Assembly: GCF_000721075.1 (NCBI RefSeq)
Contig: NZ_JOEQ01000005.1
Coordinates: 620,001-684,000 of the forward strand
Direction: 5' to 3'
DNA length: 64,000 nt
DNA from: Streptosporangium amethystogenes
Lineage (GTDB): Bacteria > Actinomycetota > Actinomycetes > Streptosporangiales > Streptosporangiaceae
Shown: piece after piece, positions 1-64,000 of the stretch
Layout: every line of letters begins with the position of its first letter
Position numbering within the stretch: position 1 is the first letter of the stretch
Notes under the pieces: generated by a model
The model's database searches: none
Seen by the model: only the letters and a program-made list of their open reading frames with translations
What the model was told of the DNA's origin: nothing
Program-made: the position numbers and the translations under genes

Positions 1-318
1 GTCACGGGGGTGTCGGGAGGTGGGGCGGGGGGCTCCCCGGGCCGGTGCGGTGCAGGCCGAGGGCGGCCCTGAGCAGCCCTCGCGGGTCGCTCGTCCCCGT
101 GGCGGAGGGTGTCGTCCACCGGCTGTCAAGCTGTCTCCCCGCGAACCCAGGCTCCCGGTGTGCGCTACACGCCGGGACCTTTGCCGAATTTGGGGCGTAA
201 GCATACTGATTTATCATCCGTCACGGATGTCGCTGCGTTCGATTACATTCCGAAATCAGCCGAGGTGATCTCCGCGATGTGCCGGACCGATCCGGGGCTC
301 GTGACCTAGCTTCGAGGC
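1..318. other. Left-edge intergenic region, no supported gene
   Basis: No open frame here has convincing coding character; the short frames are low-complexity and arginine/proline rich. The right part (about 200-318) is less G+C rich and probably carries the promoter of the downstream LysR gene, including the palindrome at 215-229. The left end could be the 3' flank of a gene outside the window. Confidence 0.5.
215..229. promoter_or_regulatory. Palindrome upstream of the LysR gene
   Basis: CATCCGT-C-ACGGATG is a perfect inverted repeat with 7-bp arms and a single central base, about 90 bp before the LysR start. LysR regulators commonly bind interrupted dyads near their own promoter, so autoregulation is plausible. 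The assignment to this regulator is inference. Confidence 0.35.
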
Positions 319-1188
319 ATGAATCTGCAGCAGCTCCGCTATGTGGTCGCGACGGCGGAGCATCGCACCATGACCGACGCGGCCAGATCGCTGTACATCG
401 CACAACCCGCGCTCTCCCGTGCGATCAGGGATCTGGAACGAGAGCTCGGTATGACATTGTTCGCGCGTTCCGGACGTGGCGTGGTCGTCACGGCACAGGG
501 GCGCCGGGTGGTCAAGCTGGCCAGGGAGGCACTCGATGCCGTTCGCGAGATCGAGGCACTGTCCACGCACGGCCACACCTCCGAGGCGGAGCTCCGCATC
601 GCCTCGATACCCAGTCTCGAACCGGGGCTGGCCGGACGCCTTCTCCCCGCGTACACCGCGGAACATCCCGGGGTACGCATTCAGATTGTCCGCTGTGACG
701 GGCGGGACGGCGTGGTGAGCGCCATCAGGGACCAGCGGGCCGACCTCGGCCTGACGGACCTGCCCGTCCCCACCGATCTGGTCAGCCACCCGCTGGAGCG
801 CCAGGAGATCGTGCTGATCTCCCCGCCCGGCGTGGACCTGCCCGACCCGGTGCCGGTGAGGAGACTCAACGGCATGCGTCTGGTGCTGCCGGTTCCCGGC
901 AGCTCCCGGCGCAGGGAGTTCGACGCGCTCTTCGCCAAACACGGTGTGGCCCCCGTGGTGGCGACGCAGCTCGACGAGCGCGGCAACTGGCTGAGCACCG
1001 TCCGTTCGGGTACGGCCTCGATGCTCTGGTACCGGGGGATGGCCGAGCAGGCCGCCCGCGCCGGACTCGTGGTCCGCACCCTCGATCCCTCGGTCCGCCG
1101 GGTGATCGCCATCGTTCACGCGCGACGGCGGCTGCCCGCCATCGCCCAGGAGTTCCTGTCCGTGGCCGAAAGTGGGTCGGCCGCGTAA
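319..1188 (+). CDS. LysR-family transcriptional regulator
   Basis: This is a 289-residue protein of normal LysR length. The N-terminal winged helix-turn-helix spans residues 1-60 and contains the typical helix pair around AARSLYIAQPALSRAIRDLE. The remainder matches a type-2 periplasmic-binding-like effector domain. The ATG at 319 is kept because it gives a complete first helix, but a GAGG lies only one base upstream, so the ribosome-binding site is poor. No divergent partner is visible because the window begins here, so the target genes and effector are unknown. It is followed by a FolP2-like gene on the same strand after an 87-bp gap that suggests no functional link. Confidence 0.88.
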   Translation: MNLQQLRYVVATAEHRTMTDAARSLYIAQPALSRAIRDLERELGMTLFARSGRGVVVTAQGRRVVKLAREALDAVREIEALSTHGHTSEAELRIASIPSLEPGLAGRLLPAYTAEHPGVRIQIVRCDGRDGVVSAIRDQRADLGLTDLPVPTDLVSHPLERQEIVLISPPGVDLPDPVPVRRLNGMRLVLPVPGSSRRREFDALFAKHGVAPVVATQLDERGNWLSTVRSGTASMLWYRGMAEQAARAGLVVRTLDPSVRRVIAIVHARRRLPAIAQEFLSVAESGSAA

Positions 1189-1275
1189 GGAGCCCTGAGG
1201 CTCGTCAGTTTCCCCCAGAGGCGGCGCAGGTGGGAGCGCCGTCCTCTCCGACACCGGGCTATAGGCTCGGTCTCG

Positions 1276-2109
1276 ATGACTACTCTGCACCTGCGAGGCC
1301 GTGAGTTCCGGCCCGGTGAGTTCGCGATCATGGCGGTGGTCAACCGCACCCCCGACTCCTTCTTCGACCGGGGAAGGACCTACGGTTTCGCGGCGGCCCT
1401 GGAGGCGGTGGACGGTGCCGTCGCCGGCGGCGCGGACATCGTCGACATCGGCGGCGTCAAGGCGGGTCCCGGTGACGAGGTCGACCCCGCGGAGGAGATC
1501 CGCAGGGTGGCCGATCTGGTCGCCGAGGTCAGGCGGCGCCACCCCCGGCTCGTCATCAGCGTCGACACCTGGCGTGCGGAGGTCGGCGAGGTCGTCGCGG
1601 AGGCGGGCGCCGACCTGCTCAACGACACCTGGGGCGGGGTCGACCCCAACCTGGCCTCCGTCGCGGCCAGGCACGGCATCGGCCTGGTCTGCGCGCACGC
1701 GGGACGGGTCGCCCCCCGCACCCGCCCGCACCGCGTCGCCTACGCCGACGTGGTCGCCGACGTCATCGGCTACACCGTCGACCTCGCCGAACGCGCCGTC
1801 GCCGCGGGAGTGTCCAGGGAGTCGATCCTCATCGACCCGGCGCACGACTTCGGCAAGAACACCTGGCACTCCCTGGAGATCAGCCGCCGCCTGGACGAGA
1901 TGGTCGCCACCGGCTGGCCGGTGCTCGTCGCGGTCTCCAACAAGGACTTCGTCGGTGAGACCCTCGGCGGGCTCCCGGTGGACGAGCGCCACGCGGGAAC
2001 CATGGCCACGCTGGCGGTCTCCGCCTGGCAGGGCGCCCGGGTGTTCCGGGTCCACGACGCCGCGTCCGCCCGCGCCGCCCTGGCGACCGTCGCCAGGCTC
2101 CGGCGATGA
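1276..2109 (+). CDS. folP2: Dihydropteroate synthase paralogue of the FolP2 type
   Basis: The 277-residue TIM-barrel protein carries the first pterin-binding signature as NRTPDSFFDRG. The second signature, usually GESTRPG in active dihydropteroate synthase, reads GGVKAGPG. The motifs DIGGVKAGPGDEVD, ISVDTWRAEV, NDTWGG, DPAHDFGKNT and SNKDFVGETLG correspond to mycobacterial FolP2, a paralogue reported not to replace folate-pathway FolP. A role outside p-aminobenzoate condensation is therefore likely. In several actinobacteria folP2 sits next to gpgS; here gpgS is about 23 kb away. The gene is convergent with the PLP-dependent lyase, with 10 bp between them. Confidence 0.85.
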   Translation: MTTLHLRGREFRPGEFAIMAVVNRTPDSFFDRGRTYGFAAALEAVDGAVAGGADIVDIGGVKAGPGDEVDPAEEIRRVADLVAEVRRRHPRLVISVDTWRAEVGEVVAEAGADLLNDTWGGVDPNLASVAARHGIGLVCAHAGRVAPRTRPHRVAYADVVADVIGYTVDLAERAVAAGVSRESILIDPAHDFGKNTWHSLEISRRLDEMVATGWPVLVAVSNKDFVGETLGGLPVDERHAGTMATLAVSAWQGARVFRVHDAASARAALATVARLRR

Positions 2110-2119
2110 CGCCGCCGCG

Positions 2120-3538
2120 CTAGGAGTAGATGACCGACAGGAAGCGGATCAGGACCGCCTCCCGGCGGTCGGCGGGAAGGGCGTCCAGGACGGCGTTGAC
2201 CACGGCCATCTCCGGCTGGCCGGAGCCGCCCAGATCCACCCCGACCGAGGCCGCCAGCTCGCCGAAGGTCTCGTCGTCCAGTGTGTCCAGGTCCAGTTCC
2301 GCGATCAGTTCCACCAGCCCCTCGGGCAACCGCGCGGGGCCGCGCCCGCGGGCCGCCTCCGCCGCCTCCGCGATCACCTCCAGCATCGCCTCGACACCCC
2401 GCAGGGTCACCCCGGTCACCGTGATGTGGATGTTGGCCGGGATACCCGCGTACGACAGCTGCGGCTGCAGGAACCACCCCCGCTTCCTGGCCTCGTCGGA
2501 CAGCACGAACACGTCCACCTCGTCCGAGCCGAAGGCGATCAGTGCGGACTCGGGGTCGCCGAGCACCCGCAGCCCCGGGATCTTCGCGATGCCCTCGCGG
2601 AGCGTGCGGGCCGCCGCCAGGGTGGTGCGGCCGAGTTCCAGGTAGCCCTCCCTACCCAGGGCCTGGAAGGTGGCCCACGCGCCGCCCAGCGGGCCGGCGG
2701 ACTTCGAGCTCTGCACCGTGGCGTTGATCACTGTGTAGCCGGGCCACGACGCCGAGGCGAAGTACGCCCGGCGCCGCAGCGCCGGATCGGCGAACAGCAC
2801 GACCGACGCGCCCTTGGGGGAGTAGCCGAACTTGTGCAGGTCGCACGAGAGCGACGTGACCCCGGGGACCGACAGGTCGAAGGGCGGAACACTCGCCCCG
2901 GCCTCGCGCAGCCAGGGCAGCAGCCACCCGCCCACGCAGGCGTCCACGTGACACGGCACGCCGCGCGCGGCGGCGATCGCGGCTATCTCGGAGATCGGGT
3001 CGATCACCCCCTGGGGGTAGGACGGAGCCGAGGCGACCACCAGGACGGTGTCCTCGCTGATCGCGGCCTCGACGGCCGCGGGGGAGGCCCGGAAGGTCAC
3101 CGGGTCCACCGGCACCGCGTCCAGCACGAGCCCCAGGTAGTGCGCGGCCTTGTGGAAGGCCGGGTGCGCGGTCACCGGGACCGCCATCCGGGGGCGGCCC
3201 TCGGTCTTCGCGGAGTCCCGGGCCGCCTTCACCGCCAGCATGATCGATTCGGTGCCGCCGCTGGTGAAGATGCCGCAACCCCCGCCGAGCAGCTCGGCGA
3301 CCGCGCCGACGACCTGCTTCTCCATCTCCACGACGCTGGGGAACGCCGTCGGATCGAGGGTGTTGACCTCGAGCATCTCGAAGTAGGCCCTGGCGGCGGC
3401 CTCGTGCACCTCGGGGCGCCCGGTGTCGTAGACGTAGGCGGTCACCTTGCCGCCGCGCACCGGCAGGTCGTCCCGCTTGAGGCGGGTGATCTCGGCGAGC
3501 AGTTCCTCGGTGCTGCGGCCCTTGTCAGGCAGGCTCAT
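2120..3538 (-). CDS. PLP-dependent lyase/decarboxylase, sphingosine-1-phosphate lyase-like
   Basis: This is a 472-residue fold-type I PLP enzyme. The Schiff-base lysine is in SCDLHKFGYSPKG; FTSGGTESIMLAVKAARD is the cofactor phosphate-binding region and HVDACVGGW carries the aspartate that pairs with the pyridine nitrogen. The combination is typical of the sphingosine-1-phosphate lyase/group II decarboxylase family. The likely reaction is retro-aldol cleavage of a phosphorylated amino alcohol or decarboxylation of an amino acid; the substrate cannot be read from sequence. The ATG at 3538 was chosen because a GAGGAG lies about 6 bases upstream; the open frame continues further 5' but that part is low-complexity and shares no family motif. 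Confidence 0.85.
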   Translation of the reverse strand: MSLPDKGRSTEELLAEITRLKRDDLPVRGGKVTAYVYDTGRPEVHEAAARAYFEMLEVNTLDPTAFPSVVEMEKQVVGAVAELLGGGCGIFTSGGTESIMLAVKAARDSAKTEGRPRMAVPVTAHPAFHKAAHYLGLVLDAVPVDPVTFRASPAAVEAAISEDTVLVVASAPSYPQGVIDPISEIAAIAAARGVPCHVDACVGGWLLPWLREAGASVPPFDLSVPGVTSLSCDLHKFGYSPKGASVVLFADPALRRRAYFASASWPGYTVINATVQSSKSAGPLGGAWATFQALGREGYLELGRTTLAAARTLREGIAKIPGLRVLGDPESALIAFGSDEVDVFVLSDEARKRGWFLQPQLSYAGIPANIHITVTGVTLRGVEAMLEVIAEAAEAARGRGPARLPEGLVELIAELDLDTLDDETFGELAASVGVDLGGSGQPEMAVVNAVLDALPADRREAVLIRFLSVIYS

Positions 3539-3614
3539 CGGTCTCCTCGGGGGGACGGCTCGCACGGCTCGCGTGCCGGAAGGGACGCGGCCCGCAGAGG
3601 CCGCAGGGGATATC

Positions 3615-3635
3615 CCAGGATCATACGGATCCTGG
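3615..3635. promoter_or_regulatory. Inverted repeat upstream of the PLP lyase gene
   Basis: CCAGGATC-N5-GATCCTGG has perfect 8-bp arms. It lies between the TetR stop at 3672 and the PLP lyase start at 3538, both on the minus strand. It could be an operator for the lyase promoter or a weak terminator after tetR; no T-tract follows, which favours an operator. Confidence 0.35.
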
Positions 3636-3671
3636 CCCCGCGCTCCCGCCCCCTGGGCGGGCCAAAAGGCG

Positions 3672-4310
3672 TCAGGGAGGTGGGCCGGGCAGGGCGGCGG
3701 CACGGTGGATCATCCGGTGCAGGTGGATACGGAACCGCCGCAGCGCGGCGGGGTCCTCGGGGCCCCGACGGTCGCCGTTCTCGTCGAGCACCCCGCCCTG
3801 GCAGAAGCCGTGCACGGACCAGACCATCGACCAGAAGACGTACTCCAGGTCGACGTCGGGGCCGAGGTGCCTCGCCTCGACGCTGGGGGTGATCACGCTG
3901 TGGACGTAGGAGATCTGTGGCCGGATGTATCTCCGTTCCAGCTCGGTGAGGTCGCTGGCGTCCGACAGCGCCCTGTGTATCCACAGGGAGGGGAACTCCG
4001 GATGGGCCAGGCAGAAGTCGAGGTAGTGGTCGACGATCCGGTGGACCAGCAGTGCCGTCTGCTCGGGGGTCGTGGTGGGGGCGCCGGTCAGCGCCTTCTC
4101 CAGCGACGCCCGCTCGGCCTGGTACGTGCGCTCCATGATCTCCAGATAGAGCTCCCGCTTGCCGCCGAACTCCTCGGTGAGGGCCTCGACGCTCAGCCCG
4201 GCGGCCTCGGCGATCTGGCTGGTGGTCGTGCTGTCGTATCCCAGGGCGGCGAACAGGCTGGTCGCGACCCGCAGGATCGGCTCTCGCCCGCTGCCGCCAC
4301 CGGAAGTCAT
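3672..4310 (-). CDS. TetR-family transcriptional regulator
   Basis: This 212-residue regulator has an N-terminal TetR helix-turn-helix (residues about 8-55: LFAALGYDSTTTSQIAEAAG followed by SVEALTEEFGGKRELYLEIM) and an all-helical ligand domain. The start is the ATG at 4310, where the family alignment begins; the frame is open much further upstream, but that stretch is antisense to the histidine kinase and is not coding. The gene sits between the PLP lyase and the histidine kinase on the same strand. Overlapping dyads at 4335-4372 probably form its operator. The ligand is unknown. Confidence 0.87.
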   Translation of the reverse strand: MTSGGGSGREPILRVATSLFAALGYDSTTTSQIAEAAGLSVEALTEEFGGKRELYLEIMERTYQAERASLEKALTGAPTTTPEQTALLVHRIVDHYLDFCLAHPEFPSLWIHRALSDASDLTELERRYIRPQISYVHSVITPSVEARHLGPDVDLEYVFWSMVWSVHGFCQGGVLDENGDRRGPEDPAALRRFRIHLHRMIHRAAALPGPPP

Positions 4311-4334
4311 GAATGCGACGTTAGATCCTGATCG

Positions 4335-4372
4335 ATCACCTGACCAAGGAGGTGATTGACAATCCTTGGTCA
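4335..4372. promoter_or_regulatory. Nested inverted repeats upstream of the tetR gene
   Basis: Two dyads overlap in the gap before the TetR start: ATCACCT-N8-AGGTGAT (4335-4356) and TGACCAAGGA-N12-TCCTTGGTCA (4341-4372). The second reaches into the last codon of the histidine kinase gene. Nested dyads immediately upstream of a tetR gene are typical autoregulatory operators. That they bind this TetR is inference. Confidence 0.5.
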
Positions 4373-5830
4373 AGATAGCGGAAGTCGTACGACCGCCCGC
4401 AGACCCGGTGAGGCGTCCTCCAGGTGGACCGCGCCGCCGTGGGCGTGCACCGTCTCGCGCACGATCGCCAGGCCGAGACCGGCCCCGCCCTCGTCGCGGC
4501 TGCGCGCGCTGTCCAGCCGGGTGAACCGGTCGAACACCCGCTCCCGGTCGAACTCGGGAATGCCGGGCCCGTCGTCGGTGACGGTCAGCACGGCGTCGGC
4601 TCCCTCGTCCCGCAACTCGACCAGCACAACGGTGCGGGTGTGCCGCAGCGCGTTGTCGACCAGGTTGACCAGCACCCGTCCCAGATCCAGCGCGTCCCCC
4701 GTCGTCACCGTCGGGCCGTCGCCGATCCGCACGGTGACGGCCTGGCCGTACCGCTCGACGGTCTGCTGGACCAGCTGGTCCAGCTCCACCGGCTCCCTGC
4801 GCGCCGGTGTGCCGCCGCGCTCGTCCAGGCGGGCCAGCGCGAGCAGGTCCTCGGCCAGCCGGGACAGGCGCATGGTGTCCTCCAGCACGCCCTCGGCCGT
4901 CTCCTGCCAGTCCTGCCCTCCGGGATGGCCGAGTGCCACCTCCAGCTGGAGCCGGATGCTCGCCAGCGGGCTGCGCAGCTCGTGGGCCGCGTCCGAGACC
5001 AGGGCCCGCTGCCGGATGTCCGCCTTTTCCAGCCGGGCCAGCATCGCGTTCAGCGTGGTGGCGAGGCTGTGCACCTCGTCGCGCGCCTCGGGCACCGGCA
5101 GGCGATGGGAGCGAGCGGTGTCGGTGATCTCCTCCGCGCCCCGGCGCAGTGCCGTGATCGGCCGCAGGGTCCCGCCGATGATCACCCAGCTGACCCCGGC
5201 GAGCAGGACCAGCAGCAGCGGTGTGCCGACGAGCAGTACGTGCCCGGCCGTGGAGATGCTGGTCTGCACCTCGCTGAAGGGGCGCGCCGCGATCACCGTC
5301 CTTCCCCGGTCGGCGCTGAGCACCCGCACTCGCAGCACGTGCGGGATGCCGTACGGCTTCCCGTCCAGGAAACGCGCCTCGGCCGCGCCGATCGCCTCGG
5401 CCCGGCCGGCGGCGTTCAGCAGCGGCACCAGCCTGTCGGTGCCGGCGGTGGTGTGGGTGATCCGCCCCGCGCCGTCGATCACCTGCAGGAGCGTGCCGTC
5501 CGGCGAGGTCATCTCGTTGGGCAGCCGCTCGGCGTCGGCCAGCGAGACCGTCTCCCTGGCCCGCTGGTAGATCGAGTCGTCGATGGTGCCCAGTAGCGCG
5601 TTGCGGAGCACGCCGATCATCACGTACGCCGAGACCACGAGTGCCACCGCCAGCACGGCCGAGGCGACCGCGGTCAGCCGGAAGCGCAGGCTCCGACGCC
5701 GCCACAGGCCGACCGCGCGACGCCTTCCCCCCGGTGTCGCGCCGGTCGCCGGAGGCGGTTCGGCCGGGGGAGCCTGGCGGGGCCGGGGCGCGGGATCAGC
5801 CGCCATGTCGGCCGTCACGTCAGCCGCCAT
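4370..5830 (-). CDS. Two-component sensor histidine kinase
   Basis: The 486-residue membrane kinase has two transmembrane helices (about 52-75 and 197-219) flanking a short extracytoplasmic sensor region, then a HAMP linker. The dimerisation domain contains the phospho-accepting His283 in SDAAHELRSPLAS. The ATPase domain shows the N box LVNLVDNALRHT, G1 box TDDGPGIP, F box FDRFTR and G2 box GAGLGLAIV. A proline/alanine-rich cytoplasmic N-terminal tail of about 45 residues is present. The start overlaps the 3' end of the response-regulator gene by 11 bp, indicating translational coupling. The signal is unknown, but the divergent LolA-like/ABC operon is the obvious candidate target. Confidence 0.93.
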   Translation of the reverse strand: MAADVTADMAADPAPRPRQAPPAEPPPATGATPGGRRRAVGLWRRRSLRFRLTAVASAVLAVALVVSAYVMIGVLRNALLGTIDDSIYQRARETVSLADAERLPNEMTSPDGTLLQVIDGAGRITHTTAGTDRLVPLLNAAGRAEAIGAAEARFLDGKPYGIPHVLRVRVLSADRGRTVIAARPFSEVQTSISTAGHVLLVGTPLLLVLLAGVSWVIIGGTLRPITALRRGAEEITDTARSHRLPVPEARDEVHSLATTLNAMLARLEKADIRQRALVSDAAHELRSPLASIRLQLEVALGHPGGQDWQETAEGVLEDTMRLSRLAEDLLALARLDERGGTPARREPVELDQLVQQTVERYGQAVTVRIGDGPTVTTGDALDLGRVLVNLVDNALRHTRTVVLVELRDEGADAVLTVTDDGPGIPEFDRERVFDRFTRLDSARSRDEGGAGLGLAIVRETVHAHGGAVHLEDASPGLRAVVRLPLS

Positions 5831-6494
5831 CGCCGGCCAGCCGGTATCCCGCTCCCCGCACCGTCTGCAGCGCGTTCCTGGAGAACGGCACGTCGATCTT
5901 GCGCCGTAGGTAGCCGACGTAGACCTCGACCACGTTGGGGTCGGTGTCGAAGGTGTCCCAGACGTGCTCCAGGATCTCCGTCTTGGAGACCACCTCGTCG
6001 TGGTGACGGATCAGGAACTCCAGCAGCGCGAACTCCCTGGGCGTCAGCTCCACCGGCGTCTCGCCCCTGGTGACGCGCCGCCGCGCCGGATCCAGTGCCA
6101 GGTCCCCGGCCCTCAGCACGGACGGGCGCCGGTGCGCGCCACGCCGTAGCAGCGCCCTCAGCCTGGCCACCAGCACCACGTACGAGAACGGCTTGGTCAG
6201 GTAGTCGTCGGCGCCGAGGTCGAGCCCGTCGGCCATGTCGTACTCGCCGTCCTTGGCCGACAGCATCAGGATCGGCACCCAGTTCTCCTCCGCCCGCAGC
6301 TGCTTGCAGACGTTGTAGCCGGAGATCCTGGGCAACATGATGTCCAGCACCACCACGTCGTACTCGCCGTGCCTGGCCTGGTGGAGGCCGTCCTCCCCGT
6401 CGTGCGCGAGGTCGACCACGAACCCCTCGGCCTGCAACCCCCGCCGCAGGGCCGCGGCCATCCGCCGCTCGTCCTCCACGACGAGAACCCGCAT
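5820..6494 (-). CDS. OmpR-family response regulator
   Basis: The 224-residue protein has a receiver domain with acidic pocket (VVEDE), phospho-acceptor Asp51 in VVVLDIMLPR and switch lysine K101 in YLTKPF, followed by an OmpR/PhoB winged-helix domain (residues about 125-222) ending in VRGAGYRLAG. It pairs with the kinase encoded immediately downstream. Direct repeats in the divergent promoter region (6544-6589) have the 10-11 bp spacing expected of OmpR-type boxes, so it probably controls the LolA-like/ABC operon as well as itself. Confidence 0.94.
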   Translation of the reverse strand: MRVLVVEDERRMAAALRRGLQAEGFVVDLAHDGEDGLHQARHGEYDVVVLDIMLPRISGYNVCKQLRAEENWVPILMLSAKDGEYDMADGLDLGADDYLTKPFSYVVLVARLRALLRRGAHRRPSVLRAGDLALDPARRRVTRGETPVELTPREFALLEFLIRHHDEVVSKTEILEHVWDTFDTDPNVVEVYVGYLRRKIDVPFSRNALQTVRGAGYRLAGDGG

Positions 6495-6543
6495 GATCCA
6501 CCCCTTCTCTCACCTTGGACGCCCCCATCCTCGACCACCCGGC

Positions 6544-6589
6544 CTGAGAGGCGGCTGAGAATCCTGTGAGCCCTCTCAGTCTGTCTCAG
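6544..6589. promoter_or_regulatory. Hexamer repeats CTGAGA/TCTCAG, probable response-regulator boxes
   Basis: In the 163-bp divergent gap, CTGAGA occurs at 6544 and 6555 (11-bp period), and its complement TCTCAG at 6574 and 6584 (10-bp period). The two pairs are arranged as an overall inverted repeat. Direct repeats one helical turn apart are characteristic of OmpR/PhoB-type binding. Binding by the adjacent regulator is inferred from position. Confidence 0.55.
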
Positions 6590-6657
6590 CCTCGGCACAG
6601 GAGTCGTCCCGCAGGCTGCTGTCAACAGGCACCGACGGCATAGCGTGGAGGAATGAG

Positions 6658-7824
6658 ATGTCGATACGAGCGAGACGTGGACGCACGGTGAGGTGGGCCG
6701 TGCCGGCCGCCGCGATCGCGGTGATCGCCGGAGCCATCGGAGCCGGGCCGGTCATCGCCGCCGTCCAGGGAGACCCCGCCCTGCCCGAGCGTACCGCCGA
6801 GCAACTGCTCGCGAGCGCGGCCCAGGCCGGCCGGGCCGGGTTGAAACCCATGTCGGGCACCGTCATGCAGACCGCCTCACTCGGGCTGCCGGGACTGCCG
6901 GAGGTGCCGGGCATGGGCGGATCCTCGCCCGTCGCCCTGCTCTCGGGCTCGCACGAGCTCAAGGTCTGGTACGGAGGGGCGGACAAGGTGCGCTTCGCCC
7001 TCCCCGGCCGGATGAGCGAGACCGACCTGATCACCAACGGCGACCAGGTCTGGCTGTGGCAGAGCGACGAGAACAGGGCCACCCGGGTCAAGGCCGGGAG
7101 CGGGGAGCGGGGCGAGGAGGCGGCCCGCGCCCACGAGGCGCTGCCCACGGCGACCACGCCGCAGCAGCTCGCCCAGCAGTTGCTGCGGCGGGTCGGTGCC
7201 GACACAGTGGTCAGCGTGAGCAACACCGAGAAGGTCGCCGACCGCGCGGCCTACCAGCTCGCGTTCGCGCCCAAGGACCCCTCCTCCCTGGTCAAGGAGG
7301 TCAAGCTGGCGCTGGACGGGGAGACCCTGGTCCCCCTGCGGGTCCAGGTCTACGCCCGGAGCGCGGCCGAGCCCGCCTTCGAGGTCGGCTTCACCTCGGT
7401 CACCTTCTCCCCGCCCGCCGCGGAGAACTTCACCTTCACCCCGCCCACGGGCGCCAAGGTCGAGGAGACGTCGCTCGCCGAGCTCCTCAAGGAGCGGCGA
7501 CCGGAGCGGGGCGAGGGCTTCGAAGACGCGGAGAAGCTCAAGAGCGAGGTCGGCACCGTCGGCGAGGGCTGGACCACGGTCGCGGTGATCCCCGTCTCCG
7601 AGCAGGAACTCACCGGCCAGGGACAGGGCGAGGGATCCTCGGGAGCGGGCATCGGCGCGATCGGCGACGCCCTGCTGAAGTCGGCCAAGCCGATCAGTGG
7701 GACCTGGGGCAGCGGCAAGGTCATCCAGACCAAGCTGGTCTCCGCGCTGCTGACCGACGACGGCCGCCTGCTGGTCGGTGCCGTCACCCCGGAGAAACTG
7801 TCCGAGGCGGCCGGTCGGAAATGA
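6658..7824 (+). CDS. Secreted LolA/LppX-like protein
   Basis: The 388-residue protein starts with a basic N-terminus and a hydrophobic segment (about residues 12-35), consistent with a signal peptide or membrane anchor; no lipobox cysteine is visible. The mature part has the alternating beta-strand pattern and the repeated theme of lipid/lipoprotein carrier folds (VWYGGADKVRFALPG, VWLWQSDENRATRV, LVPLRVQVYA, FEVGFTSVTFSPP). The family binds hydrophobic ligands outside the membrane. It is the first gene of an operon with an ABC ATPase and permease (stop and next start overlap as ATGA), and it diverges from the two-component system that probably regulates it. A role in sensing or handling an exported lipid or peptide is inference. 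Confidence 0.75.
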   Translation: MSIRARRGRTVRWAVPAAAIAVIAGAIGAGPVIAAVQGDPALPERTAEQLLASAAQAGRAGLKPMSGTVMQTASLGLPGLPEVPGMGGSSPVALLSGSHELKVWYGGADKVRFALPGRMSETDLITNGDQVWLWQSDENRATRVKAGSGERGEEAARAHEALPTATTPQQLAQQLLRRVGADTVVSVSNTEKVADRAAYQLAFAPKDPSSLVKEVKLALDGETLVPLRVQVYARSAAEPAFEVGFTSVTFSPPAAENFTFTPPTGAKVEETSLAELLKERRPERGEGFEDAEKLKSEVGTVGEGWTTVAVIPVSEQELTGQGQGEGSSGAGIGAIGDALLKSAKPISGTWGSGKVIQTKLVSALLTDDGRLLVGAVTPEKLSEAAGRK

Positions 7825-8849
7825 GTCGGACGCCGACAGACGCCGGGCTCGCGGCGGACGTCCCCGGATCCCGCGTCGGGGGTCCGGGGGGCGGTTCCCG
7901 GCGAGAGGTGCCCGGCGCGGAGCTCTCCATCGTCACCAGCGGGCTGACCAAGCGGTTCGGGAGCGGGCAGGTGGCCGTGGACGCCCTCGACCTCGCCGTG
8001 CCCAGCGGGTCGGTGTTCGGCTTCCTGGGCCCCAACGGCTCGGGCAAGACCACCACCATCCGCATGCTGCTCGGCCTGGTGGCGCCGACGGCGGGCGAGT
8101 GGCGGCTGCTCGGCACGCCGATGCCCGGCGGGGTGGGCGGCGTGCTGTCGAGGGTGGGAGCGCTGGTCGAGGGGCCGGCCTTCTACCCCTACCTGTCGGG
8201 CGAGGCGAACCTGCGTCGCTACGACGCCGCCGACCCGTCGGCCGACCCGCGCACCGTCTCGACCAGGATCGGGCTCGCGCTGGAACGGGTCGGCCTGGCC
8301 GCCGCGGCGGGCAAGCGCTACCGGGCCTACTCGCTCGGTATGCGCCAGCGGCTGGCCATCGCCGCCACCCTGCTCGGCCCCAGGGAACTGCTGATCCTCG
8401 ACGAGCCGACCAACGGGCTGGACCCGCAGGGCACCCGCGAGGTGCGCGGCCTGGTCAAGGAGATCGCCGCCGAGGGGACCACCGTCTTCGTCTCCTCCCA
8501 CCTGCTGGCCGAGGTGGAGCAGATGTGCTCCCATGTCGCGGTCATGCGGACCGGACGGCTGGTCGCGCAGGGTCCCATCGCCGACCTGCGGGCATCGGAG
8601 ACGGTCAGGATCCGGGTGGAGACCCCCGACGTCGAGGAGGCGGCGGCGGTGCTCGCCGGGCTCGGCCTGCCGGAGATCCGTCTCGGTGACGGCGACGTCA
8701 GCGCGGCGCTGGGAGCCGGCCTGCCGGAGCGGGTATGCGCCGCCCTGGTCACCGGTGGCGTCGCCGTCCGCGGCCTGGCCGTCCAGCGACCCACTCTTGA
8801 GGACGTGTTCGTGGGCCTGACCGGGGAGGGATTCGATGTCGACGGTTAG
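7821..8849 (+). CDS. ABC transporter ATP-binding protein (ABC-2 exporter type)
   Basis: The 342-residue ATPase has Walker A GPNGSGKTT, signature YSLGMRQRLAIA, Walker B LLILDEPTNG and an H-loop in SSHLL. An N-terminal extension of about 38 glycine/arginine-rich residues precedes the ATPase core. The ATG at 7821 overlaps the previous stop as ATGA. The C-terminal 80 residues form the accessory domain common in antibiotic/lantibiotic-type exporters. Its partner permease overlaps its 3' end by 14 bp. The substrate is not identifiable, but placement beside a LolA-like protein and a two-component system resembles cell-envelope or peptide-antibiotic defence modules. Confidence 0.92.
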   Translation: MSRTPTDAGLAADVPGSRVGGPGGGSRREVPGAELSIVTSGLTKRFGSGQVAVDALDLAVPSGSVFGFLGPNGSGKTTTIRMLLGLVAPTAGEWRLLGTPMPGGVGGVLSRVGALVEGPAFYPYLSGEANLRRYDAADPSADPRTVSTRIGLALERVGLAAAAGKRYRAYSLGMRQRLAIAATLLGPRELLILDEPTNGLDPQGTREVRGLVKEIAAEGTTVFVSSHLLAEVEQMCSHVAVMRTGRLVAQGPIADLRASETVRIRVETPDVEEAAAVLAGLGLPEIRLGDGDVSAALGAGLPERVCAALVTGGVAVRGLAVQRPTLEDVFVGLTGEGFDVDG

Positions 8850-9813
8850 CGGAAAGGAAGCCGTGTCCACCGAGAAGGCCACACGTGCCGTCCCTGACCA
8901 CGACCCGGCCCGGGGCAGGGACCAGGCCATGACGGCGGGTCAGGCCGCCGGTGGGCGCCCGATTCCCCCGCCGAGGGCGGTGAGCGCCCCCAGGGCGTGG
9001 CTGCGGCTGCTCGGCTCGGAGGTCGGCCTGACGTTCCGGCGGCCCAGAAACCTCGCCATGCTCGGGGTGCTCACCGTGATCCCGGTGCTGATCGGCATCG
9101 CGCTGCGGATGTTCGCCGGGACCGGTGGGGACGGGACCGGCGCTCCGATGATCTTCGAGCGGATCACCGGGAACGGGCTGTTCCTCACCTTCGCCGCGCT
9201 TTCGCTACTGGTGCAGTTGATGCTGCCGGTCTGCGTCGCGGTCGTCGCCGGGGACTCGATCGCGGGGGAGGCGGGCATCGGCACGTTGCGCTACCTGCTC
9301 GCGGCCCCGGCGGGCCGGACCCGCCTGCTGGCGGTCAAGTACGCATGCGTGGTCGTCTTCTGCCTGGCCGCCGTCACCGCGGTGGCGCTGTCCGCGCTCC
9401 TGGTCGGCCTGCTGCTGTTCCCGGCGGGCCCGATCACGCTGCTGTCGGGAGGGACGATCCCCTTCCTTGACGGGGTGCTGCGGATCGGCGTCGTCGTGTT
9501 GTACGTCACCGCCGGCATGGCGGCCCTGGGCGCCGTCGCGCTGGCCCTGTCGACCCTGACCGAGGTGTCCGTCGGAGCCATCGCCTCGACCGTGGTCATC
9601 GTCATCGCGGCCCAGGTCCTGCGAGCCGTTCCGCAGCTGTCCGTGCTCCAGCCGTACCTGCTCACCGAGTGGTGGAGCGGCTTCGACGGTGTGCTAAGGG
9701 ACCCGGTGGCCATCGGCGACATGGGGCAGGGCCTGCTGGTCTTCGCCGCCTACGCCGCGGTCTTCTGCTCCATCGCCTGGGCCCGCTTCACCGGCAAGGA
9801 CATCACCGCCTGA
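8836..9813 (+). CDS. ABC-2 type transporter permease
   Basis: The 325-residue protein has a hydrophilic N-terminal tail of about 60 residues, then six predicted hydrophobic segments beginning at LAMLGVLTVIPVLIGIAL, the ABC-2 layout. AGDSIAGEAGIGTLRYLLA is the conserved cytoplasmic loop of this permease family. The start lies inside the 3' end of the ATPase gene, so the two are translationally coupled. It is the last gene of this operon and is followed by a strong terminator at 9951-9993. Confidence 0.9.
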   Translation: MSTVSGKEAVSTEKATRAVPDHDPARGRDQAMTAGQAAGGRPIPPPRAVSAPRAWLRLLGSEVGLTFRRPRNLAMLGVLTVIPVLIGIALRMFAGTGGDGTGAPMIFERITGNGLFLTFAALSLLVQLMLPVCVAVVAGDSIAGEAGIGTLRYLLAAPAGRTRLLAVKYACVVVFCLAAVTAVALSALLVGLLLFPAGPITLLSGGTIPFLDGVLRIGVVVLYVTAGMAALGAVALALSTLTEVSVGAIASTVVIVIAAQVLRAVPQLSVLQPYLLTEWWSGFDGVLRDPVAIGDMGQGLLVFAAYAAVFCSIAWARFTGKDITA

Positions 9814-9950
9814 ACTCCGGTTCCGGCGGGCGCGCTCGAAGGGGCGGCGGCCTCGCGGTCACCGCCCCGGGCCCGGCTCGCCGCCGGCCACACCGCGCGT
9901 CAGCCGGCGGGGAAGGCCGGCTCCGCCTCGGGCCTGCTCCGGCGCCCGAA

Positions 9951-9993
9951 CGCGAGACGGCCCCGGAAAGGTCCTTTCCGGGGCCGTCTCGCG
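9951..9993. terminator. Bidirectional terminator with 21-bp perfect stem
   Basis: Arms 9951-9971 and 9973-9993 are perfectly complementary around one central base (the real loop would open by a few pairs). It lies between the convergent permease (+, ends 9813) and YcnI gene (-, ends 9997) and touches the YcnI stop codon. No long T-tract is present, as is usual for high-G+C terminators. Confidence 0.85.
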
Positions 9994-9996
9994 GAA

Positions 9997-10740
9997 TCAG
10001 GAGGCGCGGCCGCCCCGGCGCAGGCCGAGGGCGCCGACCACGGTTCCGACGAGCCCGAGCAGCAGGCCGGCCCCGCCGAGCAGGCGGGCGGTTCCGTCCG
10101 AGCCCTCGGCCGCGGAGGCGGCGGGGGCCACCGACGGCGCGGCCGGCGCGGTCGCGGCCGACGGCGTCGTGGAGGCGGCGGCGCCGTGACCGTCACCCTC
10201 GGCGGAGGCGGGGGTGAGCTTCAGCACCGGGGCCGGCCGCTCGGCCTCGGAACCGTCGGTCTTGGGCTCGTCCGCCCACTTGACGACCTCGCCACCGGTG
10301 TAGGTCTGGGTGGTGGGGAAGATGAGCTGGTCGGTGTCGGTGGGCAGCTTGCCCATGGACACCTCGAACTCCTGGAACTGGCCGGGCTCGATCTTTCCGC
10401 CCGACCAGACGACCTTCGTGACCGCCTCGGTGAGCTCGCCGTACTCGGTGGTGACCGGCTTGGGCAGCTTGCCCTCGATCACCTTGACCTTCCAGCCGGG
10501 TACCGGCTTGACCGAGACGAACGCCAGCGGGTGGTCGACGGGGAAGGTCACCTCCAGCTTGTTCGTGGAGGCGTCGTCACGCTCGTTCGGGACCCGGAAG
10601 GCGACCTTGGTGAAGCCGCCCTGCTGGGCGCTGTTGGGATTGATGGTGACGTGCGCGAGGACGGGCAGGGCGAGACCGAGGGTGAGGGCGGTGACACCGG
10701 CGGTGACGGTGGCCAGACGGCGGACATGGGAAAGCGGCAT
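9997..10740 (-). CDS. YcnI/DUF1775 family copper-binding envelope protein
   Basis: The 247-residue protein has a Sec signal peptide ending LALPVLA, so the mature protein would begin HVTINP; an N-terminal histidine is the copper ligand in characterised YcnI domains. The DUF1775 beta-sandwich follows (residues about 30-165, with VAFRVPNERDD, SVKPVPGWKVKVI and EFEVSMGKLP). An alanine/proline-rich linker and a C-terminal transmembrane helix with a basic tail (LRRGGRAS) anchor it in the membrane. The ATG at 10740 was chosen because the frame upstream has no signal peptide. It probably forms an operon with the membrane protein gene 41 bp upstream; such genes usually accompany copper acquisition functions. 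Confidence 0.88.
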   Translation of the reverse strand: MPLSHVRRLATVTAGVTALTLGLALPVLAHVTINPNSAQQGGFTKVAFRVPNERDDASTNKLEVTFPVDHPLAFVSVKPVPGWKVKVIEGKLPKPVTTEYGELTEAVTKVVWSGGKIEPGQFQEFEVSMGKLPTDTDQLIFPTTQTYTGGEVVKWADEPKTDGSEAERPAPVLKLTPASAEGDGHGAAASTTPSAATAPAAPSVAPAASAAEGSDGTARLLGGAGLLLGLVGTVVGALGLRRGGRAS

Positions 10741-10781
10741 GGGGGTTCTCCACTTCGGGACTTCAGGATCTCGGGGGCGGG

Positions 10782-11330
10782 TCAGGCGGCGGGGAGTGGA
10801 GGGCCGCGCCGGCTGAGGGAGTGACGGAGAACGGCGCGCGCGAAGACGGGCGCGACCGGGGTGCGGGCGGAACGCGGCGCGGCCACGGCCGGGAGCCGCA
10901 GCAGCCGGAACATCGCGCCGAGGCGGTGCCGGGCCGAGCGGAGCAGCGCCCACAGGGCGGTCTCGCCGCGGGCCAGCCACCATCCGGTGACCAGTGTCGC
11001 GGTGAGGTGCGCGATGAGCATGCCGAGACTCTCTCCCAGCCCCCTGACGTGCGGGTGCGGGGCCGCTGGAATCCCGGTGGCGTCACCGAGGAGGAACAAC
11101 TCGTGCAGGGACAGTTGCAGGACGGACAGCACGGTGCTGATCGCCACGGTGGACCGCTCGCGCCCGGCGAGCAGCACGCTCACCGCCATGACCGCGGCTC
11201 CGCCGCCCGCCACCGCCCACGGCTGCGGTCCTGAACCGCCCGCGACCACGTGGCCGAGGACGGCGAGCGTCACGCAGACGGCCGAGAAGGCGGCCGCCCG
11301 CATGAGGCGTAGTGGGAGGCGGGCGCGCAT
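10782..11330 (-). CDS. Integral membrane protein, copper-cluster associated
   Basis: This 182-residue protein has about four hydrophobic segments (AAAFSAVCVTLAVLGHVVAG, WAVAGGGAAVMAVSVLLAG, AISTVLSVLQLSLHELFLL, LGMLIAHLTATLVTGWWLA) and a basic C-terminus. I do not recognise a named family, but small membrane proteins of this shape commonly precede ycnI in actinobacteria. Histidines lie in or near the segments (GHVVAG, LHELFL, IAHLTA). It lies 41 bp upstream of ycnI on the same strand, so co-transcription and a copper-related role are plausible but inferred. Confidence 0.7.
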   Translation of the reverse strand: MRARLPLRLMRAAAFSAVCVTLAVLGHVVAGGSGPQPWAVAGGGAAVMAVSVLLAGRERSTVAISTVLSVLQLSLHELFLLGDATGIPAAPHPHVRGLGESLGMLIAHLTATLVTGWWLARGETALWALLRSARHRLGAMFRLLRLPAVAAPRSARTPVAPVFARAVLRHSLSRRGPPLPAA

Positions 11331-11434
11331 GGTGCCCCATATGTTCTCACGGCGCTGAGGTGTCTGCCGTTTTAAGTTTTTTGTCGCTATGGTTGCCGCG
11401 ATCCTGACAGATCCTTCAATCCGAGGTGGTAGGG

Positions 11435-11908
11435 ATGCGGCACGTTTTTGGGGTGCTTGTCGGGTTGGTTGTGACGGCGTTGCTGCTCTTCGGTGCCGGT
11501 TGGGCGGTGCAGGAGGCGGGGGTGGGCCTGGTGCCCCTTCCCGCGGAGAGCGGCCCGAAGATCTGGATCGCCCTCGGGGTGATGGCCGCCATCGGACTCC
11601 TGGTCGGCCTGGTGGTCGTCGGCCGCGCCTCCCCGCTGGCCACCTTCGTCCCGTCGATGGTGCTGCTGGCCTGGACCGTGGTCTACACCCTGGACGTCCG
11701 CCGCGCCATGGGCCTGGTTCCCGACGACCCCACCTTCCACCGGCTGCTCCTGCAGGCGGGGCGGGGCATGGGCCTGCTGCTGACCACCGGTGTCTACGCC
11801 CTTCTCGGCATCCTGCTGTTCCTGCCGGTGCTGATGCCCTCCCGCTGGGCCCCGCGGTTCCGGGACGAGGAGGAGTACGAGGAGTCCGGCGAGCAGGACT
11901 ACCGCTGA
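11435..11908 (+). CDS. Small integral membrane protein of unknown function
   Basis: The protein is 157 residues with four predicted transmembrane helices and an acidic C-terminal tail (RDEEEYEESGEQDYR). The ATG at 11435 is preferred to an in-frame GTG nine bases earlier, because GAGG at 11423-11426 is then 8 bases upstream. The upstream 95-bp gap is shared with the divergent YcnI operon and contains an A/T-rich stretch suitable for divergent promoters. It is convergent with the ABC ATPase at 11922, 13 bp away. No function can be assigned. Confidence 0.75.
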   Translation: MRHVFGVLVGLVVTALLLFGAGWAVQEAGVGLVPLPAESGPKIWIALGVMAAIGLLVGLVVVGRASPLATFVPSMVLLAWTVVYTLDVRRAMGLVPDDPTFHRLLLQAGRGMGLLLTTGVYALLGILLFLPVLMPSRWAPRFRDEEEYEESGEQDYR

Positions 11909-11921
11909 GCTTTCAGGGGGA

Positions 11922-12671
11922 TCAGGCGGAGTAGAGGCGGGCGACCACGTCCTCCATGGAGGCCTCCCCGGGGGCGGTGGCGCGCAGGTCGTCGAGGGTG
12001 CCGTCGAAGGCCAGGCTGCCGTGGTCGATCAGCATGACGCGACGGCAGAGCTTCTCGATGTCGCCCAGGTCGTGGGTGGTGAGCAGGACGGTGGTGCCGC
12101 GCTCGGCGTTGAGACGGAGCAGGAAGTCGCGCATGGCGGCCTTGCTGACCACGTCCAGGCCGATCGTGGGCTCGTCGAGCACCAGCACGGCGGGGTCGTG
12201 CAGGAGCGCGGCGGTGACGTCGCCGCGCATGCGCTGGCCGAGGCTGAGCTGGCGGACCGGAGTGCCCAGGAAGCCGGCGAGGCCGAGGAGTTCGGTCAGC
12301 TCGGTCAGTCGCCGCCGGAAATCTTTCTGATCTACTTTGTAAAGGTGTCGGATCAGCTCGAAACTGTCCCGCAGCGGCAGGTCCCACCACAGGGTCGTCC
12401 GCTGACCGAACACCACTCCGATCCTGCGTGCCAGCACGGTGCGGCGGCGCGTCGGATCGAGCCCGGCCACCCGGATGCTGCCGGAGGTCGGCGCCAGGAT
12501 GCCGGTGAGCATCTTGATGGTCGTGGACTTTCCCGCGCCGTTGGGGCCGAGGTAGCCGACGAACTCCCCGGCCTCCACCCTGAACGACAGATCCCGTACG
12601 GCGTGTACGGTCTTTTTGGCCCTGCGGCGGCCCACGGTGAACGAGCGGCCGACCCGGTCGAGTTCGATCAT
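11922..12671 (-). CDS. ABC transporter ATP-binding protein of a three-gene ABC-2 exporter
   Basis: The 249-residue ATPase shows Walker A GPNGAGKST, the Q-loop region VFGQRTTLWWDLP, signature LSLGQRMRGDV, Walker B VLVLDEPTIGLD and the switch histidine in LTTHDL. VFGQ plus WWDLP is characteristic of ATPases that pair with two DUF990-type permeases. It is the last gene of a minus-strand operon behind two permeases; only 3 bp separate it from the middle gene. The exported substrate is unknown. Confidence 0.93.
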   Translation of the reverse strand: MIELDRVGRSFTVGRRRAKKTVHAVRDLSFRVEAGEFVGYLGPNGAGKSTTIKMLTGILAPTSGSIRVAGLDPTRRRTVLARRIGVVFGQRTTLWWDLPLRDSFELIRHLYKVDQKDFRRRLTELTELLGLAGFLGTPVRQLSLGQRMRGDVTAALLHDPAVLVLDEPTIGLDVVSKAAMRDFLLRLNAERGTTVLLTTHDLGDIEKLCRRVMLIDHGSLAFDGTLDDLRATAPGEASMEDVVARLYSA

Positions 12672-12674
12672 GTG

Positions 12675-13460
12675 TCAACTTCCCGTCGAGCGGTAGCGGC
12701 GGATGCCCGCCCGCCAGGCGAGGGCGGCGACGGCGGCCAGGGCGACGGCCGCCGGAGGCGAGGCGAAACGGAGCCAGTACGGCAGGCCGAAGGGGTCCTC
12801 GCGGTCGAGCACGAACAGCGCGGGCTGCCAGTTCACGAACGCCAGCGGCACGACGAAGGTGACGCCCTTGACGAGTTCGGAGCCGTAGACGCTCAGCGGG
12901 TACTGGGTGAGGGTGCTGCCGCCGTAGGTGAAGGCGTTGGCCACCTCGGGGGCGTTGGTCAGCAGGAACTGCATGGCGCCGCCGAGGGTGAAGACCGAGG
13001 CGAAGATGACGATCCCGCACAGGACCATCAGCGGGATCATCCAGACCCTGCTCCAGGCGAGGCCGAGCTGGGGCAGGGCCAGGGCGAGCACGACGGCGGC
13101 CTGTGCCGTCCTGCCGAAGCGGTGCACGCTGAAGCGGTCGACGGCCATCTGGGTGAAGGCGCTCGCCGGGCGGATCAGCATGGTGTCGAAGCTGCCGCTC
13201 CTGATGTGCTGGCTGAGCCGGTCGACGTTGCCGAAGAGCATGTCGGCCAGGGCGAAGGACAGGCCGGAGGTGCCGTACAGGAACATCACCTCGGCCAGGC
13301 CGAAGCCGCCCAGCGACCCGGTGTGCTCGAAGATCACCAAGATCGCCGCCACGTCCAGCGCGTTGACCGCGAACGAGCCCAGCATCATCATGATCAGCGG
13401 CCCCGGGTACTGTGCCGAGGCTCTCAGCCAGGTCCAGGCCAGCAGGAGGTACGTCCTCAT
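12675..13460 (-). CDS. ABC-2 family permease (DUF990-like), second of a pair
   Basis: The 261-residue membrane protein has six hydrophobic helices and the family features FGNVDRLSQHIRSGSFDTML in the cytoplasmic loop and GGAMQFLLTN. It pairs with the permease encoded just upstream; both are about 260 residues and likely form a heterodimer with the ATPase. It starts at ATG 13460, with 36 bp between the two permease genes. Confidence 0.9.
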   Translation of the reverse strand: MRTYLLLAWTWLRASAQYPGPLIMMMLGSFAVNALDVAAILVIFEHTGSLGGFGLAEVMFLYGTSGLSFALADMLFGNVDRLSQHIRSGSFDTMLIRPASAFTQMAVDRFSVHRFGRTAQAAVVLALALPQLGLAWSRVWMIPLMVLCGIVIFASVFTLGGAMQFLLTNAPEVANAFTYGGSTLTQYPLSVYGSELVKGVTFVVPLAFVNWQPALFVLDREDPFGLPYWLRFASPPAAVALAAVAALAWRAGIRRYRSTGS

Positions 13461-13496
13461 CGTCGGCCGCTCGTCCCGGCGGTCCTCCGCGTGTCG

Positions 13497-14279
13497 TCAA
13501 CCACCCTGGATCACCACCTTCCTGCGGGCGGCGCCGGTGGCCAGGGCTCCCAGGGCCAGTAGTGCCACCGCCCAGGCGAGCTGGAACCCCAGGGCTTCCA
13601 GGGCGTCTCGCTTGCCGAGATAGAGGTCGGCGGGTACCTGCACCATGGCCGACCACGGGAGTGCCTCGGCCAGGGTGCCGAGCCAGCCGGGGAAGAGGTT
13701 CAGCGGCAGGACCATGCCACTGAAGAAGAGCGTTGTCACCAGTGACAGCGACTGCACGCCCCGGTCGTCGACCATCCAGCAGGCGGACAGCGCCACCAGG
13801 TAGCGCAGGGCGAAGCTGACGACCACTCCCAGGACGAGGCCGGCTGCGAAGGAGAGGCAGGCCGCCGGGCCGGCCGGTGCGACGAGGCCGAACAGTGCGG
13901 CGCCGACGGCCGTCGGCGGCAGGCTGCGCAGCAGGAGGAGGTACGCGGCCCGGCCGAGGTCGTCGGCGAGGCTCCACATCTGCAGGGAGGCGGGGCGGAC
14001 CAGGTCCAGGGCCACGTCTCCGCTGCGCACACGTTCGGAGAGCTCCAGGCCGCCGCCGAAGACCTGCATGGGACCGATGAATGCCTGGCTGAGGAAGCAG
14101 AAGGTGACGGCGTCGGCGAGGTCGTACCCGGCGAGGCCGGGGCGGGCCTGCCAGAGGGCGATCAGGACGTAGGCGCGGAGGATGCCGAAGACGGTATTGG
14201 TGAAGGCCCCGGCGACGGCGGCGGCGCGGTAGGTGGAATGGCGGCGGAAGCCGTATCCGGCGATACGCGCGTAGAGCAG
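13497..14279 (-). CDS. ABC-2 family permease (DUF990-like) with probable CTG start
   Basis: The protein (260 residues from the proposed start) matches its partner in length and topology, with the loop motif LSERVRSGDVALDLVRPAS. The frame extends upstream without an ATG, GTG or TTG near the expected N-terminus: the only in-frame methionines between the true domain and position 15761 are far upstream, in sequence antisense to the esterase. A CTG at 14279-14277 (reading LLYARIAGYGFRRHS) has GGGAGG (14288-14293) 8 bases upstream, which fits the family N-terminus, often M-x-LYxR. I therefore propose CTG initiation; a sequencing error or a longer, unusual N-terminus are the alternatives. Confidence 0.8.
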   Translation of the reverse strand: MLYARIAGYGFRRHSTYRAAAVAGAFTNTVFGILRAYVLIALWQARPGLAGYDLADAVTFCFLSQAFIGPMQVFGGGLELSERVRSGDVALDLVRPASLQMWSLADDLGRAAYLLLLRSLPPTAVGAALFGLVAPAGPAACLSFAAGLVLGVVVSFALRYLVALSACWMVDDRGVQSLSLVTTLFFSGMVLPLNLFPGWLGTLAEALPWSAMVQVPADLYLGKRDALEALGFQLAWAVALLALGALATGAARRKVVIQGG

Positions 14280-14537
14280 GAAGGCTGCCTCCCGGTGGGC
14301 GTCAGAACGGCCCTGCCATCCTGCTGGGTGGCCGGGGCGAGGGCAACCGTATTTTCGGTGTCGGGCGGGCGCGTGGCGGCCCGGTCGGCGATCGGGCTTT
14401 CCCGGGATGCCACCTGGATTCGGTCGTGTCCCCGGCGCGCTGTATACCGTTGCGATACATAGCTGCAATCTGGTCGATATGTACAATCGCCCATAGAAGC
14501 ATGTTCTGAGGGGAATGTCCTTTTGCGGAGGTCCCCC

Positions 14538-15659
14538 ATGCGCTATGAGATAAATATGGACGTCAGTCCGGCCTACCCCTTCAGCTGGCAGGCCGCGACC
14601 CTCAACGCGATCATGCGCGGCACCTTCAAACCCGCCTCCCAGCTGCTGTTGAGAACCGACATCGGTTTCGTCGCGGCCTCGCGCATCCTGGCTCTGGCGG
14701 GCAGGGTTCCGCTCCGTCTGCCCGTCCACGTGCGTGTGACACCCGACGAGGCCGGGCCGTGTCCGGGGGAGTGGGTCCGCGCGGGCGAGGAACTCGACGA
14801 GCGCAAGGTCCTGCTCTACTTCCACGGCGGGGGCTACTTCGCCTGCTCCCCGGTCACCCACCGGTCGATCACCTGGCGCCTGTCGGACGCGGCCCGGCGA
14901 CCGGTACTGGCGGTCGACTACCGCCAGGGGCCGGTCCACAGGCCGGCCGAGGCGCTCGCGGACGCGATCGCCGCCTACCGGTGCCTCCTGGAGCAGGATT
15001 ACGACCCCGCCGACATCGTCTTCGGCGGGGACTCGGCCGGCGGCCACCTCACCCTGGCCACGCTGCTGGCGCTTCGCGACCAGGGCATGCCGCTGCCGGC
15101 CGCCGCCGTGTGCCTGTCGCCGTGGACGGATCTCACCGGTACGCCCCGCAGGGTCAACCGGATGCTCGATCCGATGATCCCGGCCGGCCGCGTCGACTGG
15201 CTCGCCCGCCGCTGGACGGCCGGTCTCGACCCCCATGACCCCCTGCTCTCCCCGGTCCTCGGCGACTACACCGGTCTGCCGCCGCTGATGGTCGTCACCG
15301 GCTCCACCGAGGTCCTGCGCGACGAGGGCCGCCGGGTGGCCGAGCGGGCCCGCGCGGCCGGGGTGCCGGTCATGTACGAGGAGTGGCCTCGTATGCCGCA
15401 CGTCTTCGCCATCCTCGCCGACGTCGTCCCCGAGGCCCGCAAGGTCTACTCGCACATCGCCCGCTTCCTCGCCGCCGCGCAGGACCTCCTGCCCGTCGGC
15501 GAGGTCTCCGCGCGGGACCTGCTCGCCCAGGACGTCCCCGACCAGGGCTTCGCCGCCCAGGACCTCCTGGCCGCGGATCTCTCCGTGTCGGGCCTTCCCG
15601 CCGAGGACGCCTCCGCTCTCGGGACCCCGCCCGCGCAGTCCGGTTCCGCGGCGGTCTGA
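14538..15659 (+). CDS. Alpha/beta hydrolase, hormone-sensitive lipase family esterase
   Basis: The 373-residue enzyme has the family oxyanion-hole motif HGGGY at residues 96-100 and nucleophile Ser166 in GDSAGG. The aspartate and histidine are expected near LMVVTGSTEVLRDE and MPHVFAI. It probably hydrolyses short-chain carboxylic esters in the cytoplasm; no signal peptide is visible. The ATG at 14538 is preceded by GGAGG at 14527-14531. The last 55 residues are an unusual acidic tail of loosely repeated ARDLLAQD/AAQDLLAAD/PAEDASA units not needed for the fold. The upstream gap to the divergent permease gene is about 260 bp. Confidence 0.88.
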   Translation: MRYEINMDVSPAYPFSWQAATLNAIMRGTFKPASQLLLRTDIGFVAASRILALAGRVPLRLPVHVRVTPDEAGPCPGEWVRAGEELDERKVLLYFHGGGYFACSPVTHRSITWRLSDAARRPVLAVDYRQGPVHRPAEALADAIAAYRCLLEQDYDPADIVFGGDSAGGHLTLATLLALRDQGMPLPAAAVCLSPWTDLTGTPRRVNRMLDPMIPAGRVDWLARRWTAGLDPHDPLLSPVLGDYTGLPPLMVVTGSTEVLRDEGRRVAERARAAGVPVMYEEWPRMPHVFAILADVVPEARKVYSHIARFLAAAQDLLPVGEVSARDLLAQDVPDQGFAAQDLLAADLSVSGLPAEDASALGTPPAQSGSAAV

Positions 15660-15887
15660 GCGCGCGGAGGTGGCGGACCCGCCGCGGTCCGGGTTCCCGA
15701 TGTGGGGCGGGTCCTTCCCGCTGGTCACGCCGTCCCGTCCAGGCTCAAAGGCATCCCGCACACCACGGATTCCTTACCCTCGGGGATCATTCGCCTTACC
15801 TCTCATATCCCTTCTGGCCTGTCGGCAGCGAAGGGCGCTCGAATCCCGTCACAGTGTGCTTGCCGTAGCCCGCGCACGAGAGGCTCA

Positions 15888-17501
15888 ATGAGGATGGCAC
15901 GTGGGGGAACAGGTCCCATGAGCGGCATGCCGACCGGTGTGCGGCCGCTGACCGTCGGGGACCCGGTCATCATCGGCCGTTACCTTCTGCTCGGCCGCCT
16001 CGGCACGGGCGGCATGGGCATCGTCTATCTGGCCGAGCACCCGCAGGGCGGGGTGGTGGCGATCAAGACTCCGCACCCGATGCACCTCAACGATGCCACG
16101 CTCCGCGCCCGTTTCGCCGAGGAAGTGAGATTCTCCCGGAGAGTGGTGCCTTTCTGTACCGCCGCCGTCATCGAGGACGGCACGGACAAGGACCGCCCCT
16201 ACCTGGTGTCGGAGTACGTTCCGGGCCCCGCGCTCTCCCAGGTGGTCTCCACGCACGGCCCGCTCACCCCCGACCTGGCCTACGGGGTCGCCCTGGGGGT
16301 GGCCGCCGCTCTGGTCGCGGTGCACGAGGCCGGGCTGGTCCACCGAGATCTGAAACCGGGCAACGTGCTGTTGTCGGACACCGGTCCGCGGGTGATCGAC
16401 TTCGGTATCGCCAGGGACATCGACGTTCTCGCCGCGCACACGCAGGCGGGGCAGGTCATGGGCAGTCCCGGCTGGGTCGCCCCGGAGCGGCTCACCGGCG
16501 GGCTCGCGCTGCCCGCCTCCGACGTCTTCGCGTGGGGCTGCCTGGTGGCCTACGCGGCCGGCGGCCACCATCCCTTCGGCACGGGTGAGGCGGACGTACT
16601 GACCCGGCGCATCATGGTCGAGCAGCCGAGGGTGGCCTCGGTGCCCGCGCTGCTGCGCCCGGCCGTCGAGGCCTCTCTGGCCAAGGACCCCGCTGACCGG
16701 CCGGGGGCCGCGGACCTGCTCGGCGCGCTGCTCGCCGCGGGTGGTGTGGGCGACCCGTGGGACCTGCGTGAGGCGGTCGCGGAGGTGCTGGCGGAGATCT
16801 GGACCCCGGTGCCCCACGCGCCGGGAGCGGGGAGGGTGCGGCTCGCGACGCCGCCCTCGTTCCACGACGAGCCCTCGGTTTCGGTGGAGGTCCCCGCCAG
16901 GGCTTCGCGCAGGACCAGGCCGGGCAGGGGGGCGCACCTGTCGCAGGCCGGCTTCGCGGCGCTGGCCACGGTCTCCATGGCGGCGGTCACCGTGGCCGCC
17001 GCGGCCGGTGGAGGCGGGATCGGTTCCGGCGCCGGCTCGGGCATGCCCGAGCCGGCGCCGCTGGTCCTGCCCGCCGACGGCACGCCCTCCGGTTCGGTCT
17101 TCCGCGGTGGGGCCCGGCCGCCCGCGGGCAGGCCACGGGCAGTCCTTCCGGCCACTCCCTCCACGATCCAGATCACCACCACCAGGACTGTCTCGTTGCC
17201 CATCACCGGCCACGACGGCCACGACGGCCACAACGGCCGTGAGGAGCCGGTGCCGGAGCGTCCGCGGGGCTCGGGCGGCTCGCCCGACGACGGTGACGAC
17301 CGGCAGGACTGCGCGGACGCGACCGCGAAGGGCAGGGGGAGGAACAGGGACTGCCCGACGGCCTCCAGCAGCCCCAAGCCCTCCTTCACCCAGATCCCGC
17401 AGACCGGTGACGGGGAGAGCCCGTCTCCGACGCCCACCGCTCCGGCTCCCTCGGGGACGACCATCACCCCCGTGCCCACTCCTTCCATACAGATGGGCTG
17501 A
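15888..17501 (+). CDS. Membrane-anchored Ser/Thr protein kinase (PknB/Hanks type)
   Basis: Counting from ATG 15888 (537 residues): glycine loop LGTGGMGIVY, ATP-binding Lys60 in VAIK, catalytic loop VHRDLKPGN with Asp154, metal-binding Asp171 in DFG, and WVAPERL in place of the APE motif. The kinase domain ends near residue 285. A hydrophobic segment at about 353-373 probably crosses the membrane, leaving a Ser/Thr/Pro- and Asp/Lys-rich extracellular tail without PASTA repeats. GAGAGG lies 4 bases before this ATG; a second in-frame ATG at 15918 is possible. It stands alone between the esterase and an ABC ATPase gene. Confidence 0.92.
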   Translation: MRMARGGTGPMSGMPTGVRPLTVGDPVIIGRYLLLGRLGTGGMGIVYLAEHPQGGVVAIKTPHPMHLNDATLRARFAEEVRFSRRVVPFCTAAVIEDGTDKDRPYLVSEYVPGPALSQVVSTHGPLTPDLAYGVALGVAAALVAVHEAGLVHRDLKPGNVLLSDTGPRVIDFGIARDIDVLAAHTQAGQVMGSPGWVAPERLTGGLALPASDVFAWGCLVAYAAGGHHPFGTGEADVLTRRIMVEQPRVASVPALLRPAVEASLAKDPADRPGAADLLGALLAAGGVGDPWDLREAVAEVLAEIWTPVPHAPGAGRVRLATPPSFHDEPSVSVEVPARASRRTRPGRGAHLSQAGFAALATVSMAAVTVAAAAGGGGIGSGAGSGMPEPAPLVLPADGTPSGSVFRGGARPPAGRPRAVLPATPSTIQITTTRTVSLPITGHDGHDGHNGREEPVPERPRGSGGSPDDGDDRQDCADATAKGRGRNRDCPTASSSPKPSFTQIPQTGDGESPSPTPTAPAPSGTTITPVPTPSIQMG

Positions 17502-17584
17502 ATGACCTGTTCAGATGATTTGCCGGGAAATATCGCTGGATCGGTTAAAGTGAGCGCCGCGAATCGAGGCGGAGGGGGAGACCG

Positions 17585-18400
17585 ATGGGCGAGCCTGTGC
17601 CCGGTGCGGTGGAGCTGAGCGGTGTCGGGGTCCGGGTGGTCGGCCGGACCCTGCTGGACGGCATCGGCTGGCGGGTCGGGTACGGAGAGCACTGGGTGGT
17701 GCTGGGCCCCAACGGGGCCGGCAAGACCACGCTGTTGTCGCTGGCCGCCGCCGTCCGGCATCCCACCGAGGGGACCGTCACCGTGCTCGGCCAGCGGCTG
17801 GGCCGGGTCGACCTGCGGGAGTTGCGCCGCCACCTCGGCCTCGTCGCGGCCAGCCAGCGGCTCGTCGACGAGGAACTGCTGGAGGAGGAGGGGGCCACCG
17901 CGCACACCGTGGTCCTGACCGGCTACACCGGGTCCAGCGTCCCGCTCTGGGACCGCTACGGACCCGCCGAGCACGAGCGCGCCCACCGCCTGCTGGCGGA
18001 CATGGGCTGCAAGGACCTCGCCGACCGGCCCTTTCGCGTCTGCTCCCAGGGCGAGCGGGCTCGTGTCCGTGTCGCCAGAGCCCTGATGGCCGAGCCGGTG
18101 ATCCTGCTGCTGGACGAGCCGTTCGCCGGACTCGACCTGCCCGCCCGAGAGGACCTGATCACCGCGGTGGAGGACCTGGCGACGACCCGCCCGGTGCTGA
18201 CCACGGTCACCGTCACCCACCACCTGGAGGAGGTCCCGGCCACCACGACCCACGCCCTGCTGATGCGCGACGCCCGGATCCAGGCGGGTGGTCCGGTGGC
18301 GGAGATCCTGACCGCGGAGAACCTCTCGGAGTGCTTCGGGCGGCCGCTGCGCGTCGACCACCTCGACGGCCGATGGTCCGCCCGCGCGGTACGCGGCTGA
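17585..18400 (+). CDS. Stand-alone ABC ATPase, YlmA/ModF-like
   Basis: The 271-residue ATPase has Walker A GPNGAGKTT, an atypical signature CSQGERARVRVARAL, Walker B ILLLDEPFAGLD and switch histidine in VTHHLEE. The CSQGE signature and ending resemble the soluble YlmA/ModF-type ATPases that occur without permeases. GGGGGAGA lies just before the ATG. No transporter partner is adjacent, so either a distant permease is used or the protein has a non-transport role. Confidence 0.85.
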   Translation: MGEPVPGAVELSGVGVRVVGRTLLDGIGWRVGYGEHWVVLGPNGAGKTTLLSLAAAVRHPTEGTVTVLGQRLGRVDLRELRRHLGLVAASQRLVDEELLEEEGATAHTVVLTGYTGSSVPLWDRYGPAEHERAHRLLADMGCKDLADRPFRVCSQGERARVRVARALMAEPVILLLDEPFAGLDLPAREDLITAVEDLATTRPVLTTVTVTHHLEEVPATTTHALLMRDARIQAGGPVAEILTAENLSECFGRPLRVDHLDGRWSARAVRG

Positions 18401-18509
18401 AGGTCGCGCCGCCGCCCCGTCCACCTCGGCGGAGGCGGCGGAGGTGAAGGGGCCGGGCGGTCTGCGGTGGTGAGCTGTTCGAATGGCCGCGCCCGGGGGA
18501 CCGGAATGG

Positions 18510-18797
18510 TCAGTCCTTCTTGCGCTGGCGGATCAGGCCCATGAACCCCGGGCTGGGCTTGAACTTCGCCGTCCAGGTCTCCGCGATCTCCAATGGCTCG
18601 CCGGTCTGCGGGTTGCGTCCGGTCCGTGCGGGTTTGTGGACGATCTCGAAGGATCCGAACCCGGGGATCGCCACCTTGTCCTCGGCCGCCACCGCGGTCT
18701 GGATCGTCCCCAGGATCGCATCGAGAGCCGCGGCCGTCTGCCGTCGGGTGAGCCCGGCCTCGGCGGCGGCCTTCTCGATCAGCTCGCGCTTGTTCAT
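18510..18797 (-). CDS. HU-family nucleoid DNA-binding protein
   Basis: The 95-residue HU protein has the N-terminal dimerisation helices (MNKRELIEKAAAEAG), the conserved IPGFGSFEIVHKPARTGRNP beta-arm region with the DNA-intercalating proline of RNP, and the C-terminal helix. It lacks the long lysine/alanine-rich tail of mycobacterial HupB, so it belongs to the short HU type. AAGGAG precedes ATG 18797 by 5 bases; the longer upstream frame is not conserved. An mIHF gene lies only 700 bp away. Confidence 0.93.
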   Translation of the reverse strand: MNKRELIEKAAAEAGLTRRQTAAALDAILGTIQTAVAAEDKVAIPGFGSFEIVHKPARTGRNPQTGEPLEIAETWTAKFKPSPGFMGLIRQRKKD

Positions 18798-18956
18798 CAC
18801 ATCTCCTTGAGCGTGGAGACCCCGGGCCTCAAGCCGTGGGGAGGAGGTCAAGGAGAAAGTTAACGCCATCCCCGCCCGAGGAATCGAGTCCCGTCCTCCA
18901 TCGGTCGCCGGTGGGGCGGGGCCCGCCCGGTTCGTGGGACGGGCACCCGCCCCCGT

Positions 18957-19064
18957 TCAGCGGTCGGGCTGGGCGGCCAGCCGTTCCGCCTCGGTGTGCA
19001 GTGCCTCGACGAGGATGAGCTCCAGGCGGAGATCTTCGTCAACGAGGCCGACCAGAACATCCAT
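18957..19064 (-). CDS. Possible small protein (35 aa)
   Basis: A 35-codon frame begins MDVLVGLVDEDLRLELILVE and is predicted helical and acidic. The support is a strong ribosome-binding site, GGGAGG 4 bases before the ATG, and typical codon usage. No family is recognised. It follows the other small gene at 19159-19332 on the same strand, and the two may form a mini-operon. Confidence 0.35.
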   Translation of the reverse strand: MDVLVGLVDEDLRLELILVEALHTEAERLAAQPDR

Positions 19065-19158
19065 CGAGCCTCCCTGAACAGTCTGACGCCCCAGTGGTCG
19101 CAGAAGTTGACAGCCGTACCGAACTGGACTCGGTCGTGGTTCGACCCTGGGCGTTCGC

Positions 19159-19332
19159 CTACGCGGGGACGAGCTCCGCCAGGTCGACGTGCTCTCCGAC
19201 CTCGCGGATGTCCATGCAGTACGCCACGAGAACCCGCCGCCCGTCGATCCGGCGGGTGACCAGCAGACGGGGGCCGTCGTGAACCACGACGGCCTCAACC
19301 TCTATGCCCTGAGGGCTTCGCCAGATACCCAT
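19159..19332 (-). CDS. Small conserved-type hypothetical protein (57 aa)
   Basis: The frame reads as a compact alpha/beta protein with the pattern IEVEAVVVHDGPRLLVTRR and CMDIREVGEHVDLAELV. I recall very similar short proteins (a beta hairpin ending in a VGxYVDLAxLV-like helix) as common unnamed genes in Streptosporangium-like actinomycetes. An upstream in-frame GTG at 19395 would give 78 residues; the shorter form starts where the conserved pattern begins. Function unknown. Confidence 0.5.
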   Translation of the reverse strand: MGIWRSPQGIEVEAVVVHDGPRLLVTRRIDGRRVLVAYCMDIREVGEHVDLAELVPA

Positions 19333-19495
19333 GAGCCCGAGGCTACGGAGGGTCGGGTAAGGGCGGGGTAACCAAACGGGCATATCGTGATGCACAGTAC
19401 GGGTCCTGTGGATCTATCCGTAGGCTCTCCGATGATTAACCCAGTCGCTTTGGGTAACAGGACGCTGGAATTACCGTCATCAGGGAGAAAACACC

Positions 19496-19804
19496 ATGGC
19501 TTTGCCCAAGCTCACCCCCGAACAGCGTCAGGCCGCCCTGGTCAAGGCCGCCGAGACCCGTACGGCCCGCGCCAAGCTTCTCACCGAGGTCAAGAACGGT
19601 GCTCTGAGCCTGGAGCAGCTGCTTGGCCGCGAGGACGACATCGCCAAGCGCATCAAGGTCTCTCAGGCTCTTCGGGCGCTGCCCGGAGTCGGAACGGTCA
19701 AGGCCGCGCAGCTGATGGCGCAGGCCGACGTGGACGAGGCACGCCGGCTGGGCGGTCTCGGCGCCCAGCAGCGCCGCAAGCTCATCGAGGCCGTCGGCCG
19801 CTGA
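19496..19804 (+). CDS. mihF: Actinobacterial integration host factor (mIHF)
   Basis: The 102-residue protein is the single-chain actinobacterial IHF, unrelated in fold to E. coli IHF. Features are the basic N-terminal helix (LTPEQRQAALVKAAETRTAR), the central ALSLEQLLGREDD and RIKVSQALRALPGVGTVKA, a helix-two-turn-helix DNA-contact region. It bends DNA and acts as a global nucleoid organiser. In mycobacteria and streptomycetes the gene is usually next to gmk; here it is near HU with small unknown genes and aceA, so this may be a second copy or a rearranged locus. GGGAG precedes the ATG by 9 bases. Confidence 0.93.
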   Translation: MALPKLTPEQRQAALVKAAETRTARAKLLTEVKNGALSLEQLLGREDDIAKRIKVSQALRALPGVGTVKAAQLMAQADVDEARRLGGLGAQQRRKLIEAVGR

Positions 19805-19867
19805 GGCACTCGCCCGCCCGCGTGGTCGCGCCTGGGGCGCGCCGCGGAGCGCGGGACGGGTACGGGA

Positions 19868-19912
19868 AGGCCCCGCCGCACGGATTAGGGGAAGATCCGT
19901 ACGGCGGGGCCT
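19868..19912. terminator. Bidirectional terminator between mihF and aceA
   Basis: A 19-bp stem (arms 19868-19886 and 19894-19912, two mismatches, loop of 7) with core GGCCCCGCCG lies between the convergent mihF and aceA genes. It is placed to terminate both. Confidence 0.8.
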
Positions 19913-19994
19913 CGGCCGACGACCTGGTCATCGCGCTCGCCCGGGGAACCGTTCCATGCCCCGGAAGTCGTCTGGGCGAGCTCGGTCCGGAGAG

Positions 19995-21287
<1,293 letters not shown>

Positions 21288-21659
21288 GGTGTAACTCCTT
21301 TTCGTCCCCTGGGTGCCTTACTCCGAGTGTGTGCCCCGACAAAACGGTCGAACAAGGCCGACTCCAACGAAAGAATGAAGATTCTTCCCCTATCATCAAT
21401 ACTCATCGGTATTCAGATGGGAAGAATTTCATAGTTTTCGCTATGGACTAGACCAATTTCGGTAGTGCGCTTTGCGGCCTGCCGGTCGTGGGGCGCCGGA
21501 GACCGCCGTTCCGGGATTTCGCCCCGAGGTCACCATCGGCCGGCCAGCGCCGTCACCGCGGTGCCGGTCTTCGCGGCGCCCCGGAGGTCGCGGCGGCGTT
21601 CTCCCAGGTGGCGCGCGAGGCTGTGAAATTTCCTAGGAAATTTCGTTTAGCATCGTGCT
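21288..21659. promoter_or_regulatory. aceA-ramB divergent control region
   Basis: No gene is seen in this 372-bp gap. It has an A/T-rich part next to aceA containing AATTTC at 21425-21430 and again exactly 30 bp later at 21455-21460, and a small dyad AAGAAT-GAAG-ATTCTT at 21371-21386. The same AATTTC/GAAATT half-sites form the perfect palindrome near ramB. RamB in Corynebacterium binds the ace promoters and its own; sharing of half-sites here suggests the same logic, though the sequence differs from the corynebacterial consensus. Confidence 0.5.
21625..21644. promoter_or_regulatory. Perfect 20-bp palindrome in the ramB promoter
   Basis: GAAATTTCCTAGGAAATTTC is its own reverse complement and ends 15 bp before the ramB start codon. 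No ribosome-binding site precedes that ATG, and TTTAGCAT at 21646-21653 could be a -10 element for a leaderless transcript. The palindrome would then sit around position -30 and act as an autorepressor site. Confidence 0.6.
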
Positions 21660-23129
21660 ATGGCATCTTTGGTGGGTGAAGAACCGCTTTCCTTGACGCA
21701 GGAGCTCGATCTCATCGCGTTCGGCCAGCGTCTCCGGCACCTGCGCAAGCAGCGTGGTCTCACCCTGTCCGACCTGGGCGAACGGGTGAACCGCGCGCCC
21801 AGCCAGCTGTCCCTGCTGGAGAACGGCAAGCGCGAGCCGAAGTTGTCGCTGCTGAAGTCCCTGGCCGCCGCGCTCGGCGTGCCGATCGAGGAACTACTGC
21901 GCAGGCAGGCGCCCAACCGGCGGGCGCAGTTGGAGATGGCCCTGGAGGAGGCGCAGCGCGACCCCCTGTACGCCGGGCTCGGCCTGGCCAGGCTGAAGGT
22001 CTCCGCGCGCGTCCCCAACGACGTGCTCGAACACATCCTCGGCCTCTACGGGGAGTTGCGCTCACGCCAGGCCAAGGGCACCGCCACCCCCGAGGAGGCC
22101 CGTGCCGCGAACGCCGAGCTCCGCCGCAAGCAGCGCGAGCAGGGCAACTACTTCGCGGAGATCGAGCGGGCCGCCGCCGAGGCGCTCGCCGCGGTCGGCT
22201 ACCGTTCCGGAGCGCTGTCGCAGAGCACGGTGCAGGCGCTGGTCAGCCACTTCGGCTACACCGTGCAGACGGTCCAGGACCTGCCGCGCACCGTGCGCTC
22301 CATCTCCGACCTGCGCAACCGGCGCATCTACGTCAAGCACGAGCAGGTCGGCATGCACACCCCCCGCACGATCCTGCTGCAGACCCTCGGCCACCTCTCC
22401 CTCGGGCACCACAAGCCCCGTGACTTCGCGGACTTCCTGCGCCAGCGGACCGAGGCCAACTACTTCGCCGCCGCCATCCTGGTGCCTGAGACTGCCGCCG
22501 TGCCGTACCTGAGGGAGGCCAAGAAGGACCGGGCGCTGAGCGTGGAGGACCTGCGCGACGTGTTCGCCGTCTCCTACGAGATGGCCGCGCACCGTTTCAC
22601 CAATCTGGCCACCCACTTTCTCGACCTGAGCTGCCACTTCGTCCGCAACAACGCCGGCGGGATCATCTACAAGGCGTACGAGAACGACGGCATCGTCTTC
22701 CCCGCCGACGAGCAGGGGGCGATCGAGGGCCAGCGCATGTGCCTGCAGTGGTCCGGGCGCCAGGTCTTCCTGTCGCCCGACCGCTTCTCCGTCTACTACC
22801 AGTACTCGGACTCGCCTACCGGCACCTACTTCTGCGTCGCCCACGTCGACCCGTCGCGCGAGCGTGACTTCGCCATCACCCTCGGTGTCCCCTACCGGGA
22901 GTCACGCTGGTTTCGCGGGCGCGAGACCACCAGTCGCACCAAGTCCGACTGCCCCAACGGCGACTGCTGCCGCCGCCCGCCCGCCGAGCTGACCCAGCGC
23001 TGGGAGGGATACGCCTGGCCCTCGGCCCGGGGCAACTCCCACATCCTGGCCGCGCTGCCGCCCGGGTCCTTCCCCGGCGTCGACGAGGCCGACGTCTACA
23101 CCTTCCTGGAGCGCCACGCCGTCCACTGA
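21660..23129 (+). CDS. ramB: RamB-family regulator of acetate/fatty-acid metabolism
   Basis: The 489-residue protein has an N-terminal Cro/C1 helix-turn-helix (residues about 20-80: LRKQRGLTLSDLGERV, PSQLSLLENGKREP), a central IrrE-like domain with LGHLSLGHHKP in place of a peptidase motif, and a C-terminal DUF2083 region containing two clustered cysteines (CPNGDCCRRPP). This architecture defines RamB/short-chain fatty acyl regulators. Its position divergent from aceA fits the known role as regulator of the glyoxylate shunt, responding to acyl-CoA status. The start at 21660 lacks a Shine-Dalgarno sequence and is probably leaderless. Confidence 0.93.
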   Translation: MASLVGEEPLSLTQELDLIAFGQRLRHLRKQRGLTLSDLGERVNRAPSQLSLLENGKREPKLSLLKSLAAALGVPIEELLRRQAPNRRAQLEMALEEAQRDPLYAGLGLARLKVSARVPNDVLEHILGLYGELRSRQAKGTATPEEARAANAELRRKQREQGNYFAEIERAAAEALAAVGYRSGALSQSTVQALVSHFGYTVQTVQDLPRTVRSISDLRNRRIYVKHEQVGMHTPRTILLQTLGHLSLGHHKPRDFADFLRQRTEANYFAAAILVPETAAVPYLREAKKDRALSVEDLRDVFAVSYEMAAHRFTNLATHFLDLSCHFVRNNAGGIIYKAYENDGIVFPADEQGAIEGQRMCLQWSGRQVFLSPDRFSVYYQYSDSPTGTYFCVAHVDPSRERDFAITLGVPYRESRWFRGRETTSRTKSDCPNGDCCRRPPAELTQRWEGYAWPSARGNSHILAALPPGSFPGVDEADVYTFLERHAVH

Positions 23130-23152
23130 GCACGTGATCCGGGCACGGTGGC

Positions 23153-24952
23153 TCATTTCGAGGGCGGGGGCGTCCGGCGCAGCGTCAGGGACGGGTGGCC
23201 GTGGAACCGGTAGGCGCCCGCGCTGTCGGGGGCCTGAGCGCGCATGGACCGCAGCACCTCGGCCGGGGGCTCACCGGTGAAGCAGCGCCGGTAGAAGTCC
23301 CGGGCCAGGCCCCCGCCGACCGGCCAGAGCGGTTCGACGACCCCGCTCGCACCGGCGAGCAGGAACGCCTGGGCGTCCCCCGCTTCCTCCAGGAAGACGA
23401 ACGGGGCGCCGGCCAGGTCACGGCCCAGCGCCTCGGCCGCGGATCCGCAGGTCGTGAGGTGGACGATGTCCGGCCCCTGTCCGAGTACGCCCAGGACGTC
23501 ACCGAGCGCGGAGGAGACCTGCGTGGCGCCGTACTCGGTCACCAGCGGGTGCGCCTGCGCCTCGTCGTACACCACCGCGACATGATCCGCCCGCGCGCTC
23601 ACCGGGGGCGGCAGCTCGGGGCGACGGCCGCCGAGGGGCCAGCGGCCGGTCACCGTCTGGCAGTTCAGATAGCGGGGGAGCGACGGGTCGTACGGATGCT
23701 CCAGCACGGCCAGCTCCCAGGGCACGTGCGGCTCCTGGGAGAGGATCAGCACGCTCGGACGGCGCGGTGCCACCCGGCCGGCCACCGCGTTCAGCAGTTC
23801 CCAGAACCCCCTGGGCACGCGCGAGCCGACCTTCCGTCCCAGTTCCTCGGAGAGGCGACCCTGCCCGGTCAGTTGCCGGCCGAACTCCGAGGCCCGCATG
23901 CCGAGGTCGCAGAGCTCGGCCCGGTCGGGGGTGACGAAGTGCGGCGACCGGTAGGTCCACCACAGCCGTCCCGGCTCGTCACCGTGGACGATGGCCACCG
24001 TGACGTCCGCCGGCTCGCCCACGAGGGCCGGACGGATCCGGGTGCCGGCGACCGGTTCGGGCGGCTCCTCCCGGCCAAGCCGGCCGGGCGAGCCGTGCAG
24101 CGTGATCGAGCGCAGGCCGAATCCGACCACCTGGCCGCGCACCGAACAGATCGCCTGGATCTGCCGGGCGACCTCGGGCTCCTGCTGCGCGAGGGCGACG
24201 AGGCCGACCGTCGCGCGGGGGTAGGGCGACGCCGCGTCGACACGCAGCCGTACCTGCCACCCGCCCGGTGCGTCGAAGCCCTCGGCGACGAGCTGGATGT
24301 CCAGCTCGACCGGTTCACGCGGTGCCACGGTGCCGTCCTGTCCCCGGCCCGGGGCGACGCCGATCGACACCTCCGTGCCCCAGCCCGAGACCGACTCGGT
24401 TGGCGCCTCGATCAGCGGGATCCCCTCCCACCCGGACTCGGGCGCCGGGGCGGGCGCGTCCCCGCGCCGCCTGCGAAAGGCCCCGGTCAGCCGGTCGAGC
24501 ATCGAGGGGCCTCGGCCCTTGGCGGCCGGCGTCGGCGGTGCCGGCGTCGGCGGTGCCTGCGGGGACGGTGCCTGCGGTGTCTCGGACGACGGCGCCTGGT
24601 CGGGGCGCGTCCAGTCGAGACTCATGGCACCGGTGGGGGGCAGGTCGTCGTATCCGCCACCGTACGCGGCCCCGCCCAGGTTCTGCGGGCCCGTGTCGGT
24701 GAGCACGGGGACCACCTGTTCGGTGGCGAGGCCGTGGTCCAGGTTCAGTAACGCGGAGAGCCGGCTCCAGGCCGGGCCGTACTGGGCGACCAGCATGACG
24801 ATCGCGTCGGCCAGTTGCCCCGGAGGCCGGCTGCCGGCCTCGGCCAGCAGCGGATCCAGCCGGTCGCGAAGCTCCGTGGAGGCACCACCCATCAAGCTGT
24901 CAAGTTCGTCGCGAACGGCGCGTGCCGCCCGCAGCACGGCTACCGGGTCCAT
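23153..24952 (-). CDS. CHAT-like domain protein lacking the catalytic dyad
   Basis: This 599-residue protein has an N-terminal helical region, a Pro/Ala/Gln-rich linker (about residues 145-190), a central beta-rich part, and a C-terminal caspase-like CHAT fold with PHVPWELAVLEHP, DIVHLTTCGS and AFLLAGASGVVEPLWPV. In active CHAT proteases the two catalytic motifs read VHFAGHG and LSAC; here they read VHLTTCG and LEEAG, so both the histidine and cysteine seem to be replaced. It probably acts as a scaffold or pseudo-enzyme. ATG 24952 has an excellent GAGGAGGGGAAGG leader. It is divergent from gpgS. Confidence 0.75.
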   Translation of the reverse strand: MDPVAVLRAARAVRDELDSLMGGASTELRDRLDPLLAEAGSRPPGQLADAIVMLVAQYGPAWSRLSALLNLDHGLATEQVVPVLTDTGPQNLGGAAYGGGYDDLPPTGAMSLDWTRPDQAPSSETPQAPSPQAPPTPAPPTPAAKGRGPSMLDRLTGAFRRRRGDAPAPAPESGWEGIPLIEAPTESVSGWGTEVSIGVAPGRGQDGTVAPREPVELDIQLVAEGFDAPGGWQVRLRVDAASPYPRATVGLVALAQQEPEVARQIQAICSVRGQVVGFGLRSITLHGSPGRLGREEPPEPVAGTRIRPALVGEPADVTVAIVHGDEPGRLWWTYRSPHFVTPDRAELCDLGMRASEFGRQLTGQGRLSEELGRKVGSRVPRGFWELLNAVAGRVAPRRPSVLILSQEPHVPWELAVLEHPYDPSLPRYLNCQTVTGRWPLGGRRPELPPPVSARADHVAVVYDEAQAHPLVTEYGATQVSSALGDVLGVLGQGPDIVHLTTCGSAAEALGRDLAGAPFVFLEEAGDAQAFLLAGASGVVEPLWPVGGGLARDFYRRCFTGEPPAEVLRSMRAQAPDSAGAYRFHGHPSLTLRRTPPPSK

Positions 24953-25084
24953 GCCTTCCCCTCCTCGTGCCGGACAGGACTGATCTTCCCACCTGTGCGG
25001 TGAGGACGGGAGCCGGTACTTGTGCGGAATCAGCGCCACATAAGGTGATATCCGTAAGTACCGAGGTGATGGGAAGGGTGGGCT

Positions 25085-26035
25085 GTGCTGCCTGAGGCCG
25101 AGGCATGGCTACGCGAGCGCACCTCATCCTCGGGCGACTGGTCGCTGCCGGAGCTGCTGAGAGCCAAGGGTGAGACGACGATCAGCGTCGTGCTGCCCGC
25201 GCGCGACGAGGAGGAGACGGTCGGGGAGATCGTCACCGCGATCCGCCACGACCTGATGGAGGCCGCGCCGCTCGTCGACGAGCTCGTGGTCATCGACTCC
25301 CGCTCCGTCGACGACACCGCGGTACGTGCCGCGCGCGCCGGAGCGACGGTGATCTCGCAGGACGAGGTCCTGCCCGACCTCAAACCGCTGGACGGCAAGG
25401 GCGAGGCGCTCTGGAAGTCCCTCGCCGCCACCTCCGGTGACCTGCTCGTGTTCATCGACGCCGACCTGCGCGAGTTCCGCACGTCCTTCGTGACCGGGCT
25501 GCTCGGCCCGCTGCTCGCCGACGAGACGGTGGTCTACGTCAAGGGCTGCTACGACCGGCCTCTGCAGAACGTGCAGAGCGGCGGCGGCCGGGTCACCGAG
25601 CTCGTCGCGCGTCCGCTGCTCAACCTGCACTGGCCGCTGCTGGCCGGATTCGTACAGCCCCTCGCCGGGGAGTACGCCGGGCGCAGGTCCGTGCTGGAGA
25701 GCGTGCCATTCGTCACCGGTTACGGTGTGGAGCTCGGCCTGCTGATCGATCTGCTCGACCTCGCCGGGCTCGACGCCCTGGCCCAGGTCGACCTGGGCCG
25801 CCGGGTCCACTCCCACCAGTCGACGGAGGCGCTCGGCGGGATGGCCGCCCAGATCCTGCAGACCTCCTGGTCGCGCCTGGAGCGCCAGAACATGATGGTC
25901 TCCCTGCACAGCCCCTCTCCGCGCCTGGCCCAGTTCCGCCGGGGGGCGAGCGGCCACCAGATGAGCGTCCGGGACGTCGCCGTCGCCGAACGCCCGCCGA
26001 TGATCACCGTTCCCGCCTACCGCGCCGCTCGCTGA
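25085..26035 (+). CDS. gpgS: Glucosyl-3-phosphoglycerate synthase
   Basis: The 316-residue GT-A glycosyltransferase (GT81 family) transfers glucose from UDP- or ADP-glucose to 3-phosphoglycerate, the first step of glucosylglycerate and methylglucose lipopolysaccharide synthesis. Motifs are the nucleotide-binding VVLPARDEEETVG, the metal-binding FIDADLREF (Asp125/Asp127), LDGKGEALWKSL, VTGYGVELGLLID and the histidine in GRRVHSHQ. Translation starts at GTG 25085. It is divergent from the CHAT-like gene, with 132 bp between them. Confidence 0.94.
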   Translation: MLPEAEAWLRERTSSSGDWSLPELLRAKGETTISVVLPARDEEETVGEIVTAIRHDLMEAAPLVDELVVIDSRSVDDTAVRAARAGATVISQDEVLPDLKPLDGKGEALWKSLAATSGDLLVFIDADLREFRTSFVTGLLGPLLADETVVYVKGCYDRPLQNVQSGGGRVTELVARPLLNLHWPLLAGFVQPLAGEYAGRRSVLESVPFVTGYGVELGLLIDLLDLAGLDALAQVDLGRRVHSHQSTEALGGMAAQILQTSWSRLERQNMMVSLHSPSPRLAQFRRGASGHQMSVRDVAVAERPPMITVPAYRAAR

Positions 26036-26243
26036 CCACGCCGTACGAGCGTGATCCCGGGCGGCGTACGGAGCTCGCGATGCCGGGGAGCACGTGGCCC
26101 GGCGGTATTCCCCCGCGGCGATGGACGGCCCCTCGGCGCCGGTGAACGAGACCTCCGGGAGCGGGGCCGTTCGCCGGCCGGTGCCGGAGAAGGGGCGGTC
26201 CGCCGGTTGCGCGGAGCGGTCCGTCCGCCGGTAAAGTTTGGGT

Positions 26244-26258
26244 GTTACCGTTGGTAAC
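26244..26258. promoter_or_regulatory. Palindrome upstream of acyl-CoA dehydrogenase
   Basis: GTTACC-GTT-GGTAAC is a perfect 6-bp-arm palindrome centred about 30 bp before the start of the acyl-CoA dehydrogenase. TetR-type fatty-acid regulators use similar dyads. No regulator is adjacent, so the protein that binds is unknown. Confidence 0.5.
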
Positions 26259-26280
26259 GCACGCTGAGGAGGCATGCACG

Positions 26281-27495
26281 ATGAGCGAGAGCGGCTTCTG
26301 CCCGGAGCTGAGTGACGACGTGCGCGAGGTGCGTGACTGGGTGCACGACTTCGCCCGCTCGGTGGTCCGTCCGGCCGGTGCCGAATGGGACGAACGCGAG
26401 GAGACCCCCTGGCCGATCATCCAGGAGGCCGCCAAGATCGGGCTCTACTCCCTCGACTTCTTCGCCCAGCAGTGGTTCGAGCCGAGCGGGCTCGGCCTGA
26501 CCGTGGCCTTCGAGGAGCTCTTCTGGGGAGACGCGGGCATCGGCCTGTCCATCGTCGGCACCGGCCTCGCCGCCGCGGCCCTCTCGGCCAGTGGCACCCC
26601 CGAGCAGCTGGGCGAGTGGCTCCCGCAGATGTTCGGCACCCCCTCGGAGGTCAGGCTCGGAGCGTTCTGCGCCTCCGAGCCCGAGGCCGGCTCCGACGTG
26701 GGCGCCATCCGCACCCGCGCCGTCCCCTCGGGCGACGACTGGATCCTCAACGGCGTGAAGACCTGGGCCACCAACGGCGGCATCGCCGACGTCCACGTCA
26801 TCGTCGCCTCCGTCGACCCGTCCCTGGGCACCCGTGGCCAGGCGTCCTTCGTCATCCCGGCCGGCACCCCCGGCCTGTCGATGGGCCAGAAGTTCAAGAA
26901 ACACGGCATCCGTGCCTCCCACACCGCCGAGGTCGTCCTCGACAACGTGCGCGTGCCGGGATCCTGCCTGCTCGGCGGCAGGGAGAAGCTCGACGCCAGG
27001 CTCGCCCGCGTCCGCTCCGGCGAGCGGGCCGGGGAGCAGGGCGCGATGCGGACCTTCGAGACCACCCGCCCCTCGGTGGCGGCGATGGCCGTCGGCATCG
27101 CCCGCGCCGGATACGAGTACGCCCGCGACTACGCCCGCGAGCGCGAGCAGTTCGGCCGCAGGATCGGTGAGAACCAGGCCATCGCCTTCCTGCTGGCCGA
27201 TATGGCCACCCGCGTCGACATCGCCCGCCTGATGACCTGGCGTGCCGCCTGGATGGCCCGCAACAACCGCACCTTCGGCCAGGCCGAGGGCTCCATGTCC
27301 AAGCTGGTCGCCGGCGAGACCGCGGTCTGGGTCACCGACCAGGCCATCCAGATCCTCGGCGGGGCCGGCTACACCCGCGACCATCCGGTCGAGCGCTTCC
27401 ACCGCGACGCCAAGATCTACACCATCTTCGAGGGGACGAGCGAGATCCAGCGCCTGATCATCGGCCGCGCCGTGACCGGCCTGCCCGTTCGCTGA
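26281..27495 (+). CDS. Acyl-CoA dehydrogenase
   Basis: The 404-residue FAD enzyme catalyses alpha,beta-dehydrogenation of an acyl-CoA and passes electrons to ETF. Motifs: [11 protein letters not shown] and WATNGG for FAD contact, the [18 protein letters not shown] helix, [20 protein letters not shown] and the catalytic glutamate in [17 protein letters not shown] 26281 has GAGGAGG 12 bases upstream, a little distant; an earlier in-frame start at 26242 would add 13 residues. It is monocistronic and convergent with the MFS gene. Chain-length preference cannot be told. Confidence 0.93.
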
Positions 27496-27591
27496 AGATG
27501 CCTGCTTCTGCTGAAAGGCGTTTTGGATCTCGGGTCCGTCACTGGTCCATCGGTGCCGGTAAGGCGGGCGCCGCGGCGGGACCCCATTCCA

Positions 27592-29109
27592 TCAGTTGTG
27601 CCCGGCGGTGACGTCGAGGTCGCGCGGGACGAGCCACCAGACGGCGAGCGCGGCGGCGAGCATGAGCACGCCCCCGGCCAGCCCGGTCATCTCCAACGAC
27701 AAGGTGAACGCCGCCTTGGCCTGCTGGGCCAGATGCGCCCCCGTGGCTCCGGTCTGGCGGGCGACCTCGATCGCGGCGGCCAGTGACTCGCGGGCGGCAT
27801 CACCCGCGGCGGCCGGCAGCGCCTCCCGGTACACGGCGGCGGCGACGCTGCCAAGCACCGCGACGCCGAGTACGCCGCCCAGCTCGTAGCTGGTCTCCTC
27901 GATCGCGGCGGCGCTGCCCGCCTTCTCCGGCGGTGCACCCGCCATGATGACCGCCGAGGCGATCGCCAGCGAGCCCATACCCAGCCCGATCAGCAGCAGC
28001 GACACGGCGATCCATGGATAGGTGACGGGCGCGGCGTACAGCACGCCGAATCCCAGCCCGGACACCACCAGCCCTCCGGCCAGCACTGGGCGGGTTCCGA
28101 CGCGCGCCGCCAGTGAGGGTGCCAGCGGTGACAGCACCAGCGCGCCCAGTGCGGTCGGCAGCAGCCGCACGCCGGCCTCCAGCGGGGAGTAGCCGCCTGC
28201 GAGCTGCATCCACTGCGCCATCAGCAACATCATCGCCGCCATCGCGGTCGACGTGCTCAGCGCGGCGATCGTGCCCGCGGTGAACGGCCGGCTGCGAAAC
28301 AGGCGAATCTCCAGCAGCGGGTCGGAGCGGTTCAGGCAGCGCCGGACGAACCAGGTGAGGGCCACTACGGCGAGGCCGAGGGTGACCCACGAACCGATGC
28401 CGGCCGGGCCCTCCTTACCGAACTGCTTGATCGAGTAGACCAGGGAGACCATTCCGATGATCGACAGTGCCGTGGCGGACACGTCCCAGCGGCCCGGGCG
28501 CGGATTGCGTGACTCGGGGAGCAGGAAGAGGCCGGCGACGATCGCCGCCGCCATCACTGGAACGTTCACCAGGAACGCCGCGTGCCAGCTGAAGTGCTCC
28601 AGCAGCAACCCACCCAGGATCGGCCCGAGCGCGCCGCCCAGGGCGGCCATCGCGGACCAGACGCCCAGCGCGGTCGCTCGCTCCCCGGGGTCGGTGAACA
28701 GGGTGCGGATCATCGACAGTGTGGAGGGCATGATCATGGCGCCTCCGACGCCGAGCATCGCCCGTACCGTGATCACTTCGCCGGGCGAGTCGGCCCAGAG
28801 CACCGCCGTGGAGGCCAGCCCGAACAGTGCGAAGCCGGTGAGCAGCATCTTCTTGCGGCCCCATCGGTCACCGAGCGCGCTCACCGTGACCAGCAGGCCG
28901 GACAGCACCAGCGCGTAGACATCCACCATCCACAGCAACTCGACCGAGCCGGGACGCAGGTCGGCCGAGATCGCGGGCAGGGCGACATTGAGGATGGTCA
29001 TGTCCATGACCACCAGCAGCAGGCTCGCCGACAGTACCGCCAGCCCGGCCCAGCGCCGCCGCCGCGACACCCCGGGCTCCGTCGACGATGCGTGGGAGGT
29101 GCGCGTCAT
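27592..29109 (-). CDS. MFS drug efflux transporter (DHA2, 14-TM)
   Basis: The 505-residue transporter has the 14-helix DHA2/EmrB-QacA layout, with motif A region GDRWGRKKMLLTG after helix 2 and motif C GGALGPILGGLLLEHFSW in helix 5. A proton-coupled multidrug export role is typical. Its ATG overlaps the TetR stop as ATGA, so the two genes are translationally coupled and presumably controlled by the operator at 29741-29774. Confidence 0.93.
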   Translation of the reverse strand: MTRTSHASSTEPGVSRRRRWAGLAVLSASLLLVVMDMTILNVALPAISADLRPGSVELLWMVDVYALVLSGLLVTVSALGDRWGRKKMLLTGFALFGLASTAVLWADSPGEVITVRAMLGVGGAMIMPSTLSMIRTLFTDPGERATALGVWSAMAALGGALGPILGGLLLEHFSWHAAFLVNVPVMAAAIVAGLFLLPESRNPRPGRWDVSATALSIIGMVSLVYSIKQFGKEGPAGIGSWVTLGLAVVALTWFVRRCLNRSDPLLEIRLFRSRPFTAGTIAALSTSTAMAAMMLLMAQWMQLAGGYSPLEAGVRLLPTALGALVLSPLAPSLAARVGTRPVLAGGLVVSGLGFGVLYAAPVTYPWIAVSLLLIGLGMGSLAIASAVIMAGAPPEKAGSAAAIEETSYELGGVLGVAVLGSVAAAVYREALPAAAGDAARESLAAAIEVARQTGATGAHLAQQAKAAFTLSLEMTGLAGGVLMLAAALAVWWLVPRDLDVTAGHN

Positions 29110-29729
29110 GGCCTCCTCCCGCCCTGCGAACCACCCTCCGGCGGCCGTTCACCTCTGCCAGGGTGAGGATCGTGTTCGCCGGCGCCGCGGAAGAAGGTCT
29201 CGTGCAGCATCCCGGGCAGGTCGCGCCGTGCGACGTCGCCCCGGTTCAGGCTTTCCCGTACGGCGAGCAGCAGGCCGTACACCGTGTTGCTGATCCACCG
29301 CACCGGCAGGTCGGCCCGCAGGACCCCGGCGCGCTGGGCCGCCCGGTAGAGCGCGATCTCCCTGCCCTCCAGTTCGTCACCGCGTTCCCGTAGCTCGGGC
29401 ACCGACATCACCAGGTCGGTGAGTGCGAAGTTGTACTCCTCGGCCTCTCCGATCAGCCCACTCAGCATCTCCCGCAGAGCGGTGGTGATCACTATCGGTT
29501 CCGCGGAGCGGGCGGCCTGCTCGATCCCGGCGTCCTCCTGGGCCTCCTCCCATCGATCCAGCGCGCGGTGGCCGAGTGCGAGCAGCAGGTCTTCTCGACC
29601 GGTGAAGTGCCGATGCAAGGTGGCGCGGCTCACTCCGGTCGCCTCGGCGATGTCGGCCATCGACGCGGCAGGGTCGTGGTTGAGGTGCTGGATCGCGGCG
29701 ACGATGATCTGATCGCGACTCACAGCCAT
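29106..29729 (-). CDS. TetR-family repressor of the MFS pump
   Basis: The 207-residue regulator has helix-turn-helix residues 10-50 (SMADIAEATGVSRATLHRHF). Being the first gene of the tetR-MFS operon with a strong palindrome 12 bp before its start, it is very likely a ligand-responsive autorepressor of the pump. The last 20 residues are Pro/Gly/Arg rich and overlap the MFS start. Confidence 0.93.
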   Translation of the reverse strand: MAVSRDQIIVAAIQHLNHDPAASMADIAEATGVSRATLHRHFTGREDLLLALGHRALDRWEEAQEDAGIEQAARSAEPIVITTALREMLSGLIGEAEEYNFALTDLVMSVPELRERGDELEGREIALYRAAQRAGVLRADLPVRWISNTVYGLLLAVRESLNRGDVARRDLPGMLHETFFRGAGEHDPHPGRGERPPEGGSQGGRRP

Positions 29730-29740
29730 CAGTCAGCTCC

Positions 29741-29774
29741 GTATTGTTTGAGACATAGATGTCTCAAACAATAC
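29741..29774. promoter_or_regulatory. 34-bp perfect palindromic operator of the tetR-MFS operon
   Basis: The arms GTATTGTTTGAGACAT and its exact complement flank a 2-bp centre (AG). The inner core TGAGACA-N4-TGTCTCA resembles TetR operators of the RutR/AcrR type. It covers positions 12-45 upstream of the tetR start, where promoter elements should be, so binding would block transcription. Confidence 0.8.
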
Positions 29775-29899
29775 CTTGCTGTCTTAGTCTCTCGTGTCGC
29801 CGAGCGTATCGGTATGGCACTCCTTCCTCGCGCGAGCCGCGCTCGCCGTGCCTTTGTTCGGCGGGACGCTGCGCCGGCGGGTGGCGGGTCGGAGGCCGC

Positions 29900-30079
29900 G
29901 CGTCTCAAAATCGACGGCAGCACTGTCGCCGGCCACTGGGTCATGAGCGGGAGCGGGATGCTGTCCTTGGCGCGGGAGGTGGCATACCAGTCGCCGAGCA
30001 GCTTGGTGTCGAAGGCCGCGACATCGATCGAGCGGCCCACCTTGCCGCCCGGCCGGTCCGGATAGTAGTCGGGGTAGTC
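29900..30079 (-). pseudogene. Unidentified coding remnant
   Basis: The minus strand reads like a real protein for about 60 codons (DYPDYYPDRPGGKVGRSIDV, then AAFDTKLLGDWYATSRAKDS and IPLPLMTQWPATVLPSILRR) and then turns into low-complexity sequence. There is no start, as the upstream part is replaced by other sequence. I do not recognise the family. It is best read as the 3' fragment of a lost gene. Confidence 0.4.
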
Positions 30080-30097
30080 GGGGGATCTCCGCCACCT

Positions 30098-30190
30098 GAC
30101 GCCCCGGCGGCCGAGGCGAGGAAGAGGGCGGCGGAGAACCGGGCGGCGCTGATAGCGGCCGCCTGCGAGGTCTTCGCCGCCATGGGGTCG
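30098..30190 (+). pseudogene. Truncated TetR-like N-terminus
   Basis: About 30 codons on the plus strand contain RKRAAENRAALIAAACEVFA, a good match to the first helix of TetR regulators (R-x-x-A-x-NR-x-x-LIAAA-x-x-VFA). The match ends abruptly and the reading frame continues as unrelated Pro/Arg-rich sequence. It faces the minus-strand remnant head to tail, suggesting a decayed divergent or convergent gene pair. Confidence 0.4.
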
Positions 30191-30363
30191 AGCCCCGCCC
30201 CGCCTCGGGCGGATGAGCGCCGCACGGCTCGCGGACGGGGCGGGGCGGAGCTTCTCCCCGGAGGGGCTCGTGACGACCGCTTCGGCGAGGTGGCGGCCTG
30301 GTGCCCGGTGTCACCGGCGGGCCGATGCCGGCTCTGATTCGGTCGTTCGGGGAGAGGTGGGCG

Positions 30364-31059
30364 TCAAAGAGGCGTGGCGCGTACCCACCCGCGGTCGTCG
30401 TTCAGGAATCCGGAGATGGTCAGGCCCACCTGGTTGAGTTCGCTTTCCAGGTGGTCGTCGTCGAGGCGGCGGCTGACGAAGGTGTGGGTCCAGCGCTGCT
30501 CGCCGATGGTGTACTCCATGGTGGCGTCGAGCAGGTCGGGGGCGGGGCGGCTGATCCGTGTCATGCTGACGGTGCGACCGGGGCCGGCTTCGCGTTCGAA
30601 CGGCTGGACGGTGTCGTACCACTCGGGGGGTTGGCGCTGCAGGATGACGCAGCCGCCGGCGGAGACGTGCGCGCCGCAGGTGCGCAGGAACGCGGCGCGC
30701 AGGTTGTCGTCGGAGGTTTCGATGACGAACGACATCAGCAGCACGAGGTCGAAGGTTCTGGGCAGGGCCAGGGTCTGGATGGGAGAGCACACGGTCTCGG
30801 CGCCGCGGATGTGGGCGAGCATCTCGGGCGACTCGTCGACCGCGACGACCTCGTGCCCGAGTTCCAGCAGGCGGTGGGTGATCCGGCCCGCGCCCGCGCC
30901 GAGTTCGAGGATGCTCGCCCCGGCCGGGATCGAGGCGTGGATGAGTTCGGGTTCGCCCCTTGGGGTGAGGGTGGTGTAGTACTCGACCGAGCAGCCGTCC
31001 GGGGTGATCGGTCCAGGGCCTGTGCCGTCGTAGATCCGTCGTGGGGTCATGATCCCCAT
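30364..31059 (-). CDS. Class I SAM-dependent methyltransferase
   Basis: The 231-residue enzyme shows the SAM-binding motif I ILELGAGAGRITHRLLELG, the acidic loop VVAVDES at the end of strand 2, FDLVLLMSFVIE (motif IV region) and a post-motif region GGCVILQRQ. The start may be ATG 31059 or 31050 (MTPRR); neither has a strong ribosome-binding site. The substrate is unknown. It is convergent with nothing and diverges from the gntR gene across a 304-bp gap. Confidence 0.85.
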   Translation of the reverse strand: MGIMTPRRIYDGTGPGPITPDGCSVEYYTTLTPRGEPELIHASIPAGASILELGAGAGRITHRLLELGHEVVAVDESPEMLAHIRGAETVCSPIQTLALPRTFDLVLLMSFVIETSDDNLRAAFLRTCGAHVSAGGCVILQRQPPEWYDTVQPFEREAGPGRTVSMTRISRPAPDLLDATMEYTIGEQRWTHTFVSRRLDDDHLESELNQVGLTISGFLNDDRGWVRATPL

Positions 31060-31363
31060 TCTGTTCGGCGGCGCGCCGAAGCACGGGTGGGGAGAACGAA
31101 GTAGTGGCTTTCGGGTGATGCCCGTTCCCCGGCCCGGCCGCCCGTCGTCGACGGCATCGCATGGCGAAGCTCAGCGATGCGCCGCCCGGCCGCGTTCACC
31201 GGGAGGCGACGGCGGGAGTACGGGGACGATCTCCGGCGCGGTCCGCCGAGGGAGCCGTTGAGGATTCTCGGTCACCGTACCGACGCCCCCAAGTTGTATG
31301 CAAAATCTTGTTATTTTCCTTTTTAAGTGCCATTGTTGGGGAAAATTCGGTAAGGGTGTATAC
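31060..31363. promoter_or_regulatory. Divergent control region with GntR-type operators
   Basis: No gene is seen here. The right third becomes strikingly A/T rich compared with its surroundings. TTGTATGCAA lies at 31294-31303, and the related TGTATACA at 31357-31364 overlaps the gntR start codon. FCD-type GntR regulators typically bind TNGTATACNA-like dyads, so autoregulation is likely. The identical decamer recurs at 37327 and 37379. Confidence 0.6.
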
Positions 31364-31996
31364 ATGTCGACAATCGATAGCCTACGTGGCCTGATCCTCA
31401 GCGGTCACTACGAGCCGGGTGACCACCTCGGTGAGGTCGAGCTGGCCGAGGCGCTGGGCGTCAGCCGGACCCCGGTCCGCGACGCGCTGCGGCGGCTGCA
31501 GGCCGAGGGACTGGTCGAGATCACGGCCAACAAGGGCGCCAGAGTCGTGGTGTATCCCCGCGCCGATCTAGAGACGATCTTCGAGCTGCGCGCCAGGATC
31601 GAAGGGCTGGCCGTCCGGCAGGCGGCGGCCGTCGCGACGGAGCAGGACATCGCGCGCCTGCACGAGCTGGCGACGACCCTGGCCGAGCACGCCGACCGCC
31701 ACGACGTCGAGGCGGTCTACCGCCTCAACGCCGATTTCCATCAGGCGCTGGTCAGGCTCGGTGGCAGTCAGGTGCTGGCCCAGTCGATCAGCTCGCTGGT
31801 CCACTCGCCCGTGTTGCTGCGCACCTACGGAGCCTTCGACTCCGAGGCCATGCGCCGCAGCGTCAACCATCACATCGAGATCGTGGCGGCCGTGCGCGCC
31901 GGAGACCCCGAATGGGCGGAGGCCGTGATGCGCGCCCACCTGTTCTCCGCCCGCGCGTCCCTGCTCGGTCCCCGTCGTCAGGAGAACAAGACGTGA
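31364..31996 (+). CDS. GntR-family (FCD) transcriptional regulator
   Basis: The 210-residue protein has a winged helix-turn-helix (LRGLILSGHYEPGDHLGEVE, then VSRTPVRDALRRLQAEGLVE) and an FCD effector domain with the metal/ligand residues in LNADFHQALV and NHHIEIVAAV. ATG 31364 is chosen over an upstream in-frame start at 31298, because the extra 22 residues are hydrophobic and unlike GntR; AAGGG lies 7 bases before. It opens an operon with the CoA transferase (GTGA overlap) and amidase, and probably controls that operon and the HMG-CoA lyase through TTGTATGCAA sites. Confidence 0.92.
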   Translation: MSTIDSLRGLILSGHYEPGDHLGEVELAEALGVSRTPVRDALRRLQAEGLVEITANKGARVVVYPRADLETIFELRARIEGLAVRQAAAVATEQDIARLHELATTLAEHADRHDVEAVYRLNADFHQALVRLGGSQVLAQSISSLVHSPVLLRTYGAFDSEAMRRSVNHHIEIVAAVRAGDPEWAEAVMRAHLFSARASLLGPRRQENKT

Positions 31997-33189
31997 GAGG
32001 CCTTCCGCTCGGAGACATCCGGGTCGTCGAGCTCGGCCAGCTGCTCGCCGGGCCGTTCTGCGGCCAGTTGCTCGGTGACTTCGGCGCCGAGATCATCAAG
32101 GTGGAGGACCCCGGCCGGGGCGACCCCATGCGCCAGTGGGGCCGGGAGAAGCCGTACGGCCAGTCGCTGTGGTGGCCGGTCGTGGCCCGCAACAAGAAGT
32201 CGGTCACCTGCGACCTGCGCACCCCCGAGGGGCAGGACCTGGTCATCAGGCTCGTGGAGCGGGCGGACGTGCTGCTGGAGAACTTCCGGCCCGGCACGTT
32301 GGAGCGCTGGGGCATGTCCCCGGCCCGGCTGCACGAGATCAACCCCCGCCTGGTCATCACCCGGGTGACCGGGTTCGGCCAGAGCGGCCCCTACGCCCCC
32401 CGGGCCGGATACGGCTCGATCGGTGAGGCCATGGGCGGCATCCGCCACGTCACCGGCGACCCCGACCGGCCGCCGGCGCGCGCCGGCATCTCGCTGGGCG
32501 ACTCCCTGGCCGCGACCCACGCCTGCATCGGCACGCTCGTCGCGCTGCACGAGCGCGAGCGCAGCGGCAGGGGCCAGGTCGTCGACTCGGCGATCTACGA
32601 GGCGGTGCTCGCCATGATGGAGTCGATGGTGCCCGAATGGCAGCAGGCCGGCTACCAGCGTGAGCGCACCGGCACCGTGCTGCCCAACGTCTCGCCCAGC
32701 AACGTCTACCCGACCAAGGACGGCGACACCATCCTCATCGCCGCCAACCAGGACAGCGTCTTCACCCGCCTGGCGACCCTGATGGGCAGGGCCGAGCTGG
32801 CCGCCGACGAGCGCTACGCCACCCACGGCGCGCGCGGCGCGAACATGGCCGAGCTTGACGAGATCATCGCGGTCTGGACCGCGGGGATCCCCGCGGACGA
32901 GCTGCTCCAGTCGTTGCACGAGGGCGGTGTTCCCGCCGGGCGGGTCTACACGGCCAAGGACATGTTCGCCGATCCGCACTTCGCCGCCCGTGAGGCCATC
33001 GTCCGCGTCCCGCACCCGGACTTCGGTGAACTGGCCATGCAGAACGTGGTCCCCAAGCTCTCCGACACCCCCGGAAGCGTGCGCAGTGCCGGGCCCGCGC
33101 TCGGGCAGCACAACGAAGAGGTCTACCGCGGGCTCCTTGGCCTGACGGAGGCGGAGTTCATCGGCCTGTCGGCCGCCGGAGTCATCTGA
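31993..33189 (+). CDS. CaiB/BaiF family CoA transferase
   Basis: The 398-residue class III CoA transferase moves CoA between carboxylic acids. It shows VVELGQLLAGPFCGQLLGDF and GAEIIKVEDPGRGDPMR at the N-terminus, the catalytic aspartate within ISLGDSLAATHA, and LLENFRPGTLERWG. The related alpha-methylacyl-CoA racemases share the fold, so racemisation is an alternative. The GTG start overlaps the gntR stop, with GGAG 8 bases upstream. With the HMG-CoA lyase under the same operator type, it may activate a dicarboxylic acid for C-C cleavage (inference). Confidence 0.92.
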   Translation: MRGLPLGDIRVVELGQLLAGPFCGQLLGDFGAEIIKVEDPGRGDPMRQWGREKPYGQSLWWPVVARNKKSVTCDLRTPEGQDLVIRLVERADVLLENFRPGTLERWGMSPARLHEINPRLVITRVTGFGQSGPYAPRAGYGSIGEAMGGIRHVTGDPDRPPARAGISLGDSLAATHACIGTLVALHERERSGRGQVVDSAIYEAVLAMMESMVPEWQQAGYQRERTGTVLPNVSPSNVYPTKDGDTILIAANQDSVFTRLATLMGRAELAADERYATHGARGANMAELDEIIAVWTAGIPADELLQSLHEGGVPAGRVYTAKDMFADPHFAAREAIVRVPHPDFGELAMQNVVPKLSDTPGSVRSAGPALGQHNEEVYRGLLGLTEAEFIGLSAAGVI

Positions 33190-33208
33190 CACCAAAGGGA
33201 GCCCCCCA

Positions 33209-33300
33209 TGCCCCACCAGCCCACCGTCCGCGTCCTCGCACCCGAGGAACCCCCCGCGCGCCGCGCGGCGGGTGCCCGCCATCCCCGGAGCCGCATGTGA
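33209..33300 (+). CDS. Possible 29-residue leader peptide coupled to the amidase gene
   Basis: An ATG with a strong leader (AAAGGGAG 6 bases upstream) opens a short frame rich in Pro and Arg that ends as ATGTGA exactly over the GTG start of the isochorismatase-like gene. The arrangement suggests translational coupling by a leader ORF, or the decayed end of a lost gene. The peptide has no recognisable domain. Confidence 0.35.
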
Positions 33301-33938
33301 TCAGGGACCACGACGAGGTGTACGGGCGTTCCCTGCCGTTCGGGGAGCGTCCGGCGCTGATCCTCATCGACCTGATGCGCGCCTACTTCGAGCCGGGCGC
33401 CGAGCTCTACATGGGGTCGCGCGACTGCCTGGACTCGGCCGCGCGGGTCCTGGCCGCCGCCCGTTCGGCGGGCGTTCCGGTGATCCACACCAGGGTCGCG
33501 TTCGGTCCTGACGGCGTCGACGGCGGCCTGTTCTTCCGCAAGGTGGCCCCGTTGCGCCACCTGGTGGACGGTGGCGGGCCGCTCGGCGAGCTGATGCCGG
33601 AGGTCGCGCCCGGACCGGGGGAGACGATGATCGTCAAGCAGTACGCGAGCGCCTTCTTCGGTACGGTGCTGGCCTCGACGCTCAACGCGCTGCGGGTGGA
33701 CACGCTCGTCATCGCGGGCGTGTCCACCAGCGGCTGCGTGCGCGCCACCGCCGTCGACGGGATACAGCACGGGTTCGTGCCGGTCGTGGTGCGGCAGGCG
33801 GTCGGGGATCGCGACCTCCGGCCGCACGAGGCCAACCTGTTCGACATCCAGGCCAAGTACGGCGAGGTGTGGGACGAGGCGGCAGTACTGGAACGGTTCG
33901 CTCCGCCGCGGACCGTGCAGGGGCCGCCGACCGTGTGA
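33297..33938 (+). CDS. Isochorismatase-family cysteine hydrolase (amidase type)
   Basis: The 213-residue enzyme has the Asp-Lys-Cys triad of the family: Asp in LILIDLM, Lys in IVKQYASAFFGT, and Cys in STSGCVRATAVD. The spacing and SGCVRATAVDG match N-carbamoylsarcosine amidase/maleamate amidase-type members rather than true isochorismatases. Maleamate hydrolysis to maleate would link it with the maleate isomerase-like gene at 38585, but this is inference. It is the third gene of the gntR operon and is followed by two terminator hairpins. Confidence 0.85.
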   Translation: MIRDHDEVYGRSLPFGERPALILIDLMRAYFEPGAELYMGSRDCLDSAARVLAAARSAGVPVIHTRVAFGPDGVDGGLFFRKVAPLRHLVDGGGPLGELMPEVAPGPGETMIVKQYASAFFGTVLASTLNALRVDTLVIAGVSTSGCVRATAVDGIQHGFVPVVVRQAVGDRDLRPHEANLFDIQAKYGEVWDEAAVLERFAPPRTVQGPPTV

Positions 33939-33947
33939 GGATCACCC

Positions 33948-34029
33948 ACCCGGCCGGTGACACCGGCCGGGTCTGCGGCCTGTCCGTGTGCGGGGAGCGG
34001 TCGCCGGTCCCCGCGCACGGACAGGCCGC
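33948..34029 (+). terminator. Double hairpin terminator after the gntR-caiB-amidase operon
   Basis: The first hairpin is ACCCGGCCGGT-GAC-ACCGGCCGGGT (33948-33972). The second has 22-bp arms at 33975-33996 and 34008-34029 with one mismatch and an 11-base loop. Both follow the amidase stop at 33938. Confidence 0.8.
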
Positions 34030-34032
34030 GCC

Positions 34033-34598
34033 ATGACGACCTCGCAGGGTGGCCTGCTTCCCAGTCACAGCGCCTTCGCTGATGACTTGAACGCCGCGCT
34101 GACCTGGATGGTGGCGCAGAACAGCGTCGCCGGGTCACGGTTCAACGCCCACGTGCGTACCGACCGGTTGGGGCTGTCGGGGCACTCGATGGGCGGCGGC
34201 GCCAGTGTGCTGGCCACCGCGCGCAACTCGGCGGTGCGGACGGTGACGAACCTGGCCGCGGCCGAGACCAATCCCTCGGCCGTAACCGCCGCGGCCACCA
34301 CGGCGGTTCCCATGCAGCTGGTCGCCGGCACGGGCGACACCGTCGCGGGCCCGTCGGGTCACCAGATCCCCATCTACACGCCAAGCTCGCTCCCAAGCAG
34401 CTGCGTACGATCGTCGGCGGTTTCCACTGCGGCTTCACCGACTCCGGCGGCCTCGGCTGCGACAGCGGTTCGATCACCCGCCGGGTGACCACCGCCTGGC
34501 TGCTGTACTACCTCCGTGACGACACCGCCCAGTACGACACGGTCTGGGGCACGGCCGCCCAGACCGACCCGGACGTTCAGTTCCTCGGCGTCCGGTAA
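34033..34598 (+). pseudogene. Broken polyesterase/lipase (cutinase-like alpha/beta hydrolase)
   Basis: The first part reads DDLNAALTWMVAQNSVAGSR, the nucleophile elbow GLSGHSMGGGASVLATA, and ends AGTGDTVAGP..HQIPIY. The frame is lost near 34370; the other frame resumes with APKQLRTIVGGFHCGFTDSG, SITRRVTTAWLLYYL and terminates after QFLGVR at 34596. These are the nucleophile, acid and histidine segments of actinobacterial polyesterase/triacylglycerol lipases, which are normally about 260 mature residues with a signal peptide. Here the N-terminal third is missing and a frameshift splits the rest, so the gene cannot be functional. An intact relative is at 60222-61205. Confidence 0.8.
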
Positions 34599-34698
34599 CG
34601 GCGCTCCGGCGCACCCGCCTCGGCTCGGGGCGGGTGCAGGGTCGGCGGCCACATGCCGGGCACGAACAGGTCCGGCACGAAGGCCCGTCCGGACTCGT

Positions 34699-34773
34699 GT
34701 TACCTCTAGAGAAACAATGTTTCCAAGATATAGGATTCGCGAAACCGGAGGAAACATCTAGGAGGCGACTGTG
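34699..34773 (+). promoter_or_regulatory. Repeated promoter module, copy 1
   Basis: About 75 bp here are nearly identical to 46824-46899: GTTAC, CTAGAGAAACA, a variable base, TGTTTCC, AGA-N-ATAGGA, CGCGAAACCGGAGGAAA and TCTAGGAG, ending at a GTG start. GAAACAATGTTTC (34711-34723) is a palindromic operator; TAGGAT is a likely -10 element. A 9-nt inverted repeat brackets the -10 (two mismatches in this copy). AGGAG is the ribosome-binding site of the following small gene. Confidence 0.7.
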
Positions 34774-34905
34774 CCGGACAGGGTCGTGCAGGTGGAGCCC
34801 ATCGGCCATGGGGCCGTTTCGGCGCCCAAAGGGCCACCCAAAGAGCCTGAGGGGCAGATCCCTCCCAGGCTCGCCGCCGGAGCCGTCGTCGGCCACGAGC
34901 TGTGA
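34771..34905 (+). CDS. Small protein of unknown function (44 aa)
   Basis: A GTG start with GGAGG 7 bases upstream follows the repeated promoter module. The 44-residue product is Pro/Gly/Val rich and unrecognised. Its stop overlaps the GTG of the following membrane protein gene (GTGA), so the two are translationally coupled. It may be a real small subunit or a leader remnant of a larger gene. Confidence 0.45.
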   Translation: MPDRVVQVEPIGHGAVSAPKGPPKEPEGQIPPRLAAGAVVGHEL

Positions 34906-35501
34906 TCTCGCTCCTGTACGGCGGGCTGGCCCTGATCCAGGTGGCCCTGGCCATATGGCTGGCACGATCAGGCCGGTGGATCCCGTTCGCGGTCGCGACG
35001 GGGGTCGCCTACGACTCGGCGGTCGTCGGAGCCGGGCGGCTGATCGGTGAGGGACCGGGGCTGGAGGCGCTCAACACCGGACGCTTCGCCGTCCATGCCG
35101 TTCTCACCCCGCTCCTCATCGTCCACGGGGCGGTTCTCGTGCGCCGCGGCCTCGTCGTTCCGGCGTGGGGCCTCGCCGGTGTTCTGATCGTCTTCGAGGT
35201 GGTGGGCCTGGTGGATCTGAGGCTGGAGCCCCGATGGTGGTCGGACACCCTGCGTTATGTTTCCGCGGATGCGTCGGGCCCGCCGGTCCCGGCGCTGGTC
35301 ACCACGGTGATCCTGCTGGTCGCGGGGCTCGTGCTGTGGGTGCGGTGGCGCGCGCCCTGGCTTTTCCTGGGCGCGGCCGCGCTCCTGGCGACCGCGGGTG
35401 CCGCCGTGGCGTTGCCCGTCCTGGGCAACGCGGGTGAGGCCGTACTGATCGCGGCCATCGCGGCGACGGGCGCCCACGATGGCGGACGAGGGGCGGTCTG
35501 A
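34902..35501 (+). CDS. Integral membrane protein of unknown function
   Basis: The 199-residue protein has about six hydrophobic helices (LLYGGLALIQVALAIWLA, FAVATGVAYDSAVVGAG, HAVLTPLLIVHGAVLV, WGLAGVLIVFEVVGLVDL, ALVTTVILLVAGLVLWV, LFLGAAALLATAGAAVAL). The second helix contains Asp and the third two His residues. It is expressed from the repeated promoter module also found before the Dabb gene, placing it in the island regulon. A role in transport or redox is possible, but nothing specific can be inferred. Confidence 0.7.
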   Translation: MISLLYGGLALIQVALAIWLARSGRWIPFAVATGVAYDSAVVGAGRLIGEGPGLEALNTGRFAVHAVLTPLLIVHGAVLVRRGLVVPAWGLAGVLIVFEVVGLVDLRLEPRWWSDTLRYVSADASGPPVPALVTTVILLVAGLVLWVRWRAPWLFLGAAALLATAGAAVALPVLGNAGEAVLIAAIAATGAHDGGRGAV

Positions 35502-35502
35502 G

Positions 35503-36315
35503 TCAACTGTTGTCACGCAACTCGCGCTTGAGGATCTTTCCTGCGGCGTTGCGGGGTAGTGCGGGAACGAACTCGACCCGCCGGGGAAGCCTGGGGCCGG
35601 CCAGCCTGGTGCGGCAGTGCGCCGCCAGTGCCTCGGCGTCGGCCGCGGCGCCGGGCAGGGTGACCACGAAGGCGGCCACCTGTTCGCCCCATCGCTCGTC
35701 GGGCAGGCCCACGACGGCGGCGTCGGCGGCGCCGGGGAAGGAGATCAGAACCTCCTCGACCTCGCGCGGGGCGATGTTCACCCAGCAGGGATGATCATGT
35801 CCTTCTTGCGGTCGACGATGTAGATGAAGCCGTCCTCGTCGCGCTCGACGATGTCGCCACTGGTGAGGAACCCGTCGGGGGTGGTGCAGGCGGCGGTGGC
35901 GGCCGGGTCGTCCAGGTAGCCGTTCATCAGGTAGGGCGAGCGGCTGAACAGTTCGCCCCGGTCGGCGGGGTTCCCCTCGTCGTCCACCACCCTGACCTCG
36001 GTCATGAACCACGGGCGGCCCACCGAGCCGATCTTGTCGCGGGCGTCGGCCGGGCGGCAGTCGCTGATGATCCCGGCCTCGGTCGAGCCGTACAGCTCAT
36101 GCACCCCGACCCCCCGGATACTCCATCCGGTTGCCGAGCAGCAGTGCGACCCGTTCACCCGGCCGCAGTCCGGCGGCCAGCAGGGCGTTCGCCAGGCGGC
36201 TGGACCGGTCGTCCAGGCCGCGGTAGGTCAGTCTCCGGTCGCCGTCGACCAGCGCGACCGTCGTGGGGGTGGCCGCGGCGAGTTCGCGGATCCCGCCGGC
36301 GATGGAAAGCCGCAT
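35503..36315 (-). pseudogene. Decayed acyl-CoA synthetase (AMP-binding)
   Basis: Three pieces of one AMP-dependent synthetase survive. The N-terminus (36315 to about 36112) contains LVDGDRRLTYRGLDDRSSRL and ends at LLGNRMEY. About 200 residues, including the P-loop, are deleted; the middle piece in another frame (about 36120 to 35785) has ELYGSTEAG, GELFSRSPYLMNGYLDD and RDEDGFIYIVDRKKDMI. A further frameshift at about 35785 leads to the C-terminal piece (NIAPREVEEVL to NAAGKILKREL), which retains the catalytic lysine. The internal deletion and two frame changes make it inactive. An operator-like site remains upstream (36340). Confidence 0.85.
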
Positions 36316-36339
36316 AGGGCCCCTCGTGTTTCGTATGGA

Positions 36340-36352
36340 GAAACATTTTTCC
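36340..36352. promoter_or_regulatory. Variant GAAAC/GTTTC operator
   Basis: GAAACATTTTTCC matches the GAAACA-N-TGTTTC sites at 34711 and 46836 at most positions. It lies 25 bp before the start of the decayed synthetase, in a locally A/T-rich stretch. It is probably a relic operator of the island regulon. Confidence 0.4.
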
Positions 36353-36387
36353 ATTATCGATAGCATGTCGCGGGTGGGACGCGCTCG

Positions 36388-37308
36388 TCAGTCGAGAGTT
36401 CGGGTATCCGGGGCGGGCGGGAAGTCGCCCGCGCGGCCGAGGAGTGCCGGGAGCGGCGCGCCGAGCCGCTCACCGATGTAGGAGGCGGCTGAGAGCAGTC
36501 GGTCGAGGTCGACGCCGGTGGCGATGCCCGAGCGGCGCAGTGCGTAGGAGAGGTCCTCGGTGGCGATGTTGCCGGTCGCCGCCGGGGCGAACGGGCAGCC
36601 GCCGATCCCGCCGCTGCTCGCGTCGAGTGCGGTGGCGCCCGCCTCGACCGCGGCCAGCGCGTTGGCGTAGCCGGTGTTGCGGGTGTTGTGGAAGTGGAAC
36701 CGCAGCGGCAGGTCGGTGACCTCGCGTACGGCCCCGGTCAGCCGCCGCACGTCGGCGGGCACGCCCACGCCGATCGTGTCGGCCAGCGCGATCTCGTCGG
36801 CCCCGGTGTCCGCGCACCGCCGCACCAGTTCGGCCACGCCGCCGGGGGCCACCTCGCCCTCGAAGGGACAGCCGAAGGCCGCCCCGACGGTCGCGGTGAC
36901 CCGCAGCCCGGCCGCGTGGGCGCGGTCGGCGATCCCGGCGAAGGAGTCCAGCGCCTCCGCGACCGTCATGCCCTGGTTGCGCCGGCAGAAGGTCTCGGTC
37001 GCCACGATCGTGACGTTGACCTCGTCCACCCCCGCGGCCAGGGCCCGGTCCAGGCCGCGCCCGTTGACGATCAGGCCTATGTAGCTGAGCCCGTCGCGCC
37101 GGGGGACGCGGGCCATCACCTGCTCGGCGTCGGCCATCTGGGGGACCAGGCGGGGGTGGACGAAGCTGACCGCCTCGATGCGGGTGAGGCCCGCGTCGGC
37201 CAGTGCCTCGATGTAGGCCACCTTGGCGTCGGTGCCGACCGGGACGGCCTCGTTCTGCAGACCGTCCCGGGGCCCCACCTCAACGATGTTCATGCGGGGA
37301 GAAGACAT
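36388..37308 (-). CDS. Hydroxymethylglutaryl-CoA lyase family enzyme
   Basis: The 306-residue DRE-TIM barrel enzyme has the catalytic VEVGPRDGLQNE near the N-terminus, the metal-binding HFHNT, and the C-terminal GGIGGCPFAPAATGN with the catalytic cysteine. It should cleave a 3-hydroxy-3-methylacyl-CoA (HMG-CoA or a related substituted acid such as citramalyl-CoA) in a divalent-metal-dependent retro-Claisen reaction. Two TTGTATGCAA sites upstream tie it to the GntR at 31364. A start at MNIVEVG (37293) is possible. Confidence 0.93.
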   Translation of the reverse strand: MSSPRMNIVEVGPRDGLQNEAVPVGTDAKVAYIEALADAGLTRIEAVSFVHPRLVPQMADAEQVMARVPRRDGLSYIGLIVNGRGLDRALAAGVDEVNVTIVATETFCRRNQGMTVAEALDSFAGIADRAHAAGLRVTATVGAAFGCPFEGEVAPGGVAELVRRCADTGADEIALADTIGVGVPADVRRLTGAVREVTDLPLRFHFHNTRNTGYANALAAVEAGATALDASSGGIGGCPFAPAATGNIATEDLSYALRRSGIATGVDLDRLLSAASYIGERLGAPLPALLGRAGDFPPAPDTRTLD

Positions 37309-37388
37309 GTTCCAGGTGTATCAGTGTTGTATGCAATAAATCTATATATACAGTAATTTTTGAGATTTTATTAGAAAATTGTATGCAA
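37309..37388 (-). promoter_or_regulatory. A/T-rich promoter with two TTGTATGCAA operators
   Basis: This 80-bp gap is the most A/T-rich segment of the window. TTGTATGCAA occurs at 37327-37336 and 37379-37388, 52 bp apart (about five helical turns), flanking a TATATATA stretch suited to a -10 element for the HMG-CoA lyase gene. The same decamer precedes gntR at 31294. Two operators bracketing a promoter suggest repression, possibly by looping. Confidence 0.65.
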
Positions 37389-38354
37389 CTAGCGCTGTGA
37401 GATCACCGTGACCTTCGGGTCGGAGGCGTCGCCGAAGCCGTAGACGTAGGCCGCGGCCAGGGTGTCACCGAGCGAGGCACGCAGGAACAGCCCGCTCCAC
37501 TTGGCCGCGGCGTCGATGCTCTCCTCCTGCGTCAGCGTCTGCGGGGTGGCGTCGGGAACGGCACCGGCCGGGGTCTGGGTGTCGGTGAGACCGAAGTGGT
37601 TGGCGCCGGTCACCGTGATGAGCGCCTTGGGCGCCGCGCTGAGACCGTTGTAGGTCGCCAGGGCCGCCGCCGGCAGGTTGTTGCCGTCCAGGCCGCCCTG
37701 GACGAGGGCGACCGGTACCCCGGCGTTGGCGATCGGGACGGCGCCGCCGCCGGGCGTCGCCGTGCTCGCGCCGTAGAACACCGCCGCGCGCAGCGCCGCG
37801 GGGCGCTGGTAGACGGGCCCGAAGCAGAACGGGACCGTGCAGGTGTTGCCGATGGCGAACAGCCCGGCGGCCCCGCCGAAGGAGTGCCCGAGCAGGACCA
37901 GCCGGTTGGCGTCCAGCCGTCCGGCCACCGGGGAGCCCGCGCGGGCGTTCTCCGCCGCCGCCCACGTCGCGGCGGCGTTGGTCTGGGACTGCTCGGGGAA
38001 GAGCCCGGAGACCGGGCCGACGGTGCGCTGGTGGTTCGGGACGGCCACGGCGAAGCCGAAGCCGGCGACGATCTTGGCGAATTCGCCGTAGCTCTCCTTG
38101 GGCACGTTCGCGCCCTGCAGGAGCAGGGCGACCGGCAGGGGGGTCTGGGTGGCCGGGTAGTAGACGGTGGCCGGGTCGTTGCCGATCTGCGTCTCGTACT
38201 GGCCGACCCAGGAGGGCGACGTCAAGGTGGACGCGGTGGACGCGGTGGCGCCGTTGGCGAGGGCCGCCGACGGCGTCAGCGCGGTCGCCACGGTGAGCGC
38301 CGCGGCGACCAGCCCGGCGCGAATCCGCCGAGTGGATTTAGTGGAAATAGACAT
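37389..38354 (-). CDS. Secreted chlorophyllase-like alpha/beta hydrolase
   Basis: The 321-residue protein has a Sec signal peptide (MSISTKSTRRIRAG, then a hydrophobic core ending ALA). The mature part begins with TVYYPATQTPLPVALLLQGA, the strand/oxyanion segment of the chlorophyllase/dienelactone-hydrolase-like group, and has the nucleophile serine in LLGHSFGGAAGL. VALVQGGLDG and TGANHFGLTD supply the Asp and His regions. Plant chlorophyllases use GHSRGG and remove phytol from chlorophyll; here an extracellular ester substrate is likely. GGAGGAAGC precedes the ATG. It is the first gene after the large operon, separated by the tandem repeat. Confidence 0.75.
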   Translation of the reverse strand: MSISTKSTRRIRAGLVAAALTVATALTPSAALANGATASTASTLTSPSWVGQYETQIGNDPATVYYPATQTPLPVALLLQGANVPKESYGEFAKIVAGFGFAVAVPNHQRTVGPVSGLFPEQSQTNAAATWAAAENARAGSPVAGRLDANRLVLLGHSFGGAAGLFAIGNTCTVPFCFGPVYQRPAALRAAVFYGASTATPGGGAVPIANAGVPVALVQGGLDGNNLPAAALATYNGLSAAPKALITVTGANHFGLTDTQTPAGAVPDATPQTLTQEESIDAAAKWSGLFLRASLGDTLAAAYVYGFGDASDPKVTVISQR

Positions 38355-38430
38355 GCTTCCTCCAGTGGGGGTGATGTATGGCATGGGGAAGAGACGGTCG
38401 GGGACCGTACTCGGCACTCCCGTGCCGAGA

Positions 38431-38604
38431 GTGGGGTGGCAGGGAGGCGGGTCCCTGGTGTTCGCGCGGCCGGGGTGAGGTGGTCGAGGCCGGGCCCTCG
38501 GTGCTCGCGCGGCGGGAGTGGGGTGGCAGGGAGGCGGGTCCCTGGTGTTCGCGCGGCCGGGGTGAGGTGGTCGAGGCCGGGCCCTCAGTGCTCGCGCAGC
38601 AGCC
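38431..38604. repeat. 87-bp tandem duplication overlapping the 3' end of the operon
   Basis: Two units of 87 bp (38431-38517 and 38518-38604) are identical for 69 bases and 79 of the first 80. The second unit includes the last codons and stop of the maleate isomerase-like gene (38585), so the first unit is a copy of the gene end plus its downstream flank. It looks like a recent tandem duplication. No hairpin-like terminator was evident in the unit. Confidence 0.85.
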
Positions 38605-39328
38605 GGCCCGCGCCGTAGACCTTGTCCTCGACGCCGTTGTCGCGCAGTGCCATCCACCAGGTGGCGGCGTTGATGGCGATGACCGGCTTGCCGAGCCACC
38701 GCTCGGCCTCGTCGGCCAGGCCGACCATGGACAGGTTGGTGCCACACTGCACGATCGCGTCCACGTCGGGGGAGTTCACCTCGATCAGCGCCTCACGCAG
38801 GGTGGATTCGGTGACGTGCGCGATCGACACGGCCGTGGGGCACTTCAGACCCTCGATGGCGACCACGTCGAAACCGATCTCGGAGAAGAAGCGCACCACG
38901 TTCTCGTCGCCGACCGGCTGGTAGGGGGTGACCACGCCGAGCTTGCGCGCGCCGTACAGGTTCAGCGCCCGCTCGCACGCCTCCGCGCCGGTCGCCACCT
39001 TCAGGCCGGTGAGGTCGTGGATCTGCTTGACGAACTGCCGGTTGCCCTCGACACCGCCCCAGAAGGTCTCGGCGGACATGCCCATCACCATGTAGTCCGG
39101 CTCGCAGGTCATCACCCGCTCGCAGGCCGAGCCGATCTCCTCGCGGATCTGGTCGAGCAGGCGCTCCATGCCCTCGTTCCCGGCCATGTTCTGGTCGTGG
39201 ATGTGGATGCGGCTGAAGTGCGCGGTGACCCCGGGAACGGTCATCCGGTAGAAGTCCGGCTCCACGATCGTGTTGGTGGACGGGGCGATCACGCCGAACT
39301 TGCGGCGCCAGCCGAGCGCGTCGGTCAT
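38585..39328 (-). CDS. Maleate isomerase/arylmalonate decarboxylase family enzyme
   Basis: The 247-residue Asp/Glu racemase-superfamily protein begins with RRKFGVIAPSTNTIVEPDFY, typical of maleate cis-trans isomerase and arylmalonate decarboxylase. Candidate catalytic cysteines lie in MTCEPDYMVMGMSAETFWGG and VQCGTNLSMV. Maleate isomerase converts maleate to fumarate; a substituted maleate is equally possible. The start overlaps the membrane protein stop as ATGA, and it is the last gene of the nine-gene operon. Confidence 0.82.
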   Translation of the reverse strand: MTDALGWRRKFGVIAPSTNTIVEPDFYRMTVPGVTAHFSRIHIHDQNMAGNEGMERLLDQIREEIGSACERVMTCEPDYMVMGMSAETFWGGVEGNRQFVKQIHDLTGLKVATGAEACERALNLYGARKLGVVTPYQPVGDENVVRFFSEIGFDVVAIEGLKCPTAVSIAHVTESTLREALIEVNSPDVDAIVQCGTNLSMVGLADEAERWLGKPVIAINAATWWMALRDNGVEDKVYGAGRLLREH

Positions 39329-39957
39329 CGTACGGCCTCCAGCCGTCGGGGGCGGCACAGCCGGAACGCGGCGATCGCGAACCCGGCCTGTGCCGCGCTG
39401 TTGGACAGTTGTTCGACCCACTGCAGGGCCAGCGTCTGGTCGGGCCTGGCGGCCAGCGGGCTGAGGATGAAGAACCCCAGGAGCTGCAGGCCGAACAGGG
39501 CGGCGGTGAGCGGGTCGCGGTTCCGCTGGGCGGCCAGGATCAGGTGGACGCCACTGAGAGTGGCGAAGACCGTGGTGCTGACCAGCAGTGGCAGCATGCC
39601 CCCGGCCAGCGCGGCGCCACCCGCGCACAGCAGGGACAGGCCGATCACCAGCGGCGGGATCCACTGGGGCGTCCGGGAGTGGTGGTGGCTGACCAGGATC
39701 CAGGCCAGCAGCCCGAACCCGGCGGTGAGCAGCGGGAACAGCAGTTGCTCCAGCCAGGTCACGTCCGGGCCGCCGAGCGCGACGGTGAGCTTCCATGACG
39801 CCTTGGCCAGCCCGCCGGCGCAGATGAGAACCGCGGCGAGCAACACACCCGGCCGGGATCTGGCGTCCACATGCCGGGTGAGCAGGGTGACACCGCACGT
39901 CGTCAGCACGACGGGGACGAAGTCCTCCACCGCGAGGGGGACGGGGTACTCGATCAC
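39325..39957 (-). CDS. Integral membrane protein of the operon
   Basis: The 210-residue protein has six to seven hydrophobic helices, including VPVVLTTCGVTLLTRHV, LLFPLLTAGFGLLAWILVSH, WIPPLVIGLSLLCAGGAALA and TALFGLQLLGFFILSPLA. Several histidines cluster after the fourth helix (SHHHS). GTG 39957 overlaps the stop of the SDR gene (GTGA). No named family is recognised; a carrier or membrane redox role would suit its operon but is speculative. Confidence 0.75.
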   Translation of the reverse strand: MIEYPVPLAVEDFVPVVLTTCGVTLLTRHVDARSRPGVLLAAVLICAGGLAKASWKLTVALGGPDVTWLEQLLFPLLTAGFGLLAWILVSHHHSRTPQWIPPLVIGLSLLCAGGAALAGGMLPLLVSTTVFATLSGVHLILAAQRNRDPLTAALFGLQLLGFFILSPLAARPDQTLALQWVEQLSNSAAQAGFAIAAFRLCRPRRLEAVR

Positions 39958-40718
39958 GGGATCACCCGGCGTTTCGAGAAGGGGGCCGAGGCGAACCGGG
40001 CGAGGATCTTGCCCTGGGTCAGCCAGCGGACGTGGGCGCCGTTGCGGGTCCGGGTCAGCGCCTGCTCCGCGAGCCACGGGGTGACGGTCTCGACCCGGTC
40101 GGCCAGGATGTTGAAGATCCGGGCGGCCTTGGCCAGCTCATCCGGTGTGTAGTCGTGGGTGAGCAGGTCGGTGACGACCATGCCGGGGCTGAGCAGGCCG
40201 ACCGAGACACCGGGCGGCACCTCCTTGGCGAGTGCCAGGGTGAGGTAGGTCACCGCCCGCTTGCTCGCGCCGTAGACGGACAGACCGGCGACCGTACGGC
40301 CGTCGCTGCCCAGACCCTCCATGTTCCACACGTGGCCGCGGCCCTGCTCGATCATCCCGGTGATGGCGACCGCGCTGCCGTTGACCACACCGGTCAGGTT
40401 CACGTCGACGACCGCCGACGCCTCGGTGGCCGGGAGCTCCCAGAGCGGCGCGCGTGTCTGGGAGATCCCGGCGTTGTTGATCCAGATGTCGACGGAGCCG
40501 AACCGGTCGACGGCCGCGTCCCACAGCGCCTGAACCTGGGTGCGGTCGGCCATGTCCGCCGCCATCCCCAGTACCCGATCGCTGTCCAGCGCGGCCAGCG
40601 CCTTCTTGACGGACTCGTCGGTACGGCCACAGAAGGCGACTCGCTGATCCCGGGAGAGGAGCTCCCTGACCAGCCCGAGCCCGATGCCCCTGGTGCCGCC
40701 CGTCACGACTACGACCAT
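39954..40718 (-). CDS. SDR closely resembling chlorophyll(ide) b reductase (NOL/NYC1)
   Basis: The 254-residue short-chain dehydrogenase has VVTGGTRGIGLGLVRELL for NADPH binding, INNAG and the catalytic YGASK. Beyond generic SDR motifs, it shares with plant NOL/NYC1 the serine-region VWNMEGLGSDG (plant: FNMDGAGSGG), LSPGMVVTDLL, FNILADRVETV and WLTQGKIL. Those enzymes reduce the 7-formyl of chlorophyll(ide) b to 7-hydroxymethyl as the first committed step of chlorophyll b breakdown. The resemblance is from memory of the plant sequences, not a computed alignment. Start ATG 40718 lies within the previous gene's last codons (10-bp overlap). Confidence 0.82.
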   Translation of the reverse strand: MVVVVTGGTRGIGLGLVRELLSRDQRVAFCGRTDESVKKALAALDSDRVLGMAADMADRTQVQALWDAAVDRFGSVDIWINNAGISQTRAPLWELPATEASAVVDVNLTGVVNGSAVAITGMIEQGRGHVWNMEGLGSDGRTVAGLSVYGASKRAVTYLTLALAKEVPPGVSVGLLSPGMVVTDLLTHDYTPDELAKAARIFNILADRVETVTPWLAEQALTRTRNGAHVRWLTQGKILARFASAPFSKRRVIP

Positions 40719-41632
40719 CGAAGTACCCCGTGGACGACGGCGGACAGCACGTTGCCGTCGAACAACTCGTAGACGACCGCCATCGTCTTGCCGGCGCTCA
40801 TCCCCGGAGTGGCGTCGATCATGAACTCGCGGCCCTTGAGCTTCCAGACGTCACGGAAGTGCAGGCTCGAGTAGTTCGCCCTGCCGTACGCCTGCGCGTT
40901 GCCCCAGGCCTCGGGACCCTCGTAGAAGGACCGGAAGCCGTCACGCCGCACCTCGACGGTGTGGCGGCGGTCCAGGGCTCCGGACCAGGTGACGTGGTGG
41001 CGGGCCCGCAGCAGATCCAGCGGTTCCACCTCGACCGTGACGTCCACGGTGCCGCGCGGCTTCTGGTCGGCGCCGAAGACCTCGCAGGTGCCGGAGAAGG
41101 CGCCCGGGGTCTTGGTGGGCAGGATGTGGGGCACCGGCCCGTTCCGGGTCTCGGCCGCCAGCCAGTCCGCCACCTTGGCGGGGTCCCGGGTGTAGAGGCC
41201 GTTGAAGCAGCCGACCACGGCGGGACCCTGGTAGAGCATCGAGGAGTAGACCTGGATGTCCTCGTCGGCGAGGACCTGGTTCCAGGTGTTGAGGTCCACC
41301 TGCCAGCCGGGGCCGTAGTAGTGGGAGTCGACGAAGGAACCGTACGGCTGGCCGGTGCCGTAGAAGTCGGGGCCGGTGTAGACCCGGTTGGCGTCGGAGT
41401 CGACGACGCCGAACGCGAACGGGGCACCCAGCCGGAACCTTCCGGCCAGGGGGCCGCCGCCCTCCAGGCCGCCGTCCATGTAGTAGGTGGTCACGCCGTC
41501 GACGAAGTCCGAGGAGCGGCGGATGTCCTCGTATCCCTGCCAGGTGCCGGTGGCGTCGAACAGGGAGGGGCGGCCGTGCCACTCTCCGGCGATGCGCCGC
41601 TGCCATTCGCTGGGTTGCGTCGTGTCGGTCAC
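40709..41632 (-). CDS. Unrecognised 307-residue protein, two calycin-like halves
   Basis: I do not recognise this family. The protein starts IAGEWHGRPSLFDATGTWQG, and the second half restarts near GAFSGTCEVFGADQKPRGTV, giving two beta-rich repeats with many Gly, Tyr and Trp residues (TTYYMDGGLEGGG, DSHYYGPGW, RANYSSLHF). The alternating strand pattern and short hydrophilic turns suggest a duplicated lipocalin-like barrel such as bilin lyases or DUF3598 proteins have; this is only a fold guess. No signal peptide. Its GTG start overlaps the stop of the bilin-reductase-like gene (GTGA), so it is made with the pathway enzymes. A tetrapyrrole-binding or carrier role is a testable idea. Confidence 0.75.
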   Translation of the reverse strand: MTDTTQPSEWQRRIAGEWHGRPSLFDATGTWQGYEDIRRSSDFVDGVTTYYMDGGLEGGGPLAGRFRLGAPFAFGVVDSDANRVYTGPDFYGTGQPYGSFVDSHYYGPGWQVDLNTWNQVLADEDIQVYSSMLYQGPAVVGCFNGLYTRDPAKVADWLAAETRNGPVPHILPTKTPGAFSGTCEVFGADQKPRGTVDVTVEVEPLDLLRARHHVTWSGALDRRHTVEVRRDGFRSFYEGPEAWGNAQAYGRANYSSLHFRDVWKLKGREFMIDATPGMSAGKTMAVVYELFDGNVLSAVVHGVLRWS

Positions 41633-42336
41633 GAGATCAGTTCTCCACGTACGAGGTCGGACTGTTCCGCGCCGATGAGCCGGGTGACCTGGTGCCAGAC
41701 CGGGTCCACCTCCGGACTGAACAGGTTGGCCCGGTTGGCCGTGTCCCGGGCGGCGAGGTCGGTGTCACCCTGATCCGGCACACCGGTGTCGAGCAGGCTC
41801 AGCCAGTGGTCGAGGTAGGTGTCGACGGTCGGGCCGAGCTTCGCGAAGGCATCCTCGGTGGCCCGGCAGACCACCATCCAGGGGGACATCATCGCCCGCT
41901 GGCGGGGGCCGATCGCGGCGGGGGAGACGCCGTCGATCTTCCAGGCGGCCTCCAGCGGCTCCGTCAGCGGCAAGAAGCAGGCGTCCAGGTACTCCAGATG
42001 GGTCGCCAGTTCGAGGCGGGGAATCAGGTCCAGGTGCATGGCGTGATAGTCGGCCGAGGCGACCGCGTCCAGCGTGAAGTGCGGCACCGCCGACTCCGGC
42101 CCGGTGAACGCGAAGATCATGTGACTGTCGAGCTTGATCATCGGCACCACCAGGCTGACCGACACCACCTTCTCCAGGCCGGTGCCCGCCGGGGCCGCCG
42201 GGGAGAAGGTACGGAGCCGGCCCACCGGGGCGGGCGACATCGGGCTGGTCAGCTCGGTGTCGGCAAGCGGGGTCAGCTCGGTGGCGGCGATCAGGCGGTC
42301 GAGCACGCGCTCATTTAGCGATGCGGGCAGACTCAT
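41629..42336 (-). CDS. Ferredoxin-dependent bilin reductase-like protein (first of two)
   Basis: The 235-residue protein contains SHMIFAFTGPESAVPHFTLD, ASADYHAMHLDLIPRLELAT, YLDACFLPLTEPLEAAW and MMSPWMVVCRATEDAFAKLG, followed by TVDTYLDHWLSLLD. The order of a central strand ending in HLDLIPR, a DY-type loop, a SPW-VxCRA strand and a helix with YLxxxLxL parallels ferredoxin-dependent bilin reductases and the related red chlorophyll catabolite reductase. These enzymes reduce open-chain tetrapyrroles without a cofactor of their own. The assignment rests on motif order, not a search. Its start lies inside the 3' end of the Rieske gene (26-bp overlap), with GGAG 11 bases upstream. Confidence 0.6.
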   Translation of the reverse strand: MSLPASLNERVLDRLIAATELTPLADTELTSPMSPAPVGRLRTFSPAAPAGTGLEKVVSVSLVVPMIKLDSHMIFAFTGPESAVPHFTLDAVASADYHAMHLDLIPRLELATHLEYLDACFLPLTEPLEAAWKIDGVSPAAIGPRQRAMMSPWMVVCRATEDAFAKLGPTVDTYLDHWLSLLDTGVPDQGDTDLAARDTANRANLFSPEVDPVWHQVTRLIGAEQSDLVRGELIS

Positions 42337-43453
42337 CGATCTTTTCTCCTCGGGCTTTGTGCACCCAGGCGCGGGCGAGTTCGGGGTTGTCGCGACGGGC
42401 GGGGGAAGGCACGACGGTGGCCTCCCTGCGCGGCCCGTCACCGGTGATGATGTCGTCGCCGCCGATCCACCAGCCCTGGTCGATCAGCTGCTGACGGCGG
42501 CGGCGGTAGGCGACCTGGAGCGCGTCGCTGCGCAGGTGCAGCTCGGCCGACAGGTCGAAGGGCAGCAGTTCGGGCCGCTGGTTCTCGACGACCGGGCGGT
42601 CCTGCTCGAAGATCCTGCTGATGCGCTTCATCGCGTTGGCGTCGGCCCACGCGCCGGTGAAGAAGTTACGGTAACCGACGATCTTGACCAGTGTCCGGTT
42701 CTGGCCGAGCGGGATGTTGTGGTCGTAGAGGATCAGGTCGCCGAACGGCAGCCGTACGTGCAACTTGACGATGTTGGGCAGGTACCAGCCGTTGCTGACC
42801 GTGACGTGCTCGGCGCGTTCCTTGCGTCTGGCCAGCGCGCCCCACAGGCCCTTGGGCAGCGGCGGGCTGAGCAGGATGTCGGCCTCGGCGTGCCAGTCGT
42901 CACCGGTGATCTCGTAGTCGGGAATCGCCGGCTTGTCGGGGTTGCCGAACGCGGTTCCGTGCACGAACGGTGTGTGCGCCGCGTCGACGACGTTCTCCAG
43001 CGTGCGCTCGTAGTTGGCCTCCACCGTCGTCTGCCAGTAGACGGCCCGAAACGCCGGATCGTCGTGCTGGGGGATGTGCGGGATCGGCGGCCGCTCCTCC
43101 TCGGGCAGATCGCCGATGAAGATCCACACCATCCCGTACCTCTCGGCCACCGGGTAGGAGTCCACCCGTGCCTTGCGGGGGATGCCCCTGCCCTCGGGGT
43201 TGGCCGGGATCTTCACGCACGTCCCGTCGGGCTCGTACTCCCACCCGTGGTAAGGGCAGGTGATGCGCTCCTCGTCGACCAGGTAACCCATCGACAGCGC
43301 GGCGCCGCGGTGGACGCACAGGTCCGATAGGCAGGCCACCTGCCCGTTTCTGCGCCGCCACAGGACGAAGTCCTGCCCGACGCAGGTCACCTTGCGCGGC
43401 TGTCGCCCCACCTCGTGAGCGAACTCGACCGCGTACCAGAAATTTTTCAGCAT
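42311..43453 (-). CDS. Rieske non-heme iron oxygenase, PaO/vanillate demethylase-like
   Basis: The 380-residue oxygenase has the Rieske [2Fe-2S] ligands in CVHRGAALSMG and CPYHGWEYEPDG, and the mononuclear iron site in ENVVDAAHTPFVHG (two His) with an aspartate expected further on. The N-terminus FWYAVEFAHEVG is typical of the PaO/vanillate O-demethylase/Tic55 group. In plants PaO opens the pheophorbide a ring to red chlorophyll catabolite. No ferredoxin or reductase gene is in the operon, so electrons must come from elsewhere. AGGAG overlaps the stop of the preceding hydrolase gene, 9 bp before the ATG. Confidence 0.88.
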   Translation of the reverse strand: MLKNFWYAVEFAHEVGRQPRKVTCVGQDFVLWRRRNGQVACLSDLCVHRGAALSMGYLVDEERITCPYHGWEYEPDGTCVKIPANPEGRGIPRKARVDSYPVAERYGMVWIFIGDLPEEERPPIPHIPQHDDPAFRAVYWQTTVEANYERTLENVVDAAHTPFVHGTAFGNPDKPAIPDYEITGDDWHAEADILLSPPLPKGLWGALARRKERAEHVTVSNGWYLPNIVKLHVRLPFGDLILYDHNIPLGQNRTLVKIVGYRNFFTGAWADANAMKRISRIFEQDRPVVENQRPELLPFDLSAELHLRSDALQVAYRRRRQQLIDQGWWIGGDDIITGDGPRREATVVPSPARRDNPELARAWVHKARGEKIDESARIAK

Positions 43454-43462
43454 GTCCTTCTC

Positions 43463-44374
43463 CTAGCGGCGTCGTAGGCCAGGCAGGCCATCGAGTTCCG
43501 ATCGGGCGTGGCCGTCACCGCACAGGTGTGTTCGTAGAAACGTAGTGATCAGTTGAGTGAGGGCCGGTTGAGGTTCGGTACTGGCCGGCAGATCCAGGAA
43601 GGCCCGTGCGGCGGTGGGATCCACCGGGTCGGCGATCCCGAAGTGGTTGGCCCCCTCGATGACGGCCAGCAGATTGGAGCCGTCCCGGTCGGGAAGTGCC
43701 TCGTCGAAGGTGCGGGTGACGGGATCGGCGGGGTGCTCCTCCTGACCGTACCGATCCGAGCTGCCCATGATCACGCCATCTCTGGTGCCGACCGAGAGCA
43801 GGACCGGGCAGTCCACCTGGGCGGGTACCACGGTTCCCGCGGGCCAGCCCAGCATGGTGGCCACCATGGTGTGCGCGCCATAGGCGAACACGGCCTTGAC
43901 CTCGGGGAAGTACCGGGCCGACTGCAGGACCAGGGAGCCGCCCGCCGAGTGCCCGCCGAGTGCGACCCGCTCCAGGTCGACGGCGCCCTTCAGCAGGTCG
44001 ATCTCGGCCAGCGCGGACAGGACCGCCGGGATCGCCGGGCAGGTCGGGCGCGAGCCGTAGCTTCCGGGCCGGGCGGCGTCCAGGTCGACGCCGGGCGTCA
44101 GCCCGTACTCGCCGCCGAACAACTCGCCCACCCGGTCGAAGGTCACGCAGACGAACCCGGCGGTCGCGATCTCGGTCGCGAGCCACCGGTAGGCGTCCTG
44201 ACCCACGTTGATCCCGGACAGGAACAGCACCACCGGGTACGGCCCGCCTGCAGGCCGGAACACCCCGGTCAGCCGGTCGCCGTCCGGTTCGGCCGGGTAG
44301 TACACCTTCAGGTGCGCGGTGTCGAACGGAGACTCGCCGCCGGTCTTCGCCGCCCACCACAGCGATCGGATCAC
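43463..44374 (-). CDS. Cytoplasmic chlorophyllase-like alpha/beta hydrolase
   Basis: The 303-residue enzyme lacks a signal peptide. LKVYYPAEPDG, GPYPVVLFLSGINVGQDAY and ATAGFVCVTFDRV match the chlorophyllase N-terminal strand and oxyanion segment, and ALGGHSAGGSLVL carries the nucleophile serine. The acid and histidine are in SVGTRDG and EGANHFGIAD; the same GANHFG motif occurs in the secreted relative at 37389. A GTG start overlaps the stop of the RCCR-like gene (GTGA). It would remove an ester-linked alcohol such as phytol from a tetrapyrrole or another ester, inside the cell. Confidence 0.78.
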   Translation of the reverse strand: MIRSLWWAAKTGGESPFDTAHLKVYYPAEPDGDRLTGVFRPAGGPYPVVLFLSGINVGQDAYRWLATEIATAGFVCVTFDRVGELFGGEYGLTPGVDLDAARPGSYGSRPTCPAIPAVLSALAEIDLLKGAVDLERVALGGHSAGGSLVLQSARYFPEVKAVFAYGAHTMVATMLGWPAGTVVPAQVDCPVLLSVGTRDGVIMGSSDRYGQEEHPADPVTRTFDEALPDRDGSNLLAVIEGANHFGIADPVDPTAARAFLDLPASTEPQPALTQLITTFLRTHLCGDGHARSELDGLPGLRRR

Positions 44375-45177
44375 GTGGGCCTCGGCAGCACGCGGTCGCC
44401 GCCCCACAGTGCCCGCACCAGTCTGCCGGTCATCTCCTCGCCGAAGTAGCGCACCCCCATCACGTTGGCCGGGTCACGATCGGCGATGTTGCGCCGGATC
44501 GCCAGGTCGGTCGCGGCCAACGCGGGCCGGTCGGCCTCGGGCACCGGCTCCGCCTCGTCCACCCAGCGCAGCCAGTCGTCAACGCGGGCGTGTAGCAGCT
44601 CGCGGACCGCGTCGATGTGCTGCTGGGCGCGGGGGAAGGAGTAGCAGTAGGCGTTGGAGGACAGGCTCTCGCGGATGAACCCGGCCCGGCTGGTGAACCA
44701 GGTGAAGTCCGGATTCTCCTCCTTGAACCGTAGCCAGTCGGCGTCCAGCGGCGCATAGTGGCGGTCGTAGTGCTCACCCTGCTCGACCAGATTCACCCGC
44801 GGGATGAAGTCCTGGTAGAACCAGCCCTCCGGCCAGACCAGCAGCGCGATGCCCAGGTGCGGCACGTTGACCTGCGGGCCCAGCCAGACGGTCAGGTGCA
44901 GGTTGGCGAAGCTCGCCTTCGGGTTGCCCAGCCAGGAGTGGACCATCCAGTCGATCTCCGGCCCGGTGTAGGCCTCGATCCGGCCGCCGGGCCCCTCAGG
45001 ATAGGTGCCGTAGCTGTCGAACTCCTCGCTGGAGGGGTCTCGGGTCAGCTCGAACCTGGCGTCGATCTTCGCCTTGAGTTCGGCGAGCACCGTCTGCAAC
45101 CGCTCGAACGTCTCGGTGACGTCGATGGTCGGAGACTCGTCGAGCATCTGCTCGACGTACTGCAAGGTTTCCTTCAT
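44371..45177 (-). CDS. Red chlorophyll catabolite reductase-like protein (second bilin reductase-like)
   Basis: The 268-residue length equals mature plant RCCR. The segment WFYQDFIPRVNLVEQGEHYD then RHYAPLDADWLRFKEENPDF lines up with the plant sequence around LDLPPRKDLVLHPDYLKTFY, and FIRESLSSNAYCYSFP corresponds to its strand with YIRSVLSPTA. The N-terminal half has PEIDWMVHSWLGNPKASFAN and HLTVWLGPQVNVPHLGIALL, the beta-sheet core of the bilin-reductase fold. Plant RCCR reduces the C20/C1 bond of red chlorophyll catabolite using ferredoxin. Alignment is by eye. ATG 45177 overlaps the nitrilase stop (ATGA). Confidence 0.68.
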   Translation of the reverse strand: MKETLQYVEQMLDESPTIDVTETFERLQTVLAELKAKIDARFELTRDPSSEEFDSYGTYPEGPGGRIEAYTGPEIDWMVHSWLGNPKASFANLHLTVWLGPQVNVPHLGIALLVWPEGWFYQDFIPRVNLVEQGEHYDRHYAPLDADWLRFKEENPDFTWFTSRAGFIRESLSSNAYCYSFPRAQQHIDAVRELLHARVDDWLRWVDEAEPVPEADRPALAATDLAIRRNIADRDPANVMGVRYFGEEMTGRLVRALWGGDRVLPRPT

Positions 45178-46808
45178 GACGTTCCTTCCTGAAGTGCGTC
45201 CACCAGCCGCCACGGCCTGCCGTCCACCAGGTCGGTGCCGCGTGAGACGTGCCGGTTGACGGCCTGCGCCGGGTAGACGTCGGCGCGTACCACGTGGTCG
45301 CCGTTCTTGACCGGGGTGACGATCGGGTGGCTGATGCGGCCGCTGAACGGGCCCTCCCAGGCGGTCCAGAGGGTGAAGTCGCGCGGGGTGGCCAAGATGG
45401 CCCCGGCCAGGCCGGCCGGTCCGTCGTGGCCGGCGGCTACGACGTTGAGCCGGTTCTCCGCGGCCCGTTCCAGCAGGCCGTACTCCAGCTCCCAGGCCTC
45501 GGACGGGGTGAACGGCACCGCGACGACGTCCGCGTCGGCCAGCGCCGCCAGCCTGAACGTCTCGGGGAACAGGGCGTCGTCGCCGACGATGACGGCGAGC
45601 CGGCCCCAGGGCAGTTCGAAGATCTCCAGGCCGTCGCCCAGCGAGGTGACCCGCCCGGCGTGCCGGGTGACGGGGTGCAGGGCCCGCTGCCGTCCCACGA
45701 CCCCCTCGCCCGAGATCAGCAGTCCCTCGTGCGCCCCCTGGCGGATCTCGCTGAGCACCACGTGCGCCGCGGTCCCGCGGACGGCTCGCGCCGCCTCCTC
45801 GGCGCTCACCCCGCACAGCTCGGGGAGCACGATCAGTTCCGCTCCGCCCGCGGCCGCCTGCCCGATGAGCTCTTCGGCGGTGCCCGGCTCGTCGCGGGGT
45901 CTGACCACGGCCGCGGTCAGGCGCTCGGCTCCGGCGGGTGCCCGGCGGCCGCGGGGCTCGGCGGCGATCGGTCCGTAAAGGGCGGGGCGGCGGGCGGTGA
46001 GGATGTCCGTGCCGTCGGGGCGGAGCTTGGAGTCGGCGAGGGGCACGTCGATGTCGGCGACGACCACGGCCTCGCCGGTCCGCGGTGCTCTGGCCACGAC
46101 CGTGCCGTCCGGGGCGACGATCTGGCTCTCGCCCGCGCCGTGCAGCCACTCCGGCGGGACGCCGAGCCCGGCGCCGACGGACTCCAGCATGTCGGCGGGG
46201 ATCAGCGGCCCGACCTTGTTGGCGGCGACCACCCACACCTTGTTCTCCGCGGCGCGGACCGGGATGTGCAGGCTCGCCTCGTCCACGGCGAACGAGTTCA
46301 GGCTGTTGAGCAGCACCTGCGCACCGCGTAGCGCCAGCCCGCGGGTGACCTCGCTGATCACGCCCTCCATGCAGGCGTACATGCCGAGCCGCCCGAGTTC
46401 GGTCGAGATCACCGGGCCCACGGCCGTCCCGGGATCGAGGTGGTCGTTCTCCGCGCCCATCAGGGTCTGCTTGTCGGCCTCGCCGAGGAGGGCACCGTCC
46501 GGGCCGTAGAGCAGGGAGGCGCCGGTGGTGCGCCCGTCCTCCCGGGCGAGGGTGACACCGATCTTGACATACGCGCGGTGTCTGGCGGCCCGCTCGGAGA
46601 TAGCGGTGAGAAACGGGTCCCCGTGGCGACAGGCCAGTCGCCGGGCGTGCGCGCGGTCCTCGTACCAGGACAGGTGGTTGCAGAACTCGGGCAGCACGAT
46701 CAGCTCGGCCCCCTGGGCCGCGGCCGAGTCGATCGCACGCAGGCAGGCAGCCAGGTTGACGGCCGGGTCACGGCCTGCCTCCAACTGCGCCGCGGCGACA
46801 CGTACCAT
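45174..46808 (-). CDS. Tandem two-domain nitrilase-superfamily protein, second domain degenerate
   Basis: The 544-residue protein has two carbon-nitrogen hydrolase domains. Domain 1 (about 1-265) carries the Glu-Lys-Cys triad: Glu41 in VLPEFCN, Lys113 in GEADKQTLMG and Cys146 in GMYACMEGV. Domain 2 (about 290-540) keeps the fold and the glutamate in VLPELCGV, but the cysteine site reads VIVGDDALFPE where ICYD is usual, and the lysine is not evident, so it is probably inactive. Domain 1 likely hydrolyses an amide or nitrile. ATG 46808 was preferred to GTG 46814 because GAGGAG then lies 5 bases upstream. It is the first gene of the operon, expressed from the divergent region with the repeated promoter module. 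Confidence 0.85.
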   Translation of the reverse strand: MVRVAAAQLEAGRDPAVNLAACLRAIDSAAAQGAELIVLPEFCNHLSWYEDRAHARRLACRHGDPFLTAISERAARHRAYVKIGVTLAREDGRTTGASLLYGPDGALLGEADKQTLMGAENDHLDPGTAVGPVISTELGRLGMYACMEGVISEVTRGLALRGAQVLLNSLNSFAVDEASLHIPVRAAENKVWVVAANKVGPLIPADMLESVGAGLGVPPEWLHGAGESQIVAPDGTVVARAPRTGEAVVVADIDVPLADSKLRPDGTDILTARRPALYGPIAAEPRGRRAPAGAERLTAAVVRPRDEPGTAEELIGQAAAGGAELIVLPELCGVSAEEAARAVRGTAAHVVLSEIRQGAHEGLLISGEGVVGRQRALHPVTRHAGRVTSLGDGLEIFELPWGRLAVIVGDDALFPETFRLAALADADVVAVPFTPSEAWELEYGLLERAAENRLNVVAAGHDGPAGLAGAILATPRDFTLWTAWEGPFSGRISHPIVTPVKNGDHVVRADVYPAQAVNRHVSRGTDLVDGRPWRLVDALQEGTS

Positions 46809-46823
46809 CTGCACTCCTCAACT

Positions 46824-46899
46824 GTTACGGCTAGAGAAACAGTGTTTCCTAGACATAGGATCTCGCGAAACCGGAGGAAATGTCTAGGAGTCAATCGTG
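46824..46899 (+). promoter_or_regulatory. Repeated promoter module, copy 2
   Basis: This copy ends at the GTG of the Dabb gene and closely matches 34699-34773. It contains the perfect palindrome GAAACA-G-TGTTTC (46836-46848) and a perfect 9-bp inverted repeat CCTAGACAT/ATGTCTAGG (46848-46856, 46880-46888) whose right arm joins the ribosome-binding site. TAGGAT (46856-46861) is a likely -10. It lies only 15 bp before the start of the large divergent operon, so the operator may control both directions. Confidence 0.72.
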
Positions 46900-47178
46900 C
46901 TGACCCATGTGGTGCTGATGAAGTTCGTCGATCCGAGGGATGCGCCGAAGGCGAAAGAGTTGCTGGAGGGCATGGGAGGCAGGGTCGAGCAGATCCGGGA
47001 TCTCACCGTCTGGCTGGACGTGGTCGGGTCGCCGGTCTCCTACGACCTGTGCATGATCACGCGGCACGAGTCCCTCGACGAACTGCGCGGTTACCAGGGA
47101 CATCCGGCGCACCTCGAGGTGGCGGGCTGGCTCCGTCCGAGGCTCGAAGCTCGTGCCGTGGTGGACCATGTTCCGTGA
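46897..47178 (+). CDS. Dabb (stress-responsive alpha/beta barrel) domain protein
   Basis: The 93-residue ferredoxin-like barrel starts LTHVVLMKFVDPRDAPKAKE and has WLDVVGSPVSYDLCMITRHESLDEL and YQGHPAHLEV, the strands and the conserved histidine pair of Dabb/EthD-like proteins. Members act as small dimeric enzymes (cyclases, decarboxylases) or accessory factors. GTG start with AGGAG 7 bases upstream, directly behind the repeated promoter module and divergent from the large operon, so it is probably co-regulated. Confidence 0.85.
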   Translation: MLTHVVLMKFVDPRDAPKAKELLEGMGGRVEQIRDLTVWLDVVGSPVSYDLCMITRHESLDELRGYQGHPAHLEVAGWLRPRLEARAVVDHVP

Positions 47179-47190
47179 TCTGGGCGGCCC

Positions 47191-47340
47191 GTGTCCCCGA
47201 CGCCGCCCGGCGGCCTGAACGACTTCGTCGACCACGTGGTGCCGGAGCTGCGGCGCCGGGGCCTGTTCCGTACCGAGTACGAGGGCCGGACCCTTCGCGG
47301 GCACTACGGTCTCGCGCGTCCGGTCGTGGCCCGCGCGTAG
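47191..47340 (+). pseudogene. C-terminal fragment of an NtaA/DszA-type flavin monooxygenase
   Basis: The last 40 codons read [20 protein letters not shown] and [16 protein letters not shown], which is the conserved C-terminus of long-chain luciferase-like FMN monooxygenases (NtaA, SnaA, DszA; about 440 residues). The rest of the gene is absent; the Dabb gene ends 12 bp earlier. It is a relic of a deleted monooxygenase. Confidence 0.65.
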
Positions 47341-47343
47341 CGG

Positions 47344-48081
47344 TCAGGCACCGGGGACGGCCGCGACCAGTGCCCTGGTGTAGTCGTGCGAGGGCCGGCC
47401 GAGCACCTGCTCGGCCGGCCCTGTTTCGACCAGCCGACCGGCGTGCATCACCGCGACCCGATGGGCGACGGCGCTCACCACTGCCAGGTCGTGCGAGATG
47501 AACAGGTAGCCCAGGCCGCGCTCCTCCTGCAGCCGGAGCAGCAGGTTGATGATCTGGGCCTGCACCGAGACGTCCAGGGCGGTGACCGGCTCGTCGAGCA
47601 CCAGCAGGTCGGGGGAGAGGGCCAGCGCCCTCGCGATACCCACCCGCTGCCGCTGCCCGCCGGAGAGCCGGTGCGGGTGGCGACCCGCGAGTTCCGGGTC
47701 CAGACCCACCTCGGAGAGCAGGCCGGGCACGTCCCCGCGTACGTCCTGCAGACGCAGCGGCTCCCGCACGATCTCCCCGACCGTCCAGCGCGGATTCAGC
47801 GAGGTGGAGGGATCCTGGAAGACGAGCTGGAAACGGGACCGCAGCGGGCGCAGCCGCCGGCGTGACAGAGGGGCCAGCTCCACCCCGTCCAGGCGCACGC
47901 TCCCACCGGTGGGCTGCGTCAGCCGCGCGACGCACCGGGCCAGCGTCGACTTCCCGCAGCCGGACTCACCCACGATCGCGAGCGTCTCGCCCCGGTCGAC
48001 CTCGAACGTCACACCGTCCACCGCGCGCAGCGCGCCGTAGCTCTTGGACAGGTTCGTGACGCGGAGCAGCGGTTCAGTCAT
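47344..48081 (-). CDS. Peptide/nickel-type ABC importer ATPase (DppF-like)
   Basis: The 245-residue ATPase shows Walker [10 protein letters not shown], the Q-loop [20 protein letters not shown], signature [15 protein letters not shown], Walker [13 protein letters not shown] and switch SHDLAVV. It is slightly shorter than usual DppF (about 320), lacking most of the C-terminal oligopeptide extension. ATG 48081 overlaps the preceding ATPase gene by 8 bp. It is the last gene of the five-gene dpp-type operon. Confidence 0.92.
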
Positions 48082-48988
48082 CCCGCACCGCCCAGCAGGC
48101 CACGCCGCCGACGAGCGGCGGGGTCTCTTTCGCACAGCGGTCGAGCGTGACGGGACAGCGGGGATGGAACGCGCAGCCGGGTGGTCGCGACTTCGGCGCG
48201 GGCGGATACCCGGGGATCACCGGCAGCGGCCCCCGGCCCGTGCCGACCCGCGGCCGGGACCGCATGAGCGCGGCGGAGTAGGGGTGGCGGGGCGTGCCGA
48301 GGACCTCCTGTACGGTTCCCGTCTCTACCAGGCGGCCGGCGTACATCACCGCGATCCGGTGCGCGGCCTCGGCGACGAGGCCGAGGTCATGGCTGACGAG
48401 CACGGTCGCCGCTCCTGTCTCCCGCTGCGCGGTACGCAGCACCCGCATGACCTGCTCCTGGACCGTGACGTCCAGAGCGGTGGTGGGCTCGTCCGCGATC
48501 AGCAGCGACGGCCGCAGTGCGATGGCCATCGCGATCACGATCCGCTGCCGCTGCCCGCCGGAGAGTTCGTGTGGATACCTCCCGGCCCGCTCCGGGCCGA
48601 GGTCGACCTGCTCCAGCAGCTCCGCGGCCCGCCGCCGCGCCTCGCTGCGGCTCACACCGTGGATCCGCAGCACCTCCGAGATCTGCGTGCCGACCCGCAT
48701 GAGCGGGTTGAGCGACGTCGCGGGGTCCTGGAAGACGAAGCCGATCCGGCGTCCCCTGAGCCGTTCGAGCCGGGCCGCGGTGAGCTCGGTGCCGTCCAGG
48801 ACGGCCGTCCCCCCGGCGACCCTGGCGGGGCCGGACAGCAGACCGGCCACCGCGAGCATGGTCATCGTCTTGCCGGAGCCCGACTCGCCGACCATACCGA
48901 GCACCTCGCCCGGCCGTACCTCGAAGGAGACGCCGTCCACGATCCGCACGTCGCCGGCGGTCACCACCAGGTCCTTCACCTCAAGCAT
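48074..48988 (-). CDS. Peptide/nickel-type ABC importer ATPase (DppD-like)
   Basis: The 304-residue ATPase has [10 protein letters not shown] (Walker A, Met in place of the usual second Thr), [45 protein letters not shown] and the C-terminal oligopeptide extension with the cysteine cluster GCAFHPRCP and RCAKE that binds an iron-sulfur cluster in DppD. ATG 48988 overlaps the permease stop by 8 bp. Confidence 0.93.
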
Positions 48989-49808
48989 GGTCGTCCATCC
49001 GAACGTCGAGGGCGTCACGGAGTCCGTCGCCCAGCAGGTTGACCAGGAGCACGGTCAGGGTGAGCGCCAGTCCCGGCCACAGCGGGATCCACCAGGCCGT
49101 CTCCAGCAGTTCGCGCCCGTCGCTGAGGATCGTGCCCCAGGAGGGGGCGGGGGGACGCACGCCCAGACCGAGGAAGGACAGGCCGCCCTCGACGAGCACC
49201 ATCGTGCCGACCACGAAGGTCCACATCACCAGGTTGGCGCCGGCCACCGCGGGCAGCAGATGCCGGGTCAGCACGCTCAGGTGACCGGCGCCCGCACCGA
49301 CCGAGGCCGCCACGTAGTCCTCTCCCCTGACCTGCTTGACGATCGTCCGGGTCACCCTGGCGGAGGTGACCCAGCCGGCCAGGGTGAGCAGCGTGATCAG
49401 AACAGGGGTCGAGGAGCCCACGACACCGATGGTCGCGATCGCCAGCACGAGGAAGGGGAAGGCGATCCACAGGTCGCCCAGCCCCATGATCAGCCGGTCG
49501 ATCCAGCCGCCGAGGTAGCCCGAGAGCAGCCCCACCACGATTCCCACCGCGCAGGCCAGGGTGCTGGCCGCGAAGCCCACCAGCAGCGAGGTCCGCCCGC
49601 CCACCAGGACGCGCGCCAGCAGATCGCGGCCGAGCTGGTCGGTACCGAGGGGATGACCGGCCAGCGCGCCCTCCATCCAGAACGGCGGCGCCAGTTTGGC
49701 CGGCAGATCCTGCTCCAGCGCGTCCACGCCGAGCAGGAGCGGCCCGACCGCCACGGCGAGCGCGATCAGCACCAGTCCCGCCAACGCGATCCGCACCGAC
49801 GGCCTCAT
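48981..49808 (-). CDS. Peptide/nickel-type ABC importer permease (DppC-like)
   Basis: The 275-residue permease has six helices, the N-terminal extracytoplasmic GHPLGTDQLGRDLLARVLVG typical of DppC, and the EAA loop EDYVAASVGAGAGHLSVLTR. ATG 49808 overlaps the DppB-like stop (ATGA). The frame remains open upstream only because of codon bias. Confidence 0.93.
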   Translation of the reverse strand: MRPSVRIALAGLVLIALAVAVGPLLLGVDALEQDLPAKLAPPFWMEGALAGHPLGTDQLGRDLLARVLVGGRTSLLVGFAASTLACAVGIVVGLLSGYLGGWIDRLIMGLGDLWIAFPFLVLAIATIGVVGSSTPVLITLLTLAGWVTSARVTRTIVKQVRGEDYVAASVGAGAGHLSVLTRHLLPAVAGANLVMWTFVVGTMVLVEGGLSFLGLGVRPPAPSWGTILSDGRELLETAWWIPLWPGLALTLTVLLVNLLGDGLRDALDVRMDDHA

Positions 49809-50758
49809 CCGGCCGCCTCCCTTCTGACCCTGGGGTCGGCGAGCGCGCCGAGCACGTCGCCGACCGCGCTGACCGCGACCACCAGTACCGCCACCACGAA
49901 CACCGTCGCCTGCACGATCGGGTAGTCCCGCTGGAAGATCGCGTCCACCAGCTGTTTGCCGATCCCGTCGTAGGCGTAGAGCTGTTCGACGATCACCGTG
50001 CTGGACAACAGGTAGGCGCTGTCGACCACGAGGAAGGCGAGCACCGGCGGGAAGGCGTTGGGCAGTGCGTGCCGCGCCAGCACGCGCAGGCGGCTGCCGC
50101 CCTTGGCCCGGACCGTCCGGATGAAGTCCTGCGAGAGTGCCTCCAGCAGGCCGGCCCGCACCAGCCGCACGACGCGGGCGACGGTGAAGGCGGCCAGGGT
50201 CAACGTCGGGAGCACCGAGTGCAGCGGGCTCTCCGATCCGTAGCTCGGCAGCCAGCCGAGCCAGAGCGAGAAGACCAGCAGGAGCAGCATGCCGAGCACG
50301 AAGTTCGGGACCGCCTGGGCGGCCGCCGCGCCCGCCGTGATCGCCCGGCCGGAGGGACGGCGGGCCCGGGCCGCGGCGAGCATGCCGAGCGGGACGCCGA
50401 CCAGCAGCGCGAGCGCGAGCGTGGCACCGACGACCTGCAGGGTGAGCGGCAGCCGGACCAGCACCGCCGAGATGGCGGGCTCCCCCGTGTAGGAGGAGAC
50501 GCCGAAGTCGAGCCGGGCGACATCGCCGAGGAACGCGCCGTACTGCGTCCACAGCGGCAGGTCCAGGCCGAGTTCGCGGCGGACCCGCTCGATGTCCTCC
50601 AGGGTGCCGCCGGGCCCCACGAGGACCGCGGCGGGATCACCGGACAGACGCAGCAGGAAGAAGAGCAGGGTCAGCACACCCAGCACCGTCACGGCGAGCC
50701 GGACCAGCCATACCGCGCCCGCGCGCAGCACGCGCGGGCCCGTACGGTCTGATTTCAT
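49805..50758 (-). CDS. Peptide/nickel-type ABC importer permease (DppB-like)
   Basis: The 317-residue permease has the DppB N-terminal helix followed by LSGDPAAVLVGPGGTLEDIE and RRELGLDLPLWTQY, and the EAA loop QDFIRTVRAKGGSRLRVLAR. ATGA overlap with the binding-protein gene. With the next genes it forms a complete importer. Confidence 0.93.
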   Translation of the reverse strand: MKSDRTGPRVLRAGAVWLVRLAVTVLGVLTLLFFLLRLSGDPAAVLVGPGGTLEDIERVRRELGLDLPLWTQYGAFLGDVARLDFGVSSYTGEPAISAVLVRLPLTLQVVGATLALALLVGVPLGMLAAARARRPSGRAITAGAAAAQAVPNFVLGMLLLLVFSLWLGWLPSYGSESPLHSVLPTLTLAAFTVARVVRLVRAGLLEALSQDFIRTVRAKGGSRLRVLARHALPNAFPPVLAFLVVDSAYLLSSTVIVEQLYAYDGIGKQLVDAIFQRDYPIVQATVFVVAVLVVAVSAVGDVLGALADPRVRREAAG

Positions 50759-52281
50759 ACACCCTTCCTGGATTCGGCGAGCAGTACGTTGCCGTCGCTG
50801 TTGAGCGTCAGGTCGGACTTGGACGAGTGCACGTAGACCGTCTGCGGCCAGGCCAGGAAGACCACCCCGGCCTCGTCATGGAGCCGTCTGGCCATCGCCT
50901 TGATGACCGTCTCCCGCTTGGCCGGGTCTGTCTCGCTCTGACTGCTCGCGAACAGCTTGATGTACTCCTCGTCCTCCACGTGCCGCTGCACGCCCTCGGG
51001 CTGCGGGCCGAGGCGGTTGACGCCGGAGATGTCGTGCAGGTCGACGTAGTCGGTCTGCCAGTAGAGCAGGGGGGTCTCGCTCTTCTTCAGCAGCGAGGTG
51101 ATGAAGCTCGACAGGTCCTGGATGACCACCTCGCACTTGATCCCGACCTTGGCGAGGTAGCCGGCGGTGATCTCGGCCTGCTGCTTGAAGAGGGCGGTGG
51201 TGGCGATGTTCAGGGTCAGGCTCTCGGCGCCGGCCTCCTTGAGCAGGGTCTTGGCCCGCTCGGGGTCATGTGGGAAGGCCTCCAACGAGGGCTCGTGACC
51301 GACGTAGCCGGGCTGGAGCAGCTGCCCGTTGGGCACCTTGCCGTAGCCCGACAGCCCGGACTTGACGAACTCCTCCTTGTTGACGGCCAGGTTGAGCGCC
51401 AGTCGCACCCGCTTGTCGCGCAGCTTGGGCTCCACCTCGCCGATCATGCTCAGGATCGCGCAGGATCCGGCGGGGACGGGCTTCACGACGAACGAGCCGG
51501 CCATCTCCGCCGCGACCGAGGGCGGCAGGCCGTACGCGCCGTCGATCTCGCCGGTGCGCAGCGCGGTGGTCAGCGTGCCCGGGTCGGGGATGGCGACGAT
51601 GCGGGCGATCTTGACGCTCCCGGACTTCCGCCAGGCGTCGGGGAACGCCTCCAGATCGATGCTCTTGGCCGGGGCGTAGGCGGTGACCTTGAAGGGGCCG
51701 GTGCCCGAGGCGACGCTGCCCGGCTTCTCCTTGAAGATCGCCGGGTCGGTGATGGCCAGCCTGGCCAGCCGGTTCAGCAGGATGGGGTCAGGCTTGTCCG
51801 TCGTGATCCGCACGGTGTCCGGGGCGACCACCTCCGCACCGGAGAGCGTGCCCATCTGCCCGACGCGGAAGGCGAACGTCGGATCGCCGGAGAGCAGCCG
51901 ATCGACGTTGGCCTTGACCGCGGTGGCGTCGAAGGTTCCACCGCGGTGGAACCTCACCCCCTGGCGGAGTGTGAACTCCACCGTGAGCTCGTCGATGACG
52001 CGCCAGGCGGTGGCCAGAGCCGGCTCCAGCTTGCCGTCCGCGCCGAATGTGAGCAGGGGTTCGTAGACCTGGGCGCTGAAGGTGGCTCCCACGTTGGAGA
52101 GCGCGGCGGCCGGGTCGAGGGAGTTGGTGATGGCCGAGGAGGCGACGACGAGCGGCGCGTCGGCCGCTCCCGCCGCGGACGTTCCCGTTCCAGCCGTCTT
52201 CGGCGTGGTCGCGCACCCGGTGGCGAACGTCGCGGCAGCCAGCCCGCCCATCTGCAGGATCCTTCGGCGAGTGAGTTCCAC
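50755..52281 (-). CDS. Extracellular solute-binding lipoprotein, family 5 (DppA-like), Tat-type
   Basis: The 508-residue protein begins with a twin-arginine signal TRRRILQMGG and a lipobox ending FATGC, so it is probably folded before export and lipid-anchored. The family-5 fold is shown by VVASSAITNSLDPAAALSNV, ATAWRVIDELTVEFTLRQGV, GTGPFKVTAY and ALNLAVNKEEFVKSG. Ligands in this family include peptides, nickel and haem; a chlorophyll breakdown product or other amphipathic solute is possible here but inferred only from context. GTG start; a palindrome lies 16 bp upstream. Confidence 0.92.
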   Translation of the reverse strand: MELTRRRILQMGGLAAATFATGCATTPKTAGTGTSAAGAADAPLVVASSAITNSLDPAAALSNVGATFSAQVYEPLLTFGADGKLEPALATAWRVIDELTVEFTLRQGVRFHRGGTFDATAVKANVDRLLSGDPTFAFRVGQMGTLSGAEVVAPDTVRITTDKPDPILLNRLARLAITDPAIFKEKPGSVASGTGPFKVTAYAPAKSIDLEAFPDAWRKSGSVKIARIVAIPDPGTLTTALRTGEIDGAYGLPPSVAAEMAGSFVVKPVPAGSCAILSMIGEVEPKLRDKRVRLALNLAVNKEEFVKSGLSGYGKVPNGQLLQPGYVGHEPSLEAFPHDPERAKTLLKEAGAESLTLNIATTALFKQQAEITAGYLAKVGIKCEVVIQDLSSFITSLLKKSETPLLYWQTDYVDLHDISGVNRLGPQPEGVQRHVEDEEYIKLFASSQSETDPAKRETVIKAMARRLHDEAGVVFLAWPQTVYVHSSKSDLTLNSDGNVLLAESRKGV

Positions 52282-52296
52282 GACGCCACCTTTCCT

Positions 52297-52313
52297 GTAT
52301 CTCTATGAGATAC
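52297..52313. promoter_or_regulatory. Palindromic operator before the dpp-type operon
   Basis: GTATCTC-TAT-GAGATAC has perfect 7-bp arms, 16 bp before the binding-protein start. Its sequence differs from the GAAAC and TTGTATGCAA sites, so a third regulator is implied, with none adjacent. The gap from 52282 to 52559 holds nothing else I can support. Confidence 0.6.
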
Positions 52314-52559
52314 GCCGTTCCAATAGAGGAAACCTAAGAGGGGATTGGGGGATCGTCAAGGGGGTGGCCCCGCGGTTGGGAGAGGTCCCCGGGACCTCTC
52401 CCGCGGAGCGCTCCGAACGCCCGTGACCTGTCATGACCGGAGGTCGTGGAGGCAGGGCGAGCCGCAGGGGCCGCGGCGGCCACTGGACGGCCGCGGCGCC
52501 GTCGGGGGCAGGCCGGCCGAGCCGCCCAGGACGCTCGCGGCCTGTCTTCGGGAGGGCGG

Positions 52560-53993
52560 TCAGCCGGGGTAGGCGCCCGCGGCCATACCGCCTCCGCCGG
52601 GACGGAACGCGGCCGGGGCGTGGACGACCGTGGACTGGACGTACTCCAGCAGTCCCTCCTCGCCGTACTCGCGGCCGTAGCCGCTGCGCTTGACCCCGCC
52701 GAAGGGCGCGCGCAGCGACATGCCGGTGCGGTTGTGCGTGTTGACGAAGACGAACCCGGCCTCGAACCGGTCCGCCAGCGCGAAGGCGCGCTCCTCGTCG
52801 GCGGACCAGACGGAGGCGCCCAGGCCCAGCTCACCCGCGTTGGCGCGGGCCAGGACCTCCTCCTCGTCGTCGTAGACGAGCAGCGGGACCGCCGGGCCGA
52901 ACTGCTCGTCGGACACCAGCGGTGCGTGATCGTCCAGGCCGATGACCAGCTGCGGAGTCACGAAATATCCTGATCCCGGGTCATGGCCGGGGGCGGATCG
53001 GCCCAGTGGCACCGCCGTCCCGCCTCCCACGGCCGCCGAGGTCGCCACCAGCGCGCGGATCCGGGAGGCCGCGCCGGCCGAGATGACCGGCCCCATGGTG
53101 ACCTCCGGATCCAGGGGATCGCCGACCACCAGGACGCGTCCGGCCGCCGCGACGTAGGCCTCGGTGAACTCCGCGCTCCGCGCCCGCGGCACGTACAGCC
53201 GCTTGGCCGCCATGCACACCTGCCCACTGGTCGCGAACGAGGCCATGACCAGCCGCTCGTAGTCGGCGTCGGTCAGCGTGTAGTCCGGCAGGAAGACCGC
53301 CGGGTCGTTGCCGCCCAGCTCCAGCACCGAGGGGGTGATCATCGCCCCGGCCGTCGCGGCGATCTCCCGCCCGGCGGCCTCGCCGCCGGTGAACGCGACC
53401 TTGCGGACGAGCCGGTGACCGACCAGTGCGCGGCCGGTCTCCGCGCCGCCGTGGATCACCCAGACGGCGGGCAGCATGGCCGCGATCTCGGTGACGGCCA
53501 GCGGCGCCAGCGGTGCGGGCTTGAGCACGACCGTGTTGCCCGCCACCAGTGCGGGCCCCAGCTTGAGCATCGCCAGGATGATCGGGGCGTTCCACGGGGT
53601 CACACAGCCCACCACCCCGTACGGCTTGCGCCGCACCACCAGCCGCCCGGCGGCGTCGTCGACCTCCAGGGGGGCCAGCGCCGCCGGGGCCCGGTCGCAG
53701 GTCCAGCGCAGGAACGTGACGGCGAACCCGATCTCGCCGCGACAGTCGGCCAGCGGCTTGCCGGTCTCCCTGGCCAGCAGCGTCGCCAGCTCCTCCAGCC
53801 GGGCGGACACGGCGTCGGCGGCGTGCCGCAGGGTGGCGACCCGCTCCGTGACCGGGATCCGCGACCACTCGCGGAACGCGCCGTCGGCACGGCGGACGAC
53901 CTCGTCCACCCTGGCGGGGTCGGTGACCGGAACGCTTCCGACGAGCTCGTCGACGCGAGCCGGATTCTCCCTGACGATCACGTTCTCACGCAT
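52560..53993 (-). CDS. NAD(P)-dependent aldehyde dehydrogenase
   Basis: The 477-residue enzyme oxidises an aldehyde to the acid. The nucleophile is in FATSGQVCMAAKRLYV, the general-base glutamate in LELGGNDPAVFLPD, and the cofactor loop in KVAFTGGEAAGREIA (TGG-x-x-x-G). PWNAPIILAMLKLGPALVAG is the strand before the NAD site. It belongs to the benzaldehyde/vanillin/succinic-semialdehyde-like group by eye. A Gly-rich C-terminal tail (RPGGGGMAAGAYPG) follows the normal end. GGGAG lies before ATG 53993. Confidence 0.93.
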   Translation of the reverse strand: MRENVIVRENPARVDELVGSVPVTDPARVDEVVRRADGAFREWSRIPVTERVATLRHAADAVSARLEELATLLARETGKPLADCRGEIGFAVTFLRWTCDRAPAALAPLEVDDAAGRLVVRRKPYGVVGCVTPWNAPIILAMLKLGPALVAGNTVVLKPAPLAPLAVTEIAAMLPAVWVIHGGAETGRALVGHRLVRKVAFTGGEAAGREIAATAGAMITPSVLELGGNDPAVFLPDYTLTDADYERLVMASFATSGQVCMAAKRLYVPRARSAEFTEAYVAAAGRVLVVGDPLDPEVTMGPVISAGAASRIRALVATSAAVGGGTAVPLGRSAPGHDPGSGYFVTPQLVIGLDDHAPLVSDEQFGPAVPLLVYDDEEEVLARANAGELGLGASVWSADEERAFALADRFEAGFVFVNTHNRTGMSLRAPFGGVKRSGYGREYGEEGLLEYVQSTVVHAPAAFRPGGGGMAAGAYPG

Positions 53994-54042
53994 CGGATCT
54001 CCCTGCGCGGACTCTTGCCCCGCGGTCGTACGGACGAGACGA

Positions 54043-54059
54043 GGGCCCGCCCCGGGCCC
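54043..54059. terminator. Short G+C hairpin between the aldehyde dehydrogenase genes
   Basis: GGGCCCG-CCC-CGGGCCC is a perfect 7-bp stem in the 205-bp gap between the upstream aldehyde dehydrogenase gene and the next one. It may attenuate read-through. The gap holds no supported gene. Confidence 0.4.
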
Positions 54060-54198
54060 GTGACCGCACGCGCCCCCGCCCCGGGTCAGCGGGCGTCACG
54101 AGAGGAGGAGATCAGGCCGGTGCGCGGCTCCGCGCCCCCGGCCGGTGCGAGCGTCATGGCAGACCCCACCGGACCGGCCCCGGCTGCCGGCACGCTCC

Positions 54199-55638
54199 TC
54201 ACGGTTGCCGCCTCCCGTGGAGGGCGAAACCGCCCTCCACCCCGACGACTCTGGCGCCCGTGAAGAAACGGAGGGTCTCGTGGGTGCCCTCCTCGCCCAG
54301 GCCGGACAGGCCCCAGGCCGGGCGCGGGGTGGACAGGTGCAGGCTCATGATGCTGGAGCCGTTGACCTTCACCTCGCCGGCCCGGATCCGCCGGGCGACC
54401 GCGAGGGCCCGCTCCTCGTCCGCTCCCACGACGTACCCCTCCAGCCCGTACGGCGTGGCGTTGGCCAGGCCGACCGCCTCGTCCACGGTGTCGTAGGGGA
54501 CGACCGCCGCGGCGGGGCCGAAGATCTCATCGGCGAGGTCGGTGCCGGTGATCAGTGTGGGAGCCAGGAAGTTGCCGTCCTCCGGTACGGTCCCGTACGA
54601 CACGGCCCGGCCCCCCGCGGCGGCGATCGCGTCGCGGACCCGCCGCAGATGGGCGGAGTGGATCAGCGGGCCGAAGTCCGTCTCCTCCTCCAGCGGGGGA
54701 CCGGCGCGCAGCGCGCGCAGCCGCTCACCGACGGCCTCGACGAGTTCGCCGAGGCGGTCGCGGGGCACGATGAGGCGGCCCAGTGCCCGGCACCACTGGC
54801 CGTTGAGCGTGGTGAGCAGGTCGGCCGCGGCCCGGGCGGCGGTCTCGGTGTCGGCGTCGGGCAGGACCACCAGGGGGTTGTTGCCGCCGAGCTCCAGCTG
54901 GGCCGGGCGCAGGCCGGCGGCGCAGGCGGCGGCGACCGACCGGCCCCCGGCCAGGCCACCGGTGAAGGAGACCGCGCGGACGCGCGGGTCGCCGACCAGC
55001 CGCTCGCCCGTCCGCGGGCCGCCCTGGACGAGCTGGAAGACACCCGGGGGGAGCTTCTCATGCAGGACCTGGGCGAGCAGCTGGGAGCCGTAGGGGGCGT
55101 ATTCGCTCACCTTGAGGATCACCGGGCAGCCGGCGGCGAGCGCGCTGGCGGTCTTGTGCGCCGCCATCGGCGCGGGGGCGTTCCACGGCACCAGGCACAG
55201 GGCGGGTCCCAGGGGAAGCCGGTGCACCTCCACCGTGCGGCCGTCCTCACGGGTCTCGGTGCTGAGCAGCAGGCCCTCGCGCAGTTGTCCCGCGGCCAGC
55301 CGGAACGCGCCCCCGATAATCATTCCCAGCGGGGCGGTCTGGCGGATCGGCACGCCGGTGGCGAAGGACTCCAGGGCGACGATCGCCGGGATCCGCGTTT
55401 CGAGCGCGTCGGCGACGGAGCCAAGGATCTCGGCCCGGCGTTCGGACGAGATCGCCGCCCAGGAGGCCGATGTGTTCTCGGCCGCGGTGAGCGCCGCGCC
55501 GACCCGGGCGGCGGAGGTGCCCACCGCCCGGGTCACCGGCCTGCCCGTCGCGGGGTCCTCCAGGTCGAAGCCCAGGTCGTCGGTACAGGCGGCCCAGGTG
55601 CCGTCGACCAGGTCCTGGACCTCGGGAATGTCGATCAT
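54199..55638 (-). CDS. Second NAD(P)-dependent aldehyde dehydrogenase
   Basis: The 479-residue protein retains Cys in TLNGQWCRALGRLIV, Glu in LELGGNNPLVVLPD and the cofactor loop AVSFTGGLAGGRSVAA. The catalytic-cysteine context (QWCRA) differs from the usual GQ-x-C-x-A by one residue, so substrate preference may be unusual. It is not especially similar to its neighbour and is not a simple duplicate. GGAGCATCC precedes ATG 55638. With the gene at 52560 it could oxidise long-chain or aromatic aldehydes, for example phytenal if phytol is a substrate (inference). Confidence 0.9.
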   Translation of the reverse strand: MIDIPEVQDLVDGTWAACTDDLGFDLEDPATGRPVTRAVGTSAARVGAALTAAENTSASWAAISSERRAEILGSVADALETRIPAIVALESFATGVPIRQTAPLGMIIGGAFRLAAGQLREGLLLSTETREDGRTVEVHRLPLGPALCLVPWNAPAPMAAHKTASALAAGCPVILKVSEYAPYGSQLLAQVLHEKLPPGVFQLVQGGPRTGERLVGDPRVRAVSFTGGLAGGRSVAAACAAGLRPAQLELGGNNPLVVLPDADTETAARAAADLLTTLNGQWCRALGRLIVPRDRLGELVEAVGERLRALRAGPPLEEETDFGPLIHSAHLRRVRDAIAAAGGRAVSYGTVPEDGNFLAPTLITGTDLADEIFGPAAAVVPYDTVDEAVGLANATPYGLEGYVVGADEERALAVARRIRAGEVKVNGSSIMSLHLSTPRPAWGLSGLGEEGTHETLRFFTGARVVGVEGGFALHGRRQP

Positions 55639-55676
55639 GGATGCTCCAGGGCTGTTCTCGGGGGCGCCCGGTCGTG

Positions 55677-56954
55677 TCACGGACGGTCCGCGGTGGCGAA
55701 CAGCTCGTTCTCCTTGGCCTGGGTGACCATCTGGGCGGCCTCAAGTCTGCCGCGTTCGGCGGGGAAGGTCATCACCAGTCCCATCGCGAGATCGCGCAGG
55801 GCGCGGCCGACCACGCCGCCCATCATCGCGCCGGAGGTGCCGGAGGCCTTGAACGCGCCGAGGGCGACCTGGAAGCACGCCTCGGTGACCGAGCCCTTGC
55901 CCATCCGCCACTGCCGGAACACCTCGGGCTTGGACCGCAGCGGCGGCTCGGAGGTCTCCAGTTGCAGCTGGCGGCGGAGCCACAGGTAGGCGGTCTCCAG
56001 CTGTACCGTCATGTCGCCGAACAGCACCTGGTGCATCGGGCTGGAGGCGATCGGCCGCCCGGTGTCGGCGAAGGTCTTCTTGGTGAGCTGCTCGACCACG
56101 ACGTCGTAGACGTTCTGCGCGCACCCGGTGTAGGCGGCGGAGATGGCCAGCTGGTTGCCGACGAAGCTGCCCCGGCTCATCTGCAGCATCCGGGTGAACG
56201 CCCCGGGGATCGTCAGCGCCTCGTCCTCGGGGATGAACACACCGTCGAGCCGGATGCCGTTGTTGGCCGTGGCCCGCATGCCCAGACCATCCCACGGCGC
56301 GCGGGCGGAGACCCCCGGCGCGTCACGCGGCACGAAGAAGGTGACCAGGCCCTCGGCCGTGTCGTACCCTTCCAGCTTGGCGGTGGTCAGGTAGTAGTCG
56401 GCCACCCCGGTGGCGCAGCCGAACGACTTCTCGCCGTCCAGGATCCAGCCGCCCTCGGTACGGCGGGCGGTGGTGGCGATGGTGATGTTGGCGCCGGAGC
56501 TCTTGACCGACTCGGAGGCGAAGTTGGCCAGCCACGTCCCGGACGCCATCCGGGTCAGCACCTTCTCGGCGAAGGCCCGCACCACGGGGACCTCCTCGTC
56601 GGTGAACAGACCCGCCTCGATCGCCTCCAGCGGCAGCAGCCCCCGGGAGGCGCTGGTGTTGTGGAAGAAGTAGGCCAGTGCCGTGGACGGGCACGCCGTA
56701 CCCATCGCGAAGGTGGCCGCGGCCAGATCGCGCAGCGTGCCGCCGAGCCCGCCGTACTCCTCGGGAACCACCAGTCCGAGCAGCCCGGCCTCGCGCAGCA
56801 GCGTGATGTGCTCGATCGGGAAGAGGCCGTCCTCGTCGGCCTTGGCCGCGGCGGCGCGCAGCGTGGGCAGCACCGCCTCGACCCGGGCGGCGCGGGCGCG
56901 CTCGGCATCGGTCATGTCGTCGACGAGACGCTCGCCGGTCAGCTTGTCGGTCAC
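55677..56954 (-). CDS. Acyl-CoA dehydrogenase-fold flavoprotein, probable monooxygenase (DszC/HsaA-like)
   Basis: The 425-residue protein has the acyl-CoA dehydrogenase fold (EEYGGLGGTLRDLAAATFAM, ILDGEKSFGCATGVADYY, DGLGMRATANNGIRLDGVFI) but lacks the typical catalytic-glutamate motif near the C-terminus (FEGTSE). That and the flavin reductase gene 40 bp upstream suggest a two-component flavin monooxygenase of the DszC/HsaA/SfnB type. The GTG start has GAGGGGG 6 bases upstream. A true acyl-CoA dehydrogenase cannot be excluded. Confidence 0.82.
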   Translation of the reverse strand: MTDKLTGERLVDDMTDAERARAARVEAVLPTLRAAAAKADEDGLFPIEHITLLREAGLLGLVVPEEYGGLGGTLRDLAAATFAMGTACPSTALAYFFHNTSASRGLLPLEAIEAGLFTDEEVPVVRAFAEKVLTRMASGTWLANFASESVKSSGANITIATTARRTEGGWILDGEKSFGCATGVADYYLTTAKLEGYDTAEGLVTFFVPRDAPGVSARAPWDGLGMRATANNGIRLDGVFIPEDEALTIPGAFTRMLQMSRGSFVGNQLAISAAYTGCAQNVYDVVVEQLTKKTFADTGRPIASSPMHQVLFGDMTVQLETAYLWLRRQLQLETSEPPLRSKPEVFRQWRMGKGSVTEACFQVALGAFKASGTSGAMMGGVVGRALRDLAMGLVMTFPAERGRLEAAQMVTQAKENELFATADRP

Positions 56955-56994
56955 GTTGTGCCCCCTCAGGCAGGTGGAGTCGGGTGGTACGGGT

Positions 56995-58284
56995 TCAACT
57001 GACGAATCGGTAGGTGCGTCCGGGCAGGGGAGAACCCCAGGAGCTCTCCAGCTCGGTGGCGCCGGCGACCAGGGCGGTACGGTCGACGGAGCTGGCGACC
57101 TCCAGCTGGGAGGCCAGGAAGAGCACGTCCTCCCCGGGGAGTGAGCCGTCCACTCCGCCGAGCGTGGTGTCGAAGTGCCCTATCCCGCTCTTCATCGCGA
57201 CCAGCGCGTTGACCATGCCGATCCCGTTCCGCTCTCGCAGGCGGATTCGCAGGACGGCGGACCGGGCCGAGGCGGAGGCGTCCCGCAGGAGTTCGCGCAC
57301 CCGCAGCGGGGAGGCGGGGAGTCTGCCCTCCTCCAGTCCGATCTCGTCGCAGCCGAGGTCTGCCAGCCTTCCGACCGCGGACACGACGACCTCCGCGCGA
57401 TCCTCGGCGAAGGACTCGGTGATGTGCGCGACCGTCGTCAGGCCCGCCCGCCGGGCGGCCTCCACGGTCGCGGCCGCGCTCTCCAGAGCCGGCGGGCCGG
57501 CGCCCGCACGTGCGGCGGAGGCGCCGTACGCCTCCGCCGGGACGACGAACTCGACCACCCCGGCACCCGCGCGGACGGCGGACTGGACCCGGGTGGGTTC
57601 CGCGATCAACGCGGAGGCGGTGACCGGGTCGAGGTCGTCGGCGGGAAGCGGATCGCCGTACGGGTCGAACAGCCGGACCCTGGTGCCCGCGGCGCGCAGC
57701 GCGCGGGAGATCCTGGACAGCCGAGCCTCCTCGTAACCGCGGGTGCGCAGGATCGACAGCAGGCCGGTGTCGGCGACGGCGACCTCGTCGGGAAGCGGGT
57801 CGGCGAGCTGGCCCCAGGCCCGGGAGTGGAACAGCACAGGAGCCACCCGCCGGGGCGTGTCCGCCACCAGCACCTCGCCGACGAAGATCGTGTGATCGCC
57901 GCCCGGGTAGGCGTGCGCGACCCGGCAGTCGAGCCAGCCGATCGAGTCGGCGAGCACCGGGGAGCCGGTCACGCCCGTGCTCCAGCGCGCGTCGGTGAAC
58001 AGGCCGTCCGGTGCGGGCTCCTGCCCGGCGAACCGGCGGCCGAGCGCCGCCTGGTCCCTGCCGAGGATGCTGACGGCGAATGTTCCCCGTTCCTCGACCA
58101 GGTGGTGGGTCCGGCTGGTCTTCGCGAGACAGACCAGGACCATCGGCGGATCCACGCTGACGCTGGAGAACGAACTGGCCGTCATGCCGTGCCACTCGCC
58201 GTCGGCGGTGCCGGTCGTGACGATGACCACGCCACTCGGCCACTGCGCCAGCACCGCGCGGAAGGAAACACCGTCAGTAGCCAC
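56995..58284 (-). CDS. Flavin reductase fused to a degenerate HMG-CoA lyase-like domain
   Basis: Residues 1-165 are a flavin reductase domain of the HpaC/DszD type (FRAVLAQWPSGVVIVTTGTA, GMTASSFSSVSVDPPMVLVC, FAVSILGRDQ, GDHTIFVGEV). Residues about 185-429 form a DRE-TIM aldolase-like domain ending NGIGMVNALVAMKSGIGHFD and TTLGGVDGSLPGED. Where HMG-CoA lyases have HFHNT, this protein reads RLRERN, so the metal-binding histidines are lost and the catalytic cysteine motif is altered. The fusion is continuous in one frame over 1,290 bp. The reductase half probably supplies reduced flavin to the adjacent monooxygenase; the second half may bind CoA esters or be structural. GTG start at 58284. Confidence 0.85.
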   Translation of the reverse strand: MATDGVSFRAVLAQWPSGVVIVTTGTADGEWHGMTASSFSSVSVDPPMVLVCLAKTSRTHHLVEERGTFAVSILGRDQAALGRRFAGQEPAPDGLFTDARWSTGVTGSPVLADSIGWLDCRVAHAYPGGDHTIFVGEVLVADTPRRVAPVLFHSRAWGQLADPLPDEVAVADTGLLSILRTRGYEEARLSRISRALRAAGTRVRLFDPYGDPLPADDLDPVTASALIAEPTRVQSAVRAGAGVVEFVVPAEAYGASAARAGAGPPALESAAATVEAARRAGLTTVAHITESFAEDRAEVVVSAVGRLADLGCDEIGLEEGRLPASPLRVRELLRDASASARSAVLRIRLRERNGIGMVNALVAMKSGIGHFDTTLGGVDGSLPGEDVLFLASQLEVASSVDRTALVAGATELESSWGSPLPGRTYRFVS

Positions 58285-58307
58285 TGCCCCTCACTGTTTC
58301 ACTGTTG

Positions 58308-58398
58308 GAAACGTTGTACCGCTGAAGGTAACGATGTTGCGTGGCCGGTGTCAACGCGGAGGTGACTGTGTTTCCAGATGGAGGTGATCGTGTTTCCA
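58308..58398. promoter_or_regulatory. Operator cluster between the flavin reductase fusion and iclR
   Basis: GAAACGTTGTACC (58308-58320) matches GAAACGTTGTTTC at 61425 in 11 of 13 bases and lies 24 bp before the fusion gene. TGTTTCCA occurs at 58369 and 58391, a 22-bp direct repeat before iclR, and the second forms TTTCC-N5-GGAAA. This divergent gap probably carries the IclR autoregulatory and target sites. Confidence 0.6.
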
Positions 58399-58452
58399 AT
58401 GGGGAAATCTCTCGCCGTAGAGTGGACTCCTGCGAAGACGAGAGGAGGCCGG

Positions 58453-59268
58453 GTGTCAGCGAGGACCAGCGTGAGACCGGCGGACGCTGCGGACGAGGGC
58501 GACGGCCAGAGCCGGTCGATCGCGGCAGTGGAACGCGCGATGGACGTGCTGCTGCTGTTCGGGCGCAGCAACCGTCCGGATCTGGGGGTGACCGAGATCG
58601 CCGCGGAGCTCGGCCTGACCAAGGCGGCCGTGCACCGTATCCTGACCGCGCTGCGCAGTCGCGAGCTCATCGCGGCCGACCCGGTCACCAGGCGCTACTC
58701 ACTGGGGCACGCCGCGATCGCGCTCGGCCGGGCCTATCTGGCCCGCACCGACCTGCGCGCCATGGCCGGCCCCGAGCTGCGTGGGCTGGCGGCCCGCACA
58801 AGGGAGACCGCCACGCTGTCGGTACGACGCGGTGACACCCGCCTCTATGTGGAGCAGGTGGTCCCCGAGCAGGAGCTGCGAATGGAGGTCTCGCTCGGCA
58901 TTCCCTACCCGCTGCACGCCGGTGGTTCTTCCAAGGCCATCCTGGCCTTCCTGCGCGAGAAGGAGATCGAGAGCTATCTGAGCCGGCACGGTCTGGAGGC
59001 GCTCACCGACAAGACGATCACCGATCCGGCCAAGCTCCACGCCGAGTTGGCCGCGATCCGGCGCCGAGGCTACGCCACCTCGCACGGTGAGCGGCAGGAG
59101 GGGGCCACGTCGATCGCCGCCCCCGTGTTCGACCATGACGGCGGTGTGATCGCGGCGATCAGTGTGTCCGGGCCGAGCACCCGGTTCAGGTCACACATCC
59201 AGGAGTCGGCTCCCCTGGTGGTCGAGGCCGCCGACCGTCTTTCGGCCCAGCTCGGTCACCACCGCTGA
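58453..59268 (+). CDS. IclR-family transcriptional regulator
   Basis: The 271-residue regulator has an IclR winged helix (SIAAVERAMDVLLLFGRSNR, LGVTEIAAELGLTKAAVHRI, LTALRSRELI) and a GAF-like effector domain (ETATLSVRRGDTRLYVEQVV, LHAGGSSKAILAFL, YATSHGERQEGATSIAAPVF). GTG 58453 was chosen for its AGAGGAGG leader; a longer frame from 58378 begins within the operator region. It is divergent from the flavin-reductase fusion and probably the regulator for the GAAAC-N3-GTTTC sites across the island. Effectors of this family are often aromatic or short carboxylic acids. Confidence 0.92.
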   Translation: MSARTSVRPADAADEGDGQSRSIAAVERAMDVLLLFGRSNRPDLGVTEIAAELGLTKAAVHRILTALRSRELIAADPVTRRYSLGHAAIALGRAYLARTDLRAMAGPELRGLAARTRETATLSVRRGDTRLYVEQVVPEQELRMEVSLGIPYPLHAGGSSKAILAFLREKEIESYLSRHGLEALTDKTITDPAKLHAELAAIRRRGYATSHGERQEGATSIAAPVFDHDGGVIAAISVSGPSTRFRSHIQESAPLVVEAADRLSAQLGHHR

Positions 59269-59359
59269 TCCGTTCGCGGCGGTGAGGTGCCCCGCCCCCG
59301 TGCCGGCCGGGCTCTCTCCCGGAGCCGTCACGCTGGGGCGGGGGGAGCGCAGGTCGCCG

Positions 59360-60067
59360 TCAGAGAAGCGCCCCCGGTTTGAACACGCCCGACAGGGCCG
59401 CCGCGAGCACGCTGCCCCAGATCACCCAGACATAGGGCAGGCACCCGTCGACGGAGCCACGCAACGTGCGTTCCACCTCCGGAGTCGAGCCCGTGGTGAC
59501 AAGGGTGCCGAAGGCGGGGCCGAAGGTGCGGAGCTTGAGCCGGATGCCCAGTCCGGCCGCGAGGGCCAGCGCGTAGAGCAGCAGCTTGGCCCCCAGCCAT
59601 CGGGGGTTCGTGTCCACCCCGAACGGACGGTCGGCCAGCAGGGTGTAGCCCGCCGCCCCGACGATCGCGGTGACCAGTGCGATCCGGATCGCCCAGTCGG
59701 CCTGCCGTACCCGGGGGAATCGGCCGTGGGTGCGGTGGTCGGCCACGGTCAGCACCAGCCAGAGGGCGGCGAAGGCCCAGACGAGCAGGACCGACCAAAG
59801 TGGGAAGAGACGCACGCCGAAGAGTTCGGCCCCGTGCGGTTCGAGCGCCATGAGCGTCACCCCGCTGGGCAGGAAGAGCACCAGGCAGATCTTCGGGCCG
59901 AGGTCCAGGCCGCTCATGATCTTCAGTGCGGTGGCGCGAGCGGCGGGGGTCAGTGCCGGATTCAGCACGGATCTGCTGGAGTAGAAGACGCCCAGGTCCC
60001 CGCCCAGCCAGAAGACGAACAGCACCAGGTGGAGCACGATCCACCAGCCGTGCGGATGAGGTCCCAC
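59360..60067 (-). CDS. CopD/DUF2269-like integral membrane protein
   Basis: The 235-residue protein has about six helices, beginning HGWWIVLHLVLFVFWLGGDL, with a conserved His in the first and SSRSVLNPALTPAARATALK in the loop. The H-x-x-x-x-x-x-x-WLG pattern is typical of copper-resistance CopD or related haem-protein membrane families. The function is unproven. It is convergent with iclR. Confidence 0.75.
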   Translation of the reverse strand: MGPHPHGWWIVLHLVLFVFWLGGDLGVFYSSRSVLNPALTPAARATALKIMSGLDLGPKICLVLFLPSGVTLMALEPHGAELFGVRLFPLWSVLLVWAFAALWLVLTVADHRTHGRFPRVRQADWAIRIALVTAIVGAAGYTLLADRPFGVDTNPRWLGAKLLLYALALAAGLGIRLKLRTFGPAFGTLVTTGSTPEVERTLRGSVDGCLPYVWVIWGSVLAAALSGVFKPGALL

Positions 60068-60221
60068 TCAACACTCCCTTATTTATCGATTTCGGAACGA
60101 AGTTACAGTGTCCGAAACAGGATGGGAAAGGGGACTCGTGGGTCTCGGAGGTCCCTCCATGAACGATGCCGCCGGGGCGTCTCCGCCCGGCGGCACCGTT
60201 CAGGTCCGATGGAGCTTCGGG

Positions 60222-61205
60222 TCAGGAGTTCGGGATGACCGCCGCGAGCGGCAGGCTGCCACCGAGGACGACGTTGGCCTTGCTGCCGCACGTCGAGAGG
60301 TTGTCGGAGTTGGTGCAGTAGTGGGAGGCGGTGTAGGAGCCGGTCGCGAGGTCCCGCGCCCAGGTCGAGGCGAAGTCCCGCAGCCAGGAGGTCTGCTGGG
60401 GGTTGGGTGAGCAGGTGGCGCCGAGGATGCCGATCGTGTCGGTGTTCTCGCCCTCGGAGTCGATGTGGCAGCTGCCACCGGAGGGGACGCCCAGGGTGTA
60501 CTTGGTCCACACGAGCTGGATGCCGACGAAGTTCGACCCGAGCGCCGCCAGCGCGCCGAAGGAGTTGTTGAACAGGTTGATGACGCTCGGCCGCGCCGCG
60601 ATCTGCAGGACGGGGCGGGTGTTGCCGGCCGAGACGGCGAGGAGGTTCTGGGTGAAGTCCGAGGCGGCCACCGCGTCGAAGAGGATCGCGCCCTTCAGGT
60701 TCTGGTAGCCGTTGCCGGCCAGGCGGGCGCCGACGACGCTCGCGAAGTGGCCGCCGGCCGAGTGCCCGCCGACGATGTACTTCACCGGCAGGGCCTTGCC
60801 GTTCGGCGGGGTGATCGCGCGAGAGCTGAGCAGGTCGCCGAGCTGGTTGCCCAGCGCCGGGTTGCCGTTGCTCATGTCGGCGTCCACGCAGAACACCATG
60901 ACGCCCTTCTCGGCGATCGCCTTGCTGGTGTTGCGCAGGTGCGAGCAGTTGCGGCTGAATCCGTGCTGGGCGAGCATCAGGGCCGTGGCGGTGCCGTTCG
61001 GCAGGTACCAGGTCAGGTTGTACGAGGTTCCGGCGATGGTCGTGGACTCGGTGACACACGTGGTGGTGCTCGAGGAGTAGCCGCCGCACGCCGTGGCGGC
61101 CTGCGCGGCCGGGGCGGCCATGATCGTGGTCGTCAGAAGCATGCCGATCACGGCGGCGAACGCGACCATGATCCTCCGCGGACGTCTGTTGACGTTGACC
61201 TTCAC
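60222..61205 (-). CDS. Secreted alpha/beta hydrolase (lipase/polyesterase-like)
   Basis: The 327-residue protein starts at GTG 61205 with GGGAG 6 bases upstream and has a basic N-region and hydrophobic Sec signal (MVAFAAVIGMLL..TTTIMAAPAAQA). The mature enzyme has the oxyanion segment ALMLAQHGFSRNCSH, nucleophile serine in YIVGGHSAGGHF, and six or more cysteines suggesting disulphides. It probably cleaves extracellular esters such as lipids or polyesters. Two tandem operators lie about 190 bp upstream, tying it to the island regulon. Confidence 0.82.
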   Translation of the reverse strand: MKVNVNRRPRRIMVAFAAVIGMLLTTTIMAAPAAQAATACGGYSSSTTTCVTESTTIAGTSYNLTWYLPNGTATALMLAQHGFSRNCSHLRNTSKAIAEKGVMVFCVDADMSNGNPALGNQLGDLLSSRAITPPNGKALPVKYIVGGHSAGGHFASVVGARLAGNGYQNLKGAILFDAVAASDFTQNLLAVSAGNTRPVLQIAARPSVINLFNNSFGALAALGSNFVGIQLVWTKYTLGVPSGGSCHIDSEGENTDTIGILGATCSPNPQQTSWLRDFASTWARDLATGSYTASHYCTNSDNLSTCGSKANVVLGGSLPLAAVIPNS

Positions 61206-61395
61206 TTTTCTCCCTGTGTGCTCGGTGGGGGGCGGTACCGGCCCGGCGGGGCCGGCGTGATCCGGCGATGCTCCCGAAACCCGGGGTGACGCCATCCGGC
61301 ACGGTCGTGGACGCACCGGCCGGGGCGACTGCGGGGTTAGGTCACGCCTTGATCGATGCGCGTCAAGAGACACCCCTTCACGGGTTCCGGGCAGA

Positions 61396-61439
61396 GAAAA
61401 TGGAAACGCCGTTTCGCGAAAATGGAAACGTTGTTTCGC
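61396..61439. promoter_or_regulatory. Two tandem 22-bp operator units
   Basis: Two directly adjacent 22-bp units (61396-61417, 61418-61439) differ at two positions. Each holds a palindrome: GAAACGCCGTTTC (61403-61415) and GAAACGTTGTTTC (61425-61437). The region 61206-61671 has no supported gene; it holds these sites for the secreted hydrolase promoter and the terminator at 61557. Spacing of 22 bp (two helical turns) places both on the same DNA face. Confidence 0.7.
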
Positions 61440-61556
61440 ACAGTATGTCTTCAGGCCCACGCGATGCAATGCCCGGGATTGCTTGATCTTCCGGGGAACG
61501 TTCCACCTGTCGTCCGGGACGTGGCTCGGCTCCTGGCGGGGCGGCGCGGGAACAGG

Positions 61557-61593
61557 GAAGCGGCCCACGCCGCTGGTCGGCGTGGGCCGCTTC
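61557..61593 (-). terminator. Terminator after the CBS-BON gene
   Basis: A 15-bp perfect stem (61557-61571 and 61579-61593) with a 7-base loop lies downstream of the minus-strand CBS-BON gene (ends 61672). It separates that gene from the secreted hydrolase unit. Confidence 0.75.
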
Positions 61594-61671
61594 TCCGCGC
61601 CCGCTGATGAGGGGACCGGTTCCAGGCGCCGTCGGCCTTGATCGCCGGCGTGACACCGCGGGTGGGTACTC

Positions 61672-62373
61672 CTACCCGCCCTGCCACGCGGGGGTGTCGT
61701 CCTCGTCCCACTCCAGTTCGTCGATCAGGTCGACCACCCCGTGGACCCGCAGCGCCATCCGGGCCGCGATCAGTGCGTCACTGTGCCGTGCCATGTGGCC
61801 GCTAAGCTTCGCGATGCCCTGCTTGACGGTGACCTTCACCTGGGAGGTGTCCACCCACAGGGAGTGATCGAGAACGTCCTCCCTGATCTCGCGGGCGATC
61901 TCGTCGTCCGTGCGCAGGAACACCTTGAGCAGGTCCTGACGGCTGACGATGCCCTCCAGCCTGCCCTCACGGTCGACCACCGGCAGGCGCTTGACGCCGT
62001 GCTCGTCCATCAGCCGCATCGCCGACACCACCGGGGCGTTCGGGGTGATGGTGACGGCGGGCGCGGTCATCAGCTCGGCCGCGGTGTCGCCGTGGGCCTT
62101 CTCCCTGGCGGAACGCCCCTCCCGGTTGAGCCGGTACCGCAGCCGGGCACGCAGCGGCGGCCGGTAGCCCTCGCGGTAGTACTGCTCCTTGAACTCCTCC
62201 TTGGCCAGCAGGTCCGCCTCCGAGACGACGCCGAGGACATGGTTCTCGGCGTCGACGACCGGCACCGCGCTCACTCCGTGGGCGATGAGCACCTCGGCGA
62301 CGTCCTTGAACGGCGTGCTGCCGTTGACCGACGCGACGGTTCGCGTCATGACCTCGTTCACCTTCACCCGCAT
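61672..62373 (-). CDS. CBS-pair and BON domain protein
   Basis: The 233-residue soluble protein has two CBS motifs (residues 1-60: VNEVMTRTVASVNGSTPFKD, GVSAVPVVDAENHVLGVVSE; residues about 95-155: AAELMTAPAVTITPNAPVVS, VKRLPVVDREGRLEGIVSR) and a C-terminal BON domain (VTVKQGIAKLSGHMARHSDA). Such proteins sense adenine nucleotides and are often induced in dormancy or hypoxia in actinobacteria. Monocistronic, with its own terminator. Confidence 0.92.
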   Translation of the reverse strand: MRVKVNEVMTRTVASVNGSTPFKDVAEVLIAHGVSAVPVVDAENHVLGVVSEADLLAKEEFKEQYYREGYRPPLRARLRYRLNREGRSAREKAHGDTAAELMTAPAVTITPNAPVVSAMRLMDEHGVKRLPVVDREGRLEGIVSRQDLLKVFLRTDDEIAREIREDVLDHSLWVDTSQVKVTVKQGIAKLSGHMARHSDALIAARMALRVHGVVDLIDELEWDEDDTPAWQGG

Positions 62374-62497
62374 CGTTTCCTCCTCGAAGGGGGAGCCTCT
62401 CCTCCATTGGACAGCGGGACCCGTCCGGGGGTGAGGGTCGGAAGTCCTTCATCGGTGGTCTTTCGGTCCTGATGGGGCGTTCAGCGTTCAGGTCCGA

Positions 62498-62534
62498 TTG
62501 ACAATACGCAAAGTGTGATGTGCAATATTTTGCA
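62498..62534 (+). promoter_or_regulatory. Promoter and operator of gntR-acdS
   Basis: A consensus -35 TTGACA (62498-62503) is followed 18-20 bp later by CAATAT/AATATT (-10). The dyad TGCAA-TATT-TTGCA (62521-62534) covers the -10 and touches the start codon, and no ribosome-binding site is present. This predicts a leaderless transcript whose start region is covered by the operator. Confidence 0.6.
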
Positions 62535-63229
62535 TGCCGGTCCCGAAAAGCCAAGGTCTCGTCGCCAGGTCCCTGCTGCGGGAGGACGCCTACCGCGCCC
62601 TCCGCGACGCGATCGTCGACGGCACCCTCGCGCCCGGCGAACGTCTCAACGACGCCGATCTGATCAGCTGGCTGGGTATCAGCCGCACGCCGATCCGCGA
62701 GGCACTGGCCCGTCTCGAACAGGCAGGTCTCGTGCAGACGAAACCGGGCCGCTTCACCATCGTCAGCCCGCTGGACGACAGGGAGACCCGCAACGCCCAG
62801 TCCGTCGCCGCGGCCATGCACGAACTGGCCGTGCGCGAAGCGGTGCCGGTGCTGTCGGGGGAGGAACTCGATCTGATGCGTCAGGCCAACGAGCGGTTCG
62901 CGGTGGCGCTGCGGCGCGGTGACGTCGACGGGGCGCTGGCCGCCGACGACGATTTCCACCAGGTCGCCGTCACGGCGTGCGCGAACAACGTGGTCAGGTC
63001 GGTGCTTGAGCAGGTCACCCCCGCGCTGCGCCGGGTCGAGCGGCTGCGCTTCTCCTCGCTCACCGGCCGGGGATCCGTGGAAATGCACGACGAGATCATC
63101 GCGCTGTGCGCGGCCGGGGACGCCGACGGCGCCGCGCTGGCCGCACGGGCCAACTGGCAGACCCTCGCACCACTGCTGGACTCGGCGACCGGGGACGCGG
63201 CCGGCGGCGCGTGGAGACTTTCAAGCTGA
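62534..63229 (+). CDS. GntR-family (FCD) regulator of acdS
   Basis: The 231-residue regulator has a winged helix ([40 protein letters not shown]) and an FCD domain with [12 protein letters not shown] and [14 protein letters not shown]. It lies 28 bp upstream of the ACC deaminase gene on the same strand and probably controls it. Many proteobacterial acdS genes use an Lrp regulator (AcdR) instead, so this is a different control arrangement. Confidence 0.92.
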
Positions 63230-63257
63230 ATCGCCCCGGAAACTCAAGGAGCACGAC

Positions 63258-64000
63258 ATGTCCCTCGCAGACTTTCCCCGCTATCCCCTGCTGTTCGGGC
63301 CGAGCCCGGTGCACCCGCTCGACCGACTCACCGCGCACCTGGGCGGAGCGCGTATCTGGGCCAAGCGGGAGGACTGCAACAGCGGTCTCGCCTTCGGCGG
63401 CAACAAGACCCGCAAGCTGGAATATCTGATCCCCGAGGCACTCGCCCAGGGCGCCGACACCCTGGTCTCCATCGGCGGCGTGCAGTCCAACCACACCCGG
63501 CAGGTCGCGGCGGTCGCGGCCAAGCTGGGGCTGAAGGCCCTGCTGGTCCAGGAGAGCTGGGTCGACTGGCCCGACTCGGTCAACGACCGGGTCGGTAACA
63601 TCCTGCTCTCCCGGATCATGGGTGCCGAGGTGCGGCTGGTCGACGAGGGGTTCGACATCGGCTTCAGGGACAGCTGGGAGCAGGCTCTCACGGAGGTGCG
63701 CCAGGCGGGGGGCGTGCCCTACGCGATCCCGGCGGGGGCCTCCGACCACCGCCTCGGCGGCCTCGGCTTCGCCAACTGGGCCTACGAGGTCCAGCAGCAG
63801 GAGCGGGAGCTCGGCGTGTTCTTCGACACGATCATCGTCTGCAGCGTCACCGGTTCCACCCACGCCGGGATGATCGCCGGGTTCGCCGGCCAGGACCGTC
63901 CCCGCCGGGTGATCGGCATCGACGCCTCCGCCAAGATCGAGGCGACCCGGGCGCAGGTGGAGAGGATCGCCCGCGACACCGCCGAACTGATCGGTCTCGG
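63258..64000 (+). CDS. acdS: 1-aminocyclopropane-1-carboxylate deaminase (5' part)
   Basis: The window holds the first 247 or so residues of a fold-type II PLP enzyme. [40 protein letters not shown] (PLP lysine Lys50), [20 protein letters not shown] and [19 protein letters not shown] follow bacterial ACC deaminase. Residue 79 is His where Pseudomonas has Gln. The residues that separate ACC deaminase from D-cysteine desulfhydrase (around 295 and 322) lie past the window end, so the call is strong but not final. The enzyme turns the plant ethylene precursor into 2-oxobutyrate and ammonia. AAGGAG precedes the ATG by 6 bases. Confidence 0.9.

What the first reader, a model, noticed from the sequence alone, without database searches (positions are those of the whole stretch)
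38585..46808. Operon resembling the plant chlorophyll breakdown pathway in an actinomycete
Nine minus-strand genes overlap or nearly touch. They include an SDR with NOL/NYC1-specific motifs, a chlorophyllase-like hydrolase, a PaO-like Rieske oxygenase and two proteins with RCCR/bilin-reductase motif order: one counterpart for most steps of plant chlorophyll b catabolism (only Mg-dechelatase has none here). Each enzyme class alone is common; together in one operon they point to degradation of chlorophyll or a related tetrapyrrole, which I do not know as a described bacterial gene cluster. Soil actinomycetes on leaf litter would benefit.
Basis: partly seen in the sequence, partly recalled or inferred. 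Interest (0 to 1): 0.95.

Follow-up and report, generated by a model that had tools for sequence, protein, structure and literature searches.

The report
Likely bacterial chlorophyll-breakdown operon
A nine-gene block conserved in many actinomycetes holds two relatives of the plant enzyme that reduces chlorophyll's red breakdown product, close to an oxygenase, and likely lets these bacteria take apart chlorophyll-type pigments, a job for which our searches found no described bacterial gene set.

Summary
Nine minus-strand genes (38585-46814) overlap or nearly touch; 72 of 80 related loci (the best 80 of 215) keep at least 8 of the 9 on one strand in the same order. Two genes belong to the red-chlorophyll-catabolite-reductase/bilin-reductase superfamily: RCCR-A passes Pfam's RCC_reductase cut-off and its profile finds Arabidopsis RCCR best among PDB sequences (3.6e-17); RCCR-B is its only other match in the genome (3.4e-9). 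A Rieske oxygenase lies between them. The SDR aligns end to end with plant NOL (36%). A lipocalin-like protein has the DUF3598 fold.

The Rieske is VanA-type, not PaO family (0 of 17). The "chlorophyllase" is below cut-off and was not found in four more distant clusters, which keep nitrilase, RCCR-A, Rieske, RCCR-B and mostly the lipocalin-like gene. Nearby CoA-transferase, HMG-CoA-lyase-like, isochorismatase-like and aldehyde dehydrogenase genes suggest a degradation regulon rather than a copy of the plant route. Best reading: catabolism of a chlorophyll-derived tetrapyrrole, confidence 0.55; substrate and every reaction are untested. Haem-bilin or non-tetrapyrrole substrates are not excluded.

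The parts
45174..46814 (-). NIT: double carbon-nitrogen hydrolase (nitrilase superfamily); the second domain seems to lack the active-site Cys
   Evidence: PF00795 7.9e-45; Cys positions; 78 of 80 loci; 4 of 4 distant RCCR-A clusters
44371..45177 (-). RCCR-A: RCC_reductase-family protein
   Evidence: PF06405 29.6 bits against cut-off 24.9; profile against PDB: Arabidopsis RCCR 3.6e-17, PebB 9.2e-9; AlphaFold model pLDDT 88.5; Foldseek RCCR 2.0e-10, PebB 2.5e-10
43463..44374 (-). ABH: alpha/beta hydrolase, GHSxGG serine motif, dienelactone-hydrolase/chlorophyllase/PETase-like
   Evidence: PF01738 8.4e-6; PF07224 23.6 bits, under its cut-off of 26; GHS.GG in 77 of 77
42311..43453 (-). Rieske non-haem iron oxygenase, VanA type
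   Evidence: PF19112 2.3e-24, PF00355 7.7e-24; Rieske and iron-ligand motifs in 79 of 79; closest solved: SxtDIOX, SxtT, NdmA, DdmC
41629..42336 (-). RCCR-B: divergent paralogue of RCCR-A
   Evidence: A1 profile hit 3.4e-9 in the whole genome, the only one besides RCCR-A; profile-profile 8.5e-15; best PDB hit RCCR 0.0015; PF06405 13.4 bits, under cut-off
40709..41632 (-). LIPO: two-barrel lipocalin-like protein with DUF3598 fold, predicted ligand binder
39954..40718 (-). SDR resembling plant chlorophyll(ide) b reductase NOL
   Evidence: 36% identity, 134 bits to Populus NOL; NMEGLGSDGR and LSPGMVVTDLL stretches align with NOL; rank 2 of 54 NOL matches in the genome
39325..39957 (-). TM: small protein read as a membrane protein from its hydrophobic sequence, no Pfam match
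   Evidence: 54 of 80 loci
38585..39328 (-). AMD: arylmalonate-decarboxylase/maleate-isomerase superfamily; Gly at the AMDase Gly74 place, Cys195-Gly196 kept
   Evidence: PF17645 74.4 bits; PDB maleate isomerase 6.9e-12, AMDase 1.5e-9; QCGTNL in 78 of 78, MGMSAETFWGG in 74 of 78
37389..38354 (-). Predicted secreted chlorophyllase/PETase-like hydrolase next to the operon (accessory)
   Evidence: PF07224 30 bits over cut-off 26, PF12740 31.4 over 28; a separate relative in 11 of 80 loci (14 hits, 3 of them on ABH); signal-like N terminus read by eye
36388..37308 (-). HMG-CoA-lyase-like enzyme (accessory)
   Evidence: NF004283 323.8 bits over cut-off 246; next to CaiB and RCCR-B in L100, next to CaiB in L087 and L099; 8 of 80 loci
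33297..33938 (+). Isochorismatase-family amidohydrolase (accessory)
   Evidence: PF00857 2.7e-35; also in L100 and L099, 4 of 80 loci
31993..33189 (+). CaiB-type CoA-transferase (accessory)
   Evidence: PF02515 1.9e-129; 61-65% identity in L087, L099, L100, 39% in L086; 5 of 80 loci
46897..47178 (+). Dabb alpha/beta-barrel protein, divergent (accessory)
   Evidence: PF07876 8.7e-16; 52 of 80 loci
47344..52281 (-). Peptide/nickel-type ABC importer genes with substrate-binding protein 50755-52281 (possible uptake system)
   Evidence: SBP_bac_5 7.9e-57; close relatives in only 2 of 80 loci, L020 and L027; permease and ATPase genes named by eye
52560..58254 (-). Two aldehyde dehydrogenases, acyl-CoA-dehydrogenase-type flavin enzyme, flavin reductase fused to an HMGL-like domain (accessory)
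   Evidence: of 80 loci: ALDH1 72, ALDH2 72, ACAD 54, flavin reductase 36
58471..59268 (+). IclR regulator (candidate regulator)
   Evidence: PF01614 7.5e-48; 36 of 80 loci

Best explanation
This is a conserved actinobacterial catabolic operon that likely takes apart chlorophyll-derived tetrapyrroles. Shown: nine tightly packed, co-conserved genes, two of them RCCR/bilin-reductase-superfamily paralogues on either side of a Rieske oxygenase with all its ligand motifs (RCCR-B directly, RCCR-A one gene away). Inferred order of events: an ABC importer or other route brings in a de-phytylated pigment such as pheophorbide or a plant phyllobilin; the NOL-like SDR reduces or oxidises a side-chain carbonyl/alcohol (as NOL does at C7); the Rieske oxygenase opens or oxygenates the macrocycle; RCCR-A and RCCR-B make successive ferredoxin-dependent two-electron reductions of the open chain; the lipocalin-like protein holds the coloured, light-sensitive intermediate; the hydrolase removes an ester and the AMDase-like enzyme decarboxylates the acid this exposes (for example at C13(2)); nitrilase, isochorismatase-like, CoA-transferase and HMG-CoA-lyase-like enzymes carry the pyrrole-derived amides and small dicarboxylates into central metabolism. 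Each of these reactions is a prediction.
For: RCCR-A over PF06405 cut-off; profile best hit in PDB is Arabidopsis RCCR at 3.6e-17, ahead of PebB 9.2e-9 and HY2 0.0078. RCCR-B: only other profile match in the genome, best PDB hit RCCR, profile-profile 8.5e-15, and Asp in PHFT-x-D at the place of AtRCCR Glu154 in 79 of 79 (Glu154 recalled). Order kept in 72 of 80 loci. The four more distant RCCR-A clusters keep nitrilase, Rieske and RCCR-B in 4 of 4, lipocalin-like in 3 of 4, and one (L100) joins them to CaiB, HMG-CoA-lyase-like, isochorismatase-like, ALDH and an AMD-family gene in one run. SDR-NOL similarity over the full length. Lipocalin-like fold, with nitrobindin, CpeS lyase and UnaG among its weaker matches. 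The RCCR/FDBR enzymes whose activity I know act on open-chain tetrapyrroles, and the related CPOX fold on a porphyrinogen (recalled knowledge).
Confidence: 0.55

Rival explanations
1. The operon degrades haem-derived or other bilins (biliverdin, phycobilins) rather than chlorophyll: the macrocycle is already open when it arrives, and the Rieske enzyme hydroxylates or demethylates the linear chain.
For: The genome has a haem oxygenase (185.6 bits). RCCR-A's model is nearest to PebB and HY2 by VIA Z. RCCR-B has an Asp at the Glu154 place, where bilin reductases have theirs (equivalence recalled). VanA-type Rieske enzymes are often hydroxylases/demethylases (recalled knowledge; one search lists such enzymes as closest solved).
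Against: By sequence profile RCCR is clearly nearer than any bilin reductase in the PDB. No haem oxygenase was seen among the Pfam-scanned operon and neighbour proteins; the one in the genome lies 152 kb before the window. SDR resembles chlorophyll(ide) b reductase.
Confidence: 0.2
2. The operon degrades a non-tetrapyrrole nitrogen compound; the RCCR-like proteins have taken on a new reductase job and the likeness to plant chlorophyll breakdown is partly coincidence of common enzyme classes.
For: Nitrilase, AMDase-like, SDR, ALDH, flavin monooxygenase-type, CaiB and HMG-CoA-lyase-like enzymes are common in catabolic clusters (recalled knowledge). RCCR-A lacks an acid at the Glu154 place. Rieske not PaO. 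The RCCR fold also occurs in a plastid motor complex.
Against: Two RCCR-superfamily genes with a Rieske gene between them are among the most constant parts; the RCCR/bilin-reductase fold is kept; the lipocalin-like fold has haem- and bilin-binding barrels among its weaker matches.
Confidence: 0.2
3. The operon is biosynthetic: it tailors a tetrapyrrole- or pyrrole-type natural product.
For: Rieske (SxtT/SxtDIOX are the closest solved), SDR and AMDase-like enzymes also occur in tailoring; actinomycetes make many products (recalled knowledge).
Against: No PKS, NRPS or other scaffold-building gene among the Pfam-scanned operon and neighbour proteins; importer-type binding protein, CoA-transferase, HMG-CoA-lyase-like enzyme and IclR regulator suit catabolism.
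Confidence: 0.05

Closest known systems
Plant PaO/phyllobilin pathway of chlorophyll breakdown (PaO, RCCR, NOL/NYC1)
   Same: Rieske oxygenase, RCCR-family reductase and NOL-like SDR in one operon
   Different: Rieske of another family; two RCCR paralogues, not one; added nitrilase, AMDase-like, lipocalin-like, CoA-transferase and lyase genes; no Mg-dechelatase seen (blind)
Arabidopsis red chlorophyll catabolite reductase (3agb, 2zxk)
   Same: Best PDB hit of the RCCR-A profile, 3.6e-17, and of the RCCR-B profile; same fold
   Different: 16-20% identity in the structural alignments; RCCR-A lacks the acid at the Glu154 place (Glu154 recalled)
Bacterial pre-PcyA bilin-reductase clusters (PMC10151467; abstract and passages read)
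   Same: RCCR/FDBR-superfamily genes in gene clusters of non-photosynthetic bacteria
   Different: Pre-1 and pre-3 clusters typically carry globin-type, V4R and Fe-S proteins and a haem oxygenase, pre-2 a B12-binding protein and a globin; none of these was seen among the scanned proteins here
Nostoc punctiforme RCCR-domain pair Npun_R3277/R3279 (PMC2716323; passages read)
   Same: Two RCCR-family genes side by side in a bacterium
   Different: Phototroph; what lies between or around them was not looked at here
Bacterial SGR homologues, e.g. Anaerolineae Mg-dechelatase (PMC8531759; passages read)
   Same: A plant chlorophyll-breakdown enzyme family in non-photosynthetic bacteria; the paper calls its physiological relevance unknown
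   Different: Other step; no cluster is described in the passages read
Arylmalonate decarboxylase / maleate isomerase (AMD gene)
   Same: PF17645; Cys195-Gly196 aligns with a Cys-Gly of AMDase
   Different: Far below the NCBIfam AMDase cut-off (64.3 against 225 bits) and the EutA cut-off (73.6 against 318)

Membership tests
RCC_reductase (PF06405) | Score over the curated cut-off, RCCR-A | tested here: met
   29.6 against 24.9 bits
RCC_reductase (PF06405) | Same, for RCCR-B | tested here: not met
   13.4 bits; 17 of 21 RCCR-B members match at E up to 1, best 3.3e-5. Homology to RCCR-A is shown, so it is filed as a superfamily paralogue, not as RCC_reductase
RCCR/FDBR superfamily | Fold shared with RCCR, PebB, HY2, PcyA | tested here: met
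   for RCCR-A; RCCR-B was not folded
Plant-type RCCR as enzyme | Acidic residues at AtRCCR Glu154 and Asp291 (recalled) | tested here: inconclusive
   RCCR-A: Ala at the Glu154 place in 76 of 80 loci, 4 not read; Asp235 invariant in 26 of 26. RCCR-B: Asp at the Glu154 place in 79 of 79. Residue roles recalled; place in the chain worked out by me
Plant-type RCCR as enzyme | Ferredoxin-dependent reduction of red chlorophyll catabolite | not testable with these tools
   needs assay
PaO (PF08417) | PaO C-terminal domain | tested here: not met
   no match at E up to 1 in any of 17 members; VanA_C in 17 of 17
VanA-type Rieske oxygenase | Rieske plus VanA_C domain with ligand motifs | tested here: met
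   motifs in 79 of 79
Chlorophyllase (PF07224), ABH gene | Score over cut-off | tested here: not met
   23.6 against 26 bits
Chlorophyllase (PF07224), neighbour 37389-38354 | Score over cut-off | tested here: inconclusive
   30 against 26 bits, but the PETase model scores higher (31.4)
NOL/NYC1 chlorophyll(ide) b reductase | Full-length similarity and shared motifs | tested here: inconclusive
   36% identity and motifs shared; motif N-x-x-G-x-GS-x-G in 62 of 79 SDRs and 114 of 120 NOLs; rank 2 of 54 in the genome; no NOL model among the 25 of 212 NCBIfam matches shown
AMDase superfamily (PF17645) | Score over cut-off | tested here: met
   74.4 against 25.9 bits
DUF3598 | Fold of 2o62 | tested here: met
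DUF3598 | Sequence match to a Pfam model | tested here: not met
   no DUF3598 match for 21 members at E up to 1; filed by fold only
SGR Mg-dechelatase (PF12638) | Presence in the genome | tested here: inconclusive
   no match, but nothing rang in the controls either; the same kind of search missed RCCR-A

The most novel reading that the evidence does not exclude
The first gene set for bacterial mineralisation of chlorophyll: an actinobacterial operon that arrived at the plant logic (Rieske oxygenase opens the ring, RCCR-family reductases quench the red product) with a different Rieske lineage and a two-reductase relay, then goes on past the plant's end point to feed the pyrrole units into central metabolism. 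Plant RCCR and NOL would then have non-photosynthetic bacterial catabolic relatives, as has been proposed for SGR.
Probability: 0.45. Interest if true: 0.93.

Novelty: new variant of a known kind. Interest (0 to 1): 0.82.

Why it matters
Chlorophyll is made and lost on a huge scale, yet nothing our searches listed names a bacterial gene set that finishes its breakdown in soil and water. This operon gives a defined, co-conserved set in named actinomycete species, with enzymes that can be tested directly. It would also bear on where the plant degreening enzymes RCCR and NOL came from.

Tried and rejected
PaO membership of the Rieske was rejected. ABH as a chlorophyllase was not upheld, nor ABH as part of the wider core (0 of 4 distant RCCR-A clusters, each read over 17 to 20 kb). 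A plain two-Cys maleate isomerase reading of AMD was set aside because MGMSAETFWGG has Gly at the AMDase Gly74 place (residue roles recalled), although the HMMER alignment to 2xed pairs AMD Cys75 with what I recall as the first isomerase Cys. PF06405 and PF12638 family searches of the own genome rang nowhere, not even for RCCR-A, so they say nothing. Plasmid search for RCCR-A: no match. Foldseek put RCCR first; VIA puts PebB and HY2 slightly ahead, so I rest the RCCR link on sequence profiles. The idea that the pathway ends in maleimide/maleate-like pieces rests only on enzyme classes (isochorismatase-like, AMD, CaiB, HMG-CoA-lyase-like). The profile of the lipocalin-like family found nothing in the PDB by sequence. 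Whether Nostoc Npun_R3278 is a Rieske was not looked up. Flank gene calls by my GC-frame script are partly wrong-frame, so flank counts come from tblastn.

Full report
Observation. The window lies in a 9.44-Mb, 229-contig genome whose closest named RCCR-A relative in the protein search is from Streptosporangium (91%). Nine minus-strand genes fill 38585-46814 with overlaps of 4 to 26 bases and one gap of 9 bases. Beside this run lie a predicted secreted hydrolase and an HMG-CoA-lyase-like gene downstream and a peptide/nickel-type ABC importer upstream.

Rieske. 42311-43453 has Rieske and VanA_C domains and ligand motifs (79 of 79); none of 17 family members matches the PaO domain. Closest solved enzymes are SxtDIOX, SxtT, NdmA and DdmC. 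A ring-opening role would be convergence with PaO; it is inferred from its place between the reductases.

SDR. The window SDR aligns to Populus NOL over its whole length at 36% identity and 134 bits, sharing N-M/I-E/D-G-x-GSDGR, LSPGMVxTDLL and the C-terminal LT...RF stretch. Searched with that NOL, the genome gives 54 matches; the window SDR is second (3.6e-33), behind one at C5:30941 (1.8e-37) and well before the third (1.6e-19). Of the four best, only the window SDR has the NxxGxGSxG motif. Across loci the motif is in 62 of 79 SDRs and LSPGM-x-x-TDLL in 65 of 79; in the 120 NOLs they are in 114 and 119. The operon SDR is nearer to the C5:30.9-kb SDR (43%) than to NOL. The likeness is real but not exclusive.

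Conservation. A scan of GTDB species genomes found 215 relatives of RCCR-A; the best 80 were kept, from Streptosporangium, Nonomuraea, Actinomadura, Catellatospora, Micromonospora, Actinoplanes, Dactylosporangium, Nocardia, Streptomyces and others. In these 80: RCCR-A 80, SDR 79, RCCR-B 79, Rieske 79, AMD 78, LIPO 78, NIT 78, ABH 77, TM 54. 72 of 80 hold at least 8 of 9 on one strand in order; the other eight are five Nonomuraea loci with TM after AMD, L018 with inverted Rieske and lipocalin-like genes, L051 on a 5.7-kb contig, and L027 with RCCR-A alone. The locus is patchy: 19 of 297 genomes of the family and 3 of 396 drawn over the phylum match, own genome counted in both. In another class of the phylum 5 of 296 genomes match: four hold RCCR-A, and all four also hold nitrilase, Rieske and RCCR-B; three hold LIPO, two an AMD-family gene, one SDR, none ABH or TM in the 17 to 20 kb read; the fifth (L101) holds only an RCCR-B relative. 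RCCR-A was not found on plasmids.

Wider regulon. The same families, the FAD monooxygenase apart, lie in the window: CaiB 31993, isochorismatase-like 33297, HMG-CoA-lyase-like 36388, Dabb 46897, two ALDHs, ACAD-like, with flavin reductase and IclR genes. In the 80 loci ALDH1 72, ALDH2 72, ACAD 54, Dabb 52, flavin reductase 36, IclR 36, but HMG-CoA-lyase-like only 8, CaiB 5, isochorismatase-like 4 within the up to 10-kb flanks. This looks like degradation to small acids.

Mechanism. I commit to chlorophyll-derived tetrapyrrole catabolism, 0.55. The strongest link is that two RCCR-superfamily genes travel with a Rieske gene; in plants PaO and RCCR act in sequence (recalled, and stated in passages of PMC2716323). 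NOL-likeness and the lipocalin-like fold add weight. Against: Rieske family, the structural near-tie between RCCR and bilin reductases, missing acid in RCCR-A, a haem oxygenase in the genome, the importer's rarity beside the genes. The haem-bilin and non-tetrapyrrole rivals are each put at 0.2.

Literature. Ten searches of the held PMC library listed no paper that by title or abstract start describes a bacterial cluster of this kind; lists were capped (for example 15 of 156, 15 of 46, 15 of 61, 12 of 17) and subscription papers are mostly not held. Passages read: PMC10151467 uses RCCRs and related sequences as outgroup to bilin reductases of heterotrophic bacteria; PMC2716323 reports two RCCR-domain genes side by side in Nostoc; [quoted passage not shown] in PMC4950323 the terms for bacteria and microbes occur only in the reference list. 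Databases already name some single proteins 'Red chlorophyll catabolite reductase', so the gene-level label is not new; the operon-level picture is what is new here.

Noticed in passing
window 35503-36315: AMP-binding-ligase-like remnant (named by eye) spread over three short minus-strand ORFs in different frames; a 504-aa relative lies beside the operon in L005.
   Followed up: no
window 56995-58254: Flavin reductase domain joined to an HMGL-like domain in one ORF.
   Followed up: no
window 45174-46814: Second nitrilase domain seems to lack the active-site Cys (its only Cys, 334, lies in the PELC stretch), so one half may be structural.
   Followed up: partly
window 38429-38597: Direct repeat, 87-base unit, 1.9 copies, 98% matches, between the AMD gene and the predicted secreted hydrolase, reaching 13 bases into the end of AMD.
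   Followed up: partly
L027: Nonomuraea corallina has RCCR-A alone near the Dpp-type importer, without the other eight genes in the 20.8 kb held.
   Followed up: no
L101:3768-4508: An RCCR-B relative without RCCR-A or Rieske in the 15.3 kb held, next to a hydrolase-like gene (named by eye).
   Followed up: no
L092:8855-9658 (G000:C5 about 30.9 kb): A second NOL-like SDR elsewhere in the genome, 43% identical to the operon SDR, without the NxxGxGSxG motif.
   Followed up: partly
G000:C5:467355-467954 (L103): Haem oxygenase gene in the same genome.
   Followed up: no
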